Origin: Flexistipes sp.
GTDB taxonomy: Bacteria; Chrysiogenota; Deferribacteres; Deferribacterales; Flexistipitaceae
DNA: 61,398 bases
NCBI RefSeq assembly: GCF_036172515.1
Contig: NZ_JAXKVW010000016.1
Span: 1 to 61,398, forward strand
Direction of reading: 5' to 3'
Shown: positions 1-61,398 of the stretch, in pieces
Layout of the letters: each line of letters starts with the position of its first letter
How positions within the stretch are numbered: the stretch's first letter is position 1
The notes under the pieces: generated by a model
Told to the model about the DNA's origin: nothing
The model's database searches: none
What the model saw: the letters and a program-made list of their open reading frames with translations, nothing else
Position numbers and translations under genes: made by a program

Positions 1-131
1 CTTTCCCCCATGAAAAAACGGTGGAGATTATTCAAAAAGATACCGGTACGCATTTTGATCCTGATGTGGCGGAAGCGTTTATGGCGTTGGAAAAAGAGTT
101 TGCCAGAATACGTGACGAGTTTGACGGTTAA
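1..131 (+). CDS. C-terminal end of an HD-GYP domain protein (partial)
   Basis: The window opens inside a reading frame that ends at TAA 129-131. The last ~42 residues contain TGTHFDPDVAEAFMALEKEF followed by a short basic/acidic tail. This resembles the last helix of HD-GYP response regulators (RpfG-like cyclic-di-GMP phosphodiesterases), which typically end with a GTHFDP-V-AF pattern. The start and catalytic HD-GYP residues lie outside the window, so the assignment rests on this terminal pattern alone. Confidence 0.5.
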   Translation, partial: FPHEKTVEIIQKDTGTHFDPDVAEAFMALEKEFARIRDEFDG

Positions 132-551
132 GATATATATTTTTAATATTGTAGAAGTCGTAATGGTTTTAGAGGTTGTATAGGTCATTTGATTTGTAGG
201 TCTGGATGAATTAAGCACACACGCATATTTGTATAGTATATTATATTATATTATTTGAAAGAGATCTCTCGACTTTGCATCTTTGTTTATAACATTCCAA
301 AAATCAAAATGCCTGTAATTTTCGTATCTGAATAATTATTATTGAAATACGAAAAAAAGTACATCTAATTAAAAAATATTGTTATAATGACTAACTATAT
401 GATTTTAGTTATAATCATATAGATAAATTAATTCCGATTCAATCCCTGTATAATAAGTAATAAAAGCAAAATATCTGTCAAAAAACACTTGATTTTTTTG
501 GCATTAAAGTATATTATTACAATATGTATTAATATTAATAAAGGTAAAAAA
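132..551. other. Intergenic region with a REP-like half palindrome
   Basis: This gap is very AT-rich. At about 262-278 it carries GAGATCTCTCGACTT, which matches one arm of the interspersed palindromes found near 32.9 kb and 38.8 kb. A TTG-initiated extension of the next gene is possible from 489 but has no ribosome binding site. Nothing else is recognised here. Confidence 0.4.
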
Positions 552-1046
552 TTGCAGGAAATTAGCAGTTATTTTAAACATGAAATTATTGAAAAAAGAG
601 ATGAATTGAATAGGTTAGCTCAATCAAAATTCGGTGTTGATATATCCAACCTGAAAATTTCATATAATCTAAAAGGTCAAAGAGCAGGAATAGTCAATCC
701 TGCTAAAAAAGAGATCAGGTTAAACAAAGAACTCTGTTTAAAATATCCGGAAAAAATGACTAATGAAGTCTTGGTTCACGAAGTTGCACATTTTGTGACT
801 TTTTCTATATCGCCTAATGCAAAGCCTCACGGTAAAGAGTGGAAATATGTAGCCAGGACTCTGGGGCTGGATAATCCGAAAACCACTCATAATATGCCCA
901 CAACAAAAGCAAGAAAAGTTAAAGGGTATTTTTATAAATGCGGGTGCAACACATATAAACTAAGCTCAATTAGACATAACCGCATTAAACGTAAAGAAGC
1001 TGAATATGCCTGCAAATACTGCGGGGAAAAACTTAGGAAAGCATAA
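552..1046 (+). CDS. SprT-like zinc metalloprotease with C-terminal zinc ribbon
   Basis: The product is about 165 aa with a HEVAH zinc-protease motif at residues ~76-80, a later HGKEW segment that could give the third zinc ligand, and a C-terminal treble of CGC and CKYC motifs forming a zinc ribbon. This is the layout of the SprT/Spartan-like family. The frame is open from a TTG at 489, but the TTG at 552 follows AAAGG with good spacing and begins just before the conserved region, so it is preferred. The gene is followed after 14 bases by a small zinc-protein gene and then a recombinase, suggesting one small mobile operon. The family clears DNA-protein crosslinks in eukaryotes; the bacterial role is unclear. 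Confidence 0.7.
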   Translation: MQEISSYFKHEIIEKRDELNRLAQSKFGVDISNLKISYNLKGQRAGIVNPAKKEIRLNKELCLKYPEKMTNEVLVHEVAHFVTFSISPNAKPHGKEWKYVARTLGLDNPKTTHNMPTTKARKVKGYFYKCGCNTYKLSSIRHNRIKRKEAEYACKYCGEKLRKA

Positions 1047-1060
1047 AAGGAGAGTGTGCT

Positions 1061-1243
1061 ATGAACAAAGATATTGCTTGTACAGACTGTGGCCAGAAAA
1101 AGAGTAATTATAAATTAAGGTACTTTACGCCTGAATTGGGTGATTTGGTGAATTCTGGTGAATTTGTCTGCGAAGAGTGTTTGGACAAAAGGATTAATAA
1201 CAAAAGAAAAGAAGCTTTTAAATTGGTGACTGCCGGTGGCTAA
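1061..1243 (+). CDS. Small Cys4 zinc-binding protein
   Basis: This 60-aa protein has CTDC near the N-terminus and CEEC about 32 residues later, a probable four-cysteine zinc site. It has a strong ribosome binding site (AAAGGAGAG) before ATG 1061. Its stop codon overlaps the start of the recombinase gene by 8 bases, so the two are probably translationally coupled. I do not recognise the family; it could be an accessory DNA-binding factor for the recombinase, which is inference from the overlap only. Confidence 0.6.
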   Translation: MNKDIACTDCGQKKSNYKLRYFTPELGDLVNSGEFVCEECLDKRINNKRKEAFKLVTAGG

Positions 1244-1856
1244 TATTCAAATTCCGGGTCTTCCTCAGTTAGCAGAAGAAGCAAGCAAGATAAAATATTT
1301 TGAAGAGGATGAACTTAATCGTCTGACTAAGGAATTTCAGGATTATTATGACAAGGCTAAAAAGAAAAAGAATGCCGGTAAATACTGGATCACATTTTTG
1401 TTTTTAAGATTCACCGGGGCGAGAATATCGGAAGTGTTAAACATAGATGACACAAAAGATATAGATTTCAGGAACAGCAGGGTAAAGCTGATAACACTGA
1501 AGAGGAAAAAGGGAAGAAAGATATATAGGACTGTCCCAGTACCTATCGAGGCTATAAACGAGCTTTTAAGATATCTTGCGATGTTTCCGGATATGAAAGG
1601 TGAAGTATTTAAACTAAGTCAGCCCAATTTCTACAAAAAAATGCAGGAAATTGGAAAAAGAGCAGAAATTGCTAAAGATAAGGTTCATCCACATGCATTA
1701 AGGCACACAAGGGCAATAGAACTAATAAATGCCGGTATGCCGTTGAATCATATTCAGGCACTGTTAGGCCATTCTTCAATATTAAATACTTCGGTATATT
1801 TGATAGTAACCGGCAAGGAACTGGAGACTATGATGAGGGAAAAGGGTTTGGTGTAG
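1236..1856 (+). CDS. Minimal tyrosine recombinase/integrase
   Basis: The 206-aa product is essentially a catalytic domain. It shows the tyrosine-recombinase residues in order: R63 in GARISEVL, a lysine-rich beta strand near residue 90, H153-x-x-R156-H157 in HALRH, H179 in LLGH and the nucleophile Y188. The GTG start overlaps the preceding gene. Most Xer and phage integrases have ~300 aa with an N-terminal core-binding domain; here only ~60 residues precede the first arginine, so that domain is reduced or absent. It lacks the extra domain of integron integrases, so it is not IntI. It may belong to an element carrying the downstream BREX locus, but no att sites were identified. Confidence 0.8.
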   Translation: MANIQIPGLPQLAEEASKIKYFEEDELNRLTKEFQDYYDKAKKKKNAGKYWITFLFLRFTGARISEVLNIDDTKDIDFRNSRVKLITLKRKKGRKIYRTVPVPIEAINELLRYLAMFPDMKGEVFKLSQPNFYKKMQEIGKRAEIAKDKVHPHALRHTRAIELINAGMPLNHIQALLGHSSILNTSVYLIVTGKELETMMREKGLV

Positions 1857-1895
1857 AATATCGATTTTAAAAACTTAATAAATTTATCAATAAAT

Positions 1896-3151
1896 CAAAG
1901 CTCTCCTACGTTTTTTTTATGTTATGGTGGTTGCCACAAAGGTTATTAAGGATATATAAAATAAAAATGTTCAAGTATTTTATCGGTGTTGATGTATCAA
2001 AAGATAAGTTCAATTTTGCAGTTATCAATGGTGACCTTGAGAACATTGACAATGGCTGCATTGAAATGAACAGGACTGGATTCGAGGAGTTTAAATCCAA
2101 GCTAGATTTTTACCAGGATATCATAATTGCTATGGAATCCACCGGCAGTTATCACATAAACCTGTTGTCTTTTTTAGGTGCAAACAATTTCAAAACAGCT
2201 CTTGTTAATCCCGCTTTGATAAAAAAATTTTCTGAGGGCTCAAGCCTGAGAAAGACAAAAACGGATGAGCTTGATGCTGTTACAATTGGAAAGTTTATAT
2301 TTAAAAATATCGAATATTTAGATCGCTTTGTTCCTTATTCGGTGGACGAGGTGACTGCATTGGCAAGGCTCAGGGAAAATATAGTAAAAGAGATAGCCAA
2401 AACAAAAACCCAACTCAAACAGAATTTGAATTTGGTATTTCCTGAGATTGTCAAAGAATGCAACATTTTCAATGATACAATTCTTAATATCCTTGAGGTA
2501 TTCCCTACCCCTGAAAGTATAAGAAAGGCTCCGAAGTCTAAATTGAAAGGAGTGTTTAACAAAGCATCGAAGGGCAAGAAGGGCAGGAATCTTTCTTTGA
2601 CTTATGATAGATTTAAAGAACTTGCCTTAGATTCCATAGGTATATCATCAGAAGGTTATGCAAAGATTGTGGAGCATAATATAAAAAGTCTTAAATTTCT
2701 TCAGAGCCAGCTTGAGGAGATTTCAAATGATTTTATAGATAAGATAAACGATTCCAAAAAAGATGATATGGAAATACTAAGTTCTATCAAAGGCATAGGA
2801 AATACCACAGCTGCTCATTTTATTGTAGAGGTAAGGGATATTAACAGATTTGAGAACAGGAATAAACTTTCTGCTTATGCAGGCATTGATCCCTCGTTCA
2901 AGGAGTCTGGTACTAGCGTAAATATCAAAGGGAAAGTAACCAAAAAGGGGAACAAATCCCTTCGGAGAGCGTTATATCTTATGGCCACTGGGGTTATGAA
3001 ATTCAATGATTATTTCAGGGCATATTATTTGAAAAAGAAATCAGAGGGGATGTCACACCGGAAGGCTATGATCGCACTATGCAATAAGCTACTGAGAACC
3101 ATATTTGCTTTACTTACAAGAAGAGAATTTTTCGTAATTAAATATAGTTGA
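1896..3151 (+). mobile_element. IS110-family insertion sequence (right end not defined)
   Basis: The element comprises a left-end block at 1896-1960 and one DEDD transposase gene. The left boundary is proposed because the block 1896-1960 recurs almost unchanged at 55586-55650 while the flanks differ. IS110 elements lack terminal inverted repeats, so the right end after 3151 cannot be fixed by eye. The family uses a noncoding end-encoded bridge RNA to choose targets; only ~70 bases of noncoding left end and an uncertain right segment are available here. Confidence 0.75.
1967..3151 (+). CDS. IS110-family transposase (DEDD type)
   Basis: The 394-aa product starts at ATG 1967, preceded by AAGGAT, rather than at the upstream in-frame ATG 1919, which lies in the conserved IS left end. 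The N-terminal RuvC-like domain has D9 (GVDVSK), E57 (AMESTGSY) and D100/D103 (KTDELDA), the DEDD tetrad. The C-terminal Transposase_20 region holds IKGIGNTTAAHFIVEV and an AYAGIDP...SGTS segment that carries the family serine. Full length and no internal stops suggest it could be active. It sits directly upstream of the BREX operon in the same direction. Confidence 0.92.
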   Translation: MFKYFIGVDVSKDKFNFAVINGDLENIDNGCIEMNRTGFEEFKSKLDFYQDIIIAMESTGSYHINLLSFLGANNFKTALVNPALIKKFSEGSSLRKTKTDELDAVTIGKFIFKNIEYLDRFVPYSVDEVTALARLRENIVKEIAKTKTQLKQNLNLVFPEIVKECNIFNDTILNILEVFPTPESIRKAPKSKLKGVFNKASKGKKGRNLSLTYDRFKELALDSIGISSEGYAKIVEHNIKSLKFLQSQLEEISNDFIDKINDSKKDDMEILSSIKGIGNTTAAHFIVEVRDINRFENRNKLSAYAGIDPSFKESGTSVNIKGKVTKKGNKSLRRALYLMATGVMKFNDYFRAYYLKKKSEGMSHRKAMIALCNKLLRTIFALLTRREFFVIKYS

Positions 3152-3401
3152 CTTATTTCTAAAGTTTCTAACAATTGGCTTTTATCAAAACAGAAATAGA
3201 ATTAGCTAAAGTGCTATTTTAAGTTTTTATTTATGATGAAATAAATATGAAAGAAATAAATGTGTTGAATTGTACAAGTAAACTACAGTGGAAAAATTAT
3301 TTTTGAAAAATCATCAACTTGCAGAGAATATATCCATTCGACTGGAAATCTATTGTCAGTTAAGTTACAATGTAATTGTTATTTTTCTCGGAGGAAATTA
3401 T

Positions 3402-6400
3402 ATGGCTAAAAATCAGAAAGAAAAGCTAAAAGACTTAAATTCTCTAATCTATCAGACTCAAAATATCACATATCATTTGCTTGCAATTATAGGCAGGGAT
3501 AAGAAAAAGCAAGATAAGATTATTAATTATTTAACAGATAAAGGCTGGCAGGTAGTAGACATTGAAGCAGAGTTTAGCAAACTGAAAAAGGAATATGAAA
3601 ACGAGATAAAAAATGAAGTTGATATGAGATCTAAGCTGAAAGAATGGTTTATGAAAATGCCGGATAAACTTATTCTTTTGCATGGTAGTATACTGTACTT
3701 AGATGATTTAACCAAGATTTCACCCATTGAGGCTTTCAAGTATAATACACGAGGTAAAAACTCAGTAGTAATGTTTTTGGATGATGAACAGAAGCTTGGT
3801 AACAGACTTTATTACGGAGAATTAGGTAATGAAAACCATTACGACAAAGAAATCAGAGATATTAATCTGGTACCCATCGAGGAAATTTCTGATGATTTCG
3901 AAAAGCACGAAGATACAATCAGAACACCAGATAAAAACCTTGAATATGATGTAGAAGATCTGCCTGATGATGCCATAGGGAGATATTTTAATTTTAAAAC
4001 GATTAAAGATGTAGTCGATATTGATACACTTAAGACTAAAGATCGTAAAAAGCAGGTAGTCAGCAGCTATATCTTTTCAGATAAACTGGAAGAGCAGGTT
4101 TCAGAATTTTTTGATGACTTAGTCAAGCCTGTCCACAAAGCAAGAAACATCATTGGTAATTACGGGAGTGGTAAATCGCATTTGGTGGCAATGCTTACAT
4201 CGATAGTCGAAAATCCGGAACTATCTGAATTTGTAAACAATAATAAGATTAAAGAACAATTAAAAACATATGACCGGAAATTCTATACGGTTTATTTTGA
4301 ATTACAGTCAGGACCAGTGGAATTAAGAAGATGGTTTTTTGATAAATGTAAAAGCCAGCTTGCGGAGAAGTATGACATACATATTAAAGAGTTTGATTTT
4401 GAGAAAGATTATGATGATAAGAAAAATATCGAATATGTGATTGAAAAAATCAAAGAGAAAGACTCCGCTGCCGGCTTACTTGTAGCAATTGATGAAATCT
4501 CAGACTTTTTGTCCATGAAGAATAAAGAACCCATGAAACAGGACTTACAGTTTTTAAGAGTAGTCGGACAGGTAGCCCAGGAAAATGACATTATGTTTGT
4601 CGGTTCTATGCAGGAAGATATTTTCAGCAGTTCTATGTTTAAAGAAGCTGCATCTGAGATATCCCGTGTAAGGGAAAGATTTCAAAATATAATCATAGTT
4701 AAAGAGGATGTAGAAAAAGTAATATCAGAAAGGATAGTATCCAAAACAAACGAACAAAAACATCATCTTGAAGAAAAATTCAAGCCTTTTTTAAAGAAAA
4801 TAGAAGATGTCGGCAATAATCTTAATAGCTATATAGACCTTTTTCCACTTACACCAACACTGATAGAAATGTTTAATTCCTTACCGTTTTTTGAAAAAAG
4901 AGGTGTGATCCAGTTTGCTGTATCTGAGATTAAGAAAAGTTTGGATAAGCCTTTCCCCTTCCTGCTTACTTTTGAGAAAATTTACGATATTATCTCCATA
5001 GACCCTAATAAAAAGAATCTACAGGAAGTATCAGACTATATCAGGGTTTCTTCCATACTTTTTGATAAGATCAAAAGCACTGTTGATAGAAAATATCAGG
5101 AAGATGCCATAAAAATTATAAAAGGTTTGGTTGTTTTATCTCTCAGGGATACTAATGAAGGTACAACAGCAAAAGAATTGGCAAATAAACTGATGCTTTT
5201 ACCTCACATGGAGAGTCTTTCCTCAGAAGATTATGTAAGCTTGATAATCAAAAAAATACGTGAAGCTTCCGATGGTCAATATCTCAAGATGCGTGATGAC
5301 AAATCCACTGGCTACAAATATATCACTCTTGACACGAAACTTGGCATAGATCCTGATGAAAAGATTCAGCAAAGAATTGATAGTGTTTCCGATGATGAAA
5401 TGGAACAGGAACTTTTTAGACAGCTTGAGAGATTATTAGAACTGGATATTCATCGCTATAAGAATATACCAGACGTATTTGAGGATGAATGCGAGTGGAA
5501 GAGTAAAAAGTCTTTTAGAAAAGGTTATATATTATTCAATAAAAAAGAAAATATTCTGACACAAAATTTGGGAAAAAGAGATTACGAGATAGTTTTTACT
5601 TCACCGTACTGTGATGAAAATGTTTCCCCTGTTGGAGATAATCAGCTTCAAATAAAAATCTCAATAAAAAGCGGGGATAATGTACACATTTTGAGGAAAA
5701 TAGCTGCGATCAGGCAGCTTTATAACTTAAACTTCCAAAAGACTATTATGGGAAAGAAATTAGATGAGGAAATAAATGGGCACAGAAAAGATGGTATCAT
5801 CCATACTGGTTTTGCCCACAGACTGTCAAAAATTATCGTTAACTATGGAAGCTTTATCCTCAATGATGAAAATATCAATATCTCTCATTATTTAACAACA
5901 AAAGATGCAGGCCTTTATGAGACTTTGGAAGAAATAAAAACCAATCTTTTTGATCCACTGTTTAACAGTAAATATCCCTTGCATCCTAAGTACCCTTCTA
6001 ATTTTTCATCTTTGAACATTGTAAAAACACTGGATAATCATCTTAACGAACTGCAAAAGGGCAATTTCAATAAACTGCAGCAAAATACTGTACAATTTCT
6101 CAGTTCATTAAAACTGCTTGATGAAAATAAATATCCCAGTATTTCAGAATCCCCTGTGGCAGAATTTATAATAAATACTATTAAAGACAAATCTGAACAG
6201 GCCGTTAAAATTGACGATGATATTGCCAGACCATTATCTGAAGGTGAATACGGTTTAGAGAAAGAGGTTGTTTACTTTATTCTGTCTTTAACAACAATAC
6301 TGGGGAAAACAATCTTGCAGGCAAAAGGCGGTATATCAATAAATATCGATAATATTCAGGGTAAGCTGGGTTCATTAAGTACCTTTGAAAATATCCTTTA

Positions 6401-7658
6401 TGTCAAGTTGGAGAAAAACCAGTCTTATGATACTGCAGCATTGATACTGAATGCTTTTGGAGGAAACGGAGATGAGATTTTAAATGATAAAACAAGGATG
6501 CGTGCTTTTAAAGATTACAAGGAAAAAGTCGCAGAAGTATTAAACAGTATCAAAAATATCCATGAAATTTATGACAAATTACAAAACAGGTTTGATTCTT
6601 ATATTAATCTTGAAGATGTCAGCAATGAGATAGAATCAATCAACGAAATAAAATGGGAAGAATTCGATCTGGCTAATGTAACTCAATTCTATAAGCTAAA
6701 ATCATATGAGAGAGACATTGCAAAAGTAAAGAATCTGATTAAAAAAATAGAAGATGTCGAAAGCGCACTGAATGAATATTTACAGATAAAACCCGATATC
6801 GAATATGTTCATAAGGCTAACGATTTGATTGAACAGAACAAATTTATTGTTACAAACACACAGAAAAGAAACAAAATAATGGAGTTATATGACAATATCA
6901 TCAGTGAATGCGGTGATTTTGCGTCGTTTATGGACATAGTCACAAGAAATGCTGTTAAAGGTAAAATCGACCAGTTCAAATCTATCTACAAAAAAGATAT
7001 CTACTATCCGGCACATGAGAAATATGTGGGTTCTAAGGTTGACTGGAAATCCCTGAAAGACCTTTTATATAATGAAACTTTCAAAAGATTGAATTTACTC
7101 AGCAGAGTTAAGTTTATCAACGATGTAAAACTTAATCAACTGACCTCAAAAGTCCGGGAGTTGACAGGAGTTGAGTGCAAAAACAAAGGACTTTTTGATG
7201 AACTGGACTCACACATATTTTGTCAGAAATGCTTTTTCCCGAAGGACGATATAAATTACTCATCGATATTATCTGAGATAAATAATATCGGAGATGAATT
7301 TGAGAAACTTTTGGAACAATATGAAAAAAATACGCTAAAGCATATCAGAGAATATAGAGATAATGTGAAATTTCTTGACAAAGACAGTGAAAAACAGCTT
7401 ATCAACGATATCCTAAAAAATGAAAAACTTCCGGATACTTTGGATACTGACACTGTTAACACTATAAATAAATTATTCCGTGAAATCTCAGTAGTGGATA
7501 TAAAAGAAGATGATTTTAAAAATAAGATTTTCCCCGGTGAAGAGATGTTTACTGTGGAAGAAATAGAAGAAAATTTTAATAAATTTTTATCCGATTTACT
7601 GGCAGGAAAAGACAAAGCAAATATTCGTATAAAATTGGAGAGTGGCAATGAAGATTGA
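3402..7658 (+). CDS. brxC: BREX type 3 BrxC ATPase with fused N-terminal BrxF-like domain
   Basis: The 1418-aa product starts at ATG 3402 behind GGAGGAAATT; an upstream GTG at 3288 adds 38 residues but has no ribosome binding site. Residues ~1-185 resemble BrxF: a degenerate P-loop position (AIIGRDKKKQ, ~28-37), then a LILLHG/LDDL strand, a VVMFLDD strand and a YGELGN...Y ending like the YAEPGH tail of BrxF proteins. From ~195 the BrxC part begins, with Walker A GNYGSGKS (252-259), Walker B LVAIDE (~360-365) and a long coiled-coil C-terminal half. BrxC is the large AAA ATPase of BREX defence. No separate brxF gene precedes it, supporting a fusion. It overlaps pglXI by 11 bases. Confidence 0.85.
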   Translation: MAKNQKEKLKDLNSLIYQTQNITYHLLAIIGRDKKKQDKIINYLTDKGWQVVDIEAEFSKLKKEYENEIKNEVDMRSKLKEWFMKMPDKLILLHGSILYLDDLTKISPIEAFKYNTRGKNSVVMFLDDEQKLGNRLYYGELGNENHYDKEIRDINLVPIEEISDDFEKHEDTIRTPDKNLEYDVEDLPDDAIGRYFNFKTIKDVVDIDTLKTKDRKKQVVSSYIFSDKLEEQVSEFFDDLVKPVHKARNIIGNYGSGKSHLVAMLTSIVENPELSEFVNNNKIKEQLKTYDRKFYTVYFELQSGPVELRRWFFDKCKSQLAEKYDIHIKEFDFEKDYDDKKNIEYVIEKIKEKDSAAGLLVAIDEISDFLSMKNKEPMKQDLQFLRVVGQVAQENDIMFVGSMQEDIFSSSMFKEAASEISRVRERFQNIIIVKEDVEKVISERIVSKTNEQKHHLEEKFKPFLKKIEDVGNNLNSYIDLFPLTPTLIEMFNSLPFFEKRGVIQFAVSEIKKSLDKPFPFLLTFEKIYDIISIDPNKKNLQEVSDYIRVSSILFDKIKSTVDRKYQEDAIKIIKGLVVLSLRDTNEGTTAKELANKLMLLPHMESLSSEDYVSLIIKKIREASDGQYLKMRDDKSTGYKYITLDTKLGIDPDEKIQQRIDSVSDDEMEQELFRQLERLLELDIHRYKNIPDVFEDECEWKSKKSFRKGYILFNKKENILTQNLGKRDYEIVFTSPYCDENVSPVGDNQLQIKISIKSGDNVHILRKIAAIRQLYNLNFQKTIMGKKLDEEINGHRKDGIIHTGFAHRLSKIIVNYGSFILNDENINISHYLTTKDAGLYETLEEIKTNLFDPLFNSKYPLHPKYPSNFSSLNIVKTLDNHLNELQKGNFNKLQQNTVQFLSSLKLLDENKYPSISESPVAEFIINTIKDKSEQAVKIDDDIARPLSEGEYGLEKEVVYFILSLTTILGKTILQAKGGISINIDNIQGKLGSLSTFENILYVKLEKNQSYDTAALILNAFGGNGDEILNDKTRMRAFKDYKEKVAEVLNSIKNIHEIYDKLQNRFDSYINLEDVSNEIESINEIKWEEFDLANVTQFYKLKSYERDIAKVKNLIKKIEDVESALNEYLQIKPDIEYVHKANDLIEQNKFIVTNTQKRNKIMELYDNIISECGDFASFMDIVTRNAVKGKIDQFKSIYKKDIYYPAHEKYVGSKVDWKSLKDLLYNETFKRLNLLSRVKFINDVKLNQLTSKVRELTGVECKNKGLFDELDSHIFCQKCFFPKDDINYSSILSEINNIGDEFEKLLEQYEKNTLKHIREYRDNVKFLDKDSEKQLINDILKNEKLPDTLDTDTVNTINKLFREISVVDIKEDDFKNKIFPGEEMFTVEEIEENFNKFLSDLLAGKDKANIRIKLESGNED

Positions 7659-10140
7659 TAAACCTTTGAGAGAATATTTGGATGAAATAAAAAAAATAGA
7701 GGGTTACCCACATGGCAGAGATGAGGATATTTTGGAGTTATCTGATCCGCCATATTATACAGCCTGCCCCAATCCCTATATCAATAAATTTATTGAAGAA
7801 TACGGCACTCCGTATGATGAAGAAACCGATAATTATCACAGAGAACCTTTTGTGGGGGATGTAAGTGAAGGGAAAAACGACCCCATCTATAATGCACACA
7901 CATATCATACAAAAGTGCCTTATAAGGCTATAATGAAATATATCGAACATTATACCGATGAAGGGGACATAGTATTTGACGGATTTTGCGGCACAGGTAT
8001 GACCGGAGTAGGTGCCCAAAAGCTGGGCAGAAAAGCTATTTTGTCTGATTTGTCACCTGCTGCCACCTTTATAGCATATAATTACAACACACCTGTAAAT
8101 GTAGAAGAATTTGAAAGTGAAGCAAAAAGAATCCTGGAAGAAGTGGAGGAAGAATGTGGCTGGATGTATGAGACAGATCATTATAAAGATGAAAAATACG
8201 ATGATGGCGGAAAGCATTTAGGTTCAGGTAAGATAAATTATACCGTATGGTCTGATGTGTTTTTATGTCCTTACTGCGGCGGTGAAATAGTATTCTGGGA
8301 TGCTGCAGTAGATAAAGAAAATGGCAAGGTGCTGAAAAATTTTGAATGCCCCTCATGTAGTGCAGAAATAACAAAAAACGAGTGTGAAAGATCATGTATA
8401 AAATTTTATGACCATGTTATAGGAAAAGAAGTGACACAGGCAAAACAAATACCTGTAATGATTAATTACTCATATGACGGGAGGAGATATGAGAAGACTC
8501 CTGATGAAAATGATTTCACCTTAATTGATAAAATAAATAGTATGGATATCCCGTATTGGTTTCCAACAAATGAAATGATGAACAAGGGGAGTAAATGGGG
8601 GGACACTTGGCGTAAAGGGGTACATTATGGAATAACTCATGTTCATCATTTTTATACTAAAAGGAATTTATGGATACTCGCTTGTTTAAAAGATAAATGT
8701 CAACCACCGTTAGCAAAATTGCTTTTTAATTCTCAGCTTATAAATATTAGCAAATTAAACAGAAGTAGACCAAGTGTAAGCTTCCCATATAACCCTTTAA
8801 GTGGGACACTTTATATTTCATCTCAAATATCAGAATCTAATGTTTTAATAGCATATTATAATAAAATAAAAAGAATTGTAAATGCAGCCAGAAATATACC
8901 TGACTCTTATAATATAATTTCTACTAATAGCTTAATTGAAAATAATATCAACAACCTAACAGTTGACTATATTTTCACTGATCCACCTTTTGGCGATAAC
9001 CTAATGTATTCCGAGTTAAACTTTCTTTGGGAAGCATGGCTGAAAGTTTTCACAAACAACGAATCAGAAGCAATTGTAAATAAAAGCCAGGGTAAATCTT
9101 TGGTTGAATATTCCGAACTTATGCTAAAATCCTTTCAGGAGTACTATAGAGTACTGAAACCTAAAAGGTGGATTACTGTAGTATTTCATAACTCAAAATC
9201 ATCCGTATGGAATGCAATACAGGAAGCCATGATAAAAGCAGGATTTGTAATAGCCAATGTCAGTATTCTGGATAAACAGCAAGGGTCTTTTAAACAGGTA
9301 ACCTCAACAGGAGCAGTGAAAAATGACCTTGTGATTTCCGCTTATAAACCGCCTAAGGGTTTTGAGAAACAATTCCTGGAAAATGCCGGAGAGGGTATGG
9401 AGGAAGACTTTATCAGGATGCAGCTGAATAATCTCACACCCACACCAAACATTGAGAGGACGGAAAAGATGCTGTATTCCAAAATGCTTTCATATTATCT
9501 GAGGCATGGATATATAGTCAGGTATGACTCAAGAGATTTTTATTCAATGCTGAAAGAAACATTTTATGAAGAGGATGGATACTGGTTTGCAAACAGAGAT
9601 CAGCTGGAAAAATACATGGAATACAAAAAGAAGATGAAATTAGACGGTATTGTTGATAGTGCCTATGCTGCCGAAAAACTTTTAGTATATGATGAAAAAA
9701 CTGCTATTATATGGCTTAATAACTTTCTTGAAGAACCAAAAGATTACAGCACTATATACACTTATTTCACAAAAGTCGCAAATATATCGGATGATGATAT
9801 ACCGGAACTGAAAGATATCCTGGAAAACAATTTTATTCCCGAGAACGATAAATACAGAAGACCATCGACTGAAGGTGAAGAGTTAAGAGTGAGACAAAAA
9901 CGAGAAAAGGAACTTATGAGGGATTTTAACTCATTATTTTTCGATGCCCAAAGTTCCAGGAAAAAAATTAAATCCTGCAGAAACGAGGCGCTTGTTTTCG
10001 GCTTTCAGACACTTTATCAGAAGGGCAACTTTGATGACATTCTTACGGTAGCCAAAAAGCTGGATAAAAGAATATTGGAAAGGAATTCTGAAATAAGAGA
10101 TTTTATAGAGATAGCAGAAATCAAAACAGGTAACATCTAA
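7648..10140 (+). CDS. pglXI: BREX type 3 DNA methyltransferase PglXI
   Basis: The 830-aa product starts at ATG 7648 (GGAG seven bases upstream), inside the end of brxC. It has an AdoMet motif I FDGFCGTGMTG at ~110-120, a zinc ribbon with CPYC (~207) and CPSC (~234), and catalytic motif IV DPPFGDN at ~445-451. The order motif I then DPPF and the inserted zinc ribbon fit the PglXI branch of amino-methyltransferases (N6-adenine or N4-cytosine). In BREX this enzyme marks host DNA for self-recognition. The second motif reads DPPF rather than NPPY, as in the DUF1156-type methylases. It is the second gene of the five-gene operon. Confidence 0.88.
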   Translation: MKIDKPLREYLDEIKKIEGYPHGRDEDILELSDPPYYTACPNPYINKFIEEYGTPYDEETDNYHREPFVGDVSEGKNDPIYNAHTYHTKVPYKAIMKYIEHYTDEGDIVFDGFCGTGMTGVGAQKLGRKAILSDLSPAATFIAYNYNTPVNVEEFESEAKRILEEVEEECGWMYETDHYKDEKYDDGGKHLGSGKINYTVWSDVFLCPYCGGEIVFWDAAVDKENGKVLKNFECPSCSAEITKNECERSCIKFYDHVIGKEVTQAKQIPVMINYSYDGRRYEKTPDENDFTLIDKINSMDIPYWFPTNEMMNKGSKWGDTWRKGVHYGITHVHHFYTKRNLWILACLKDKCQPPLAKLLFNSQLINISKLNRSRPSVSFPYNPLSGTLYISSQISESNVLIAYYNKIKRIVNAARNIPDSYNIISTNSLIENNINNLTVDYIFTDPPFGDNLMYSELNFLWEAWLKVFTNNESEAIVNKSQGKSLVEYSELMLKSFQEYYRVLKPKRWITVVFHNSKSSVWNAIQEAMIKAGFVIANVSILDKQQGSFKQVTSTGAVKNDLVISAYKPPKGFEKQFLENAGEGMEEDFIRMQLNNLTPTPNIERTEKMLYSKMLSYYLRHGYIVRYDSRDFYSMLKETFYEEDGYWFANRDQLEKYMEYKKKMKLDGIVDSAYAAEKLLVYDEKTAIIWLNNFLEEPKDYSTIYTYFTKVANISDDDIPELKDILENNFIPENDKYRRPSTEGEELRVRQKREKELMRDFNSLFFDAQSSRKKIKSCRNEALVFGFQTLYQKGNFDDILTVAKKLDKRILERNSEIRDFIEIAEIKTGNI

Positions 10141-10162
10141 TTTTGTAAAAAAGGCATTTTGA

Positions 10163-13030
10163 ATGAATGTTGGTGACGAAGTTAAAAGCAGACTATATCA
10201 GGATAAAGGTATAGCCATTGTAATCGGTTTTGATGAAATTTTCGGAGAAAAGCATGTAGAGTTACTTTTTGGTGATGGAAGCAGAATTACCACTAAGTAT
10301 GATGATATCATCCAGAAAAAAGACACATTGACTCTCTTATCTGAAAAACAGTTTGAAAATCCTTTAATCTTCATGGTCAATAATCTACTTTTGAAAATTG
10401 AAGAGAACTTATCTGAAGACAAAGTAGTAACTTCGGCAAATTTTAAGATAAAACCCCTGCCACACCAGCTTTTAGTCACAAACTTTGTAATAAATAAATT
10501 AAATCCAAGATGCTTAATTGCAGATGAAGTGGGTCTGGGAAAGACTATTGAAGCAGCCCTCGTGTATGAAGAACTGAAACTGAGAGGATTTATAAACAGG
10601 ACATTAATTGTCGTACCGTCAGGGCTTATTACACAGTGGCATGAAGAACTTTCCAATAAATTTAATGAACAGTTCGTAATCTACTCCAAAGAGTATGTAA
10701 GGGCATTAAAACAAAGCTATGGTGAAGAAACAAATGTTTGGACTCTTCACGACAATATTATTGCTTCTATAGATTCAGTAAAGCCGTTAAAAATCCATGA
10801 AAAATTATCAAAAGAAGAGAAAAAAAGACGTGAGTGGCATAATAGACATATATATGAAGATATTGGTAACGCTGATTTTGACATAGTAATCATAGATGAA
10901 GCCCACAAATTAAGTAAAAAAGAAAAAGGCGATGAGACTGCAAGATACAAGGTAGGTAAATCCCTAAGTGAGAGAATTCCTATTATGCTTCTTTTAACGG
11001 CTACACCCCACCAGGGGGATGCCGGATTATTTTTAAATCTGTTACGGCTTATAGACCCCTTTTTATTTATAAACGAAAAGTCACTTATTCCGGAAATTAT
11101 TAATGAAGTGGCTGTAAGAAATAAGAAACGTGCAGCTGTTGATTTTGACGGGAACCGAATATTCAAGGATCGCATTACCTCTATTATAGAAATTAAAAGG
11201 AATGAAAATAAAAATAGGGACGAAATAGAACTGTATAACAAGGTAACGGAATATACACAAACGTATTACAACATTGCTAAAGAAGAAGGTAACAAAGCTT
11301 ATATACTTTTAGTGATATTATATCAGCGGATAGTGTCTTCAAGCAGTTTTGCTGTATTAGCTTCTCTCAAAAGGAGACTAAATTTTCTGGAAAATTATAA
11401 TGAAAGGGTTGCTGAAATACAAAATCACTATAACAATGAAGAATTTGATGAGTTTGAATACAGCGATGAAGCTGACAGTAAAATACTGGAGATAGAACCT
11501 TTAAATGAAAAATACCTGGAAGTGGAAAAAAGATTTATAAAAGAATGTATAGCACTTGCTGAAAGAGTAACCCGGAATTTTTCGGATGTGAAGTTTGAGT
11601 ACCTGCTGGAAACAGTAAATGAAATTTGCAGACGTGAGGGTAAGGCTGACCTGAAATTCATAATTTTTACAGAGTTTAAAGCGACACAGGAAGCAATAAT
11701 CAAATATCTTGATAAACTGGGTTATTCTTGTGCATTATTGCACGGCGGACTATCCAGAGAAGAGAGAATTAATCAGATAGAAGATTTTAGAGAAAATAGT
11801 CAATTCCTTGTTTCAACAGATGCCGGTGGTGAAGGGATAAATCTGCAGTTCTGTTACTGTATGATAAATTTTGACTTGCCCTGGAATCCGGCAAGACTGG
11901 AACAAAGAATCGGTAGAATTGACAGGATCGGACAGGAAAAGGATGTCCGCATATTTAACTTTCAGCTTAAAGGTACAGTTGAGGACAGAGTGAGGGAAAT
12001 TCTTGAAACTAAACTGGAGTTGATAAAAACCCAATATGGAGATGATAAGTATTCCGATGTTTTAAGTCTTTTGGAAGATGAATTTTCATTTGATAAAATA
12101 TACGTGGATGCTTTTAATAAACTTGAAGCACTTGAGAAAGAAATCAACATAAAAGCAGAAGAGATATACAACAGGGCAAATGAAATTCTTAAGAATGATG
12201 AATTAATGCTGCCTTTTTCTAATTTTGAAGAGAATGCTGAGGACCTGCTAAATAACCGTTTACAGTTTCTTGTAAAACAGCTTGTTTTCGACTATTTGAA
12301 ATACAGGAAGATTGACATCAACAAGTATAAAGAATACGAAGATATGTATTTTTTTCACAACCCTTTTCCTCAGCTGAAAAATCTGCCAAATATTTTCAGA
12401 AAGGTTGCTTTTAAGCCTGATATAGCGATTGAGAACCAAAAAGCTGAGATAATAAATATAAAACACCCCATAATAAATCTTATAAAAAATGAAATCAGAC
12501 GTGATTCATTAGGTAAAGTTTCAGCATTAAAAGTTCGCATTAACAAGTTTGAAGGTATATCCGGGGTATGGTTTGTCTTTAAGTTAAATATCGGAAACAA
12601 TGTGAAGAGTAAGACTTTCAATATTTCCGTATTCATGGAAGATGATGAGTTTTATAATTGGAGAATAAGCAGGTATTTGGATGAGAATGTAATAGAAAAA
12701 TATGAACCTCTTCGCAAAATCACGAGTGATTATGATTTTCACAAGATGTATGCTAAAGCCAATGAAGAGGCAGACGCTAAAGCTGAAGAAATCTTTATAT
12801 CAATAAAGAATGAATGGATGGAAGGTATTGAGAAATATGAAAGAAAACTTTTCGATTATTACCAGTTTAAGCGTAACAGCATTACTGAGGTTGCTATTTC
12901 GAACATACGGGAAAGTAGGCTGAGAAGTATTACCAAAGAAAAGGAAAATCAACTTTTAAGTCTTGAGAAACAGAAAAACATCATTCCTAAAATTCAGCTG
13001 TCTCAGGCCGCTTTTTTGGAGTTTGAATAG
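10163..13030 (+). CDS. brxHII: BREX type 3 SNF2-type helicase BrxHII
   Basis: The 955-aa product has the SF2/SNF2 motifs: DEVGLGKT (121-128), DEAH (245-248), LTATPHQGD (motif III), a STDAGGEGINLQ motif V and QRIGRIDRIGQ (581-591, motif VI). The C-terminal ~350 residues are helical and charged with no obvious domain. SNF2 helicases of this size replace BrxL in type 3 BREX systems. It begins 22 bases after pglXI and abuts pglZ, whose GTG start immediately follows its stop. It probably translocates on DNA during phage restriction; the exact role is not established. Confidence 0.88.
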   Translation: MNVGDEVKSRLYQDKGIAIVIGFDEIFGEKHVELLFGDGSRITTKYDDIIQKKDTLTLLSEKQFENPLIFMVNNLLLKIEENLSEDKVVTSANFKIKPLPHQLLVTNFVINKLNPRCLIADEVGLGKTIEAALVYEELKLRGFINRTLIVVPSGLITQWHEELSNKFNEQFVIYSKEYVRALKQSYGEETNVWTLHDNIIASIDSVKPLKIHEKLSKEEKKRREWHNRHIYEDIGNADFDIVIIDEAHKLSKKEKGDETARYKVGKSLSERIPIMLLLTATPHQGDAGLFLNLLRLIDPFLFINEKSLIPEIINEVAVRNKKRAAVDFDGNRIFKDRITSIIEIKRNENKNRDEIELYNKVTEYTQTYYNIAKEEGNKAYILLVILYQRIVSSSSFAVLASLKRRLNFLENYNERVAEIQNHYNNEEFDEFEYSDEADSKILEIEPLNEKYLEVEKRFIKECIALAERVTRNFSDVKFEYLLETVNEICRREGKADLKFIIFTEFKATQEAIIKYLDKLGYSCALLHGGLSREERINQIEDFRENSQFLVSTDAGGEGINLQFCYCMINFDLPWNPARLEQRIGRIDRIGQEKDVRIFNFQLKGTVEDRVREILETKLELIKTQYGDDKYSDVLSLLEDEFSFDKIYVDAFNKLEALEKEINIKAEEIYNRANEILKNDELMLPFSNFEENAEDLLNNRLQFLVKQLVFDYLKYRKIDINKYKEYEDMYFFHNPFPQLKNLPNIFRKVAFKPDIAIENQKAEIINIKHPIINLIKNEIRRDSLGKVSALKVRINKFEGISGVWFVFKLNIGNNVKSKTFNISVFMEDDEFYNWRISRYLDENVIEKYEPLRKITSDYDFHKMYAKANEEADAKAEEIFISIKNEWMEGIEKYERKLFDYYQFKRNSITEVAISNIRESRLRSITKEKENQLLSLEKQKNIIPKIQLSQAAFLEFE

Positions 13031-14476
13031 GTGAAGTTTATAGATCAATATATACAAAAGCTTGATCTGGATAAACCTTATAAAAAGGTCATTGTTGACC
13101 GTTTTTATTTTATACATGATGATGATATTCAAGATTTTCTCGGCATAAACAATATCGATTATGAAATTGCAGACACTTATGATGATATAGTCCTTTTATC
13201 CAAAGAAAATCCTAATGTATTTTTAAGATCTGAAAACCTGTTAAAGAATGAGACAGTTCAATTAATTTCTAAAAGATTTAATGTAAACTTTTATAATGAA
13301 AACAGCCTGCCTTTTGTTATAGAGAACAGCCTTTTAAATACTCGGTCTTTGGAAAACATAAGAAAGGTTATCAAATACAACTTTTATAAAAAAATCGAGT
13401 ATAGTTTTATTAATAAAGGTAATTTCGATTTAATATTAAAAGAAAGCAGGAAGTCCGATCTCCTTTATGAGAAAAATCAGCTGTCCGGCAGAATACGAAG
13501 GTTATCGTCTAATTTAAGTAATTACGATGACATTATAAAAGTCGGAGAAATGTACGGTAAGCTTAACTATTTATCGTATATTTTGGATTCAGATATTGAC
13601 AGAGAGTTAGTTGCAGAAATGGATGAGGGTGTCAAAAATTTTATACTTCAAGGGGGTATAAAAGATGCTTTTTATTCGTCTGTAAATAACCTTAAAACAG
13701 TAAATAAAATTACCGGCTACATAGATAAGAATCAACCTGAAAAATTTGCATTAATCTGTTTTGACGGGATGGGTGTTTCTGAATGGGAGTTACTGAAAAG
13801 TTTTCTATCACAATATAATATCAGTACAAATGAAAGGTATCTATTTTCTTTGATACCCACAACGACAAAAATTTCCAGAACATCAATTTTTTCCGGTCAA
13901 TATGAAGCTGTCTATGGAAATAAAAAAATTGATGAAAACAGAGAATTTGAACGGCAATTCCCAGAACTATCTACAAAGTCATTTTCGGAAGGTGAAATAA
14001 AATCTGGAGATGACTTAATCGGAATAGAGGGCGTAAAATTAATATATAACGTTTTTGATGAATGTGCCCATGGTGCAGTTATTAATCCAAATAACAAAAG
14101 CAAAACCGGTTTTTTCAAAATGGCAGAAGACTACCTTTTAAACTCCACTATTTTTAAAGAGATAAACATATTGAAAGCATGTGGTTATATAATTTACATC
14201 TGTTCTGATCATGGAACTGTTGTGGCTGAGGGTAATGGAGATAAAGTAGAGAAGTATTTGATAGAAGAAAGCTGTAAAAGAGGTGTTATTGTTTCTGAAA
14301 CAAGTTTACTGAAAAACTATGATTTGGATAAATACGATATACCTTTTATAAAAGGAAAATATGCATTATTGTCCACAAACAGACATTCCTTTTCATATAA
14401 GGGAAAACTTGATATAACTCACGGCGGAATAACGGTGGAAGAATTAATTGTTCCTTTTGCGGAGGTTGAGAATTGA
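13031..14476 (+). CDS. pglZ: BREX protein PglZ (alkaline phosphatase superfamily)
   Basis: The 481-aa product starts at GTG 13031, directly after the brxHII stop, with GGAG ten bases upstream. The C-terminal half is the PglZ domain: FDGMG with D245, an ISRTSIFSGQ segment, CSDHG (D393-H394) and THGG (H464) followed by EELIVPF. These are the metal-ligand positions of the alkaline phosphatase fold. PglZ is the marker protein of all BREX systems. At ~480 aa it is shorter than the ~800-aa PglZ of type 1, as is common in type 3. Its stop overlaps the TTG start of brxA. Confidence 0.92.
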   Translation: MKFIDQYIQKLDLDKPYKKVIVDRFYFIHDDDIQDFLGINNIDYEIADTYDDIVLLSKENPNVFLRSENLLKNETVQLISKRFNVNFYNENSLPFVIENSLLNTRSLENIRKVIKYNFYKKIEYSFINKGNFDLILKESRKSDLLYEKNQLSGRIRRLSSNLSNYDDIIKVGEMYGKLNYLSYILDSDIDRELVAEMDEGVKNFILQGGIKDAFYSSVNNLKTVNKITGYIDKNQPEKFALICFDGMGVSEWELLKSFLSQYNISTNERYLFSLIPTTTKISRTSIFSGQYEAVYGNKKIDENREFERQFPELSTKSFSEGEIKSGDDLIGIEGVKLIYNVFDECAHGAVINPNNKSKTGFFKMAEDYLLNSTIFKEINILKACGYIIYICSDHGTVVAEGNGDKVEKYLIEESCKRGVIVSETSLLKNYDLDKYDIPFIKGKYALLSTNRHSFSYKGKLDITHGGITVEELIVPFAEVEN

Positions 14477-15183
14477 TAGGTTTCGACAGACCCATTAAAC
14501 CCGAATGGATATACAATATTTTAAAAGAAATAAAAGTGGGCACCAATCCTACCGAATACAATAAAGTTTTTGAGGATGTTGCGAAGGAATTAACCGGCAA
14601 AGAGGGCAAGAGAAAGGCAAGAACGGTTATTTTCAGAAGCTTTCTTTATTCATTTCAGGAAAAAAGGGCGCCCATTGAGAATAATATTTTCTTAGATTGG
14701 GTGAAGCAATACAGTGAACATAAATTGCGCCCATTGTTCCTTGCGAAGCTGATGATGGATCATGAGGTTTTGAGGTTTATTACCAAAAAGATGCAAATAA
14801 GTTATGATTCTCAAGGGTATTTATCTTCAACGGTGCTAACGAAAAAAATGCAATCCGAACATGGAGACAGAGATGTTGTAAAAAGGTCTGTAAGATCATT
14901 TCTGAAAACACTCTGTCATTTTGGTATAATTGAAGAAATACAGAGGCAGCGGTTTAACCATCTTAACAAAGTCAGGCTTTCAGAAGAACAGACAAAGAAC
15001 TTCCTCCTTTTGTACTCCAAATGCTACCTGAAATCCGAATATCTCGATTTAAATAATGTTGATAGTAATTTGACTTACTTTTTTGAAATGCCGGACTTGT
15101 TAAAAGTCGCTAATATTTATAATAACAAATGCTGGAGTTATATCCGGGATCATACACGTGCAGTTTTGATGATGAAGGGATGA
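14473..15183 (+). CDS. brxA: BREX protein BrxA
   Basis: The 236-aa product starts at TTG 14473, overlapping the pglZ stop by four bases, with GGAGG eight bases upstream. It is a helical, basic protein with a central LTKKMQSEHGDRDVVKRS segment and the position at the end of the operon expected for BrxA in type 3 BREX. BrxA is a DNA-binding winged-helix protein related to the RNA-binding NusB fold. The sequence alone is weakly conserved, so the call leans on gene order and size. No terminator follows within 50 bases. Confidence 0.8.
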   Translation: MIGFDRPIKPEWIYNILKEIKVGTNPTEYNKVFEDVAKELTGKEGKRKARTVIFRSFLYSFQEKRAPIENNIFLDWVKQYSEHKLRPLFLAKLMMDHEVLRFITKKMQISYDSQGYLSSTVLTKKMQSEHGDRDVVKRSVRSFLKTLCHFGIIEEIQRQRFNHLNKVRLSEEQTKNFLLLYSKCYLKSEYLDLNNVDSNLTYFFEMPDLLKVANIYNNKCWSYIRDHTRAVLMMKG

Positions 15184-15328
15184 CAAGATTTTCCTGTGAT
15201 ATAATAATCAGTAAACATTTATAGTATTAGACCTTTGCACAAGAAAAAATAAAAACATTGTAAGTTAATATATTTTATCTCTACTGTTATGATAGTATGT
15301 ACAATGTATTAAAGATAAAAGAGTTGTT

Positions 15329-15430
15329 ATGGAAAAGTAGATAGAACCCACAGTATTAGATTCAATGTTAGAGTTTAAAGCTAATGAGCAAACTTATCTT
15401 GATAAAATTGATTCCCTGCATGGCATATAA
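15329..15430 (+). pseudogene. 5' remnant of an IS5-type transposase gene
   Basis: From ATG 15329 the frame reads MEK-stop-IEPTVLDSMLEFKANE, then YLDKIDSLHGI and a second stop. This is the N-terminal pattern of IS5-family transposases (…LLDS…FLDQID.LI.W). It has an in-frame TAG as codon 4 and is cut off after 33 codons. A sequence like an IS5 terminus (GACCTTTGCACAAG) lies about 100 bases upstream near 15230. Confidence 0.5.
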
Positions 15431-15516
15431 CATGTTTTGCTGATAATATCGCTTAAAAAAGTGGAAGTTATAAAAAATAGTGAGATAGCACCTGGATTCT
15501 TCTAAAAGATTTATTT

Positions 15517-15622
15517 TCGGGTATATAGTTTTAATAATGCTTCAAAAAGATAATTATCCGATTTTTTCTTGAAATCAAATCTTCCATAGGTTATAAATAA
15601 TTCTCTGTAGCCTATTGTGGGG
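15517..15622. repeat. Inverted copy of the 25202-25305 block
   Basis: Read on the minus strand this segment matches 25202-25305 with only scattered differences, including the shared core AAAAAATCGGATAATTATCT. Both copies can be read as the end of a protein containing GYRELF-TYGRFDFKKKSDNYLFE, so the block is probably the 3' end of a duplicated, otherwise lost gene. The pair brackets a 9.6-kb accessory region in inverted orientation. Confidence 0.75.
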
Positions 15623-15677
15623 GAGCGTTTTATTTTTTTGTGTCACTCTGTTATAAAATAACAATGCGGAGTGACAT

Positions 15678-15791
15678 ATGAGTAAGAAAGAAGAATTCCA
15701 TTTTAACAAAGCACTAGAAGAAGTAAAGAAAGATGCCAAGATTGATGGAGAAGACGGAGTATTGGCATCCTTGATTAAGCAATTGATATAA
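15678..15791 (+). pseudogene. 5' remnant of an IS256-family transposase gene
   Basis: ATG 15678 opens a 37-codon frame, MSKKEEFHFNKALEEVKKDA then KIDGEDGVLASLIKQLI and stop. This is the characteristic N-terminus of IS256 transposases (…KDGVLTPLIKQL…). The rest of the ~400-aa enzyme is missing. Confidence 0.7.
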
Positions 15792-15972
15792 GTATCTTTA
15801 GACGTAAGCTTCCCTTAAAAGCGGACATTTCAAAATCAGCTAATATTTGTAATTAGATGATACCACTAGTCATTTGCTAAAATGAATAATACATAAGTTT
15901 CCTTAAAATATCATATTGATATATTTCAACAAAATGAAGTAATATATTTAAAATTATTCAATAGGGTTGCAT

Positions 15973-17043
15973 ATGGTGGATAAATTACCATTAGAAAACT
16001 ATATCGGATGTTTATTGGGTGGAGCAGTTGGTGATGCTTTGGGTGCTCCGATTGAATTTGATACTTGGGAGGAAATCAAGTCAAGATATGGGGTTAAAGG
16101 CGTAACCGGATATGTTGAATTTGAAGACGGACATGGAGAATTTACAGATGATACACAGATGACTCTTTTTACCGCTGAAGCTATGCTCAGAACATTATAC
16201 AGAGCCAATTCTCGTGGAATATGGGGTGCAATAAATACAATATGCTTTCATTGCTACTGCAACTGGCTCAAAACTCAAGGATATGACAAACCCAATACAA
16301 AATTTCAAGACAGTTGGTTATTGCAAGTTGATGGTTTATACAAAAGAAGAGCTCCCGGTAACACTTGCCTTACTGCACTTTTAGAAACTGAAGATTACAA
16401 ACCGGGGACTATATTAAATAACAGTAAAGGCTGTGGCGGTGTTATGAGAGCTGCACCAGTTGGCTTGGTTTTTTATAAAGATCTGGAGTTTGCATTTGAA
16501 AATGGTGTCATTGCAGCACAAATAACGCACGGTCATCCAAGCGGATACCTGTCAGCCGGTTTTTTTGCAGCTTTAATTGCAGCATTGAACTCAGGGGTGA
16601 GTATCGAGAAGGCTGTAAAGGAGTGCATGGCAATACTAAAAACACAAGAAGATTCTGAAGAATGCTTATCAGCTTTAAACAAGGCAATCAAACTATCTGA
16701 AACGAAAGAACCGTCAGCTGAAAATATTGAAACACTTGGAGGTGGCTGGGTTGGTGAAGAAGCTATTGCAATAAGTTTATATTGTTCTCTGTATTATAAA
16801 GATAATTTTGAAAAAGGTTTAATTTCATCAATAAATCATAGCGGCGATAGTGACAGTACCGGCTCTATAAGTGGGAATATTTTAGGCTTGATTCACGGTG
16901 AAGCAGCTATCCCCAAAGTTTGGGCTGAAAATTTATATCTGAAAGATGTGGTAATAAGAATGGCAGAAGACCTTTATATAGGTTTTGAAGATGATGGAAC
17001 CGGAATGGGCAGTGAAAGATGGTTTGAAAGGTATGGTACATAA
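15973..17043 (+). CDS. ADP-ribosylglycohydrolase (DraG-like)
   Basis: The 356-aa product starts at ATG 15973 behind AGGG. It shows the DraG-family binuclear metal signatures: GCLLGGAVGDALGAP near the N-terminus, FTDDTQ with D59 and D60, and GDSDSTGS with D292 and D294 near the C-terminus. Enzymes of this family remove ADP-ribose from arginine, from nitrogenase reductase (DraG) or from DNA (as in DarG-like or TARG-like systems). No nitrogenase genes or DarT-like toxin are visible here, so the substrate is unknown. Its place within a defence-rich island makes a stress or phage-related role plausible. Confidence 0.85.
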   Translation: MVDKLPLENYIGCLLGGAVGDALGAPIEFDTWEEIKSRYGVKGVTGYVEFEDGHGEFTDDTQMTLFTAEAMLRTLYRANSRGIWGAINTICFHCYCNWLKTQGYDKPNTKFQDSWLLQVDGLYKRRAPGNTCLTALLETEDYKPGTILNNSKGCGGVMRAAPVGLVFYKDLEFAFENGVIAAQITHGHPSGYLSAGFFAALIAALNSGVSIEKAVKECMAILKTQEDSEECLSALNKAIKLSETKEPSAENIETLGGGWVGEEAIAISLYCSLYYKDNFEKGLISSINHSGDSDSTGSISGNILGLIHGEAAIPKVWAENLYLKDVVIRMAEDLYIGFEDDGTGMGSERWFERYGT

Positions 17044-17108
17044 TTTTGATAATCCAATATATAGCTGAGTTATTGTTTTACCGAGTAAGTATTTAAAGGA
17101 ACTAATCG

Positions 17109-18197
17109 ATGCCAACCGACTTATCAAACATAATGAGCAAAATCAAAAAGCACATTTTCAACAAATACCCCCGATATTTCAATAATCTCGACGAAGCCGA
17201 AATTTTGTATTTAGACAAAAAGATGGTGAATAACACTCTTTCCCAATTGGATATTACTTTGCCGGATTTGCTTGATTTTGAGCATAAAGAGCTTGTTGTG
17301 ATGCCACCTTCGGAAAATATGCTTTATCTTATGTATTCGCCCTCATATGAAGAAATGGATGAAGAGCACGGGCAGCAGTTTGAGCAAGACATGGAAAAAG
17401 AGCTTGAGCATTTTGCAAAAGATTTTAATCTGACTGAGGAAAAACGGGCAGATCTTAGAAACAACTTAATCAAAACAATAGGGCAGGGAACTTATTACTT
17501 GTATCACTTTAATCGTTCTTTAATGGAAAACCGGAAGTTGAAATTTAACACTTTTGAGTATTATCCTGCCACTGAGGAATTTAGGTATATCTTCGGTTCT
17601 GAGTTCAGTATTGTAGATTTGACTATAAAAGAGAACAAAATCAAACCTGAACTTGACATTAGAAAATTTGCATTCTCGAAATATGCTCTCGAAAACATAA
17701 TTAAAGATTCAAATGTAACCATATTTATTAAAAATAATGCAAAGAGTGGTGATCCTTTTTTCCCGGAAGGATATGTTGAAACTATTACCAATGATATGCC
17801 GGCTAAGTTGTTTGCAGAAATCCAGAGACATATGAAAGAGTCCACGCATGATCTATTTTTTCCCAATGCTATAATTAATACAAAAATATTTTTGAAAGTT
17901 GAGGAAACTCAAAAATTGACAGCAAAAGAGCATAACAGGCTTGAAAAAACAAAACACAAAAAGCCGTATCTTATGCCTCAGAGCATTAAACATATTATTG
18001 ATATAGATATGTTTAACAAGACGGTTATTGACAAAGCAAACAGGTTGAGTGGAACCGGCAGTCAAAAATCTCCCCATTACCGGCGTGGACATATCAGGCG
18101 ATTGCAATCCGGCAAGCTGACTTTTGTACGCCCTTCATTTGTCGGGGCAAAGAAAGAGTATAATATAGGAAAGAAAATATACAGGCTGAAAACCTGA
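17109..18197 (+). CDS. Uncharacterised 362-aa protein with RRGHIRR C-terminal motif
   Basis: ATG 17109 follows AAAGGA. The product is rich in charged residues, with no membrane segment. The last ~45 residues read HYRRGHIRRLQSGK followed by TFVRPSFVG and a basic end. A similar (H)RRGH-RR…R/KP..VG tail occurs in phage and plasmid hypothetical proteins, including some annotated as AcrVA2-like; that likeness is from memory and weak. The rest matches nothing I recognise. The gene stands alone between the DraG-like gene and an IS remnant. Confidence 0.6.
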   Translation: MPTDLSNIMSKIKKHIFNKYPRYFNNLDEAEILYLDKKMVNNTLSQLDITLPDLLDFEHKELVVMPPSENMLYLMYSPSYEEMDEEHGQQFEQDMEKELEHFAKDFNLTEEKRADLRNNLIKTIGQGTYYLYHFNRSLMENRKLKFNTFEYYPATEEFRYIFGSEFSIVDLTIKENKIKPELDIRKFAFSKYALENIIKDSNVTIFIKNNAKSGDPFFPEGYVETITNDMPAKLFAEIQRHMKESTHDLFFPNAIINTKIFLKVEETQKLTAKEHNRLEKTKHKKPYLMPQSIKHIIDIDMFNKTVIDKANRLSGTGSQKSPHYRRGHIRRLQSGKLTFVRPSFVGAKKEYNIGKKIYRLKT

Positions 18198-18221
18198 TTA
18201 ATTTTAGAAAATGTTCTGGTT

Positions 18222-18291
18222 TTCCTTACCGGAACGCTGGCTCAATTTGACCCGGAATACTCAGTAAAGAGAGCCATTTTTAAAATCTTTA
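18222..18291. mobile_element. IS21-like terminal repeat remnant
   Basis: TTACCGGAACGCTGGCTCAA followed by TTTGACCCGGAATACTC and GTAAAGAGAGCCATTTT recurs, rearranged, at 27478-27545. Repeated TTTACCGGA…TGGCTC units are typical of the multiple terminal repeats of IS21-family elements. No istA or istB gene remains at either site. Confidence 0.4.
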
Positions 18292-18299
18292 GTCAATAA

Positions 18300-18429
18300 G
18301 TATAACGTTTGCATAAGGGGCGACGAGATTGCGTGGCTATAAATTTTTAAAAACCAATGACTATAGTGCACAGTACAAAGCTTTGAAATACCACCGAGTT
18401 TTTGCCGTCCTTTGATGTGATTGTTAGAT
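18300..18429. other. Candidate long attC (integron recombination) site
   Basis: The segment begins GTATAACGTTTGCATAAGG and ends with CCTTTGATGTGATTGTTAGAT. The two ends are imperfect complements (TAAC…CAT…AAGG against CCTTT…ATG…GTTA), and the inner parts GGCGACGAG and a GTGGCTAT/ATACCAC pair continue the pairing. This is the architecture of a ~130-base attC, though the outer box GTATAAC is imperfect. Clear attC sites occur 8-13 kb downstream in the same window. Confidence 0.4.
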
Positions 18430-18606
18430 TAAAACTTCAGTCAAATTACTCTATAACACTTATCTGTTGAATTAAGCTCATATATCTTTTTAAAGGTTCG
18501 CATTTTGTAGATTCACCAATATCATTCATCTGCTGAAGGATGTGAGGTTAGCAATAAACCAAATGTCAAGAAAAGACTTGCCTCTTTGGTTCTAATGATT
18601 ATTTTT

Positions 18607-19353
18607 TCAAAACATTATATTTTTTTCTGTCCATTTTCCATTGTCAAAACTTGAAAATATAGCAGCATCCAGGAGACAAGGATAAATTTCTGCCTTATCG
18701 CAGAGTTTCTGGATTCCGTCTGACACAAAGTGATAGTAACCCTTATCTCCTAATGGAGAAGAACTTAATGTAACTGGAAATCCAAATTTGTTTAACCAAT
18801 TAGTAATTCTAGAGTCTATTGGAATTTCATATTTGGTTAATCCGAGAGTCTGAAGGAAATTTCTTGATTGTTTTGGTCCAAACCCTTTAAATTTTTCTGC
18901 CAAACTGTCGGCTACAATTCTTTCTTCTGTTTTTGAATCTTTTTCAATTAGAGAATTGAGTTTATTGATTATTGTCCACTTTTCTTTTTTAAGCCTGTCA
19001 AAATTTGAATCAAAATAAAAACTTATCCTGTTAATATACCTTTTTAGTCCATTGTTTTGCAGAATCTCTTTAATGTATTTTTTAGTATCATTAATATATT
19101 CAAGCTTGTTCATTGTTATTGGAAAAGGTTCTTTTTGGAGAAATTGTCCAACTATTGAATTCGGTCCAGATCGTTGTTGGGAAGTTAAAAGGCAAATTAT
19201 CATTGCCTTAATGATTTGGTCTTTGTTAATTACAATGTTTTGCTTTTCTATATTTCTTTTTCTTCTAACCTGAACAAATGGATTTTCATTTTTGGCCAGA
19301 AAATTTTTTACTGTTAGAATATCTGATTCTGTTATGTTCCATGATATGTCCAT
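18607..19353 (-). CDS. HhH-GPD DNA glycosylase, OGG1-like
   Basis: The 248-aa product starts at ATG 19353 behind GGAG. It contains CLLTSQQRSGPNS (~54-66), a helix-hairpin-helix FKGFGPKQSRNFLQTLG (155-171) and EIPIDSRI with D180. K161 in GFGPK lines up with the Schiff-base lysine of OGG1 and D180 with its catalytic aspartate; the 19-residue spacing matches OGG1 (K249/D268). This predicts a bifunctional 8-oxoguanine glycosylase/AP lyase. It lies alone on the minus strand between mobile-element debris. Confidence 0.8.
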   Translation of the reverse strand: MDISWNITESDILTVKNFLAKNENPFVQVRRKRNIEKQNIVINKDQIIKAMIICLLTSQQRSGPNSIVGQFLQKEPFPITMNKLEYINDTKKYIKEILQNNGLKRYINRISFYFDSNFDRLKKEKWTIINKLNSLIEKDSKTEERIVADSLAEKFKGFGPKQSRNFLQTLGLTKYEIPIDSRITNWLNKFGFPVTLSSSPLGDKGYYHFVSDGIQKLCDKAEIYPCLLDAAIFSSFDNGKWTEKNIMF

Positions 19354-19432
19354 GATCTATTCTCCTTTTGTTGATGTGCGTATATTATTTATTGTTTTGA
19401 CTGCGTATCCTTCCCCTTTAAGGAGACAGTTT

Positions 19433-19575
19433 TTAGTTAGAAAATTCTGTTTTTTTCGTCATATACTCAGCTGGTGTTAAATCGTCAATAGAATCATGTG
19501 GCCGTTTCTCGTTATAATCTATCATCCACCAGTAAGTCATTTCTCTTACTTCTTCAATATTGTTAAACAAATATA
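19433..19575 (-). pseudogene. 3' remnant of an IS3-family transposase (orfB)
   Basis: On the minus strand the frame reads EEVREMTYWWMIDYNEKRPH then DSIDDLTPAEY and ends TKKTEFSN-stop at 19433. YNEKRPH…L.G.TP.EY is the C-terminal signature of the IS3-family rve transposase. Only ~48 codons remain. The bases to its left (about 19400-19432) contain AAAAACTGTCTCCTTAAAGG on the minus strand, a plausible IS terminus. Confidence 0.75.
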
Positions 19576-19639
19576 AATATGATAATAAAATTTATAAAGA
19601 TAAAAAATCGATCAAGCAACTCAAAAAAAGTTGTGGCTA

Positions 19640-19828
19640 TCAATCAAACAAGATCCAGTCGTTTTTATATCCCTGAAGATTTTCATATATCATTTCAGCC
19701 GCTTCTGGCTGTGATACATCGTATCTTTTCATAACATATTTTATATCTGAAGATAAAATCTCAGTGTAATCTTCACCATGTTTTTGTTTATATATTTCCT
19801 TTAATAGATCTATCAAATAAATGTCCAC
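19640..19828 (-). CDS. Small acidic hypothetical protein
   Basis: A 62-codon frame from GTG 19828 encodes a helical protein with KHGEDYTEILSSDIKYVMKR and EAAEMIYENL. Composition looks coding, but no convincing ribosome binding site precedes the GTG. It is divergent from the repressor gene at 19905 with ~75 bases between them and could be regulated by it. I do not recognise the family. Confidence 0.45.
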   Translation of the reverse strand: MDIYLIDLLKEIYKQKHGEDYTEILSSDIKYVMKRYDVSQPEAAEMIYENLQGYKNDWILFD

Positions 19829-19869
19829 AATTTTTTATAAAGATTCTTAATCATTTTTATAAGTTTTTG

Positions 19870-19898
19870 TTGCACCCAATTAACCAATCGGTTATCAT
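19870..19898 (+). promoter_or_regulatory. Repressor promoter with operator between -35 and -10
   Basis: TTGCAC (19870-19875) and TATCAT (19893-19898) are separated by 17 bases. Between and partly over them lies the palindrome TAACC-AATC-GGTTA (19881-19894). Transcription would start close to A19905, the first base of the repressor ATG, so the message is probably leaderless. The palindrome is the obvious candidate operator for autorepression. Confidence 0.65.
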
Positions 19899-19904
19899 TA
19901 AAAC

Positions 19905-20645
19905 ATGATAAAATATGACAACCTACAAGACAAACTTAAGAAAGCTATGAAAAAAGCTGGACTAAGCGTCTCCAAACTCGCCGAAAAAGCTGGTATCCAT
20001 CAAGTGTCTCTTTCAAGAATACTCAACGGACATAGGAAGCTGAATAATCTGGATACGTTATATAAATTATCGAAAGCACTTGGTGTAAGCCTTGATTATT
20101 TTTTCACTAATTCTGATATTGCAGAAAATCCGGAAACATTTGCTGAAGATATGGGTATAGATATATTTTACGGAGATAAAAAAGAATTAAATGACAAATA
20201 CCCTGATCATATAAAAATACCTCTTGTCCGAAGCAAAGCTGCTGCAACTCCTGCAATTATCGAAATTTCTTCAGATGAAGTTGACGGATGGGTATGTATT
20301 AGTGCCGAGAATGTTCCGAAAAATATATCTGAGCGGTGTTTTGCATTTAGAGTTAAAGGCGATAGTATGGAGCCAATGTTAAGGGAAAATGATTTAGTAG
20401 CAGTACTCCCTTATAGTGAACCACCGGCATTGGATACAATAATCCCTTCAAATGTATACTTGGTAAAAATATCAGACGGTTTTGGCGGATATGGACTGAC
20501 ACTAAAGCATATTCACCAGATTGATGACAGGACAGTGGAGCTTGTGTCTGATAACAAAAAATATCCTAATAAGGAAATTGATATCTCAGAACCGGACAAT
20601 TTTCAGATCATGGGAAGGGTGATCTGGATGTGGCGGGAGATGTAA
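19905..20645 (+). CDS. CI/LexA-like repressor (XRE HTH plus S24 peptidase)
   Basis: The 246-aa product has an N-terminal XRE helix-turn-helix (~8-64, SKLAEKAGIHQVSLSRILNG), a linker with AAATPA (~112-117) where self-cleavage could occur, and a C-terminal S24 domain with the serine nucleophile S154 in GDSMEPML and K201 in LKHI. Such proteins are phage-type repressors or SOS-responsive regulators that self-cleave on RecA activation. There is no Shine-Dalgarno; the promoter places the start site at the ATG. No phage genes surround it, so it may control the neighbouring island genes or the divergent small gene. Confidence 0.85.
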   Translation: MIKYDNLQDKLKKAMKKAGLSVSKLAEKAGIHQVSLSRILNGHRKLNNLDTLYKLSKALGVSLDYFFTNSDIAENPETFAEDMGIDIFYGDKKELNDKYPDHIKIPLVRSKAAATPAIIEISSDEVDGWVCISAENVPKNISERCFAFRVKGDSMEPMLRENDLVAVLPYSEPPALDTIIPSNVYLVKISDGFGGYGLTLKHIHQIDDRTVELVSDNKKYPNKEIDISEPDNFQIMGRVIWMWREM

Positions 20646-20751
20646 GTCTTTAGTTTTACACTGTAGTTATTTAACATCTTTATATGCATAGAAAATCTAT
20701 GCATAAATAAAAAAACTTAACTTTTAGGTGCTAATTTATTGGGGTTTTAGA

Positions 20752-21072
20752 ATGCTTAAAAAATCCATATTTTTTATAGTAGGGTTATTTTTTCTTATGT
20801 CTTTCAATTCTTTTGCAAAAGATAATAAAACTCCTGAATATTACTGTGATGATAAGGAAACTATAATGGAATATGAAGCATTGATACAAAAGTATCCAAA
20901 TGATCCTAATGCCCACGCATTACATGCATTATGGCTTGGTTTGTGTATTAAGACCAATAGAGGAGATTTAACAATTCCTGAAGCAAACGCAATTTTTGAT
21001 GATATAAGAAGTAAAATTATTGGCGAAATGAAAGAGGAAAAAAAGAAAAAGGAAGAAAGTGAAAGCCTTTGA
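20752..21072 (+). CDS. Small secreted hypothetical protein
   Basis: ATG 20752 follows GGGG by nine bases and begins a clear signal peptide (MLKKSIFFIVGLFFLMSFNS then FA). An upstream in-frame start at 20728 would bury the signal peptide and is rejected. The mature ~85 residues have two cysteines and a highly charged Lys/Glu tail. No family is recognised. It starts a run of closely spaced co-directional genes (20752-24594, gaps of 24-30 bases). Confidence 0.6.
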   Translation: MLKKSIFFIVGLFFLMSFNSFAKDNKTPEYYCDDKETIMEYEALIQKYPNDPNAHALHALWLGLCIKTNRGDLTIPEANAIFDDIRSKIIGEMKEEKKKKEESESL

Positions 21073-21096
21073 TCAAAACAACAGACTTGGTGATAA

Positions 21097-22302
21097 ATGC
21101 TAAAAGAAATCTTTAATATTTTCTCATTTTACGATGAAATCCGCTGGAGTTCCTTAGGTAATTATAACCTTATTAATTTTTGCAATGAAAATCTTGATGA
21201 TGATACAAAACTGTTAACTCATTGGCTTTGTTATATCACAGACAGACAAACAAGTTTTCAAAGAATATGGGATGTTGGTGGCTTTGTTTTATCCGATTTA
21301 GTTGAGCAGATAAAGAAAACAAAATCTTTAGATGCTTTGAATCCAGAATCTGAGAATAGCTTTGTTTGTAAAAATGGTAATGAAGGATTTTCTTTTATAA
21401 GCAAATCCAAATCTAACGGAAATTCAGTTCTTCAAAATTATTACGGATATAAATCAGATAGCAGGGTAACATTTACATCTAGATATTATCCCTCAGACTA
21501 TTTTTCTATTATTTATACCTTTAGCATTCTTAAAAATTATGATTTTTCTTTCACGAAATTTATAATAGAACAATTTGAAAAACATAAGAATTCAGAAAAT
21601 TATATTAAAAGAATTTTATACTCATTATATTTAATTACTTATTTTGAAGTCGGTCAACCTAAAAAAAATGAAATGAGTGATTTTGATAGCAATATTAAAA
21701 AAGCAGAGTCCAGAGCTAATAAAGTATTTGATATATTATCTAATAATTTTGAAGAAAATTATATAAAATTTGCTAAAAAAGATATCTTTAATCAGAAAAG
21801 AGCATGGTGCAGCCTAAGAGATTTTTTGAAATCACCTGAGTTTAAGAAATATTTTACACAATCACTTGAAAACGAAGGTGTATCAGCCGCTGTAATTAAC
21901 AAACTAACATCTCTTGAATCATTGAGGCAATTAGAACTTCCTGGTGATGTTTGGAACAATAACCCTATATTCCGATCATGTATTTTGAAAAATACAGAAT
22001 ATGAAGAGTCAAAAAAGAGTCTTAATGTAATATTGAGAGATTATTTTGATAAAAATAAAAGCAAATTAGATGAAAGCTATCCTGAACAATTTGATGTGAG
22101 TTTTGATTTTGTACCAAGAATGTGCAATATGAAAAAATGCGATATGTGCCCTGTTAGAATAGTAAAAATGGGAGAATATAGGGATTTTTTTAAAACCTGT
22201 GCCCGGAATAAAGATTTATTCTGTACGGTAGCCTTAATAAATTGTGGTTATAACTATGATTGCAAGGGCGAGGTGTGTAACTTGTTAGAAGTATTACAAT
22301 AA
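21097..22302 (+). CDS. Uncharacterised 401-aa protein with Cys-rich C-terminus
   Basis: ATG 21097 follows a GGTGAT site. Most of the protein is helical and soluble. The last ~60 residues hold CNMKKCDMCPV, then TC, FC, NC, DC and VC, at least eight cysteines suited to an iron-sulfur or zinc cluster. I recognise no family. The adjacent SLOG and nuclease genes hint at nucleic-acid or nucleotide-related function, but this is context only. Confidence 0.6.
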   Translation: MLKEIFNIFSFYDEIRWSSLGNYNLINFCNENLDDDTKLLTHWLCYITDRQTSFQRIWDVGGFVLSDLVEQIKKTKSLDALNPESENSFVCKNGNEGFSFISKSKSNGNSVLQNYYGYKSDSRVTFTSRYYPSDYFSIIYTFSILKNYDFSFTKFIIEQFEKHKNSENYIKRILYSLYLITYFEVGQPKKNEMSDFDSNIKKAESRANKVFDILSNNFEENYIKFAKKDIFNQKRAWCSLRDFLKSPEFKKYFTQSLENEGVSAAVINKLTSLESLRQLELPGDVWNNNPIFRSCILKNTEYEESKKSLNVILRDYFDKNKSKLDESYPEQFDVSFDFVPRMCNMKKCDMCPVRIVKMGEYRDFFKTCARNKDLFCTVALINCGYNYDCKGEVCNLLEVLQ

Positions 22303-22328
22303 CTTAGTCACATCTCGGGAGTATACAA

Positions 22329-22787
22329 TTGCTTAAAATAGTTTCCGGCGGACAGTCAGGAGTAGATCGGGCAGCTCTTGATTTTGCAATTGAAAATAAT
22401 TTTGAATATGGTGGATATGTCCCAAAAGGCTTCAAATCAGAGGATGGTGGGCTTACAAAAGAAAAATATCGAAATATGATAGAAAGTAAAAGTTCTGATT
22501 ATAAAGTAAGAACTGAAGAAAATGTTATTAACTCTGATGGTACTTTGATTATTTACAAAAACCTATCCGGCGGGACAAAACTGACAGTAAAGTATGCTGA
22601 AAAACATAGAAAGCCTTACCTACTAATCAAAATGTCGGATGATATAAAAGAGAGTGCAAATAATATACGAAAGTTTGTGGACAAAAATAATATTGAAGTA
22701 TTAAATGTTGCTGGCAATAGGGGCTCAAAAGTTCCTGGCATATATGATTATACAAAAATATTGCTGGCAACTTCTTTGACAAAATAA
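22329..22787 (+). CDS. SLOG-fold protein (putative molybdenum-carrier family)
   Basis: The 152-aa product starts at TTG 22329 with GGGAG upstream. GGQSGVDRAALD at residues 7-18 is the nucleotide-binding loop of the family annotated as putative molybdenum carrier (PF12694), part of the LOG/SLOG Rossmann superfamily. SGGTK at ~90 fits the second phosphate loop. SLOG domains bind nucleotides or nucleotide second messengers and are frequent in conflict systems. The molybdenum role is not well founded; a nucleotide-sensing role is equally possible. Confidence 0.75.
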   Translation: MLKIVSGGQSGVDRAALDFAIENNFEYGGYVPKGFKSEDGGLTKEKYRNMIESKSSDYKVRTEENVINSDGTLIIYKNLSGGTKLTVKYAEKHRKPYLLIKMSDDIKESANNIRKFVDKNNIEVLNVAGNRGSKVPGIYDYTKILLATSLTK

Positions 22788-22814
22788 ACTAACATTAAGA
22801 AGTGGGGTCAAAAC

Positions 22815-23450
22815 ATGCGTATTTTTATAGTTACGGTTATTTTTTGTTTGCTATCGCTATCTGTATTTGCCGAGAATATTACGGGTAAAATAGTAGATGT
22901 TGCGGACGGGGACACAGCCACTTTGCTAACATCAAACAATACACAAATCCGTATTAGGCTAAACTGCATTGATGCCCCAGAAAAAAGCCAGGACTTCGGA
23001 CAAAGATCTAAGAGGTCATTAATAGATTTAATTGCAGGAGAATATGTTAGAGTACAAAAACATGACATTGATAGATATGGGCGTACCATTGGAACAATAT
23101 TCTTAAACGGAACTGACATTAACCTGACACAGGTCAAAAAAGGGCTTGCTTGGGTATATGATAGATATTGCAGAGATAGAACATACTATAGGGCAGAAAC
23201 TCTTGCCAGAGAAGGTCATATGGGCTTGTGGAGTCAGCCTAACCCAATAGAACCCTGGAATTACAGAAGAGGTGAACGAAAGCAAGGCAATAATAGTTTT
23301 TCTGATGACGGTACTTTCGAATGTGGTAAAAAGAGATATTGCAGTCAAATGAATTCATGCGAAGAAGTAATGTTTTATTTCAACAAATGTGGCTTAACAA
23401 GGTTAGACGGCAACAGTGACGGTGAACCTTGTGAAAGTATTTGCAGGTAA
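22815..23450 (+). CDS. Secreted thermonuclease (SNase) with Excalibur domain
   Basis: The 211-aa product begins with a signal peptide (MRIFIVTVIFCLLSLSVFA). Residues ~22-150 form a staphylococcal-nuclease domain with DGDT, IRLNCIDAPE and DRYGRTIG. The C-terminal ~45 residues (FECGKKRYCSQMNSCEEVMF, then DGNSDGEPCESIC) are an Excalibur calcium-binding module. It would be exported and degrade nucleic acid outside the cytoplasm. It is the fourth gene of the compact run starting at 20752; the following frame begins shortly after its stop. Confidence 0.88.
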   Translation: MRIFIVTVIFCLLSLSVFAENITGKIVDVADGDTATLLTSNNTQIRIRLNCIDAPEKSQDFGQRSKRSLIDLIAGEYVRVQKHDIDRYGRTIGTIFLNGTDINLTQVKKGLAWVYDRYCRDRTYYRAETLAREGHMGLWSQPNPIEPWNYRRGERKQGNNSFSDDGTFECGKKRYCSQMNSCEEVMFYFNKCGLTRLDGNSDGEPCESICR

Positions 23451-23479
23451 GTATAAGTTTTCAAATAGGACAAATTACA

Positions 23480-24594
23480 ATGACTGATTTAAAAGACATT
23501 AAGCCTAAATGGGTGTTAGTCAATGAAAACCTTTATGAAATATCAAAGTTTTCTCATCTGCCGCCCCAAAAGCGTCCTCATGCAATTTGTCCAGTTTGCA
23601 GACGACCAGTAATTTTAAAATTAGGTGAATATAATGCTCATCATTATGCTCATAGCTCCGAAGATATTTGTACAACAGCCATCCTGAAACAGCATTGCAC
23701 CTGAATGTAAAGTTTCACATTTACCATCAATTATTAAAAGCTCAAAAAATCTATATAGAAAAAAGATGTGACGGTTTCTGCAATGAAAGACCAAAACAAT
23801 TATTTTTAGAAGGGTGGGATGAAGTAAAAATTGAGTACCAAATAGGTTCTATCCGACCAGATATATCTTTGTTCAAAGAAAACAGTCTAATATGCGCAAT
23901 TGAGGTACTTGTGTCTCACGAAATGTCCAAAGAAAAGAAACAATACTTAATTAATCAGGAAATTCCCTGGATTGAAATTAAAGCAGAAGAAAACTTATAC
24001 ATCGGTAATGATACTTGGAATGATGAAAAGCCATTGCCTTTTTATAACTGTTACCCTGAACCTGAACATCGGATATGCGATAACTGTAAAAAATTAAGAT
24101 ATCAAAACGACGAGAATAGTAAAGAAATAGATAAAAAGGTTGAGCATAAGAAATATAATTGTACAAAAATACATGCTGCAAAAATGGTGGATTATTATTT
24201 TCCTTCAGGGAAAAAGTATAGAGAAGTATATTTTGTGAAGAAAAAACTCAGAAGGGGGGATTGGGTAAAAGTATGGATAGAAACAGAACGGAACAGAATA
24301 CTTGCAACAGAATATTCACCTATTACAAAAGATTCTATGAAAAAGCTTAGTAAAACTTTAGAAAAGAATATTAACAGTTTCAGAAGCAAAGGAGCAATAG
24401 TTGATAATTCTATGAAGTGGAGACTTTGGGAAAATGGCTCAAAGTTTGTTGCTCGTGATATAGATAGATTTCCTTTTCGTTATGGATGGGATTCTGAGCG
24501 AAAGGTTTGGGTAAAAAAGAGCGAAAGAACAAACAATTATTACATAGAAAAAAACGGTATAAAGTATTATGGTATTAATACAAGTAAACTATGA
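23480..24594 (+). pseudogene. CoiA-like nuclease gene with a frameshift
   Basis: ATG 23480 follows AGGA. The first frame encodes an N-terminal zinc ribbon (CPVCRRPV…HHYAH) and stops at 23704. The second frame, open from before 23668 to 24594, continues with PETALHLNVKFHIYHQLL, a PD-(D/E)XK-like RPDISLF…CAIEVLVSH core and a basic C-terminus. Zinc ribbon, HxxK-type helix and nuclease core in that order are the layout of CoiA-like proteins. One base is out of register near 23680-23686 (CAACAGCCATCCTG). This is either a real inactivating frameshift or a sequencing error; the intact tail argues it is recent. Confidence 0.65.
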
Positions 24595-24690
24595 GTTTAT
24601 TTAATAAGGAAATTGGCTTCTATAATAGTGGTTTAATTAACTATACTATATAGTGCCAATTATGGATAGAAAGTATTTATAGGTGACTAT

Positions 24691-25149
24691 ATGTGCGGAG
24701 GCATGGCTTTTTATGGTAAAAACAGTGAATTATTTAAAGTTTATTTCCCACAGCCTTATCCAAAAATAGAAGTTTTTACAAAAGACAATTCTAAGATTCA
24801 ATGCATCTGGGGCAGAAGAAGCGAGAAAGAATTTGAAGGCTCAGAAATACCTATAACCGGCTGGGCGAGAATCGAAGCTATAAAAGCCGGAAAATGGCAC
24901 AAATATAATCCTGAAAAAGTCTATATTTTACCGGAAAAATACATGGAAAAAGATAAATATGAAAAATCCCATTGGTTTGAGCCGCCGCCAGATAAGACAT
25001 TAGTAGGCTTATTAGTTGAGGCTAAAAAGCATCAAAAAGTTGTATATGTAGTAACCGTTCCTGCTCCTAAAAAGTACACACATATACATCACAGGTGGCC
25101 GATGTTGACTAAAACTTTTTTTCAGGATGTTATTTTTGAAGGTTGGTAG
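24691..25149 (+). CDS. Compact SRAP (YedK/HMCES-like) protein
   Basis: The 152-aa product starts MCGG, placing the catalytic Cys2 of SRAP proteins at the mature N-terminus. H133 in HIHHRWPML matches the IHDRRP active-site histidine of YedK, and E97 in HWFE fits the conserved glutamate. SRAP proteins crosslink to abasic sites in single-stranded DNA and protect them. Two oddities: the protein is ~70 residues shorter than YedK, and the usual N-A-R motif reads W-A-R (58-60). A ribosome binding site AGGTG precedes ATG 24691. Confidence 0.7.
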   Translation: MCGGMAFYGKNSELFKVYFPQPYPKIEVFTKDNSKIQCIWGRRSEKEFEGSEIPITGWARIEAIKAGKWHKYNPEKVYILPEKYMEKDKYEKSHWFEPPPDKTLVGLLVEAKKHQKVVYVVTVPAPKKYTHIHHRWPMLTKTFFQDVIFEGW

Positions 25150-25197
25150 CCTTGGCAAGAGGGCGGTTTTATCCACCCTCTCTGGAGATGCCAAGGC
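25149..25197. other. Long imperfect hairpin after the SRAP gene
   Basis: GCCTTGGCA (25149-25157) pairs with TGCCAAGGC (25189-25197), and AGAGGG pairs with CCCTCT inside, with a 7-base bulge on the 3' side. No T-run follows, so it is not a standard terminator. The bulged stem resembles attC geometry, but the TAAC/GTTA boxes are missing. Confidence 0.5.
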
Positions 25198-25201
25198 ACA
25201 A

Positions 25202-25305
25202 GCCACAATAGGCTACAGAGAATTATTTATAACTTATGGAAGGTTTGATTTCAAGAAAAAATCGGATAATTATCTTTTTGAAACATACTAAAAAACTATA
25301 GGCTC
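25202..25305. repeat. Direct-strand copy of the 15517-15622 block
   Basis: This block is the reverse complement of 15517-15622 apart from scattered mismatches. It can be read TIGYRELFITYGRFDFKKKS then DNYLFETY-stop, the end of an otherwise missing gene. The remaining bases up to the Pc-like promoter at 25377 are AT-rich and unrecognised. Confidence 0.75.
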
Positions 25306-25376
25306 GGAAAACAAGTTAAAAAAAACAGGCCTATATCAAATTTATCTATTATTTGATTAAACGTTTAACATTTGAT

Positions 25377-25445
25377 TTGACCCAATTCCATTGCCAAGCT
25401 ATCATAAAATAATGAAAGATATACAGAACTATATAATAACTTGTT
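25377..25445 (+). promoter_or_regulatory. Integron Pc promoter and attI-like site, copy 1
   Basis: TTGACC (25377-25382), a 17-base spacer and TATCAT (25400-25405) form a good promoter directed at the cassette genes. The block from TTGCCAAGCTAT to TAATAACTTGTT matches 28117-28172 closely. Just after it, the recombination core G-TTATGC (25443-25449) starts the first cassette. Unlike the second copy, no integrase sequence lies upstream here. This could be a duplicated integron platform. Confidence 0.65.
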
Positions 25446-26066
25446 ATGCCCAAAGAACGTGAGATGAAGACCTTCACTACCGTTGCACAACTGGCTGAGG
25501 AAATTTCGAAGCGTCGGCAAGAAGGCGACGTCAATGTCATTGGTATAGACGGTAAGGATGGGTCCGGTAAGTCCTGGCTCGCGGCCGCCCTGGCAGAAAC
25601 TCAAGCCGCGGACGTAATCAGTCTCGATGACTATTTAGAGCGAAATCAAGGCGGATACACGCGATATCTGGATATTACGGCAATAAACCAGAAACTTTCA
25701 CGTACGGGCCGGCCCGTAATTCTTGAAGGCGTATGCTTGTTGGCTGCGGCGGAACTAATTGGCATTGATATAGACATCCGTATCTACGTAAAGCGTATGA
25801 GCCCTTATGGAACGTGGCGCGATGAAGAAGAATGCGATCCAGCGTTGCCGCCTGAGGAGCTGATTGCCGAACGCAATAAAGAGCTCGAGGAATTTGCCAA
25901 ATTCGAGGCCATTTTGGACTATGAAAATGGCGCTGAGAAAGAAGAAACCGCAGATGGTGATTTTAGCCTTCCAAAACTAGAAAAAGAGTTGATCCGTTAC
26001 CATGCCCAGTATCGCCCAGCGAGTAACGCTGATTGCGTTTTCGAACGTAGTGAGGATGAAAGCTAG
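25446..26066 (+). CDS. Cassette gene: P-loop kinase-like protein
   Basis: The 206-aa product has Walker A GKDGSGKS at 36-43 within VIGIDGKDGSGKSWLAAALA, resembling uridine-kinase or AAA-like nucleotide-binding folds, followed by DVISLDDYL and VILEGVCLL strands. Substrate unknown. The first ATG (25446) lies inside the attI x attC junction, so the start codon would be supplied by the recombination point; ATG 25464 (codon 7) is an alternative within the cassette. GC content is clearly higher than in surrounding genes, a sign of transfer. An attC begins right at the stop codon. Confidence 0.75.
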   Translation: MPKEREMKTFTTVAQLAEEISKRRQEGDVNVIGIDGKDGSGKSWLAAALAETQAADVISLDDYLERNQGGYTRYLDITAINQKLSRTGRPVILEGVCLLAAAELIGIDIDIRIYVKRMSPYGTWRDEEECDPALPPEELIAERNKELEEFAKFEAILDYENGAEKEETADGDFSLPKLEKELIRYHAQYRPASNADCVFERSEDES

Positions 26067-26128
26067 GCATAACAACGCGTTCGAGGCCGACGCGCCTCGT
26101 CAAGCGCGGCTCATCGCCAACGTTAGGG
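26067..26128. other. attC site of the kinase cassette
   Basis: GCATAAC (26067-26073) and GTTAGGG (26122-26128) are the outer boxes. The interior folds as CAACGCG…GAGGCCGACGCG against CGCGGCTC…CGCCAACG, closely resembling the aadA-type attC in length (62 bases) and boxes. It follows the cassette ORF immediately, the normal place for attC. Confidence 0.85.
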
Positions 26129-26150
26129 CTCAAGGAAAGGAGAGGCGTTC

Positions 26151-26672
26151 TTGAACGAAAAGGAGGCAATTGAGAAAGCAACGGCGGATGCTTTCATAGA
26201 ATTATACAACCGCGAAATGAGAACATCCTTTTCGATAACCGAATACTCGGATGCTCCAGATATAAGATGCAAGGATCTTAAGGGAAACATATTCAATTTC
26301 GAGATCACCTTGACTGAAGACCGGAAGAAAGACATCGCAGCCTCACTCGGGAGGTCTAATCATAGAAGTTTCGAAGCCCTGAGGAAGCATCTCGATGAGG
26401 TAAAAGCCGGAAAAGCAAATCCATTGGACAGGGTGAGCTGCTTACAGGGGAATGTTACTAAGATGATTGTCGGCAGGATACGAAAAAAGCTGGAAAAGGA
26501 CTACGGCTCTAATGTAGGCCTTGTAATTTGTGACACATCGCCGGTTTGTTGGGATTGGGAGTTGGTTGTTGACGATATCAGGCGGCGCATCCTCTCTTCG
26601 CGAAAGAATCCTTTCGACAAGGGTATATGGATCATGTCCTTCAGGAAAGACAAAATCTACCGAATTATTTAA
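26151..26672 (+). CDS. Cassette gene: putative PD-(D/E)XK-fold protein
   Basis: TTG 26151 follows AAAGGAGAGG. The 173-aa product carries APDIRCKD followed by NFEITL (D37…E51-I-T53), which fits the core of PD-(D/E)XK nucleases except that the lysine position is threonine. The rest is helical with a C-terminal CWDWELVV strand. I recognise no specific family. It lies between two attC sites (26067-26128 and the truncated 26682 site), so it is the second cassette of this array. Confidence 0.7.
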   Translation: MNEKEAIEKATADAFIELYNREMRTSFSITEYSDAPDIRCKDLKGNIFNFEITLTEDRKKDIAASLGRSNHRSFEALRKHLDEVKAGKANPLDRVSCLQGNVTKMIVGRIRKKLEKDYGSNVGLVICDTSPVCWDWELVVDDIRRRILSSRKNPFDKGIWIMSFRKDKIYRII

Positions 26673-26681
26673 AGAACGAAG

Positions 26682-26700
26682 CCCTAACAACCGGCTGCAC
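26682..26700. other. Left half of a truncated attC site
   Basis: CCCTAACAACCGGCTGCAC directly after the cassette stop is a standard attC left half (YYYAAC, then a GCCGGCTGCAC-type arm). The complementary arm ending in GTTAGGC is absent; instead AATAGGGACAGG follows at 26707, a phrase also seen near other mobile-element junctions here. The array was therefore cut at this point. Confidence 0.6.
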
Positions 26701-26788
26701 GAGGGAAAAATAGGGACAGGTTAATAATACTTTATTGAATATTTTCTCGACAATAAATTATATTACCGCTAAAAGGCAGAAATTCCCT

Positions 26789-26811
26789 GCCTGCCGGCAG
26801 GCTTTTATTTT
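26789..26811 (+). terminator. Perfect palindrome followed by T-rich tract
   Basis: GCCTGCCGGCAGGC (26789-26802) is a perfect 14-base palindrome followed on the plus strand by TTTTATTTT. It could act as a terminator for cassette transcription or be a REP-type element. It has no matching T-run on the minus strand. Confidence 0.45.
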
Positions 26812-26876
26812 AGGTAAGTTACGGAGTGCTGTAGGGTTTGCTTATGCGGCCACCAATCTAAAAATCGCTTATTGCC

Positions 26877-27374
26877 TTATTTGTCAGCACTATCAGTTTT
26901 ATAGTGCAGTTTTCTTTTTTCGACACAAAACTTTTTAATATCCTTTATAATCTGCGACGTCCCTTCGATTAGAATATCTATATCATCTATATCCGGCAAT
27001 GTTTTGATTCCACTTGTTATATATTCAAATTGCTTACTCATATAATATGGATTCACAACTTCTATAGATGTTTCAAATTTTGAAGAAATTTTAACATACT
27101 CAGATAGATTATTATTTCTTGCCTCATCAAGACACTTTTTAAGATCATGTCCCAATACATTTTTTAAGAAATCTAATTCTTTACCACATCCGCGCAGAAA
27201 CGCTTTTAAAGCTAGCTCAATAGAATGACAAATTAAATAGTAGGATGGAACAAAAAGCTTTCCTTTTATGTTTCTTATCAATCTTGCAGATTCATAAAAT
27301 TCATTTGCATATCGCCATAATCCCATTGAGCTTGTTCTGTCAATTATCATTCTCCCCATTTTCATTTTACCCAT
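26877..27374 (-). CDS. HEPN-like protein
   Basis: The 165-aa minus-strand product has YYLICHSIELALKAFLRGCG followed by LGHDLKKCL, a helical pair typical of HEPN-domain proteins, many of which are RNases or toxin components. The usual R-x4-6-H motif is not evident, so catalytic ability is uncertain. Several ATGs lie close together at the start (27374, then internal ones after GGGGAG), so the exact N-terminus is unclear. No MNT-type nucleotidyltransferase partner gene lies next to it. Confidence 0.6.
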   Translation of the reverse strand: MGKMKMGRMIIDRTSSMGLWRYANEFYESARLIRNIKGKLFVPSYYLICHSIELALKAFLRGCGKELDFLKNVLGHDLKKCLDEARNNNLSEYVKISSKFETSIEVVNPYYMSKQFEYITSGIKTLPDIDDIDILIEGTSQIIKDIKKFCVEKRKLHYKTDSADK

Positions 27375-27477
27375 TTTACAAAAATTAGATAGTTAATTTA
27401 CTATCCTATCGCTGTTTTAGCAACTCATTTATCACATCTGTAATCGGCATAGGCGTACTATTGCCATAACTATTGAG

Positions 27478-27545
27478 TATTCCGGGTCAAATTGAGCAAC
27501 CAGTCTGGTAAAGCAGAGCCAGTGTTCCGGTAAAGAGAGCCATTT
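27478..27545. mobile_element. IS21-like terminal repeat remnant, second copy
   Basis: This segment contains, in a different arrangement, the same units seen at 18222-18291: CCGGGTCAAATTGAGC, GGTAAAGCAGAGCCAG and GTTCCGGTAAAGAGAGCCAT. Units repeat within the segment as in IS21 ends. No transposase genes remain. Confidence 0.4.
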
Positions 27546-27729
27546 TCTCACAAAATCCCTTAAAATGTATAATACACATTAGTTAAGAAAGACAGGGACA
27601 CCCATAACAAGTTTTTTGTCAAGTAGATATTCCTCCACTGTTCGCATTCTTTATGCAATCTATTAACAAAACTATAATATTTTGCAGATTCAGCAACTTT
27701 TCTGCACCTGTGTTTTCAATATGTTGTGT

Positions 27730-27949
27730 CAGCATAATGTTTATTGAGTACCGCAAATTTATCGGCTTAAGGAAAGATTTGCCTTCATTGCTTCCGCATC
27801 AGCCGATGCTAGCTGCACCAGACACCCATCAGGATTTAGATATCAGCGACATTAACATTTTACGCATATCACTGATGGACAATCATTACCATTTGCTAGC
27901 TGAAACACCAGAAGGTCAAGTTCTTACAAGAATCCAGATAATATCTTAA
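27730..27949 (+). pseudogene. Fragment of a REP-associated (Y1/IS200-like) transposase
   Basis: The frame includes FIEYRKFIG early on and later LRISLMDNHYHLLAETPEGQ, the HUH-containing signature of REP-associated tyrosine transposases (usual form MPNHYHLLLETPEGN). Internal sequence between these blocks is shortened and the frame ends at 27949, so it is a broken copy. Its 3' end runs directly into the integron integrase remnant on the other strand. Confidence 0.65.
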
Positions 27950-28045
27950 CCACTTCTTATAACTTCCATATTCTAAAGGTGGGACATCGCTATTTACCAA
28001 CAGGCGATCATATTTTTTAAGAAGTGCCGGAGGAACTTTCAACAT
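27921..28045 (-). pseudogene. intI: 5' fragment of an integron integrase gene (intI)
   Basis: From ATG 28045 on the minus strand the frame reads MLKVPPALLKKYDRLLVNSD then VPPLEYGSYKKWLRYYLDSC. This is the N-terminal core-binding pattern of integron integrases (P..LL..Y...L....VP......Y..WLR.YLDFC.KY). Only ~40 codons remain; the catalytic part is lost where the REP-associated transposase fragment begins. Its position and divergent orientation next to an attI/Pc block and cassettes is exactly that of intI. Confidence 0.72.
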
Positions 28046-28102
28046 AGCTTCAATACACTCAAAATATTAAAATGATCATGTTATCCAATTAAATATCTTT
28101 AC

Positions 28103-28172
28103 TTGACTTCGAATTAATTGCCAAGCTATACTGCACTTATGAGAGACATACAGAACTGTATAATAACTTGTT
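28103..28172 (+). promoter_or_regulatory. Integron Pc promoter and attI-like site, copy 2
   Basis: TTGACT (28103-28108), an 18-base spacer and TATACT (28127-28132) form the promoter. The block continues to TAATAACTTGTT (ending 28172), where a G-TT core at 28170 marks the cassette junction. It lies 58 bases from the start of the intI remnant, and the intI and cassette genes diverge from it, as in known integrons. Confidence 0.72.
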
Positions 28173-28325
28173 GTACCGGTCGCTTTGCGCCCGGTACAAT
28201 TCGTTGCGTATACATCCGCTTCTTGTTCGGCACAAAGCGCCTCACAACAAGCGGATTCAGCAGACAATCCCTTCGGCAAGCAAGCTTGCCTCGGTCTTGC
28301 TCCTGATCCTGATCCGCAACGAATT
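28171..28325. repeat. Nested inverted repeats between attI and the first cassette gene
   Basis: Three stems are stacked: TTGTACCGG (28171-28179) with CCGGTACAA (28191-28199); an outer AATTCGTTGCG (28198-28208) with CGCAACGAATT (28315-28325); and inside it CCGCTTCTTGT (28216-28226) with ACAACAAGCGG (28244-28254). The segment is GC-rich relative to its flanks. It may be a relic of one or more gene-less cassettes with attC-type folds. Confidence 0.7.
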
Positions 28326-28366
28326 AGGGTTGCAGATATAATAATGAGGCATCTTCAGAGGTGAGA

Positions 28367-30754
28367 ATGCCAATAGGCACAATTGACATAAGATTACGGC
28401 CTATAAAACTGGCCTTCCTCTTATCCCCTTCAGACAAACCTTCCCTATTAAAGGCTGTTCAAATCAATTCTTGCCTTTGGGGTGGGGTATTCAATCCTAT
28501 CATTCCTTTTTATCGGCGTACCCCTAAAATTTGGGGGGATAAATTCACAAGAAATGTGACCGGGAAGAATATTGTTGAAGGGTATATTAAAGCTTTCGAC
28601 CCAGACTTCATCGTTCCGATTGGAGATATTAAAATTGATGACCACCAATTTTCAGAAGAGAAAATCATTAACCCAGATGAAATAATATCTGGCTTTAGAG
28701 ATGATGGAACCCCTCGTTATGGTATCGGTGTATTTGAACTACTAAAGCATATGTATAGAAAAGAGATAAAATTCGTAAGAAAAGAACCATTACAGATTTT
28801 ATTTCCAACAATCAGTTCAAAATTTAAAATGTTTCTATCTAGTTTTTTTGGGGAGTTACCCAAAAGCATTGATAATGTTGTAAATGAAAATTTTGATAAA
28901 ATATTAGGCATTGAGCGCCCACCAGTAACAATTCAAGATTATACAAATAATTTTTCGAGTAGAAAGCTGTTCCCAAGACGCTTAACTATGCTGGAAATTA
29001 ATCCATTAAGAATCCACTCTCATAGGGATGGCCAATGTATTTTTCTCATGGATGCTAGCAATTCACTCGACATCATTGATTACTGGAATCTTAGGGCAAG
29101 CGGTTGGAATGTCATTCCAATAGCCAAGCAAATATGCACCTTGGATTCAGTAAAAACCATCGCCTTGGAGTTTATAGAAGATAATTTCATTCTTTATCGT
29201 CACAATCCAAATATGTTCCATGGAACAACCATATTAAAAAGCAGAAGCATCCCTGAAACTGCGTTTGAAGATTTCACAGCATCGTTAAAAATTCCGAAAC
29301 CTGAAAGCCCAGAAAAATTCAAATATTCAAAGCAACATTGGTATCCTCGCATGTGGGATAATTTGGCAAGAGAACATGACGGGGTTGGAGCTTGTAAGCT
29401 TGAAGTTAAAGAAGAACAACATGATCTACAACCCATACCTGACCATATTTCCCTAAGAACAATTGATCCAGACTTTGTAAGTCGATTTGGAGGCCATGGA
29501 ACACATAGATTTGCCAATGAAGTAGACATCAGAATATATGGTGATGATGGAAAGCCTTATGCAGAAGTAATTCCACACGGCATAGAAGGTATTGCTCATT
29601 CTATCGGAGCAATAGGTTTCAGGGAATGGCGTATTTCTGATAATGGTCTAGTTTATTTATCTGAACACCCCAAATGGAAAATGACTTTTTCTCCTCCATT
29701 AGCTGAGAATGTCATGATTTCATGGTTGAAATCTAAAGGTTGGGAAGTCAGAGTCTCATCACCTGGGTTAATTGCAAACCAGATGTTGAAACAGCTAGGT
29801 GGTAGTTGGGGCATAGTTATCTTGACAAGACCTGGGCTGATTGAGCTCTTGAGCAAAATGAGCGGTGGTAAGCCCCTCCTGAAAAATTCCTTCTGGGGTA
29901 AGATTCAAAAAATATCACAGGAAGATAAATTTACTCCTGATCCAAAAGGGTTGTTGCAACGGTTAACGGAATTGAAAATTTTCCGTCTTGGTTTTGATAT
30001 TCAGTGTCCGGTTTGTCAACAACGTTCGTGGCATAATCTCTCGGAATTTGATTATGAAACAACATGCCCAATTTGCTTAAATGCATCAGACATACCTTCC
30101 CACTCCCCTGATGACATTAAGTGGTCCTATCGTTCTTTTGGGGCATTTAGCCTGCCTAAGCAAGCTTTTGGTGTGTATACGGTTCTCCTTACTTATCATT
30201 TTTTCGCAAGGACTTTAGACGGGGCAACTACTCCCGTAATGAGTTTTGAGGCAAAGAAAAACACTATAGAGATAGAAGCTGATTTAGCGCTATTTTTTCA
30301 ACAATCAAAATTTGGGAAACCCAAAAGGGAACTAATATTTATTGAATGCAAGACATTCAATAGATTCGAGAAAAAAGATGTTGATAGAATGAAAATCATA
30401 TCAAAAGAGTTCCCTGGTGCAGTTATTGTCTTCGCAACTTTAAATCCAACACTAACTCAGAAAGAAAAAAGACTCTTTAGACCGTTAGTTAAGCAAGGTA
30501 GGAAATACTGGAAAGAAGGCAAAACAAACAATCCTGTCTTAATACTTACTTCAACAGAATTGTTTTCTCATATAAGTCTTAATTATTCTTACAAAGAAAA
30601 AGGGGGAGAACATGCCAAGTTTGAGGGTAGGCATTTTGATTTACACCAACTTCGCCCCCTATGTGATATTACCCAACAGTTATATTTAGATATGGAGTCC
30701 TGGTCAGATTGGTTCCATAAAGAAATAGAAAAAAAACAAAAGAAAAGAGTATAA
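28367..30754 (+). CDS. Large cassette-borne protein with zinc ribbon and PD-(D/E)XK nuclease core
   Basis: ATG 28367 follows AGAGG by five bases. The 795-aa product begins GTIDIRLRPIKLAFLLSP and has NSCLWGGVFNPIIPFY, a segment I do not recognise. A zinc ribbon (C547-x2-C550…C567-x2-C570) precedes a nuclease-like core with D639 (IEADLALFF) and E660-C-K662 (IFIECKTF), the PD-(D/E)XK pattern. The gene stands between the integron attI block and an attC, making it a cassette, though nearly 2.5 kb is far above the usual cassette size. A defence nuclease is a reasonable inference; no function is known to me. Confidence 0.75.
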   Translation: MPIGTIDIRLRPIKLAFLLSPSDKPSLLKAVQINSCLWGGVFNPIIPFYRRTPKIWGDKFTRNVTGKNIVEGYIKAFDPDFIVPIGDIKIDDHQFSEEKIINPDEIISGFRDDGTPRYGIGVFELLKHMYRKEIKFVRKEPLQILFPTISSKFKMFLSSFFGELPKSIDNVVNENFDKILGIERPPVTIQDYTNNFSSRKLFPRRLTMLEINPLRIHSHRDGQCIFLMDASNSLDIIDYWNLRASGWNVIPIAKQICTLDSVKTIALEFIEDNFILYRHNPNMFHGTTILKSRSIPETAFEDFTASLKIPKPESPEKFKYSKQHWYPRMWDNLAREHDGVGACKLEVKEEQHDLQPIPDHISLRTIDPDFVSRFGGHGTHRFANEVDIRIYGDDGKPYAEVIPHGIEGIAHSIGAIGFREWRISDNGLVYLSEHPKWKMTFSPPLAENVMISWLKSKGWEVRVSSPGLIANQMLKQLGGSWGIVILTRPGLIELLSKMSGGKPLLKNSFWGKIQKISQEDKFTPDPKGLLQRLTELKIFRLGFDIQCPVCQQRSWHNLSEFDYETTCPICLNASDIPSHSPDDIKWSYRSFGAFSLPKQAFGVYTVLLTYHFFARTLDGATTPVMSFEAKKNTIEIEADLALFFQQSKFGKPKRELIFIECKTFNRFEKKDVDRMKIISKEFPGAVIVFATLNPTLTQKEKRLFRPLVKQGRKYWKEGKTNNPVLILTSTELFSHISLNYSYKEKGGEHAKFEGRHFDLHQLRPLCDITQQLYLDMESWSDWFHKEIEKKQKKRV

Positions 30755-30758
30755 AAAA

Positions 30759-30854
30759 CCCTAACAAGGCAAATGCATTCGGACGGCAAAAAGCGCCGCT
30801 CCTCGTTCCTCGTTGCTCTGTTTTTTGCCGCCGGTGATTTGTGCAGCGTTATGC
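30759..30854. other. attC site of the large nuclease cassette
   Basis: CCCTAAC (30759-30765) and GTTATGC (30848-30854) are the outer boxes. The arms pair as AAATGCA with the TTTGTGCA side and, perfectly, CGGCAAAAA with TTTTTGCCG. The terminal loop is about 30 bases. It starts four bases after the ORF stop, as expected for a cassette. Confidence 0.82.
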
Positions 30855-30872
30855 ATAAAAAGGGGTAAATAA

Positions 30873-31354
30873 ATGGCTAATCTAAATGACCTGCGAGCAA
30901 AAATCGAGGAATATAAAAGAAATATCGAAAGGAAGGGCTTCCTCCAATTCAAGAAAGCGAAGTCTATCGTTTAAGCAAGGATATTGTTATTAGCGGCGAG
31001 GATCCTGGTATTTGTTGGCCAGACACTTGGCCACTTACAGATAGCCGGGGTATTTACGCTATTTTTGGCCATGAAAAGTTACTGTATATTGGTAGAGCTT
31101 CCCAACAGTCGATTGGTTATCGATAGGGCAGCTATTTTAGATATGGTGAAGATAGAAGCTGCATTACAACCCTTGGGCATAATTGGAGCACTCCTCCTAC
31201 TCATTTAAAGGTCTGGGCGGTTCCCGAAGAAACATTTTTTGAGGCTAGTGCGCTGGAAGAATTTCTTATCAGGGAGTTGTCCGGCGAACTCCCAGATAAT
31301 ACAGCAGGGAAAATGCATAACAAAGCCTTCAAAAACGGCGCTTCGCCCGTTTAA
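30873..31354 (+). pseudogene. Broken GIY-YIG endonuclease cassette gene
   Basis: ATG 30873 follows AGGGG. The first frame (MANLNDLRAKIEEYKRNIER) is shifted near 30933-30940 into a second frame that reads SRGIYAIFGHEKLLYIGRAS, the GIY-YIG catalytic signature, and then LGHNWSTP and FFEASALEEFLIRELSGELP. A TAG interrupts this frame at about 31123 (GYR-stop-GSYFRYG). The frame runs into the following attC and stops at 31354. So one frameshift and one nonsense codon have inactivated what was a small GIY-YIG domain protein. Confidence 0.72.
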
Positions 31355-31367
31355 GGCAACGTTATAG
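31315..31367. other. attC site of the GIY-YIG cassette
   Basis: GCATAAC (31315-31321) and GTTATAG (31361-31367) enclose near-perfect arms: GCCTT with AAGGC and AAACGG with CCGTTT around a short CGCTTCG loop. At 53 bases it is a compact attC with an unpaired spacer on each arm. It is the last recognisable attC of the array. Confidence 0.85.
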
Positions 31368-32154
31368 AAGATATAAATTTGAACTTAAATATCATTAACG
31401 GTGCTATAAATTACTGGTAGTTTCTACTTGTTATATAAAAAATCATGGAAGTAATATTTAAAATCTGAACTTCATCAGCCAACGATCTGCTTAATATAAT
31501 GATAAACTTCTAGAATAAATGTGTCATAATTGTGTCATTTTTTTGCACTCAAACAAGTAGATAAATAATTTTAAAACTAAGTTCTACAAAACCAAGCAGA
31601 AAAAGAACTGCCTTGTCTTAAATCCATAAAGTTTTATATGCAGAGAGATAAATTTAGTATATTTATGTTACAATAAGAAAATGTAACACATTTGTAACAC
31701 TTTTAGATAAAAATAGGTTATTTTAGATAGTTCGTATTTTTGCATCAACCTAATATTATTAACTATTTATAATCATCTCTCATTAATCTAAAACGGTTCA
31801 ATTCCGGCTGCCAGCTTTTATATGAACAAACACAAATAAGTCAAATAATAGAACGTATGTATAAAATCAAAAAAACATTCAGAAGATTTTAATCAAGCCA
31901 GAATGAGCTGCTCTTGTACGGCTGCGGGCATGATAAACGGGCACATCTTCTTTTGTAATTCAGTGTATACAGTTCTTTGGTACAATGTCCGGTTTGGAGT
32001 TCCTCTTTTCAAAAACACATAAAAGCACGTTGTGCAAAAAAGTCCAAAGCTCCTTTCAGTGAGATGCTCAAATAGGCAGAATAATTTCTACTTGATTAAT
32101 TAATCAGATAAAAAATAGTGTTGCATTATTGTAAAACAATATTATATTATAACA
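31368..32154. other. AT-rich gap without a recognisable gene
   Basis: About 790 bases follow the last attC. Nothing codes convincingly. Minus-strand frames near 31.9-32.05 kb (around TGTACGGCTGCGGGCATG) look like decayed protein sequence but I cannot name a family. Just before the next gene, TTGCAT (about 32122) and an ATTGT-AAA-ACAAT inverted repeat (near 32128-32140) could be a promoter with an operator. Confidence 0.4.
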
Positions 32155-32712
32155 ATGGCTTTGATTAAAATTCCTCTTAAAAAAATCGTATATTTTCTCC
32201 CCTTGGGATATTTGAAGCTAAGGTTGATTGCCAATTACAGGTGGCCTTTTCTTGAGAAAGAACGCAGGGAAAAGATAGTTGATATAGTTATTTTAAGAGA
32301 AATTAATAAGTTCAACCTGACTTCTGTAATTCTGCTCGAACACCCTAAAAATAGAACAGAAAAAATATTCACTGTTCCAACTATCAATGTAATTGAAAAT
32401 ATCGTCATAGAATACGGCAGGCAGGAGAATTTATTTGAGAATATCAGTTCACATCTTGCTATCTTCAGAATGACAGGGTTGGGCATTTTGCAGGGGGATC
32501 TTATGGAAACAGTCAGATCACTGTATTTAAAAAGGGATAAGATATTAAAAAATGGGTTTTTTGGCGATACGTGTGAAAAGAATCTACCCTGTCTTTTCTA
32601 TGAAGCTAACAGAGCACTCCGGGATGTTGAAAAATCACTTTATGAGCATTATAAAATTCACCATACAGAATCCGAATGTTTACCTATCGATTTTCAGGAA
32701 TTTATATTATAA
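32155..32712 (+). CDS. Hypothetical 185-aa protein
   Basis: ATG 32155 begins a complete frame with good coding composition but no Shine-Dalgarno; an AT-rich promoter lies immediately upstream, so the message may have little or no leader. The product is basic at the N-terminus (IKIPLKKIVYFLPLGYLKLR) and soluble, with no recognised domain. It marks the return to core-like sequence after the integron. Confidence 0.5.
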   Translation: MALIKIPLKKIVYFLPLGYLKLRLIANYRWPFLEKERREKIVDIVILREINKFNLTSVILLEHPKNRTEKIFTVPTINVIENIVIEYGRQENLFENISSHLAIFRMTGLGILQGDLMETVRSLYLKRDKILKNGFFGDTCEKNLPCLFYEANRALRDVEKSLYEHYKIHHTESECLPIDFQEFIL

Positions 32713-32752
32713 AACCATAATACTTCTCCCGCTGCGGTGCTTTATATTGTTA

Positions 32753-32905
32753 GCACCCTCCCATTTTTTAGAGCTATGACAATACGCAGATATTGTTAGT
32801 ACATAGATAGAGATCCCTCAGCTTAGCTCGCCCTGTTAAATATCAGCTTCGCTGATTGCCTACGGCATTTAACGGGACGAGGGATGACAGGTTTCTACTT
32901 TTTGT
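32753..32905. repeat. 153-bp dispersed repeat, copy 1
   Basis: This segment recurs in the same orientation at 61128-61280 with a handful of substitutions. Its 3' part contains CTCGCCCTGTTAAAT and ATTTAACGGGACGAG separated by ~25 bases, giving a long stable hairpin. It has no open reading frame and no transposase. It may be a nonautonomous element or a structured noncoding repeat. Confidence 0.85.
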
Positions 32906-32906
32906 A

Positions 32907-32990
32907 ATCTCGACCGGAACGTAGTGGAGCGGAGAGATCTCTACTGTTATATTACAAAGAGACCTCTCGGCTTCGCTCGAGGTGACAATT
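32907..32990. repeat. REP-like palindromes
   Basis: Two units occur in tandem: AATCTCGACCGGAACG…GGAGCGGAGAGATCTC (about 32907-32940) and GAGACCTCTCGG-CTTCG-CTCGAGGTGAC (about 32959-32985). Related units lie at 38794-38880 and a fragment at ~265. Such elements are commonly mobilised by REP-associated transposases, a remnant of which is at 27.8 kb. Confidence 0.65.
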
Positions 32991-33308
32991 ACATGCTTAC
33001 TGTCTATCAGCGATAGCTAAATTAGGATGTTACACATATTTACCAGTCTAAAGGACTGGTGCTAGCCGAAGGCATTCTTTCGAACAAAGTGAGAAATTTC
33101 TACCATATGAAACGACATAACGAATAAATATACAACTGTGCTTAATATTGGGATATCTTCATGAGCGAAAACCCCGATATTAAGATAAAGTATTGTCAAA
33201 TTGCATAAGTACAAAAATTTAGGGAGGTTGCTAATTTATATTGATGTTGACAAACTTCAAATTTTAAGCAATACTAAACAAAGATTAATATCTTCAAACA
33301 GGTGCGAA

Positions 33309-33908
33309 ATGGATGATGTAGATATCAATATCGGCGGAAGAGTAAAAAAACTAAGAAATGACCGAAACCTTACCCTTCAGGATGTTGCAAATTTCACCGG
33401 CTTTTCTAAAGCATTAATTTCTCAGATAGAAAACAATGTGGTAATGCCTCCGATAAGTACATTATCCAAAATTGCAAAAGTGCTCAATGTGAAAATGACT
33501 TATTTTTTTGAAGAAGAAATCGATTACAGTGACTATTATATTGTTCGAAAGAATGAGCGTAAATTTGTTTTTAAAGAAGGGGCAAAGCACGGTTACTTAT
33601 ACGAAGAGCTGGCTCATATAAAAAATAACGATATATTTGAGACCTTTATTGTAACGATAAAGCCCGGTACGAGTGAAAAGAAGCTGTTCAGTCATGAGGG
33701 CTATGAGTTTATGTTTCTTTCTGAGGGGGGTATAAGTCTTTATCTAAATAATGAAAAAATTATCCTTAAAGAAGGGGATTCCATAGCTTTTAACTCAAAA
33801 ATACCCCACTATGCAGAAAGTATTTCAGGAGATTCCTCGAAAATTTTAAGTGTAAGAATGAAGGGGCAGGATATTAAAGAAGTCATAAGAAAAGCAGCTA
33901 AAGCTTAG
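33309..33908 (+). CDS. XRE-cupin transcriptional regulator
   Basis: The product from ATG 33309 (AGGTG upstream) is ~199 aa; an upstream TTG at 33201 would add 36 residues not typical of the family. Residues ~8-62 are an XRE helix-turn-helix (LQDVANFTGFSKALISQIEN) and the C-terminal half is a small cupin barrel with SHEGYEFMFLSEG and LKEGDSIAFNSKIPHYAES. Regulators of this type sense small metabolites via the cupin. A paralogue of the same architecture lies at 35543, with the carbonic-anhydrase-like and kinase-like genes between them. Confidence 0.85.
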   Translation: MDDVDINIGGRVKKLRNDRNLTLQDVANFTGFSKALISQIENNVVMPPISTLSKIAKVLNVKMTYFFEEEIDYSDYYIVRKNERKFVFKEGAKHGYLYEELAHIKNNDIFETFIVTIKPGTSEKKLFSHEGYEFMFLSEGGISLYLNNEKIILKEGDSIAFNSKIPHYAESISGDSSKILSVRMKGQDIKEVIRKAAKA

Positions 33909-33936
33909 TTGTCTGCCTGTCTTACAGCAGCGTTTT

Positions 33937-34461
33937 TCAGGTATTTTCAAGGTTTAAATAAATTTCTTTATATTGTGTGTATCTTAATGCATTAGCTTTT
34001 ATGTCGGAAATTTCTTTTTCACTAAGCTCTCTTGCAACCTTTGCCGGACTTCCTTTTATAAGGGTATTTTTTGGATATTTTTTCCCGGGGGGCAGCAGAG
34101 AGCCGGCTGCAACCAGGTTGTTACCCTCAAGAACAACTCCGTCGAGAATTATTGCACCTATTCCCACCAGGACGCTATTTCCTATGGTACAACCGTGTAA
34201 TGTTGCATTATGACCTACTGAGACATAATTTCCCAAATTTGTTGCATGCTTATCTTTTGTTACATGGATTACTGTACCGTCCTGGATATTGCAACATTCT
34301 CCAATGGTTATGCTTTCCACATCTGCTCTGATAACAACATTATACCAAATGCTCGTATGTTCACCGATTTTTAAATCACCAAGTAAAACAGAATTGTCTG
34401 CAGTAAAAACCGTTTCTGGTAAAAGCAAATTTTTTTTCAGTCTTTTATAAACATTTTCCAT
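33937..34461 (-). CDS. Gamma-carbonic-anhydrase-like hexapeptide-repeat protein
   Basis: The 174-aa product is a left-handed beta-helix of hexapeptide repeats (IGEHTSIWYNVVIRADVESI through VLVGIGAIILDGVV) with three histidines, in VIHV, VGHNA and TLHG, at the positions that hold the zinc in gamma-class enzymes such as YrdA, PaaY and CamH. It ends with a C-terminal helix (ELSEKEISDIKANALRY). Whether it is an active carbonic anhydrase or an acyl-related homologue cannot be told. It lies four bases downstream of the kinase-like gene in the same operon. Confidence 0.85.
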   Translation of the reverse strand: MENVYKRLKKNLLLPETVFTADNSVLLGDLKIGEHTSIWYNVVIRADVESITIGECCNIQDGTVIHVTKDKHATNLGNYVSVGHNATLHGCTIGNSVLVGIGAIILDGVVLEGNNLVAAGSLLPPGKKYPKNTLIKGSPAKVARELSEKEISDIKANALRYTQYKEIYLNLENT

Positions 34462-34464
34462 TTT

Positions 34465-35496
34465 TTATCCTTTTATTTTTAGTTTTATTGCCAAAGCTGC
34501 CTGATCGCCGCTGTAGGTATCAGTGGAAATTAAAGCGTCCATTTTGCTTAAACTGTACTTTACGAATTCAAATTTTGTCAAACCACTTGCTTCTGCTGAT
34601 GAAAATTTCTTCTTTTCTCTGTCTTCAGCTTCTTCGTCAATAAAAGGAAGGAAAGCATCTTTTAATCTTTCTGAGACTGAATTGCTGCTGACTTGAATGT
34701 TCAGATAGTTTTTTTCAACAACGGTTTTCAGTACAATTTCCCCGTTTTCGGAATAAGAAATAATGTGTTCAATAATATCTGAAAGTACTTTGCCTAAAAC
34801 TCTCTCATCAGCGTAAGCTTCCGGGAGATTATCATGGATATTTTCTTTGAATGAAATATTCTCACATCTTTTCGTTAATCCTTTGGCAATAGATGAAACT
34901 GCCTGTAATACATGTGAGATATCACAATAATCAGAAGACAGGGACGTTAAAGTGTATTTATCTGTGCTAATGTGAATTATATTGTCAATCAGGCATAGCA
35001 GTTTCCTGCTGGAATTGTGTATGATATAAATTATTTCTTTTAACTCATTTTTATCAATTTTATATTCTTCGTTCAGCATAATTGAGGAGAAACCTATCAC
35101 TGAGTTTAGGGGATTTCTGAGCTCATGAGCCATAATTGAAAAAAGATTCTCTTGCTCCGTTGTTAAACTATTCTGTCTGTGGTTGAGCTCGGATGATTGT
35201 TCCTTCTCTTTTTTTAAAATTTTATTTTCCTTTTGCAGTTCATAAATATACCGTTCATCTTCACTTATTCTTTTATGATAGTTAGATAAACACTTTTGGG
35301 TTTCTGTTTTCATGTAGTGCAGTTTTTTTGCGCAAACAGCCGTTGTAAACAAAAACTGGGCGGTGAGAAATGCCAGATACAAGGGAAATAATTGATTATT
35401 GATTAAAAGAAATAGGATTAAAACTTCAAAAACTACTACGAATAAAAAGAACTTTGAGTTGATAAAAGTTAACTTATTTCCTTGACTTTTTTCCAT
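34465..35496 (-). CDS. Membrane histidine kinase with degenerate ATPase domain
   Basis: Taken from ATG 35496 (a TTG at 35523 is also in frame), the ~343-aa protein has two membrane segments (about residues 16-60), a coiled coil, and a HisKA motif MAHELRNPLNSVIGFS with the phospho-accepting histidine. The HATPase part is eroded: the N-box reads SDIIEHIISYS with no asparagine, the DxGxG position reads SSNSVS, and the GxGLGL loop reads AEASGLTKF. It probably cannot bind ATP and may be a pseudokinase. No response regulator is adjacent. It diverges from the XRE-cupin gene at 35543. Confidence 0.78.
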   Translation of the reverse strand: MEKSQGNKLTFINSKFFLFVVVFEVLILFLLINNQLFPLYLAFLTAQFLFTTAVCAKKLHYMKTETQKCLSNYHKRISEDERYIYELQKENKILKKEKEQSSELNHRQNSLTTEQENLFSIMAHELRNPLNSVIGFSSIMLNEEYKIDKNELKEIIYIIHNSSRKLLCLIDNIIHISTDKYTLTSLSSDYCDISHVLQAVSSIAKGLTKRCENISFKENIHDNLPEAYADERVLGKVLSDIIEHIISYSENGEIVLKTVVEKNYLNIQVSSNSVSERLKDAFLPFIDEEAEDREKKKFSSAEASGLTKFEFVKYSLSKMDALISTDTYSGDQAALAIKLKIKG

Positions 35497-35542
35497 ATTT
35501 TTAATATATAATTTAAACAACAAATGTTTGCAAGGAGATAAA

Positions 35543-36079
35543 ATGAGTTATGGGTCAAAATTAAGGGAAATGCGGAAGAAACTGGGGATGACACTGGAGG
35601 ATATTTCACAGAAAACCGGTTTCACAAAAAGTTTTATAAGCCAGATAGAAAATGGCAAGAACTCACCTTCAATCTCCTCTCTGAAGAAGATCTGCTATGC
35701 TTTGGGAACGACTATAAGCGAGCTTTTTGAAGATGAGAGAAATATTGTTCACACTTTTGATAAAAAGGATTATAAAGTTCTCAAAAATAAAACCATGAGT
35801 ATCACCTTCTTTGCAAATAAAATGATTAACAGAAAGATGGAACCATTGCTAATCGAGATTGATCCGTATTCGGAAACGGGAACGGATTTTTACCGGCATA
35901 CCGGTGAAGAGTTCGGCTATGTTTTTGAAGGCACTATGACAGTTGTTATCGGAAATGAGGAGCATGTCTTGTCAGAAGGAGATGCAATATATTTCAGTTC
36001 CAACCTTCCCCATAAGTTAAAAAACAAAACAGACCGTATGACTAGGGCTTTCTGGGTTGGAACTCCCCCAAGCTTCTGA
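35543..36079 (+). CDS. XRE-cupin transcriptional regulator (second copy)
   Basis: ATG 35543 follows AAGGAG. The 178-aa product has an XRE domain (LEDISQKTGFTKSFISQIEN, residues ~15-35) and a C-terminal cupin with YRHTGEEFGYVFEG and LSEGDAIYFSSNLPHKLKN. It is a typical PuuR/SutR-type regulator. The start is 46 bases from the divergent kinase-like gene, so it may control that operon. The domain order matches the protein at 33309, suggesting duplication. Confidence 0.87.
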   Translation: MSYGSKLREMRKKLGMTLEDISQKTGFTKSFISQIENGKNSPSISSLKKICYALGTTISELFEDERNIVHTFDKKDYKVLKNKTMSITFFANKMINRKMEPLLIEIDPYSETGTDFYRHTGEEFGYVFEGTMTVVIGNEEHVLSEGDAIYFSSNLPHKLKNKTDRMTRAFWVGTPPSF

Positions 36080-36376
36080 TTTATCTGCCAAACTGCAGCA
36101 GGCCCGCATAATGTAATGTGTGGTTTAATTTGTGGTAGTTAAAGGTATTTGATGTACTTGAGGTATTTAATTTAAGGCAGTTGAATTTTATTTCGCCGCT
36201 TAATCTTTTATTTATGGTGGAGTGCTAACCGCTTTCACCAAAAACAAATACACCCCCCAACATTTATCTTTACCTTTTCCTCTACCTCTACCTCTACCTC
36301 TACCTCTACTTCACTCTCTCCCCAATAAACAGCCACGGCTTTTTTTAAAACAATAGGTTTGAAAATAAATAGAAAC
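36080..36376. other. Gap with CTCTAC tandem repeats
   Basis: About 300 bases without a gene. A hexanucleotide array of roughly five CTCTAC units lies at about 36280-36309, within a longer pyrimidine-rich stretch starting near 36250. The promoter of the pan operon follows. Confidence 0.6.
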
Positions 36377-36405
36377 TTGACATTTCAATTATATGCGTAT
36401 ATTTA
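36377..36405 (+). promoter_or_regulatory. Promoter of the panBCD operon
   Basis: TTGACA (36377-36382), a 17-base spacer and TATTTA (36400-36405) form a strong sigma-70 type promoter. Transcription would start near 36412, giving a ~125-base leader before the panB GTG. Confidence 0.7.
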
Positions 36406-36443
36406 AATGTGGATATTTTAAATACGCTTGGATCCCGGCGGGA

Positions 36444-36526
36444 CCGAGACGGCTTGATAAAAGATAATATGTATTCTATATATAGATACTGAGCCTCTCG
36501 GTTTTGCCGGGGGGCTCTTTTTTTTT
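36444..36526 (+). promoter_or_regulatory. Attenuator-like leader before panB
   Basis: GAGCCTCTCGG (36491-36501) pairs with CCGGGGGGCTC (36507-36517) and is followed by nine T (36518-36526), an intrinsic terminator placed just before the panB ribosome binding site. Upstream, CCGAGACGGC (36444-36453) is complementary to GCCTCTCGG of the terminator's 5' arm (nine pairs, one bulge), so it could form a competing antiterminator. The ligand or trigger is unknown; the arrangement suggests premature termination control of pantothenate synthesis. Confidence 0.65.
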
Positions 36527-36536
36527 GGAGGTATGT

Positions 36537-37358
36537 GTGAGCAAATATTCTGAGGTTAAAAAAATTACCGTTTCCCATTTTAAGAAAATGAAAGCTGAAG
36601 GGGAGAAAATCTCCTGCTTAACCGGGTATGACTATACATCTGCAAAGATTCTTGATGAAGCAGGCATCGATCTGGTCCTTGTGGGTGACTCCCTCGGGAT
36701 GGTTATGAACGGGTATGAAAATACACTGCCAGTAACAGTCGATGAAATCATATATCATACAAAAGCCGTTAAAAGAGGATTGAAAAGAGCTTTTTTAGTG
36801 GCGGACATGCCTTTCGGTACCTATCATTCAAATATTGATGATGCTGTTAAAAACTGTGTGGATGTTATAAAAACTTCCGGTGCAGAAGCCGTAAAATTGG
36901 AAGGAGGAAGGGAGATAATCCCTATAATCGAAAAACTTACATCTTCCGGAATAAACGTAATGGGTCATCTGGGCCTTATGCCTCAGCATGTTCATACAAT
37001 GGGTGGTTTTAAGGTGCAGGGTAAAAACGGATATGAAAGTATCCTTCAGGATGCCATTGCACTCCAGGAAGCAGGTGTATTCTCCATTGTGCTGGAAGGT
37101 ATTATCGATTCAGCGGCTGAGGAAATCACAAAAAATGTGGATGTACCGACAATCGGAATTGGCGCAGGCAAATATTGCGACGGTCAGATACTCGTTTATC
37201 ATGATGTTTTCGGAATGTTTGATGATTTTGTGCCCAAATTTGTGAAAAAATATGCAGATACCAAATCTGTTTTACTTGATGCGGCTAAGCAATATATAAA
37301 AGAAGTGAAAAGTTCAGATTTTCCCGATGACGAACATTCTTTTAAGGCTAAAAAATGA
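36537..37358 (+). CDS. panB: Ketopantoate hydroxymethyltransferase
   Basis: The 273-aa product starts at GTG 36537 with GGAGG five bases upstream; the frame opens earlier but crosses the terminator. It shows ISCLTGYDYTSAKILDEAGI, LVGDSLGMV, DMPFGTYH and VKLEGG motifs and GIGAGKYCDGQILVYHD near the C-terminus, all PanB signatures. It transfers a hydroxymethyl group from methylene-tetrahydrofolate to ketoisovalerate, the first pantothenate step. Its stop overlaps panC by four bases (ATGA). Confidence 0.96.
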   Translation: MSKYSEVKKITVSHFKKMKAEGEKISCLTGYDYTSAKILDEAGIDLVLVGDSLGMVMNGYENTLPVTVDEIIYHTKAVKRGLKRAFLVADMPFGTYHSNIDDAVKNCVDVIKTSGAEAVKLEGGREIIPIIEKLTSSGINVMGHLGLMPQHVHTMGGFKVQGKNGYESILQDAIALQEAGVFSIVLEGIIDSAAEEITKNVDVPTIGIGAGKYCDGQILVYHDVFGMFDDFVPKFVKKYADTKSVLLDAAKQYIKEVKSSDFPDDEHSFKAKK

Positions 37359-38200
37359 AAATACTGCATAAAATAAAAGATGTCAGAAATTTTGTAAAAG
37401 AAGAGAAAGGAAAAAATAAATCAATAGGGCTGGTTCCAACGATGGGATTTTTGCATCAGGGACATCTTGAATTGGTTAATAAATCTTTGGCTGATAATGA
37501 TATTACAGTTGTTAGTATTTTTGTTAATCCGGCACAGTTCGGTCCCAATGAGGATTTTGAAAGTTATCCCAGAGATTTTAACCGGGATGTTTCTCTACTT
37601 AAGGAAAAAGGTGTGGATTGTGTCTTTGCTCCGCCCGTTGATGAAATGTATCCGGAAAATTTTGCTACCAAGGTCGTTGTCAGAGGGCTCACGGAGACTC
37701 TTTGTGGCGCCAAACGTCCGGGTCACTTTGAAGGTGTGGCCACAGTTGTTACCAAACTTTTGAATATTAACGATGCTGACAGAGCATATTTTGGCAAGAA
37801 AGATTATCAGCAGTTGAAAGTAATTGAGCAGTTTGTAAAAGATTTAAACATAAACACAAAAATCAAAGGTATCACCATTGTCAGAGAAAAAGACGGTCTG
37901 GCGGTAAGTTCAAGAAACATTTATCTGTCCGACGATGAAAGAAAGTCGGCACTGTCCCTGGTAAAATCTTTTGATGTCGTGCAGAACCTCCTTGATGAAG
38001 GTGAAAGGGATGCTGATGTTATCAGAGAAAGGGTAATTGATTTTATCTCAGGTTTTAGAAATACGAATATTGACTATGTTTCCATTGTGGATCCTGAAAC
38101 ACTTGAATATAAAGGATTGATAAAAGATAAATTTTTGCTGGCATTGGCTGTTTATGTAGGAAAAGCAAGGCTAATAGATAATAAAATATTTGAGGTGTAA
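37355..38200 (+). CDS. panC: Pantothenate synthetase
   Basis: The 281-aa product has [16 protein letters not shown], the HIGH-type ATP motif of Pan[19 protein letters not shown], the [11 protein letters not shown] segment and GLAVSSRN(IY)LS. It joins pantoate and beta-alanine using ATP. It overlaps panB by four bases and is followed by panD. Confidence 0.97.
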
Positions 38201-38201
38201 T

Positions 38202-38570
38202 ATGCTGAGAGAAATGTTTAAGTCAAAGATTCACAGAGCAACAGTTACAGATGCAGACCTTAACTATGAGGGCAGTATAACCATCGATAAAGATTTGATG
38301 GATGCAGCCGGCATCTATACTTATGAAAAGGTCGAAATTTACAATATCAATAACGGAGCAAGGTTTGCCACTTATACTATTGACGGTGAAAGAGGAAGTG
38401 GTGAAATATGTCTCAACGGTGCCGCTGCCAGACATGTTCAGAAGGGCGACCTCGTTATAATTGCTTCGTATGCAATGTATAATGAAGAAGAACTTGAAAA
38501 TTATGAGCCTGTTGTCATTCAGGTTGATGAGTTTAACACGCCGAAAAATACCCAGACTGCTTCTGTCTGA
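38202..38570 (+). CDS. panD: Aspartate 1-decarboxylase
   Basis: ATG 38202 follows GAGGTG. The 122-aa pro-enzyme contains YEGSITID, where cleavage between G and S generates the pyruvoyl group, and [10 protein letters not shown] and [12 protein letters not shown]. It supplies beta-alanine for PanC. The gene completes panBCD, and its TGA stop is the first base of a perfect terminator hairpin. Confidence 0.97.
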
Positions 38571-38601
38571 ACAAAGAACAGGGGATTCCCTGTTCTTTGT
38601 T
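38570..38601 (+). terminator. Terminator of panBCD
   Basis: AACAAAGAACAGGG (38570-38583) and CCCTGTTCTTTGTT (38588-38601) are perfect 14-base arms around a GATT loop. The hairpin overlaps the last base of the panD stop. The T-run is weak (TTTGTTTG), so the structure may serve mainly to stabilise the 3' end. Confidence 0.75.
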
Positions 38602-39183
38602 TGAATATTATCTGAAGGTTTTCAATAATACAGGAAGCACGGCTTTAGCCGTGCCAAAGTAGTTTTGCAAAGTTATCATTGCGGTCATGGCGGCGCTGAA
38701 GCGCCACTTCCAAAAGATAAGTATTCCCTTTTGGATTTGTTACTTTTTTGATTGCAAATTGGTATAAGGCAGATGATAGACACATTTAGATACTTGTCAC
38801 CTCGATTGAAGCGGAGAGGTCTCATTGTCAAACAACGCTATATATCTCTCGACTCCACTCCGTTCCGATCGAGATGGCATGATTTGGGTACTTAACATTC
38901 CGAGCGAAACATAGGGGAACCTGTATTTCTTCCTATATGCTAATAATTTCTGCGTCTATGCTTGGTTGATTTGGGCATTCAACGTTGAACATTGAATTCA
39001 TTACGTTATGTAAAATAACCAGTATCTAAAGTTGTGTGCGCGGTTGCCATCTCTAATACCCCTACTACCCATAATACCCATACCACCCATAATACCCATA
39101 CCTCCACACAGAATAATTGAATTTTTTCACCGAATACTATAGACTTATAGTGAGATTACAACTTATCGGTAAAAGCGGAGCAT
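38602..39183. repeat. Gap filled with palindromes and short repeats
   Basis: About 580 bases without a gene. It holds GCACGGCT-TTAG-CCGTGC type hairpins (38630-38652 and GGCGCTGAAGCGCC near 38691-38706), REP-like units at 38794-38832 and 38850-38877 related to those at 32.9 kb, a GGGCATTCAACGTTGAACAT block similar to 41520-41552, and a TACCCATAA-type array at about 39054-39105. No coding sequence is evident. Confidence 0.65.
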
Positions 39184-41481
39184 ATGCAATCTGTCTCTAA
39201 TATTAAAAAGATTCTTAAAACTCTGGATTTAAGCAGTCAGGATTTGATAAATAATCCGAAAAAATATTTTACTCATTTGGCTGAGGAATTAAAAAAGGTT
39301 TCGCCTCTTTTGGCCGGCAAATTAAATGATATTCTGAATAATGAAAATCCCGATATTTTGTCTCTTGAAAAAATTATTCAGGAAGTAAATATCCTGGTTT
39401 CCAGTAACAAGTCCATAAGAGACAGTTTTCAAAAACTGACAATAAGTATAGAAAATATAGACGGAGTAGGCCCGAAAACGGCATCTTCTCTGAAAAAAAA
39501 CGGTATAGAGACACTGCAGGATGTTATCCTTCATTTTCCGTACAAATATGAGCTCGTTGATACCGATTTGAAGTCAGAAAAGCTTTTCATTACAGGTGTG
39601 TTGTCTTCCAAAAATGTTATAAAAACAAAATATGGAAAAAGAATATTTCAGGCTGTATTCAAATGTGACGACGGGTATTATTACGGCATATGGTTTAACT
39701 TTTCCAGAAAATATCCGGATCCTGTACTTTCAATCGGAAAAGAATATTCTCTTTATGGTAAATATACAAATTTTAACGGTAAGCCCTCTGTTATTCATCC
39801 TGTCTTTGTGGATAAAAGTGACCGGGGACAGGTGAAAACATATTACAGTTTACCGGGGAATGTTAAGAATCAATCGTTTGTAAAAATTGTACGCAGAGCA
39901 TTTACTTACACCGGAAGCGATATTGTTGAAACACTTCCTGAGAAAATTATAGCAAAATATGATTTTCCGGATATAAAGAATGCGCTTCACACAATCCATT
40001 TTCCTGAAAAGGCAAAAGATATAACTCTGTTAAATGAAAACCGTCATCCGGCATTTATACGGTTTGTGTATGAAGAGTTGTTTTATCTTCAACTGGGGCT
40101 CCTTATAAAAAAATCCAATTATAACAAAATATACGGAATAAAATATGATGTAAAACAGGAATATCTTGATGACATAAAAAAATATATTCCGTTCAAGCTG
40201 ACTACTGCCCAAAGGCGGGTTTTGGCAGATATCTTTAATGACATGAAATCAGAGCATCAGATGAACAGGCTGCTGCAGGGTGATGTGGGAAGCGGGAAAA
40301 CTATTGTTGCTTTTATCGCCGCTCTTGTTGCTGTGAAAAACGGTTACCAGGTTGCTATTATTGCACCCACTGAAGTTCTTGCCGAGCAGCATTTTATAAA
40401 TCTTATCCATTTTTTGAAAAATGATTACGCAGTATCACTGTTAACAGGCTCAACTCCGAAAAATGAAAAACAGAATGATATGGTAAATATCAAAGATGGG
40501 AATGTTGATTTTGTTGTGGGAACCCACGCCGTTATCCGGGATGACGTGGAATTCAAAAATCTGGGCTTTGCAATAATCGACGAGCAGCACAGGTTTGGTG
40601 TGTTACAGAGGAAAAACCTTGTGGATAAAGGGTATAACCCCGATATACTCCTGATGACGGCTACACCTATCCCCCGAACACTTGCGCTGACGTTTTACGG
40701 AGATCTCAATGTCTCCATTATTGATGAAATGCCTCCCGGCCGTTCCCCTGTTAAAACAAAAAGTTTCTCCGCTAATAATTTTGATAATGTCCTTGAGCTA
40801 ACTGAGAAAGAGCTGGAGAAAGGCAACAGAGCATACTTTATTTACCCCTTAATCGATGAGAGTGAAAAAATTGATTTAAAAGATGCAACCAAAAATTTTG
40901 AATACATTAGTTCGCGTTTTAGCGGTTACAATGTTGCACTTTTGCACGGAAGGATGAAAGCCTCTGAAAAAAACAGCCTTATGACTGAATTTAAAAACGG
41001 AAATATCGATGTACTCGTCTCAACCACAGTAGTAGAGGTTGGAGTGGATATACCGGATGCAACTGTCATGGTTATAGAAAATGCAGAACGTTTTGGTCTT
41101 TCCCAGTTACATCAGCTGAGGGGCAGGGTGGGCAGAAGCAATAAAAAATCGTACTGTTATCTTGTTTATTCGGATAAAATTTCAGATGACGGCAAAACAC
41201 GTCTTAATTCCATGGTATCCACAAATGACGGGTTTAAACTTTCGGAAGTGGATTTGGAAATACGGGGGCCGGGAGATTTTTTTGGTACCCGTCAGTCAGG
41301 GCTACCAGAGTTTAGATTTTCGAATATTGTCAGAGATGTCCCGATATTGAACAAAGCGCGGAACGATGCGGATAATATTCTGAAATATGACCCGTTTCTG
41401 GAAAAGCCGGAGCATATTGTTTTGAAAGAAATTTTACATTTCAGATGGAAGCAGGCTTTGGATTTAACGAACATTGGCTGA
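39184..41481 (+). CDS. recG: ATP-dependent DNA helicase RecG
   Basis: The 765-aa product starts at ATG 39184 behind GCGGAG. An N-terminal helical extension of ~95 residues precedes the wedge domain (IENIDGVGPKTASSLKKNGI), then helicase motifs GDVGSGKT (366-373), DEQH (466-469), TATPIPRTLAL, and the C-terminal HQLRGRVGRS and GPGDFFGTRQSG (TRG-type) segments. It remodels stalled forks and branched DNA. The extension makes it ~70 residues longer than the E. coli enzyme, as in several other phyla. Confidence 0.96.
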   Translation: MQSVSNIKKILKTLDLSSQDLINNPKKYFTHLAEELKKVSPLLAGKLNDILNNENPDILSLEKIIQEVNILVSSNKSIRDSFQKLTISIENIDGVGPKTASSLKKNGIETLQDVILHFPYKYELVDTDLKSEKLFITGVLSSKNVIKTKYGKRIFQAVFKCDDGYYYGIWFNFSRKYPDPVLSIGKEYSLYGKYTNFNGKPSVIHPVFVDKSDRGQVKTYYSLPGNVKNQSFVKIVRRAFTYTGSDIVETLPEKIIAKYDFPDIKNALHTIHFPEKAKDITLLNENRHPAFIRFVYEELFYLQLGLLIKKSNYNKIYGIKYDVKQEYLDDIKKYIPFKLTTAQRRVLADIFNDMKSEHQMNRLLQGDVGSGKTIVAFIAALVAVKNGYQVAIIAPTEVLAEQHFINLIHFLKNDYAVSLLTGSTPKNEKQNDMVNIKDGNVDFVVGTHAVIRDDVEFKNLGFAIIDEQHRFGVLQRKNLVDKGYNPDILLMTATPIPRTLALTFYGDLNVSIIDEMPPGRSPVKTKSFSANNFDNVLELTEKELEKGNRAYFIYPLIDESEKIDLKDATKNFEYISSRFSGYNVALLHGRMKASEKNSLMTEFKNGNIDVLVSTTVVEVGVDIPDATVMVIENAERFGLSQLHQLRGRVGRSNKKSYCYLVYSDKISDDGKTRLNSMVSTNDGFKLSEVDLEIRGPGDFFGTRQSGLPEFRFSNIVRDVPILNKARNDADNILKYDPFLEKPEHIVLKEILHFRWKQALDLTNIG

Positions 41482-41693
41482 ATTCCTGTGGTTGAGTAGT
41501 GTATTGGTGTATTGGTTGATTGGGCATTTGACATTGAACTTTGAACATTGAACCGACGTATCACACATTACGTGTCACGTTTTTACGCATCACGGCTTTT
41601 TAAATACAAAAATTTTGCGAGGCTGCCAGTTAAATGTGTTGATTAAGCATTCATGATATTATATAATTTAATAAAACATTCAGGAGGTCGCCG

Positions 41694-42239
41694 ATGCAGC
41701 TTTTAAAATTAACGGAAGAGCAACTGAAGAACATTTCCAGCGGAATCACCCTGCAGAGGGCAGAAAATTATGTGGGTAAATTTTACGAATGTGAAATTGA
41801 GGGAAACAGGTTGAGAGGAAAAATAAAAGGGAACCATGGAGTATATAATGTTGAACTGATAATTGATTCAGACCCACTTGATTTTAAATGTGACTGTTCA
41901 TCATCAAAGGAAATGTTTTGTAAGCACGCTGCTGCATTGGGCTTAACATATATTTATACACCCTGGGTTTTCACTACTGAAGAAGAGCTCGACAGAAATA
42001 AAATATCCACCACCGGAGAACTTCAATTTTATTTGAAATCAGTAAAGCTGAAGGATCTTGTGGATGAGTTAAAAAGATGCTGCATTGGAGTATCAGCACT
42101 GGCTGATTTGACGGGAATTTCACTTCAGCAGCTGTCCATGATTATCAAAGATGACCAGAACGGCAAAAACCATACATTGACCATTCCCCTTAAACTTTCC
42201 TGCCTTTATCTTATTGAAAGGGGTGTGGAGGCTGAATAA
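41694..42239 (+). CDS. SWIM zinc-finger protein
   Basis: ATG 41694 follows AGGAGG. The 181-aa protein has CDCSSSKEMFCKHAAAL, a SWIM zinc finger (CxC…CxH), around residue 65-80. SWIM domains bind DNA or proteins and often accompany SNF2 helicases. The C-terminal half contains an LADLTGISLQQLSMIIKD helix-turn-helix-like stretch. The gene is convergent with the helicase-exonuclease gene (11-base gap), so the two are neighbours but not co-transcribed. Confidence 0.75.
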   Translation: MQLLKLTEEQLKNISSGITLQRAENYVGKFYECEIEGNRLRGKIKGNHGVYNVELIIDSDPLDFKCDCSSSKEMFCKHAAALGLTYIYTPWVFTTEEELDRNKISTTGELQFYLKSVKLKDLVDELKRCCIGVSALADLTGISLQQLSMIIKDDQNGKNHTLTIPLKLSCLYLIERGVEAE

Positions 42240-42250
42240 TAATATTGTTT

Positions 42251-45133
42251 TTATCCGGCTGTATGCTGAGATAAATATAATCTGTGATAATGTTTCCAGT
42301 TTACGGGGATTTGGACAATAAGTTCATTTACCGCGGCATATATTTTATTGTGGTTTATGCCGTACAGGAAAAGATCACGGGTAACATCGACATCGATTTT
42401 GCAGTAATCGATTATTTTTTTTATCTCTCCTTCTTTATACCATTTCAATGCCTGCAGTCCGTCAGCCGATTTTTGGGCATTAATTGTTGCCTGGGCAAGA
42501 TTGTCCAGAGAAAAACGGCGTCCGGTGATGTTTCGTATGTCCTGAAGTAAATCAATCTTTATCACAGTTTTTAGAATCCTGTTGAAATCTTCAGGTGTAT
42601 CTTTTGCATAGCCTGAAATTACTTTGAAATCAAAATTGATAATATTAAAACCGATAACCGCTTTTGCTGCAGACAGTTTTTCAATAAAGTCTCCTATATC
42701 ATTTTCTTCATAAATATAGTATTTTTCATGAATCATGGAATATGCCACAAGTGCTGAAATTCCCATTTTATCAGCTTTTTTCCAACCTCCCACTTCGTCG
42801 GCCGAATATTTTGTCTCCACATCGAAAACAAGCACATCATCATCTTTTTCAGGCATATTTTTTATGTTGGTAAACGTTTCTTTAATATCACTTTTACCTG
42901 CATCACCGGTGTTCTCTTGCAGTAAATATTCAATAAGGAATTCTGCACCTTTTTTATCCAGAGGATAATTTCCGGACCCGCACTTAGGTGAATAAATACA
43001 AGATGGGCAGCCTTCTTCACAATCACAGGATTTTATCATTTTCAATGTCCTTACGAGAAGGGGTCTGATTATTTCAAAAACCCTGCTGCATATTCCCGCC
43101 CCGCCTGCATACGAATCATAAATAAAAACAGCTGAAGATTCCAGCTGAGGGTGTAACGGGTATGAAATACCGGCAATGTCGGAGCGGTCACACAGTATAA
43201 AAGAAGGCGCCATAGCAATAAGCGAGTGCTCCAGTGCATGAATACTACCCATGAAATTAAAATTATTTTCCTCTACTTTTTCTCTGGCTTCCTCTGTCAC
43301 AATAAGATAAAAACCTTTTGTTTCAAACTGCACCGGTTCTTTTTCCAAATCAATTGTCTGGAGTTTTTCTCCGGTTTTACCCGAAATCTTATCATATCCT
43401 GTCAGCTGTTCGGAAACCTGAAGATTACAAAATCCGGCATGTATATTTTTATCATCAGAATCCATCACTTTGGATAAAATCATGGTTTCTTTGTTTATTT
43501 TGGGCATTGTATAATAATTTCCCCTGAAAGGATCCAAATAAATCTCTTTTTTATTGTGATCAACACGTTTAACGATAAAGTAATCTCCCCGATGAAGATA
43601 AACAGCATTTTCAAAGTGCTCTGTGTACAGCCTTCTACCGGAATTGGTACCTATTACGATGCCGTTGCATACAAGTGTATATGTGTCTCCGGCCATCCTG
43701 AAATCAACATTTTTATGAGGATATCTTTCCAGGGATACGTATTTAAGTCCGTCCCTATCTGTGAAAAGTTTACCTTCCGAAGCAAGTTTTTCTATATCGT
43801 TTTTCATGATATCATAATACCGCTCATTCTTTTCAACTGGCTTTTCATTAGCTGCACAGAGTATGTGTTTGCTGTTGATATTCGTGTTTTCCCTGTCGAT
43901 AGTCACCACTTCGTATTTATCGGTGAAAAGCTCCTCAGGATTTTTCGCGTAATATTGGTCCAAAGCGTCTTTAGAAGTTATCAGGCAGATAAGTGAATCT
44001 TTACTGCTTCGTCCTGAACGTCCGGCTCTCTGCCAGAGACTCATTAATGATCCCGGGTATCCCACCAGTATTGTTGAATCCACACCGCCGACATCTATCC
44101 CCATTTCGATAGCGGAAGTTGCCACAACAGCTTTTAACGTATCCTTATGAAAAGCCTGCTCGATTTTACGTCTTTCTTCGGGAAGAAAGCCGGCTCTGTA
44201 TGAGGAAACAACATTTTTCCGGGAGGGATCACCTGCTACAAGCTTGGCATAAATTTTTTCCGTCTGTTTTCTGGATTTTGTGAAACAGATGGTCTTGACT
44301 CCGGAATCAAGATTAATTTTCAGAAGGTATTGGGCAAGCGCAGACTCAGGAATGTCCGGATTAAAAATTAAGACATTTTTTTCCCCTGTTTCGGCACCAT
44401 TTTCATTTATATGATAAAATTTACGTCCAGTAAAATTTTCAACCAAATCCACCGGATTACCAATGGTGGCTGATGCACATACAAACTGCACATTGGGAAC
44501 TAAGCGAAGAAACCTTTGAAGCAGATTGTATGCCTGTGTGCCGAAGATGCCTTTATAAGTGTGGATTTCATCGATTACAACATATTTGAGATTATCAAGG
44601 AAATTCCGCCATTCGGATATTCCGGGAAGCATACTGTAATGGATAATATCCAGATTTGAGATAATAACGTTGGGCGGGGTTTTTAAAATTTTCCGTCTTT
44701 TTTGTTTCCCTGTATCCCCGTCTACAATCTCTGCTGTAAGCTTCTCTCCCAGAGGTATCTGCTCAGCAAGATTTTCGAATGCTTTTTTCTGATCGTAACC
44801 GAGAGCTTTTATTGGAAAAAGATAAAGGGCTTTTACAGACGGATTGTTTATCATATCTTCCATAATGGGAAGGTTGTAACACAATGTTTTCCCTGAAGCT
44901 GCCGGGGTCGTTATTAATGTGTCACGGCCTGATTTAATGGCCTGATAAGCATCTGTCTGGTGGGAGTATAAGGACTTTATCCCGAATTTTTCCAGAGCTG
45001 AATGAAGAAGCAGAGATTCAACATCTTCTTTGTAGTCAACCAGAGCAGGGGGCTTGGATGGAATTTCCCGCTCAAAAACAAGACTCGAAGCAAATTTGCC
45101 GTTTTTAATATATCTTATTACATTATCAATCAT
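42251..45133 (-). CDS. Helicase-exonuclease fusion (MrfA-like helicase plus DEDD exonuclease)
   Basis: The 960-aa product has an N-terminal SF2 helicase with TPAASGKT (76-83), VIDEIH (~190), ATSAIEMGID and QRAGRSGR, then a DUF1998-like region and a four-cysteine cluster CDCEEGCPSCIYSPKCG (~700). This is the layout of MrfA/Hrq1-type helicases. A C-terminal domain from ~765 shows FDVET (~770), GFNIINFDFK and DYCKIDVDVTRD (~912), the DEDDy exonuclease motifs. In Bacillus, MrfA and MrfB are separate helicase and exonuclease proteins that repair mitomycin damage; here both activities appear in one chain. Confidence 0.85.
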   Translation of the reverse strand: MIDNVIRYIKNGKFASSLVFEREIPSKPPALVDYKEDVESLLLHSALEKFGIKSLYSHQTDAYQAIKSGRDTLITTPAASGKTLCYNLPIMEDMINNPSVKALYLFPIKALGYDQKKAFENLAEQIPLGEKLTAEIVDGDTGKQKRRKILKTPPNVIISNLDIIHYSMLPGISEWRNFLDNLKYVVIDEIHTYKGIFGTQAYNLLQRFLRLVPNVQFVCASATIGNPVDLVENFTGRKFYHINENGAETGEKNVLIFNPDIPESALAQYLLKINLDSGVKTICFTKSRKQTEKIYAKLVAGDPSRKNVVSSYRAGFLPEERRKIEQAFHKDTLKAVVATSAIEMGIDVGGVDSTILVGYPGSLMSLWQRAGRSGRSSKDSLICLITSKDALDQYYAKNPEELFTDKYEVVTIDRENTNINSKHILCAANEKPVEKNERYYDIMKNDIEKLASEGKLFTDRDGLKYVSLERYPHKNVDFRMAGDTYTLVCNGIVIGTNSGRRLYTEHFENAVYLHRGDYFIVKRVDHNKKEIYLDPFRGNYYTMPKINKETMILSKVMDSDDKNIHAGFCNLQVSEQLTGYDKISGKTGEKLQTIDLEKEPVQFETKGFYLIVTEEAREKVEENNFNFMGSIHALEHSLIAMAPSFILCDRSDIAGISYPLHPQLESSAVFIYDSYAGGAGICSRVFEIIRPLLVRTLKMIKSCDCEEGCPSCIYSPKCGSGNYPLDKKGAEFLIEYLLQENTGDAGKSDIKETFTNIKNMPEKDDDVLVFDVETKYSADEVGGWKKADKMGISALVAYSMIHEKYYIYEENDIGDFIEKLSAAKAVIGFNIINFDFKVISGYAKDTPEDFNRILKTVIKIDLLQDIRNITGRRFSLDNLAQATINAQKSADGLQALKWYKEGEIKKIIDYCKIDVDVTRDLFLYGINHNKIYAAVNELIVQIPVNWKHYHRLYLSQHTAG

Positions 45134-45182
45134 AAAGTTTCATTTGTGTATACTCTGCAGATTCGTGACCGGCGCGGACGGA

Positions 45183-46133
45183 TCAGTTTAAATAGTCCGA
45201 CAGCTTTCTTTTCATAGCTTTTTTTCTCAGTTTGGCGAGAGCTCTTGATTCCACCTGCCTGACTCTTTCTCTGCTTATTTGAAGCATCTCACCAACCTCT
45301 TCAAGGGTTTTGGGTGCTTCACCCTCCATCCCGAATCTCCACTTAATAATTTTGGCTTCCCGTTCGGAAAGTTCATCCACAATTTCACTGAGGGCCTCTG
45401 TAAGAGTGCCGTGAATTATTTCCTGCTCAACACTCCCCGTTTCGGATTCAAGCAAATCTATAAAACTCTTGTCTTCACCCTCCTTGATGGGTGCTTCAAG
45501 GGAAAGATAATTTCTGGATACCCTCAATATATTTTCAATATCCTCCGTTTCCATATCGAGATACTGTGATAATTCATAAGGAGTGGGTTCTCTGCCATAT
45601 TCTTTTGTCAGCTTTTCTACAGCTCCATTTATTTTGTAAAGTATACTGGCCTGTTTGATTGGCAGTTTAACCGTTCCGGACTGTTCGGCCAAAGCCTGTA
45701 TAATGGCTTGCCTTATCCACCATACGGCATAGGATATGAATTTGACACCTCTTTCAGGATCGAAACGTTTTGCCGCTTCCACCAGACCGACATTACCCTG
45801 GTTAATCAGATCGGTCATATTTATACCTGAGTTTTTATACCTGTTTGCAATGGAAACTACAAACTTAAGATTGCTCAGGATAAGTTTATTCAATGCTTCC
45901 TCATCACCATCCTGAATCCGCTTCCCAAGCTCATACTCTTCTTCACGGGAGAGGGGGGAAAACTGAGAAATTTTATTGAGATAACTTTTGAGCATGTCGT
46001 CAGAAACAGGGGCAAGGGCAGAGGGGTCTTCTTCAAGTTTCTTTTCCAACTCCTTCGAGTCTTCCTCCACATCTTTCTCTAAAAGTTCGTCCTCTTCCTC
46101 TGCAATTTCTTCTTTCAGATTTTTTTCCGACAT
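45183..46133 (-). CDS. RNA polymerase sigma-70 family factor
   Basis: The 316-aa product starts at ATG 46133 behind GGAGA. After an acidic N-terminus it has region 1.2 (SYLNKISQFSPLSREEEYEL), region 2 (LIDQ-like LINQGNVGLVEAAKRFD, VWWIRQAII), region 3 and region 4.2 (EVGEMLQISRERVRQVESRA). Region 1.1 is absent, pointing to a group 2 factor similar to RpoS or short SigA proteins rather than the primary sigma. It is separated from the upstream clpB gene by a terminator, so it has its own promoter. Confidence 0.88.
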   Translation of the reverse strand: MSEKNLKEEIAEEEDELLEKDVEEDSKELEKKLEEDPSALAPVSDDMLKSYLNKISQFSPLSREEEYELGKRIQDGDEEALNKLILSNLKFVVSIANRYKNSGINMTDLINQGNVGLVEAAKRFDPERGVKFISYAVWWIRQAIIQALAEQSGTVKLPIKQASILYKINGAVEKLTKEYGREPTPYELSQYLDMETEDIENILRVSRNYLSLEAPIKEGEDKSFIDLLESETGSVEQEIIHGTLTEALSEIVDELSEREAKIIKWRFGMEGEAPKTLEEVGEMLQISRERVRQVESRALAKLRKKAMKRKLSDYLN

Positions 46134-46208
46134 AATCTCTCCGAAAATATTTATGTTTAATGACAGTTACTATATGATTTTGTTCATAATTATAGCACAA
46201 AAAAAAGT

Positions 46209-46230
46209 AAAGGGGAAATATTTCCCCTTT
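46209..46230 (-). terminator. Terminator of the hsp20-dnaJ-hspR-clpB operon
   Basis: AAAGGGGAAAT and ATTTCCCCTTT form a perfect 22-base palindrome three bases after the clpB stop. On the minus strand it is followed by ACTTTTTTTTG, the usual T-run. It separates the heat-shock operon from the sigma-factor gene. Confidence 0.85.
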
Positions 46231-46233
46231 ATC

Positions 46234-48831
46234 TTATTCCAGAACAAGTGAATTGTCTTTTATAGAGGCTTTCACTTCCTGGTTGTTTGTGATATTGCCT
46301 TTGATAATTTCATCGGCTATCTTGTTTTCTATCAACTTTTGTATAGCTCTTTTCATCGGTCTTGCGCCGAATTTAGGATCGTATCCGGCTTTTACCACTT
46401 TCTCCACAACGGAATCATCATAATGGAAGTTTATCATGTTTTCACTTAATCGTTTGGCAAAGTCATCCAGCAGAAGCTTTGCTATCTCTTTCAGATGTTC
46501 ATTGCTCAGCGGATGGAATACAATTATATCATCCACCCGGTTAATAAATTCCGGTTTGAAGTGTTTGGAAAGCTGATTGAAAACCAGAGCATTTATTCTG
46601 CTGTATTCGTCTTCCCAGTCCAAATCGCCCGTAAATTCTTCCTGTATCAGGTCACTTGCGATATTTGAAGTCATTATAACGACAGTGTTTCTGAAGCTGA
46701 CAGTTCTTCCCTTGGAATCTGTCAATCTGCCGTCGTCCAGTATCTGCAGCAGGATGTTGAATACGTCCTGATGCGCTTTTTCTATTTCATCGAAAAGTAT
46801 TACGCTGTAAGGCCGCCTCCTGATTTTTTCTGTAAGCTGTCCGCCTTCTTCATATCCGACATAACCGGGAGGCGAGCCTATCAATTTAGCTACAGAGTGC
46901 TTTTCCATAAATTCGCTCATATCAAATCGTATCATTGCATCTTCCGTATCGAAGAGAAACTCTGCAACAGATTTTGCCAGCTCTGTTTTACCAACACCAG
47001 TGGGGCCGAGAAATATAAACGAGCCTATAGGCTTTTTCGGATTGCTGAGCCCGGCCCTGCTTCTCCTGATAGCCTCTGAAACTGCCGCAACAGCCTTATC
47101 CTGCCCGATTACCCTTTGATGGATAAAATCTTCCATATGAATGAGCTTATCGGCTTCTTCCTCGAGCAGTTTTGTAACAGGAATACCGGTCCATTTTGAT
47201 ATAATTGATGCTATATCCTCTTCGTCCACTTCTTCTTTAAGCATTTTTTTGTCTTCCTGGATATTTTTCAGCTTTTCATTTGTCTCTTTAAGTTTTGATT
47301 CGAGTTCCACCAATTTTCCGTATTTTATCTGGGAAGCCTCTTCTAAATTGCCCTCTCTTTCAGCATTCTGCATCCTTATTTTGGCTTCCTCTATTTCCTT
47401 TTTTATTTCCCTTGATTCCTGTATCAGCGTTTTTTCATTCTGCCAGTGAGTTTTCAGTCTTGAAATTTTTTCAGTTAGATTGCTGATTTCGTTTTCAATT
47501 TTTCCCAGTCTTATTTTACCGGCCTCATTCTTCTCTTTTTTCATGGCCTGTTTTTCAATCTCAAGCTGTCTTAATTTACGCTCAAGTTCATCCAGTTCAG
47601 TTGGAAGGCTGTCTATTTCCATTCTGAGCTTTGCCGTCGCCTCATCTATTAAATCAATGGCCTTATCCGGCATAAATCTGTCTGAGATATATTTGTCAGC
47701 AAGATGAGCAGCAGCCACAATGGCTGAGTCGGTTATTTTTACACCGTGGTGTACTTCGTATTTTTCCTTCAAACCTCTTAATATGGAAACGGTGTCCTCT
47801 ACGGAAGGCTCTTTTATGTAAATCGGCTGAAAACGCCTTTCAAGAGCTGCATCTTTTTCGATATGTTTTTTATATTCATCCAGAGTTGTTGCTCCGATGC
47901 AATGCAGTTCACCTCTTGCCAGAGCGGGTTTTAAAAGATTTGCTGCATCCATAGCACCTTCAGCAGCACCGGCTCCTATCAGTGTATGCATTTCATCGAT
48001 AAACAGAACTATCTCTCCCTCACGATCTTTAATTTCTTTCAAAACAGCTTTCAGTCTGTCCTCAAATTCTCCTCTGTATTTTGTCCCGGCAATTAGGGAG
48101 CCTAAATCGAGGACCAGAACCCTTTTATCCTTTAGTGTCTCCGGTACATCACCGTTAACGACACGCTGTGCAAGCCCTTCTGCAATTGCTGTTTTACCGA
48201 CACCCGGTTCACCTATAAGAACCGGATTGTTTTTTGTTCTTCTTGAAAGTACATGCATAACCCGCCTTATTTCCTCATCTCTTCCAATAACGGGATCGAG
48301 TTTTCCTGTTGAGGCGTTTTCAGTCAGATCAATGGTATATTTTTCCAGGGCTTCCATTTTTTCTTCCGGATTTTGATCCGTAACAGTAGTGCTGCCTCTT
48401 ACATCTTTAATCGCTTTTTTTAGATCCTTTTTATCTATACCGTGTTTTAGCAGGGTTTGTCTGAGTGAATATCCGGCATTTTCCACAATTCCAAGCAGAA
48501 GATGCTCTGTGGAAACATATTCATCGGAGAATTCCTTTATGACTTTGAAAGCATAATCAAGTGCTTTCTTAGTATCATTTGAAATATATACCTGCTCCGA
48601 TCCGCTTACTGCCGGCAGGCTTGCTATTTCGTTGTTAATATCATCTTTTAAGGATGGGATATTAACACCCAGTTTCTGAAGCAAAGGTTTAATAAAGCCT
48701 TCTTCCTGGTTCACCAAGGCAAGGAGCAGGTGTGCAGGCTCAACTTGCTGATTATTTTTATTTTCTGCCAACTCAACTGCACTTTGAACAGCTTCACTGG
48801 CTTTTATGGTCATCTTGTTCCAGTTTATCAC
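46234..48831 (-). CDS. clpB: ATP-dependent disaggregase ClpB
   Basis: The 865-aa product starts at GTG 48831 with GGAGG seven bases upstream; ATG at codon 7 is an alternative. It has the N domain ([12 protein letters not shown]), AAA-1 with [17 protein letters not shown], the long middle coiled coil that is specific to ClpB, AAA-2 with [12 protein letters not shown] and the C-terminal D2-small domain. With DnaK and DnaJ it rescues aggregated proteins. It is the last gene of the heat-shock operon, 13 bases from hspR. Confidence 0.97.
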
Positions 48832-48844
48832 TTATAGTTCCTCC

Positions 48845-49228
48845 TTACTCGTCTTCATTTTCTATTTCTATTTTTATTATATCTCTGTTCCTCAAAGGAA
48901 CCAAACCTTTATCACCTTGTTCCATATCGAAGTTGTCAGCATGTTTTCTTATAAAATCCCTCAATAAATCCAGCTGCTTCTGTGTTTCTTCAAGCTGCTG
49001 TTTCATATTTAAAACCACTTCAACACCCGCCAGGTTAACTCCCAGATCTTTGGTAAGTGTCAGAATAAATTTAATTTGCTCTATATCCTCCTCGGAATAG
49101 AGTCTGGTGTTACCTATTGTTCTGGAGGGCTTTATTAAACCCAGACGCTCATATTGACGGAGTGTCTGCGGGTGAATGCCGAGTATCTCAGCAACGACGC
49201 TTATCATATATAGTGGTCTGTTTTTCAT
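48845..49228 (-). CDS. hspR: Heat-shock repressor HspR (MerR family)
   Basis: The 127-aa product begins YMISVVAEILGIHPQTLRQY followed by ERLGLIKPSRTIGNTRLYS, the MerR helix-turn-helix and wing typical of HspR, and has a C-terminal coiled coil. HspR binds HAIR operators with DnaK as co-repressor. A HAIR-like site overlaps the promoter of the operon it belongs to (50844-50864), so it is probably autoregulated. Confidence 0.93.
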   Translation of the reverse strand: MKNRPLYMISVVAEILGIHPQTLRQYERLGLIKPSRTIGNTRLYSEEDIEQIKFILTLTKDLGVNLAGVEVVLNMKQQLEETQKQLDLLRDFIRKHADNFDMEQGDKGLVPLRNRDIIKIEIENEDE

Positions 49229-49238
49229 TTTTTACCCC

Positions 49239-50351
49239 TTACAGTTTTCCTTTTTGCATAATTTTTTGTCTGTTAACGATATCATAATGATTTTTCATTT
49301 CTTTCAGCGCCGCTCTGTCATTTTCAACAGCAACCTGAGGGATTTTAACTTTAATTACAACATACAAATCACCGTGACCGCCGCCTTTAAGTTTAGGCAT
49401 CCCTTTATTTCTGAGGCGGAACTTCTGATCAGGCTGAGTTCCTGCAGGGATATTAATGTTAACAGCCCCATATGGGGTTGGAACTGATATTTTTTCCCCC
49501 AGTGCAGCTTCAAACATGTCCACATCCACACTTACATACAGATTGTTTCCTTTTCTCTCATAAAACTCATGAGGGATTATTTTGGTAACGATATAAAGAT
49601 CGCCCGCAGGTGCATTATTTCTGCCTTCATGCCCTTTTCCGGTAATCCTGACTTTCGAACCGTTATCAACACCGGCCGGTACTTTTATCTTTATTTTTTC
49701 CGTTTTCTGTACAAAGCCATTTCCTTTGCAGCTGGTACATACATTGGTCAGAATTTTCCCCTGTCCTCCGCATTTGGGGCAGGGTTTGCCGAATCCGAAG
49801 ATTGAGTCGCGTCCTTCTGAACTGACTCCCTTACCGCCGCAGGCAGGGCAGGTGACAACATCTCCGCCGGAGCCTCCGCAGGATTTGCAGTTGACATGGC
49901 GACTCAGGTTTATTTCGTAAGAATTCCCCTTGACAGCATCTGCGAAAGGTATCTGGACAGAATAGTATATATCTTCTCCCTTGCTGGGTCTTTCTGTGCG
50001 GCGGTTTCTGCCGCCCCGCCCGCCGAAAAGATCACTGAAGATATCATCAAATATATCAAAACCTTCAAAATTAAAATTTCTGAAGTCCTCGAAATTAACA
50101 TTTGAATAATCATATCCTTTGCCACTCTGTGTGAAAGCATCATGTCCCATTTGATCATACTGCTTTCTTTTTTCAGGGTCAGACAAAACGGCGTAAGCTT
50201 CGGAAATTTCCTTAAATTTGTTTTCTGCTTCTTTATTGTTAGGATTAATATCAGGATGATATTTCCTTGCAAGTTTCCTGTAAGCTTTTTTTATCTCATC
50301 TTTAGAAGCGTTTTTGTCAATTCCGAGAATTTCATAATAGTTTTTAGCCAT
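49239..50351 (-). CDS. dnaJ: Chaperone DnaJ
   Basis: The 370-aa product has a J domain ([23 protein letters not shown] at ~33-35), a Gly/Phe-rich linker and four zinc motifs ([32 protein letters not shown]), then the C-terminal substrate domains. It is a class I DnaJ that stimulates DnaK. dnaK and grpE are not in this window. It is 11 bases from hsp20 and 10 from hspR. Confidence 0.96.
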
Positions 50352-50362
50352 AAGACTCCCTT

Positions 50363-50803
50363 TTAGTCCTCTTTATCCACTTTAATTGTTACAGGTTTTG
50401 ATTCATTCTTTTTGGTTATTTTGATTGCCAATATACCGTCTTTTAGTTTAGCTTTTATCCCTTCCAGATCGGCATTATTCGGCAGGCTGAAAGATCGTGT
50501 GAATTTACCGTAAGGTCTTTCCAGCCTGTAAAAATTATTGTCATTCTTGCTGTAAGGAACTTTCTTTTCACCTTTTACAACAAGCAGTCCTTCATTTACC
50601 TGAATATCCACATCCTCTTCTTTTGTCCCGGGCAGCTCCAAGGTCAGAATAATATCGCTGTCAGTTTCATATATATCCACAGGAGGATTCCAGTCCCCCT
50701 GGCGCATATTAGCTTCGTTGCTGACAGTTTCATCAAATATCTTATTGATTCTCTCCTGCACTGATAATAAATCCTTAAAAGGATCCCATCTTACTATAGC
50801 CAT
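50363..50803 (-). CDS. Small heat-shock protein Hsp20
   Basis: The 146-aa product has an alpha-crystallin domain ([22 protein letters not shown] through [20 protein letters not shown] followed by LAIKI). It begins the heat-shock operon behind a CTGGAGG ribosome binding site and prevents protein aggregation. The promoter directly upstream overlaps a HAIR-like operator. Confidence 0.94.
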
Positions 50804-50834
50804 AATTACCTCCAGATTATATTAGTTAATAGAA

Positions 50835-50864
50835 AATATAATATCTGAGTCGGTTTATGTCAAG
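50835..50864 (-). promoter_or_regulatory. Heat-shock operon promoter with HAIR-like operator
   Basis: On the minus strand, TTGACA (50858-50863), a 17-base spacer and TATATT (50835-50840) form a near-consensus promoter. Overlapping it, CTTGACA-N7-ACTCAGA (50844-50864) matches the HspR HAIR consensus CTTGAGT-N7-ACTCAAG at ten of fourteen positions, with the exact 7-base gap. Bound HspR would cover the -35 element. Confidence 0.75.
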
Positions 50865-50912
50865 ATATATTAAGTTAGTTATTCAGATTGTGTGTGCTGA
50901 ACTAATTAATTT

Positions 50913-50941
50913 TTGAACAATCGGTGATTTTGTATTATTAT
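50913..50941 (+). promoter_or_regulatory. Promoter of the TonB-like/archease operon
   Basis: TTGAAC (50913-50918), a 17-base spacer and TATTAT (50936-50941) lie about 60 bases before ATG 51000 and would start transcription near 50948. Confidence 0.6.
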
Positions 50942-50999
50942 ATTATTCGAAATAATAAAAGTGTATTTTCACAGAAAGGACTATAAGGTATGATTATTT

Positions 51000-51869
51000 A
51001 TGAAAAATTATAAGTTTCTTATTGCTTTGATAATATCGATACTACTTCATTCCTTATTATTGAAATACCTGAAAATAGATACCGACAATGTTAGCAAAGA
51101 TAAACCTATGATTGTCGATATAATCAAACCGCCAAAAAAAGAAACTCCTGAGAAGCCAAAGAAAAAGCCGGATATTCTCAGCGACAAAAATCTTAATCTG
51201 AAAAAGAAAACGGACAGCAAAAAAGAGGAGCCAGAAATCCCGGATCGCAAACCCCAGCCCCAGCCTAAGCCTCAACCTCAACCTCAACCTCAACCTCAAC
51301 CTAAGACTGAACCTAAACCTAAGACTAAACCTAAACCCGAAACCGCTGAAACCAAAAAGGAATCGGCAATAATTTCAAAAGATGCTGAAGCTCAACCTCA
51401 GCAGGATATGCAAGAGAAACGTCAAACAGAAAAAAGTGATAAGACAAAACTTTCCAAAAAACAGATGGAAAATATTTTTAACCCATCAGAGATAATACAG
51501 GATTACGCTGAAGGGGAGAAGAAACAGAAAGAGGGAGAGGATTCTGTTAATTTTAACTCCATGGAAAACAAATATGCGTCATACTTTTATAAATTCAGGA
51601 GAAGTCTCTATCAGGTATGGACTTATCCCAGAAACTCCATTATGAATAATGAGCAGGGCAGGGTAAGAATACAATTCAGCATTCAAAAAGATGGCAGTAT
51701 TACAAATATCAGGGTTGTTAGCAGCAGCGGATATCCCGACCTTGACAGGGCAGCTGTTGACGCGCTGAAGAATATGGGAAAAGTACCTTTTGAAAATTCA
51801 TTTGACATTAATGTACTTCATGTGGACGGTTATTTTTATTACCGCTTAGGAGGCAGGTTTATCTACTGA
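51000..51869 (+). CDS. TonB-like energy transducer
   Basis: The 289-aa product has an N-terminal membrane anchor (FLIALIISILLHSLLLKYL with the S-x3-H pattern of TonB), a long Pro-rich periplasmic spacer with a PQPQPKPQ repeat (residues ~85-115), and a C-terminal TonB domain (GRVRIQFSIQKDGSITNIRV followed by SSGYPDLDRAAVDAL). It couples the proton motive force to outer-membrane transport. No exbB or exbD gene is adjacent. Its stop overlaps the archease start. Confidence 0.88.
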   Translation: MKNYKFLIALIISILLHSLLLKYLKIDTDNVSKDKPMIVDIIKPPKKETPEKPKKKPDILSDKNLNLKKKTDSKKEEPEIPDRKPQPQPKPQPQPQPQPQPKTEPKPKTKPKPETAETKKESAIISKDAEAQPQQDMQEKRQTEKSDKTKLSKKQMENIFNPSEIIQDYAEGEKKQKEGEDSVNFNSMENKYASYFYKFRRSLYQVWTYPRNSIMNNEQGRVRIQFSIQKDGSITNIRVVSSSGYPDLDRAAVDALKNMGKVPFENSFDINVLHVDGYFYYRLGGRFIY

Positions 51870-52270
51870 TGAATGATTATGAAATAATTGATACCACAGC
51901 AGACACAGGCATCAAAGCCGAAGGCACAGATTTAACCGATTTATGCAGAAACCTTTTGAGAGGTTTTTACTGCATAGCTTTTGATAAAGAAGCGTATGTG
52001 TTTAATCAACTCGGGTACAGCAACTTGAAGACACTTACTTTTGAAAATCCGGAAGATTTGATATTTTCACTTTTAAATGAGGCTGTTTTTCTGCTTTTTA
52101 CCAAAAATTCATTAATATACCCCGTGATTATATCCGAAAATGAAGTAAAGTATTCAATATTTAAAAATACAGAATATATAGAAACTGAGATAAAAGCTGC
52201 AACAAAACATAAACTGAACGTTAAAAAAACCGGTGAAAATTTTGAAGCCGTCGTGATACTCGACTTATAA
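51869..52270 (+). CDS. Archease
   Basis: The 133-aa product begins YEIIDTTADTGIKAEG with the TAD(x)GI(x)A motif of archease, followed by LTDLCRNLLRGFYCI and, near the end, IKAATKHKLNVKK and VILDL. Archease stimulates the RNA ligase RtcB. No rtcB gene lies in the window. The start codon overlaps the TonB-like stop. Confidence 0.88.
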   Translation: MNDYEIIDTTADTGIKAEGTDLTDLCRNLLRGFYCIAFDKEAYVFNQLGYSNLKTLTFENPEDLIFSLLNEAVFLLFTKNSLIYPVIISENEVKYSIFKNTEYIETEIKAATKHKLNVKKTGENFEAVVILDL

Positions 52271-52283
52271 GGAGGCTGTTAGG

Positions 52284-52790
52284 ATGGAAAAAAGAGAAGT
52301 GGTTATTCAGGAATTTCGTGAATTCTGCAAAAGTAACAGCAAAAAAAATTACAGAGGCGGGAGTTTCAGACCTTTCAAATATTATAAACATAAGGACGGG
52401 GCAAATGAGCCGGTTTATTTCATCGGAGGTCCGGGACTGTCAGTAGCTTTTTTTATAACGCTCGTAGTAGCGCTCGCATTCGTACTGCTGTCCGGTTCGT
52501 TTAGTTTTTGGTACTGGCTGCTTTTTTTTATTATTGTGATTCCGGGACTGAGAATTGCAATGAAAATAGACAAAGCAAATCAGATAAGGAGCATGGTTGC
52601 CTCCCTGGGAGAGCATGCTATTATCCTTATTGAACAATCCGAAAACTCAGAAACAAAAGAAGAAGAACTGAAGATGCTTGAAAAAAGCAGGGAGTTTCTG
52701 CAGGAAGCTCTAAAGTGGGTACATGAGCCTATGTTTGGAAAACAGTTGGAAAATCTGGAGATTTATATAAAAGAAAAAGCCCCTGAATAG
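52284..52790 (+). CDS. Hypothetical membrane protein
   Basis: ATG 52284 follows AAGGAGG. The 168-aa product has two adjacent membrane segments (~51-70 and ~75-92: LSVAFFITLVVALAFVLL and FWYWLLFFIIVIPGL) and a cytoplasmic helical C-terminal half. No family is recognised. It is the third gene of the TonB-like/archease operon and its stop lies in the loop of a terminator. Confidence 0.7.
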   Translation: MEKREVVIQEFREFCKSNSKKNYRGGSFRPFKYYKHKDGANEPVYFIGGPGLSVAFFITLVVALAFVLLSGSFSFWYWLLFFIIVIPGLRIAMKIDKANQIRSMVASLGEHAIILIEQSENSETKEEELKMLEKSREFLQEALKWVHEPMFGKQLENLEIYIKEKAPE

Positions 52791-52798
52791 GGGCTTTT
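52775..52798 (+). terminator. Terminator overlapping the gene end
   Basis: AAAAGCCCC (52775-52783) and GGGGCTTTT (52790-52798) are perfect 9-base arms; the TAG stop codon (52788-52790) is in the loop and first paired base. A T-rich tail follows. The structure is also followed on the other side by A-rich sequence, so it may work in both directions for the convergent cytochrome gene. Confidence 0.85.
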
Positions 52799-52813
52799 AT
52801 GTTCATTTTTTAA

Positions 52814-53161
52814 TTATTTGTGACATTTATTGCAGGATTTGCCCTGAGGCACGTTTTTCTTTGTGTGGCATGCCCAGCAGAAATCTTTATGGACAGGGTT
52901 CATGATACCGCTTACCTTTCCAACTTCAAGTTTTTCACCTGTTTTTATGTTTTTCAAAGCCTTGCCACCGTCGGGATTCATATGGCATTCAGTACACTCA
53001 TTTTTTGTCTGGTGAAAAGCATGGGGAAATTCAACAACCTTTTTTGTTGGGTTTGGCACATTAAAAACTTCTGTCATTTTGATTGTCTCTGGTCCTTTTT
53101 GAGCTGCATAAGCTATCACAGCAAAAATCATGATTGACATTATCACAAAAAGCTTCTTCAT
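52814..53161 (-). CDS. Triheme c-type cytochrome (c7-like)
   Basis: The 115-aa product has a signal peptide (MKKLFVIMSIMIFAVIAYAA) and three CxxCH heme sites: CTECH, CWACH and CNKCH, with additional histidines (FPHAFH, VHKDF) for axial ligation. This is the class III/c7 pattern of small periplasmic electron carriers in Deferribacterota and Geobacter. It is a single-gene unit with an AGGAG ribosome binding site. Confidence 0.93.
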   Translation of the reverse strand: MKKLFVIMSIMIFAVIAYAAQKGPETIKMTEVFNVPNPTKKVVEFPHAFHQTKNECTECHMNPDGGKALKNIKTGEKLEVGKVSGIMNPVHKDFCWACHTKKNVPQGKSCNKCHK

Positions 53162-53263
53162 TAATTCCTCCTTGTAAATTTTATGAGAATTTAATAAAAA
53201 TAATTATTAATGTCAAGCTGGAAATTTTAGAACAATATTTTTATTTATAAGGATAAAGAAAGA

Positions 53264-55225
53264 ATGTCGCTCAACTATTACGATTTAATACTGCCTGTAA
53301 TCCCAAAAGGCACCTTTACTTACACATATGAACATGACATCCCTGTCGGCTCAAGGGTAAAGGTTTTCTTCGGCAGCCGCCTTGAACATGGCATTGTAAA
53401 GGGGAAAGCCGACAAAATTCATCCGGACATCAGCTACAAAAATATCAATGAAGTCCTGGATGATAATCCGGTATTTCCAAAAAAATATCTGACAATGCTC
53501 AACAAGATGTCAAATTATTATCAAACACCGTTAGGAATTGCCATGAGGGGAGTTTTAGCAAAATCCATTCTCAGTTCGGAGAAACTGGGTGTGGACTGTG
53601 ATATTTCTGATAAGAGTATACTGCTGAGCCTTAGCAATGATCAGCACTCTATTTACACCTCCCTTACTAAAATAATTGATAGCGGTTTTTCGGCTAATCT
53701 GCTGCATGGAATAACAGGCAGCGGTAAAACAGAAATATATATAGAGCTTGTTAAAGAGTGTATTAAAAAAGGGAAACAGGTTATATATATTGTTCCCGAA
53801 ATTTCACTCACGCCGCAAATTGTCCAACGCTTATCGGAAAGACTGGGTTTTTCAGTGCCCGTTTATCACTCAAAATTATCACCCAAACGAAAACAAAAGG
53901 TTTTCTGGGGATTTAATTCCGGCTGTTATCCGCTTGTCATCGGTGCCAGGAGCGCACTTTTCATACCTTCTGACAACATCGGGCTTATTATAGTGGATGA
54001 AGAACATGAAAGCAGTTTCAAGCAGGAGGAATCACCTTCTTACCAACTAAGGGATATGGCTGTAATGTACGCGGATATCCTTAATGTCCCGGTTGTACTG
54101 GGAAGTGCAACCCCAAGTGTGGAGTCTTATTTCAATGCATTAAACGGTAAATACAGATATCTTGAACTCAACAAACGCTTCAATAAAAAACAGTTACCGG
54201 AGATCAAAATTATTGATTTAAAAACCAGCGACATCATCGACAATTTGTTATCGGTAAAACTATATGATAAAATTTTTGAAAAAATTAAACAGGATGAACA
54301 GGTTTTGCTTCTTCTCAACAAAAAGGGTTACTCAAAACATTTGATATGCAAAAAATGCGGAACAACCCTTCAGTGCCTGAACTGCTCTATAGCGCTGACG
54401 TATTACAAAAAAGGTGATTATGCAAAATGCTCTTATTGCGGGGAAATATATAAATTTTTCAAATGCAGTGAGTGCGGAGAAAATGATTTTCTTGATTTTG
54501 GACATGGTACGGAAAAGGCCGTTGAAATACTGAGAGAACTGTTTGGCGACACTGTAATAAAACTCGATACGGATAGTGTGACATCTCAGAAAAAAATGCA
54601 AAGTATTCTGAATGATTTTTACTCCGGCAAATATAATATTATGGTTGGCACACAGCTGATTGCCAAAGGTTTTAATTTTCCGGAAGTCACTCTTGTCGGC
54701 GTCCTGAACATTGACAACCTTTTGTCTCTGCCTGATTTCAGAGCCAATGAAAGAGCATACCAGCTGCTAATGCAGGTGGCTGGCAGGGCAGGGCGTTTTA
54801 TTAAGAAAGGGGAAGTTTTTATTCAAACCTATAATCCTGAAATGCCTGTTTTTCAGCTGTTAAACAGCGATTCGGAAAAATTTTATATGGAAGAGCTTGG
54901 CAGACGCAAAGAACATGATTACCCCCCTTTCATGCGAATGGTCCGTATAATTATTTCCGACACAAAAGAAGACAGAGCTAAGAAAACGATGGAAACTATT
55001 TCTGAGAAGATTAATGAAGCAAAATCTTCAGAAACTAAAACACTGGGGCCGTCTCCGGCTCCAATATTTAAAATAAAAAACAGATACAGATATTCTCTTA
55101 TTATTAAAACGCCGAACGTGTCAACAATTCAGGTCTTAGGTAGAATTGCCCGGGAAAATTTTGAAGTGCTGAAGAAAGGAAATATGCAGATCAAACTCGA
55201 TGTCGATCCATATTTTTTTATGTAA
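53264..55225 (+). CDS. priA: Primosomal replication restart helicase PriA
   Basis: The 653-aa product has the N-terminal 3'-DNA binding domain, Walker A GITGSGKTEIY (GSGKT 152-156), DEEHESSFKQEE, and a zinc-binding region with paired cysteines (CKKCGTTLQCLNC and CSYCG…CSEC, from ~365) inserted in the second helicase lobe, followed by QVAGRAGR. PriA reloads replication forks. The protein is somewhat shorter than E. coli PriA at the N-terminus, as in many non-proteobacteria. Confidence 0.96.
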   Translation: MSLNYYDLILPVIPKGTFTYTYEHDIPVGSRVKVFFGSRLEHGIVKGKADKIHPDISYKNINEVLDDNPVFPKKYLTMLNKMSNYYQTPLGIAMRGVLAKSILSSEKLGVDCDISDKSILLSLSNDQHSIYTSLTKIIDSGFSANLLHGITGSGKTEIYIELVKECIKKGKQVIYIVPEISLTPQIVQRLSERLGFSVPVYHSKLSPKRKQKVFWGFNSGCYPLVIGARSALFIPSDNIGLIIVDEEHESSFKQEESPSYQLRDMAVMYADILNVPVVLGSATPSVESYFNALNGKYRYLELNKRFNKKQLPEIKIIDLKTSDIIDNLLSVKLYDKIFEKIKQDEQVLLLLNKKGYSKHLICKKCGTTLQCLNCSIALTYYKKGDYAKCSYCGEIYKFFKCSECGENDFLDFGHGTEKAVEILRELFGDTVIKLDTDSVTSQKKMQSILNDFYSGKYNIMVGTQLIAKGFNFPEVTLVGVLNIDNLLSLPDFRANERAYQLLMQVAGRAGRFIKKGEVFIQTYNPEMPVFQLLNSDSEKFYMEELGRRKEHDYPPFMRMVRIIISDTKEDRAKKTMETISEKINEAKSSETKTLGPSPAPIFKIKNRYRYSLIIKTPNVSTIQVLGRIARENFEVLKKGNMQIKLDVDPYFFM

Positions 55226-55825
55226 TTCAATTTTCAAAACGACTGTGCACTTAACGCTTTAAGCGCTCAATCTTTGATTAAACAATGAGGAATAAACATC
55301 TAACGACCTCTAACAATCTTAAATACATCCAAACAGCTTTGCATCAACCTTAACCTTAACCTTTACCTCTGCCTATAATTTCTCCACCTCTCCACTTCAC
55401 AATCTCCCTGTCTTACCGGCAATGAAGGTTTCCAAATAAATCATATTGAGAGCTTTGACTAATATCTTTTTCTCCGTTTTAGGCCAAGGCACTTAATAAT
55501 TAAGTGCCTTGGTAGTCCCGCATGCTTGATAATACAGGGTTTCGGAATAAGCTTTGCAGGGCTGAAGCCCTGCTTCCTGGATTATTCAAAGCTCTCCTAC
55601 ATTTTTTTATGTTATGGTGGTTGCCACAAAGGTTATTAAGGATGTATAAATTTAAAAAAGGGTAGGGACAGAGGACTCATATTGAAAAAACGTCTTTTAA
55701 ATAGTAAAAAACAGAAAATTTGGAAAAAATGTTTGTTTTGCCTTTATTTACTGATATTTTTAAGTTAAAAGATACATTGTATTGTTTCATTTTCATATTT
55801 CAGATTAAATAAGCGGGGTAATCTT
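55226..55825. other. Gap with palindromes and an IS110 left-end copy
   Basis: About 600 bases without a gene. CCAAGGCACTTAAT and its complement form a perfect 29-base palindrome (55484-55512). GCAGGGCT-GAAG-CCCTGC (55558-55574) is a hairpin of the same type as those at 38.6 kb. A solitary IS110 left end lies at 55586-55650. ACCTTAACCTTAACC-type repeats occur near 55350. The hemE ribosome binding site follows at ~55814. Confidence 0.65.
55586..55650. repeat. Solitary copy of the IS110 left end
   Basis: This 65-base block matches 1896-1960 with only a few differences, from TCAAAGCTCTCCTAC to TATAAA, then diverges exactly where the transposase ATG should be. No transposase follows. It is either an internally deleted element or an independent mobile use of the left end. 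Confidence 0.85.
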
Positions 55826-56845
55826 ATGGAAAACAACAGATTGATTTTGGATGTTTTGGAAGGAAAAGATGTGGAAAGAACACCTGTATGGCTCATGCGG
55901 CAGGCCGGAAGATATATGAGTGAATACAGAAAAATAAGAGAAAAAGTATCATTTCTGGAGCTCTGTAAAACTCCTGAACTGGCATGTGAAGTTACGCTGC
56001 AGCCTCTGAAAGCTTTCAAACTTGATGCAGCAATCCTTTTTTCCGACATCCTCGTGCCGATTGAACCGATGGGTGTTGACCTTGAGTTCACTCCGGCACC
56101 GGTAATAGCAAATCCTGTAAGAAATTCTCAGAATGTTCAACGTTTAAAACCCGTTGACCCGGAGGAAGAACTTCCGTTTGTCCTTGAAGCGGTGAGACTT
56201 ATTAAGGATAATATAAACGTACCGCTTATTGGCTTTGCAGGAGCACCGTTTACTCTTGCATGTTATATGGTGGAAGGGAGCGGATCGAAGAATTTTCTGG
56301 AAATAAAAACACTCATGCACAAAAATCCCGATGCCTTTTTTGAGCTTATGGAAAAAATTACAGAAAGTACTTACAGGTATTTACAGGCACAAATAAATAA
56401 CGGTTGCAGCATAGTACAGGTTTTTGATACATGGGCAGGGATTCTTTCTCCGTCTGACTATAAAACATTCGTCTATCCTTTTGTTGAGAAACTTGTAAAC
56501 AAGCTGGAAAATGCTCATGTGATTTATTTTGCAAAAGACAGCGCTACATTTTATAAAGATATTAAGAAGCTTAACTGTTCAGGACTTGGAGTGGACTGGA
56601 AAATAGCTCTCAACGATGCTGCAGATATTCTGGATAACAAATTTGTGCTGCAGGGAAATCTTGATCCGGCAGTTCTTTTTGCAGATCAGAAAACAATTGC
56701 AGATGAGATTGACAGAATTATCTCGGAGGCAAAAGATATAAAAGGTCATATTTTTAACCTCGGTCACGGTATTCTGCCTAAAACCCCTGTTGAAAATGTA
56801 AAGTTTATGGTGGATTACGTAAAGGAAAAGACAGCCGATGCATGA
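55826..56845 (+). CDS. hemE: Uroporphyrinogen decarboxylase
   Basis: ATG 55826 follows GCGGGG. The 339-aa product begins PVWLMRQAGRYMSEYRKIRE, the HemE substrate-binding signature, and has FSDILVPIEPMG and GLGVDWKIAL, NLDPAVLF and FNLGHGILP. It converts uroporphyrinogen III to coproporphyrinogen III. Its stop overlaps hemH by eight bases. Confidence 0.97.
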   Translation: MENNRLILDVLEGKDVERTPVWLMRQAGRYMSEYRKIREKVSFLELCKTPELACEVTLQPLKAFKLDAAILFSDILVPIEPMGVDLEFTPAPVIANPVRNSQNVQRLKPVDPEEELPFVLEAVRLIKDNINVPLIGFAGAPFTLACYMVEGSGSKNFLEIKTLMHKNPDAFFELMEKITESTYRYLQAQINNGCSIVQVFDTWAGILSPSDYKTFVYPFVEKLVNKLENAHVIYFAKDSATFYKDIKKLNCSGLGVDWKIALNDAADILDNKFVLQGNLDPAVLFADQKTIADEIDRIISEAKDIKGHIFNLGHGILPKTPVENVKFMVDYVKEKTADA

Positions 56846-57791
56846 TCTTCTGTTTGCTATGTACATGGGAGGCCCTGACAGTATACAGTCTATACAGCCG
56901 TTCCTGTATAATCTTTTTACAGATAGAGATATAATTAATTTTAAAATCGGCAGGATACCTCAGCAGTGGCTTGCAAAAATAATATCAACAAAAAGAAGTA
57001 GAAAAATTGCTCCTGAATACGAAAAAATGGGAGGGGGATCCCCACAACTGAAGTATATGCAATCGCTGCTGGAAAAAACTGAGTTTATATACCATGAAAA
57101 ATACGGCAGAAGCCTGGATACAAGGATAGGGATGTGTTATTACCATCCTTACATTCAGGACACGCTTAAAAGCATCGATCCTGAAGAATATGACCACATT
57201 TACGTTATCAGTATGTATCCCCATTACTCATATACAACAAGCGGTGCCTGTTTTAAACGTTTTTATGCGAATATGAACATGAGACCTTTTGAAAGGTTCA
57301 AAGCAATTACCCACTGGCATTTGAATGAATCCTATAATAATTGTCTTTTGAAAAGAATAAAAAGTGCTGCTGAAAGATTAGAAGTGGACATTAATGATGC
57401 TTATATTCTCTTTTCAGCCCATTCTCTGCCTGAATATACACTCAGGGAAGGTGACTATTATGCCCGCCACATTGATGAACAGATAAAGCTTTTAACAGAC
57501 AGACTGTCACATTCCAACTATTCTCTGGCCTATCAAAGCAGAACGGGGCCAATGAAATGGCTGGGGCCGGAAACCCGGGACGTTTTAAAAAATTTGGTGG
57601 CTAAAGGTGTTGATAACATAATAGTTGTGCCCATTTCCTTTGTCTCGGATCATATAGAAACTCTGATTGAACTGGACGATCAGTATATAAAGGAAGCTAA
57701 AGCAAGCGGGGCAAATATAATCCGCTCAGAAAGCTTAAACGATAGTGATGATTTTGCGGAAGCTGTAATCGACATAATTTTGGACGAATAA
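56838..57791 (+). CDS. hemH: Ferrochelatase
   Basis: The 317-aa product has MGGPDSIQSIQPFL at the N-terminus, LFSAHSLPE with the catalytic histidine and VPISFVSDHIETLIELDDQY with the conserved glutamate near the C-terminus. It inserts iron into protoporphyrin (or coproporphyrin in some lineages). It overlaps both hemE and the UbiA-like gene, so these form one operon. Confidence 0.93.
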   Translation: MHDLLFAMYMGGPDSIQSIQPFLYNLFTDRDIINFKIGRIPQQWLAKIISTKRSRKIAPEYEKMGGGSPQLKYMQSLLEKTEFIYHEKYGRSLDTRIGMCYYHPYIQDTLKSIDPEEYDHIYVISMYPHYSYTTSGACFKRFYANMNMRPFERFKAITHWHLNESYNNCLLKRIKSAAERLEVDINDAYILFSAHSLPEYTLREGDYYARHIDEQIKLLTDRLSHSNYSLAYQSRTGPMKWLGPETRDVLKNLVAKGVDNIIVVPISFVSDHIETLIELDDQYIKEAKASGANIIRSESLNDSDDFAEAVIDIILDE

Positions 57792-58651
57792 TGGAAAAAG
57801 TTAAAACATTTTTCAGTATGATAAAAATTGAGCACTCTCTTTTTGCTCTCCCTTTTGCATTTACCGGAGCACTCCTGGCTGCTGAAGGAATTCCGTCGCT
57901 CTGGAAAATATTCTGGATTTTTGTTGCTATGGTAAATGCCAGAACTATAGCAATGGGACTGAACAGAGTTGTAGATGCAGAGATAGATTCAAAAAATCCG
58001 AGAACAGCAGACCGTGAGATCCCTGCAGGTAAAATTTCCAAAAAGAAGGCATTGCTGTATATCGTGCTTTCATTATTCATTTATGAAGTTGCCACATATC
58101 AGTTGAATATGCTGTGTTTTATTTTATCCCCCGTTCCCCTTATAGTTTTTGTCGTATATTCTTACTCAAAAAGGTTTACTTCACTTTGCCATATTATACT
58201 GGGTGTTGCTCTTGGTTTGGCGCCTATCGGGGCATGGGTTGCAATAAAAGGAACGGTAAACCTGGGTATAGTACTACTTGGTATTGCCGTGCTGCTATGG
58301 GTGGCAGGATTTGATATCATATATGCTCTGCAGGATCTTGACTTTGACAAAAATTACGGATTATTTTCAGTTCCTGCAAAATTAGGAATAAAAAACTCCA
58401 TTCTTATATCCAGGCTGTTTCATTTGACAGCATTTATAATATTTGCTTATTTAAAAGTCTACTTTGGTCTTGGCATTCTTTACATAGCCGGTGTTATTCT
58501 TTGCGGACTTTTTATGCTGTATGAGCATTCATTGATCAAATCTGATGATCTCAGCAGGGTAAATATGGCTTTTTTTAATATAAATGCATATATTAGCATT
58601 ACGATATTTGTATTTGTCTTTCTGGATTTTCTTATGAGAGGTATGATTTGA
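57791..58651 (+). CDS. UbiA-family prenyltransferase
   Basis: The 286-aa membrane protein has the two prenyltransferase aspartate motifs NRVVDAEID (with DREIPAG following) and YALQDLDFDK, and about eight hydrophobic helices. UbiA prenylates aromatic acids; in Deferribacterota a futalosine-pathway role (MqnP type) for menaquinone is more likely than ubiquinone. It is coupled to hemH and to the UbiX gene. Confidence 0.88.
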   Translation: MEKVKTFFSMIKIEHSLFALPFAFTGALLAAEGIPSLWKIFWIFVAMVNARTIAMGLNRVVDAEIDSKNPRTADREIPAGKISKKKALLYIVLSLFIYEVATYQLNMLCFILSPVPLIVFVVYSYSKRFTSLCHIILGVALGLAPIGAWVAIKGTVNLGIVLLGIAVLLWVAGFDIIYALQDLDFDKNYGLFSVPAKLGIKNSILISRLFHLTAFIIFAYLKVYFGLGILYIAGVILCGLFMLYEHSLIKSDDLSRVNMAFFNINAYISITIFVFVFLDFLMRGMI

Positions 58652-59223
58652 AAAAATTTTTTGTAGGTATTACCGGCGCAAGTGGGGCTTTATACGGATT
58701 AAAAACACTGCAGGAGTTGAGCAGGCGGGATTTTGAAGTGAATCTCTGTATTACCCCTGATGGACTTATTAATCTGAATCTTGAGCTCGGCAAAGATTTC
58801 AGGTCAACTGATGAATTTATTACAAATTATAAGCTTTCGAATATTATTTCACACGATTATAAAAATTTTGCTGCACCTGTAAGCAGCGGCTCAAACCCGA
58901 TGGATTACTATATTGTGGTCCCTGCCTCAATGGGATGTGTAGGCAGAATAGCATCAGGAGTCAGTTCAAATCTAATAGAGCGCTGTGCCGATGTTGCCAT
59001 GAAAGAATCCAAAAAATTAGTGCTTGTAGTAAGAGAAACCCCTTTTAACACTATCCATCTGCGAAACATGCTCTCGCTGTCACAGGCGGGAGTTACTGTG
59101 TTGCCGGCTGCTCCGGGTTTTTATCATAAACCAAAAGATATTGATGATATAATAAGCTTTATTGTTGGAAAGATTTTTGATATAATGAATATATCTCATA
59201 ATTTGTTTGAAAGATGGGATTAA
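58648..59223 (+). CDS. ubiX: Flavin prenyltransferase UbiX
   Basis: The 191-aa product starts at TTG 58648, overlapping the UbiA stop by four bases, with AGAGG seven bases upstream. It has GITGASGALYG at the N-terminus, SSGSNPMDYYIVVPASMGCV and LVVRETPFNTIHLRNML, UbiX signatures. It makes prenylated FMN, the cofactor of UbiD-type decarboxylases used in quinone synthesis. Confidence 0.95.
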   Translation: MKKFFVGITGASGALYGLKTLQELSRRDFEVNLCITPDGLINLNLELGKDFRSTDEFITNYKLSNIISHDYKNFAAPVSSGSNPMDYYIVVPASMGCVGRIASGVSSNLIERCADVAMKESKKLVLVVRETPFNTIHLRNMLSLSQAGVTVLPAAPGFYHKPKDIDDIISFIVGKIFDIMNISHNLFERWD

Positions 59224-59236
59224 GAAGGGGGGCAGT

Positions 59237-59650
59237 ATGAAAGTGATTTGTACCAATTGCGGAACAGATTTCGATTCAGGCAATAAAAATAAATTTGAAT
59301 GTTCTCACTGCGGGCAGTTTTATAATCTGAAAGAAAAACCCGATACTTATGACGTTAAGATGCTTAATGGAGTACTCGTTGAAAAAATATCCTTTAATGA
59401 ATTAAAAAACGGCTTAAAAACCGGCAAATATCTTAAATACGATTATATTTCCGGAGGCAGTTTGCCATGGATGAAGATTACAAACTCGGATTTTGAGGAT
59501 TTTGTCCCTGATTCCACCACTGTAAAAGGGGGCAAAGGTGCATTAAAATCCTGGATTGTACTTTTTGTTTTTTCTTTTATAGTAAATATGGTTCTTTTGT
59601 TTTTTTTGTATCTTCAAAAAGTCAAAATTGATGACTTAATAAGCGGATAA
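59237..59650 (+). CDS. Zinc-ribbon membrane protein
   Basis: ATG 59237 follows GGGGGG; an earlier in-frame start at 59207 lies inside ubiX. The 137-aa product has CTNCGTDFD and CSHCGQFY, an N-terminal zinc ribbon, a soluble middle and one C-terminal membrane helix (WIVLFVFSFIVNMVLLFFLYL). It has no recognised family and is ten bases upstream of the next small gene. Confidence 0.75.
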   Translation: MKVICTNCGTDFDSGNKNKFECSHCGQFYNLKEKPDTYDVKMLNGVLVEKISFNELKNGLKTGKYLKYDYISGGSLPWMKITNSDFEDFVPDSTTVKGGKGALKSWIVLFVFSFIVNMVLLFFLYLQKVKIDDLISG

Positions 59651-59659
59651 GGAGGTAAC

Positions 59660-60097
59660 ATGGATATTGAAAATAAAGACTGGTTTAAGAACACTTTTGA
59701 AAAGAGCAAAGAAGGGGTTGTCAAATTTACCAGGATAAGCAGGCTTCGCATTGAAATTGCAAGTATAAAAAAGAAAGCTGACGAGCGTTTCGAATCGCTC
59801 GGCAAAAAAGCTTTTCAGCTGATGAAAGACAATGAGATTGATCATGATTTTCTATCGGATGACTATAAATCCCTGGAAAAACTTGATGATAAACTTGCCG
59901 AACTTGAAAATCAGATAGAAGAGTTGAAAAAAAGAGAGGAAGAAGAATTCACCAGCAGTTTTTCAGGTGATAGTAAGTTTGTAAAAACAGATGCCAACAG
60001 AGATTTTGCAGATGAAAATACTGCAGAAGATACAAATGTTTCGAAGAATCAAACAGAAGACGATGATGAAGAAAAGGATAAATCAGATACAAAGTAA
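59660..60097 (+). CDS. Hypothetical coiled-coil acidic protein
   Basis: ATG 59660 follows AAGGAGG. The 145-aa product is helical (RISRLRIEIASIKKKADERF, then KLDDKLAELENQIEELKKRE) with a strongly acidic, disordered C-terminal tail of Asp/Glu. No membrane segment. It may associate with the adjacent zinc-ribbon membrane protein, but this is inferred from position only. Confidence 0.65.
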   Translation: MDIENKDWFKNTFEKSKEGVVKFTRISRLRIEIASIKKKADERFESLGKKAFQLMKDNEIDHDFLSDDYKSLEKLDDKLAELENQIEELKKREEEEFTSSFSGDSKFVKTDANRDFADENTAEDTNVSKNQTEDDDEEKDKSDTK

Positions 60098-60133
60098 AAT
60101 CCGGTTTATAAAAATAAGGAGTTATACCAGTTT

Positions 60134-60586
60134 ATGAGGACAAAATTTACAGCAAAATTTATATTGATTGTTCTAATGGGTGTCATGCTGTCCGCCTGCC
60201 ATTTCAGCTTTGGATTCAAAACGGATTTGTCACTCAGAAAAAAATATGAATATTCTCACAAAACCGACAATCTGAAATTTTTCTATAATGTAAAAACGAT
60301 TGGAAATGAAAAAAAGATAGAGATGGCTGTTAAGAATGCATCGAATATGTATATTGCCAACATGGCCTTGAATATTAATACACAAGACACTCAGCAATAC
60401 TTTTATATTGGTAACATAAAAAATCTGAGCCGAAAAACCCTCGAATTTTCAGTTCCTTCAGAGAATGATAAACTGCGGTTAAGTTATCATTATAATCTTA
60501 CTTCCGAGGACGTCTTTTTAAACCCTTCATCTCAGTTTCAGGAAACTAATTCAGTCGAAAATCAAACCATACTATTTCTGGAATAA
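60134..60586 (+). CDS. Lipoprotein of unknown function
   Basis: ATG 60134 follows AAGGAG with longer spacing. The 150-aa product has a lipobox LMGVMLSAC that gives a lipidated cysteine, followed by a beta-rich domain. No family is recognised. It is the last gene of the run from ubiX. Confidence 0.7.
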   Translation: MRTKFTAKFILIVLMGVMLSACHFSFGFKTDLSLRKKYEYSHKTDNLKFFYNVKTIGNEKKIEMAVKNASNMYIANMALNINTQDTQQYFYIGNIKNLSRKTLEFSVPSENDKLRLSYHYNLTSEDVFLNPSSQFQETNSVENQTILFLE

Positions 60587-60592
60587 TAAAAA

Positions 60593-60613
60593 GGGAGTTG
60601 AATATCAACTCCC
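60593..60613. terminator. Hairpin shared by convergent genes
   Basis: GGGAGTTGA (60593-60601) and TCAACTCCC (60605-60613) are perfect arms around a 3-base loop. It lies between the lipoprotein gene and the convergent cytochrome-like gene, whose TGA stop is within the right arm. No strong T-run follows on the plus strand. Confidence 0.6.
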
Positions 60614-60949
60614 GCACGTTTCCGGTCTTGCTGAATCCAAAGCATGTTTCCTGACATATGCTTTGATATTTTCCAGGGTTCTTTCGGATATGTCCACCTT
60701 TTTCAGTTCTCCATTAGGATGCTGTCTTTTCAGCTGGCTCATATTGTTTTGAAAATAATAACTCCACTGCATTTTGGTATAACTTGCTGCTGTTAAAACT
60801 TTTGTTTTGCCGTTTCCTTCATAATGGCACTGTTTGTAGCAGTAGTACCTGAATTCTCTTCTGCCCATCCTTGTATTTGCAGACATGACAGAAGTAACAA
60901 ATACTGCAAGCAATAAAATTAAGGTTAGGTAAACTACAGGTTTTTTCAT
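60605..60949 (-). CDS. Periplasmic protein with atypical heme-like motif
   Basis: The 114-aa product begins with a signal peptide (MKKPVVYLTLILLLAVFVTS) and has RREFRYYCYKQCHYEG, where C-x3-C-H replaces the canonical CxxCH. Proteins with FRxYY..xC..CH at the same place are c-type cytochromes in anaerobes, so it may bind heme through a C-x3-CH site or be a degenerate relative. The rest is helical with a final lone cysteine. An AGGTG site precedes the start. Confidence 0.65.
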   Translation of the reverse strand: MKKPVVYLTLILLLAVFVTSVMSANTRMGRREFRYYCYKQCHYEGNGKTKVLTAASYTKMQWSYYFQNNMSQLKRQHPNGELKKVDISERTLENIKAYVRKHALDSARPETCGS

Positions 60950-61127
60950 GTTACACCTCCAATCAATACTAACATCATAATAGTATTAGCAGTAAATATC
61001 AATATTATTTATTTTCTAGCGTCACCCCATTTTTTGCAGCAAGAATATTTTTCAGTGTCATGTTAGCTAAGTATATGTAAAACAATACTTTTATATAATT
61101 TTTGGGGTGATGCCAGTATTTATTTTG

Positions 61128-61280
61128 GCACCCTTCCACTTTTTAGAGCTATGACAATACGCAGATATTGTTAGTACATAGATAGAGATCCCTCGGCTTC
61201 GCTCGCCCTGTTAAATATCAGCTTAGCTGACTGCCTACGGCATTTAACGGGGCGAGGGATGACAGGTTTCTACTTTTTGT
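61128..61280. repeat. 153-bp dispersed repeat, copy 2
   Basis: Same-orientation copy of 32753-32905. The hairpin arms CTCGCCCTGTTAAAT and ATTTAACGGGGCGAG are retained, and several differences between copies occur in the loop. Confidence 0.85.
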
Positions 61281-61398
61281 CATCGTATATTAAGAAAGCA
61301 GGAAAAATTGTTTAACAGGCTATTAAAAAGTTGTATAAGGTTCCAGAGCACTGAAGGTGATAAAGGACATGATTGTCATTGGTTCAACGAAACCGTTC
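61281..61398 (+). other. Window end, no supported gene
   Basis: The last ~118 bases contain AACAGGCTATTAAAAAGTTG, similar to the ends of some insertion sequences, and a possible start at ATG 61369 behind AAGGTGATAAAGG that runs off the window. Ten codons are too few to name a gene. Confidence 0.3.

Follow-up and report, generated by a model that had tools for sequence, protein, structure and literature searches.

The 61,398-nucleotide stretch of Flexistipes sp. DNA analysed here (the window) carries a complete phage-defence operon of BREX type 3, with its brxF and brxC merged into one gene. One continuous frame joins a BrxF domain to the BrxC ATPase, no free BrxF accompanies it, and the fusion traces to a single origin and occurs in at least six phyla. 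It is rather likely that the BrxF domain of this merged operon acts as a BrxB-like regulator tethered to BrxC. The first-pass annotation had recognised the gene order of type 3 BREX, with the usual small brxF gene missing and a BrxF-like N-terminus ahead of the BrxC ATPase, and on these points it was right. The order brxFC–pglXI–brxH–pglZ–brxA is found at 3402–15183 with all reading frames intact (Table 1). A single BrxF match occurs genome-wide, inside the fusion frame; neither the locus nor the rest of the genome, which is 99.8% complete, has a second brxF. Since this sole match lies inside the 1418-aa ORF, the operon is a variant of type 3 BREX.

Table 1. Features of the merged type 3 BREX operon, in window coordinates
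Feature	Position	Strand	Basis
Shine–Dalgarno sequence GGAGGA of the brxF–brxC fusion gene	3390..3395	+	Read from sequence
brxF–brxC fusion gene, 1418 aa	3402..7658	+	ATG at 3402; stop-free frame; fusion also in 12 other loci
BrxF domain (alpha/beta P-loop domain, probably inactive, with beta cap), residues 11–158	3432..3875	+	PADLOC, NCBIfam, AF2
Degenerate Walker A, residues 31–39, GRDKKKQDK, no GxxxxGK[ST]	3492..3518	+	Sequence
Linker, residues about 159–191 (~33), sequence variable	3876..3974	+	Alignment; dN/dS
BrxC ATPase, residues 192–1413	3975..7640	+	Pfam DUF6079; PADLOC BrxC, E=1e-171
Intact BrxC Walker A GNYGSGKSH, residues 252–260	4155..4181	+	Invariant in 13/13 fused proteins
pglXI (brxX), N6-adenine methyltransferase	7642..10140	+	PADLOC PglXI PDLC02541, 990 bits, E=2.5e-298
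brxHII-type Swi2/Snf2 helicase, RapA-like	10163..13030	+	PADLOC PDLC02500, E=3.7e-195; NCBIfam RapA and DrmD secondary matches
pglZ, short form, 481 aa	13031..14476	+	PADLOC PglZ PDLC02555, E=1e-33
brxA	14473..15183	+	PADLOC BrxA PDLC02449, E=2e-49

The window has the DUF6079 BrxC, PglXI-type methyltransferase, BrxHII RapA-like helicase, PglZ and BrxA expected of type 3 BREX; a separate small brxF gene is not found in it. Compared with the standard arrangement (brxF–brxC–pglXI–brxHII–pglZ–brxA), the components and their order are identical, with BrxC, PglXI, BrxH, PglZ and BrxA all matching BREX models, but here brxF and brxC are one gene and PglZ is of a short, 480-aa form. The gene ends overlap or almost touch (7642/7658, where the start of pglXI overlaps the stop of the fusion gene, 10140/10163, 13030/13031 and 14473/14476), which indicates a tight operon. 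The pglXI product carries the motifs FDGFCGTG and TDPPF, read from the sequence. The best PADLOC model for the helicase spans BrxHI and BrxHII, with a description that reads BrxHI; the protein also matches SNF2 in Pfam, and this match, together with those to RapA and DrmD, agrees with the RapA-like BrxHII of PMC12839542. The window PglZ scores 150 bits against NCBIfam BREX_PglZ_3, below its cut-off of 250, and is without the insert of approximately 170 aa common in type 3 PglZ, as is the case in all fused loci with PglZ in reach. The short PglZ was considered as a hallmark of the fusion and rejected, being present also in split lineages, e.g. Enterococcus and Clostridium (Bacillota). No match to BrxB was found in the whole window genome. 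Immediately upstream of the operon, at 1236-3151, are a tyrosine integrase and an IS110-type transposase, consistent with a mobile defence island. Downstream, at 15967-18197, on the same strand and after a 780-bp gap, are genes for an ADP-ribosylglycohydrolase (Pfam E = 4e-76) and for a protein of 362 aa that matches nothing in Pfam, PADLOC or PHROGs.

Searched separately, the two parts of the chain match BrxF and BrxC/DUF6079 respectively, as the first-pass annotation had anticipated. Neither of the two findings that would have refuted that annotation, a lack of BrxF similarity in residues 1–190 or a separate brxF, was made. Residues 1–190 match PADLOC BrxF PDLC02498 by themselves (71.5 bits, E = 1.7e-20, profile positions 3–143 of 158), with homology over residues 11–153 and thus across the whole domain. 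The NCBIfam model BREX_3_BrxF NF033453 gives 43.9 bits for residues 1–190 (E=1.8e-11) and 40.5 bits for the whole chain; these scores are below the curated cut-off of 50, which suggests a divergent member of the BrxF family. Modelled with AF2, with plasmid-derived rows excluded, the BrxF domain was predicted confidently (pLDDT 89.9, pTM 0.85) as a P-loop-like alpha/beta core with additional strands as expected for the beta cap. The motif YGELGN, previously taken for the end of BrxF, is present at residues 138–143 but is inside the beta cap, the domain extending to about residue 158. A PDB sequence search with BrxF returned Midasin-type P-loop matches only. Residues 191–1418 match Pfam DUF6079 with 625 bits (E about 2e-187 to 4e-187, matched part 194–1413) and do not match BrxF. 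The BrxC part also retains its Walker B (DE), and R422 and R426, aligned to K326/R330, the arginine fingers in Acinetobacter BrxC (PMC13326643), are invariant in all 13 fused proteins. The AF2 model of residues 1–620 (pLDDT 89.1, pTM 0.80) has as its best PDB matches 9zll (type I BrxC with BrxB and PglZ), 9zdx (a BrxC dimer) and 9zn5 (an engineered BrxC–BrxB fusion).

When 84,980 species genomes were scanned with an alignment of BrxC, 80 loci emerged, ranked by their similarity to the window, so that more fusions are possible in distant BrxC lineages. The relatives were found by this alignment-based scan and not by a single-protein scan of genome contigs. The earlier suggestion to survey split and fused forms proved productive, with many split loci and 12 further fused loci in one clade (L011–L021 and L023; 38–48% identical), each with a BrxF of 176–208 aa in frame upstream of BrxC. 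The BrxC start AIG.LF is conserved in these 12 loci, and all 12 genomes have one BrxF match each, within a frame of 1399–1431 aa, and no free BrxF. The hosts belong to the Calditrichota, Spirochaetota, Cloacimonadota, Bacteroidota and Thermodesulfobacteriota, plus one MAG named 'Deltaproteobacteria' and one bacterium without assignment; Sediminibacterium sp. C3, with a 3.2-Mb scaffold, is at least one host that lacks a MAG label. Nearly all of the remaining loci in the scan have a separate BrxF ORF immediately 5' of a separate BrxC, and in the plasmid type 3 operons examined the two genes are likewise separate, in most with an annotated gap of ~10–20 nt. Even-draw surveys of five phyla and the Deferribacterota (1,302 genomes) added one fusion (G1251, Cloacimonadota, truncated by the contig end) against about 45 split loci. 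The fusion is therefore a rare variant. No fused form was found in phages (tblastn), plasmids (tblastn of residues 1–190) or viral contigs (scan). One candidate for a fusion of second origin, G586, with an open frame of 1353 aa, was ruled out by its separate 223-aa BrxF ORF.

In a BrxC tree built without the fusion columns, the 13 fused proteins form one clade with 100/100 support, present in 100% of bootstrap trees. Its neighbour is the split system of Halanaerobium congolense, followed by split archaeal and Anaerolineae systems. With a root placed among the split lineages, the separate state would be ancestral and the fusion a single event. The PglX and PglZ trees recover the fused clade (99 in each); in the BrxA tree, with too few columns to decide, the fused rows are not cleanly monophyletic (2 changes). 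Because the clade is the same in the BrxC, PglX and PglZ trees, it seems that the operon was passed between phyla as a whole.

The P-loop of the BrxF domain had been described as degenerate, which is correct, although this is not peculiar to the window protein: GxxxxGK[ST] is missing in 13/13 fused proteins and in 34 of 69 stand-alone BrxFs. In every fused BrxF a Thr, Val or Leu stands in place of the Walker B Asp, which 27 of 35 aligned split BrxFs keep. With both the Walker A and this Asp gone, NTP binding has probably been lost throughout the fused clade. The other 35 of the 69 stand-alone BrxFs, about half, have an intact Walker A, a poor fit to the description of BrxF generally as an inactive NTPase. 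Residue R117 is Arg in 13/13 fused proteins, and 33 of 35 split BrxFs have Arg or Lys there, which makes it the best candidate for a conserved contact.

The literature yielded no experiments on any type 3 BrxF or BrxC. In type I BREX, BrxB is an inactive AAA+-like protein that binds the BrxC AAA+ domain with ATP, blocks the site of BrxC self-association and so competes with it, stimulates BrxC ATPase activity and bridges to PglZ by binding its N-terminus (PMC13326643). A BrxB mutant unable to bind BrxC loses restriction and largely keeps methylation, and BrxC:BrxB:PglZ complexes of both 2:1:1 and 2:2:2 have been measured (PMC13326643). Like this core complex (9zll), the window protein would pair a BrxC AAA+ domain with a small, probably inactive AAA+-like partner. 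In the engineered fusion 9zn5 (PMC13326643) BrxB was placed C-terminal to a truncated BrxC, BrxC(1–551), whereas the fusion in the window is natural, with the small partner N-terminal and BrxC full length. PMC12839542, a BREX survey of 2026, describes in its main text iSTAND fusions in PglW (type 2) and PglZ (type 4) BREX, which also place a BrxB/BrxF-like inactive module inside another BREX protein; those join effector proteins, whereas here the scaffold ATPase BrxC is joined. The same text gives 1200–1300 aa as the size of BrxC, and its passages that were searched mention no BrxF–BrxC fusion. Within the literature covered, including the main text of that survey, the monophyletic BrxF–BrxC fusion is an unreported variant of type 3 BREX.

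Two papers propose that BrxF is to type 3 BREX what BrxB is to type I (PMC10164562; PMC12839542). The comparisons made here are weak: hhalign of BrxF with BrxB gave a probability of 9% (P = 0.0036), and in a Foldseek search with BrxF alone the matches were all ORC/DnaA-like, none with E better than 0.04, BrxB being absent among the 50 matches listed. The counterpart relationship would therefore derive mainly from those two papers. The arginine finger of BrxB, R182, is paired in this weak hhalign alignment with D148 of the fused protein; 13/13 fused proteins have Asp at that position, and 20 of 35 split BrxFs have Arg or Lys. If this alignment is right, the docking chemistry may differ and the BrxF–BrxC contact may have been rewired in the fused clade.

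By analogy with type I, the fusion most likely hard-wires a BrxB-like regulator to BrxC at 1:1. The BrxF domain would play for BrxC the role of BrxB: inactive and AAA+-like, it would dock on the BrxC ATPase domain, keep BrxC–BrxC stacking in check and form the bridge to PglZ. The linker of ~33 residues would keep one copy of BrxF permanently present per BrxC, and a switch between idling (methylation only) and restriction would be set by conformation and nucleotide state rather than by binding and release of free BrxF. The points counted in favour of this explanation include the matches of the two halves to separate families, the lack of any free BrxF, the single fused clade, the in-frame sister-species remnant, the invariant R422 and R426 and the PDB matches. 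The fusion had been expected to fix the stoichiometry of the two proteins. It does so in the primary chain, at 1:1, which by itself is no proof of a 1:1 ratio in split systems.

A further-reaching reading is that the fused lineage is a distinct BREX-3 subtype, in which a once-dissociable regulator has become a permanent in-cis cap, with loss of NTP binding and possibly of the arginine-finger position, and no BrxF release switch. This is tentative, with the balance somewhat against it. If true, the switch from idle to active could not use BrxF binding and release, since BrxF is tied to BrxC. A 2026 study of type I BREX proposes that the balance of idling and restriction is set by BrxC self-association versus BrxB binding, and the fused lineage is a natural test of this competition model; if the fused system still restricts phage, free partner exchange is not required. 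It likewise allows a test of whether BrxF and BrxC work as a fixed pair, and gives structural studies of type 3 BREX, on which biochemistry is scarce, a single polypeptide instead of two. As the NCBI BrxF model falls below its cut-off in the window, annotation pipelines can miss a fused BrxF and such operons may be recorded as being without brxF.

The BrxF part could instead be a mere tether or adaptor that recruits PglZ or DNA and is not docked on the BrxC ATPase, an alternative considered unlikely. The loss of the Walker A and of the Walker B Asp in every fused BrxF would suit it, as would the Asp aligned weakly to BrxB R182 in all 13, and in type I the PglZ N-terminus is a further binding partner of BrxB (PMC13326643). 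However, BrxB in type I does both, bridging to PglZ and docking on BrxC, the conservation of R117 hints at a kept contact, and the pTM for residues 1–620 suggests a fairly definite domain arrangement in the predicted structure. It is very improbable that separate BrxF and BrxC persist through post-translational processing of the fused chain or through an internal start that yields free BrxC: the variable sequence and ~33-residue length of the linker would allow this, but the window protein has no in-frame start codon at residues 141–240, and no junction start codon is conserved across the fused clade.

That a lost stop or a frameshift in assembly or sequencing makes separate brxF and brxC genes look fused, which one error could do given split-locus gaps of just 10–20 nt, can be dismissed in view of the lack of an in-frame start codon at the window junction, the same fusion in twelve independent genomes with the AIG.LF start and no free BrxF, and a remnant in the complete genome of a sister species. 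In a set of 51 genomes from the phylum, this one (G015, taken as Flexistipes sinusarabici) was the sole further carrier. It has kept the 5' end of the gene alone, residues 1 to about 200 with 91% identity, and has CTCGGGGGAAATTATATG at the site matching the window Shine–Dalgarno sequence. The remnant stays in frame from BrxF through the linker into the start of BrxC, and past residue ~200 the sequence is abruptly unrelated, adjoining a type III restriction–modification system. There are 33 synonymous and 22 non-synonymous changes relative to the window, with a dN/dS of 0.125 (0.103 for residues 1–160 and 0.178 for residues 161–204). These substitution counts show purifying selection across the joined segment. 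The fusion is older than the split of the two Flexistipes species and, with the remnant in frame at this dN/dS, is no assembly error.

At the sister-species locus (L010:4327-10310) the BREX operon has been lost except for the remnant of BrxF and linker, with a type III restriction–modification pair and a type I HsdM-like fragment alongside, as if one defence system had been replaced by another at the same site. Several of the Bacteroidota fused loci (L016, L017, L018, L019 and L021) have no match to a BrxH helicase beside the operon, and in L021 the neighbours are a Piwi-domain protein and then a large cold-shock-domain protein. In the Calditrichia locus L011:13690-15603 the fusion gene is directly followed by a QatA/KAP-type NTPase, with no pglX within the contig, and this may be a decayed or rearranged BREX.

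Follow-up and report, generated by a model that had tools for sequence, protein, structure and literature searches.

We identified a family of proteins that are likely to be self-contained, single-gene defence nucleases carried by mobile elements, represented here by the 795-residue protein P0001 of Flexistipes sp. The gene lies in the window, by which we mean the whole stretch of 61,398 nucleotides that was analysed (contig NZ_JAXKVW010000016.1). The C-terminal half of the protein is a predicted PD-(D/E)XK nuclease, an assignment well supported by the modelled fold and the conservation of the catalytic residues. The N-terminal half, judging from low-confidence models, is probably a Rossmann-like two-lobed module and could be the new part of the family. 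The family is new within a known broad kind, the single-gene PD-(D/E)XK defence nucleases. If the defence reading is true, a one-gene and widely mobile immune nuclease was missed by the defence catalogue searched, and relatives on a Photobacterium plasmid, in a Mu-like prophage and in P2-like prophages are ready for laboratory tests.

The P0001 gene and its product

The open reading frame starts at an ATG and runs to its stop codon without internal stops; the reading-frame listing also gives an alternative upstream start, a GTG at 28361 (Table 1). The Flexistipes genome carries one copy of the gene. In the protein, a zinc ribbon with the spacing C547-x2-C550...C567-x2-C570 is followed downstream by the nuclease set E637-x-D639...E660-x-K662, and the helical connector that precedes the ribbon is presumably winged-helix-like. 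The original prediction, made from the nucleotide sequence, had described the 795-residue frame, the C4 zinc ribbon and a nuclease core of D639 and E660-C661-K662. The frame is intact and all of these residues are present, with the addition of an equally invariant glutamate, E637, two residues before D639.

Table 1. Features of the P0001 gene and its surroundings in the window.
Feature	Position in window	Strand	Description and basis
Family gene P0001, whole coding region	28367..30754	+	two-part protein, 795 aa
Probable N-terminal Rossmann-like two-lobed module	28397..29341	+	residues 11-325; conservation and low-confidence models
Modelled helical connector	29702..29986	+	residues 446-540; model aligned to the pre-nuclease region of Card1/Can2 and FokI
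C4 zinc ribbon	30005..30076	+	residues 547-570; four Cys in 16/16 members
Predicted PD-(D/E)XK nuclease core	30158..30562	+	residues 598-732; E637, D639, E660, K662; model and conservation
Promoter-like TTGACT-18-TATACT	28103..28132	+	10/12 match; overlaps attI-like repeat
attI-like repeat 5' of gene	28117..28177	+	61-nt repeat
attC-like site 3' of gene	30759..30854	+	box sequences, symmetry
BREX locus	3288-15183		BrxF-BrxC fusion, PglX, BrxHI/BrxHII helicase, PglZ, BrxA

Family members and residue conservation

Three full-length relatives were found in species genomes, namely Syntrophaceae, Falkowbacteria and Stahlbacteria MAGs, with 31-34% identity over ~780 residues. Plasmid relatives came from Photobacterium and Bradyrhizobium, one near full length and one diverged, and the remaining members from profile searches and IMG/VR phage contigs. 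The Falkowbacteria MAG (G051) holds two family copies (L003/L012 and L013) that are 33% identical. One profile match (G784), which we take from its sequence to be a PriA helicase, was a false positive matched through its zinc site and was left out.

Conservation was assessed in an alignment of 16 rows (A6) with identity down to ~17%, which leaves out a contig-end fragment (G746) and a broken Sphingomonas plasmid copy annotated as two short genes. All 16 rows keep G162 and the invariant R11-P12, W38-G39-G40, P44 and W240-N241 of the N-terminal module, as well as G467, G542, C547, C550, W555, C567, C570 and G602 further downstream. Within the nuclease core, E637, D639 and E660 are found in 16/16 rows and K662 in 15/16, while position 661 may be C, S, A, V or I, in keeping with its place as the x of the motif. 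The original prediction depended on conservation of the nuclease residues, and this conservation is borne out. The single exception at K662 is L029 (446-2890), in which a valine replaces the catalytic lysine and E637, D639 and E660 are retained; this member is possibly inactive, or another residue may act in place of the lysine. L003 differs from the other rows by an insertion of ~60 residues immediately ahead of the E-x-D motif.

Two full-length subfamilies align throughout (hhalign probability 100%, E 3.6e-47, 717 columns), and two pairs of relatives gave dN/dS values of 0.145 and 0.178, with a third pair giving no dS value. The family is under purifying selection. Taken together, residue conservation, whole-length homology of the subfamilies and dN/dS indicate that the P0001 gene is real and selected.

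Searches of sequence libraries gave no family for the protein. P0001 matched no Pfam or NCBIfam family above cut-off, no PADLOC family at E values up to 10 and no PDB sequence, and none of the PHROGs models covers the family; PDB matches of the family profile were chance zinc-ribbon rows only. The proteins P0001, L005 and L034 had no match in the phage GenBank collection, and further viral-contig scans yielded no new family members. The earlier description of the protein as undescribed holds for the libraries searched (Pfam, NCBIfam, PADLOC, PHROGs and PDB). A literature search found no paper on the family, and we claim nothing wider about print.

Predicted structure

The model of the whole protein, built from seven alignment rows (A4), has a mean pLDDT of 54, with ten-residue blocks at 61-89 from residue 601 onward. 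The modelled core is composed of a helix (598-616), three strands (620-631, 634-646 and 653-662), a helix (669-681), a strand (686-691), a helix (698-716) and a final strand (724-727), and in this helix-strand-strand-strand-helix-strand-helix-strand order D639 and E660/K662 take the positions that they have in PD-(D/E)XK enzymes. In a Foldseek search against the PDB, Cdn1 was the only match with an E value below 0.001 (4e-5). The best VIA-align rows were Cdn1, Card1 and Can2, with Z scores of 8-10 across residues ~448-768. FokI reached a Z of 9.2, within 1 Z unit of the Card1-type rows, and we therefore treat Cdn1, Card1, Can2 and FokI as ties. MspJI and AspBHI took Foldseek ranks 2-5 and 7 with a VIA-align Z of ~7, and nicking BspD6I and EcoT38I were also among the VIA-align rows. 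Of the family members, the divergent L026 alone gave a match to the Pfam NERD nuclease domain, a weak one just under cut-off (E 5.5e-4).

The N-terminal region, unrecognised in the original prediction, was modelled separately for residues 1-447 from eight rows (A8; mean pLDDT 46.7). Two better cores emerged (~12-105 and 222-325, pLDDT mostly ~60-78), each resembling a Rossmann-like half. The lobes are Rossmann-like at low confidence, and comparison of this model by Foldseek and VIA gave no specific match and no structure that reached a Z of 8. The rows for PurN, an AMPA-receptor N-terminal domain, HflX and CcpA were tied and are read as the common Rossmann arrangement only, and the absence of any other family from this list says nothing about it. 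In the viral structure library one match, an uncharacterised Bacillus phage protein, had an E value below 0.001. An origin of the two lobes by internal duplication found no support in a profile comparison (probability 0.4%).

Distribution and genomic neighbourhoods

Matches at E <= 0.001 were present in 1/50 and 1/49 genomes of the window's phylum and in 3/395, 2/286 and 5/147 genomes of other groups, where each group includes the seeding genome and one of the five in the last group is the PriA false match. After removal of these, the carriers numbered 0/48, 2/394, 1/285 and 3/146. L002, L003 and L004 come from three phyla and are 77-84% identical, whereas the two copies in one genome (L003 and L013) share 33%; the high identity and the sparse spread over distant phyla point to horizontal transfer. 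The distribution is that of a transferred accessory gene. That the homologues are housekeeping genes, the other outcome named as adverse in the original prediction, is rejected on these counts.

Defence genes lie near several independent loci (for example L051, L006, L004 and L033), and these contexts strengthen the defence reading of the original prediction. The clearest defence context is the P2-like prophage of L051, in which a replication endonuclease gene is followed by a SIR2_2 and nSTAND_NTPase5 gene, the family gene and the portal gene. The gpA-gpQ interval of E. coli P2-like phages is a hotspot of anti-phage systems according to PMC9122126, and the family gene of L051 occupies that interval. 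The neighbouring 831-residue SIR2_2 and nSTAND_NTPase5 protein (L051 4763-7255) has no PADLOC match, and its gene is a candidate for defence in its own right. In L033, a Mu-like prophage that encodes a transposase and a transposition protein, a fragment of the defence candidate PDC-S31 lies just upstream of the family gene. On the plasmid of L006, IetA/IetS, AbiJ_NTD3/Abi_C and YhaV genes lie upstream, with the family gene directly behind the PrlF/YhaV toxin-antitoxin pair, and in chromosomal L004 the family gene is preceded by type I methylase and specificity genes and followed by AbiEi/AbiEii.

Other members are placed among phage genes: between endolysin and baseplate genes in a P2-like prophage (L034), adjoining terminase and phage-type methylase genes (L027), and, close to the end of a contig, next to genes for phage tail and endolysin (L035). 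Ordinary or unclear neighbours, with no recognised defence system, were seen at L025, L026 and L028, and L002, L003, L013 and L029 come with little flanking sequence or none. Nine weak PADLOC matches in L026 fell on a 101-residue helix-turn-helix neighbour. A 559-residue gene without a Pfam match (L026 6845-8521) lies just downstream of that member on the same strand. A possible partner of the family is a DUF4238 gene, its neighbour both on a plasmid (L005 13404-14207) and in a distant phage-like region (L027 11210-12121). Because a viral collection supplied four of the phage contexts, and a plasmid collection two plasmid contexts, the mobility of these loci partly reflects the choice of collection.

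In the window itself, the BREX locus, whose gene set we take to be BREX type 3, lies 13 kb upstream of the P0001 gene and is not adjacent to it. In the relative G015 (L049), a similar BrxC gene begins ~9 kb from the attI-like repeat. The minus-strand gene at 26880-27374 of the window matches HEPN weakly, with an E value of 0.0019 that falls short of the cut-off.

Cassette setting

The original prediction placed the gene in an integron cassette between attI and attC. An attC-like site and an attI-like repeat do flank the gene and partly support this placement, but no integron integrase over the TIGR02249 cut-off was found in the three genomes of the genus (0/3), which leaves the integron claim incomplete. 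The attC-like site is the most symmetric of nine box-defined candidates in 22501-33500, a region in which a stricter attC pattern found none. Its fold energy is unremarkable (z -1.19; 25/200 shuffles fold as well). On the attI side, promoter-like sites number 2 in the region searched for them vs 1.0 expected. The attI-like repeat recurs at 25390-25450 of the window, at G000:C4:43710-43783 and, in the relative, at G015:C1:1897760-1897848. By eye, the G000:C4 and G015 repeats precede cassette-like genes with attC-like sites, one of these genes being presumably arsenite-methyltransferase-like. An integron setting of the gene is plausible, and the attI-like repeats are possible orphan attI sites used in trans. 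At ~2.4 kb, the gene is far longer than usual cassette genes and, if truly a defence gene in such a setting, would stretch the usual size.

Proposed function and alternatives

The undescribed defence nuclease on a cassette that was originally proposed is partly supported: the family has no match in the libraries searched, the predicted nuclease residues are conserved and defence genes lie near several loci, and no pair of attI and integrase was found. The firm part of our explanation is that P0001 is a defence nuclease, for which we consider the case good. In the mechanism we favour, the N-terminal Rossmann-like module would sense an infection cue, which may be a small ligand, a phage protein or a DNA feature. 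Sensing would then act through the helical connector and zinc ribbon to switch on the nuclease, and the activated nuclease would cut nucleic acid of the invader or of the cell, much as Card1/Can2 do, without a type III CRISPR partner. Gating of the nuclease by a ligand bound to the N-terminus is the weaker part and is offered tentatively. Slightly more tentative is the fullest version of this reading: a new immune-nuclease family in which one gene encodes both the zinc-ribbon PD-(D/E)XK nuclease and the receptor that gates it, a pair of Rossmann-like lobes with no counterpart among described defence sensors. Such a protein might do alone what Card1/Can2 do with CRISPR, and its gene might pass between integrons, plasmids, prophages of the Mu-like and P2-like kinds and the chromosomes of distant phyla. 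If so, the receptor would be a sensor module of a new type, and its trigger could be sought directly.

The main rival to a sensing N-terminus is direct DNA recognition, in which P0001 would be a stand-alone type IV-like restriction enzyme whose N-terminus reads DNA, perhaps modified, and whose nuclease cuts nearby with no ligand switch. The modification-dependent enzymes MspJI and AspBHI, together with FokI, BspD6I and EcoT38I, are among the structural matches given above, the family has no methylase gene linked to it, which would suit a type IV enzyme, and zinc ribbons often bind nucleic acid. However, the N-terminal model looks Rossmann-like and not like a known DNA-reading domain such as an SRA-like one, albeit at low model confidence, and the Card1-type rows rank at or above the restriction enzymes even with FokI so close behind; we regard this rival as unlikely, though the most serious of those weighed. 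That the gene is carried by prophages of the Mu-like and P2-like kinds, by plasmids and by a cassette, and that L006 lies behind a toxin-antitoxin pair, could instead suggest a toxin or a nuclease serving the mobile element, through exclusion of rival elements or processing of its own DNA, and not host defence as such. The family nevertheless occurs on unrelated element types and in accessory positions outside replication or packaging modules, chromosomal L004 lies beside restriction-modification and Abi genes, and, except for DUF4238 at two loci, no antitoxin-like gene recurred beside the family, which makes this explanation improbable.

The least probable of the alternatives, to which we give very little weight, is that P0001 is a true functional relative of Card1/Can2, a second-messenger effector acting in trans for type III CRISPR or CBASS. 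Its best structural rows are indeed Cdn1, Card1 and Can2, and Can2 (7bdv) spans model residues 220-764, but with an rmsd of 19.9. An effector of cyclic nucleotides needs a cyclase, and yet the Cas10-palm cut-off was passed in only 2/9 gene-holding genomes, one of them marginally (28.1 vs 27 bits, in a 477-residue frame), and that of SMODS, the family of CD-NTases searched, in 1/9. The window genome fell below both cut-offs, neither Cas10 nor SMODS was found in G470, where a contig of 699,981 bases makes up about the whole listed size, and none of the loci examined had a recognisable cyclase or Cas gene next to it. The protein therefore probably acts alone, as the favoured reading of a single-gene, sensing defence nuclease proposes.

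Comparison with known systems

Like integron cassettes with defence genes, the P0001 gene has an attI-like repeat on one side and an attC-like site on the other, but differs in its length and in the lack of an integrase over cut-off in the three genomes of its genus. L051 resembles the anti-phage genes found as accessories in the P2 gpA-gpQ hotspot in that it occupies this very interval, beside a SIR2-STAND gene; unlike those genes, the P0001 family is covered by no PADLOC, Pfam or PHROGs model. FokI, BspD6I, MspJI and AspBHI belong to the same nuclease superfamily, with similar Z scores (~7-9), whereas their N-terminal halves differ from the weak model of P0001 and profiles gave no sequence match. 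The nearest in modelled structure, although tied with FokI, are Card1, Can2 and Cdn1, the CARF nucleases of type III CRISPR, with the domain order and activities of Card1/Can2 as given in PMC9704534. Most hosts of the P0001 family, unlike theirs, are without a CRISPR or cyclase partner. In the predicted structure, both kinds of protein would place a C-terminal PD-(D/E)XK nuclease behind a helical connector and an alpha/beta N-terminus, whereas P0001 is about twice as long, has two lobes in place of one demonstrable CARF domain, which in Card1/Can2 binds cyclic oligoadenylate, and carries an added C4 zinc ribbon.
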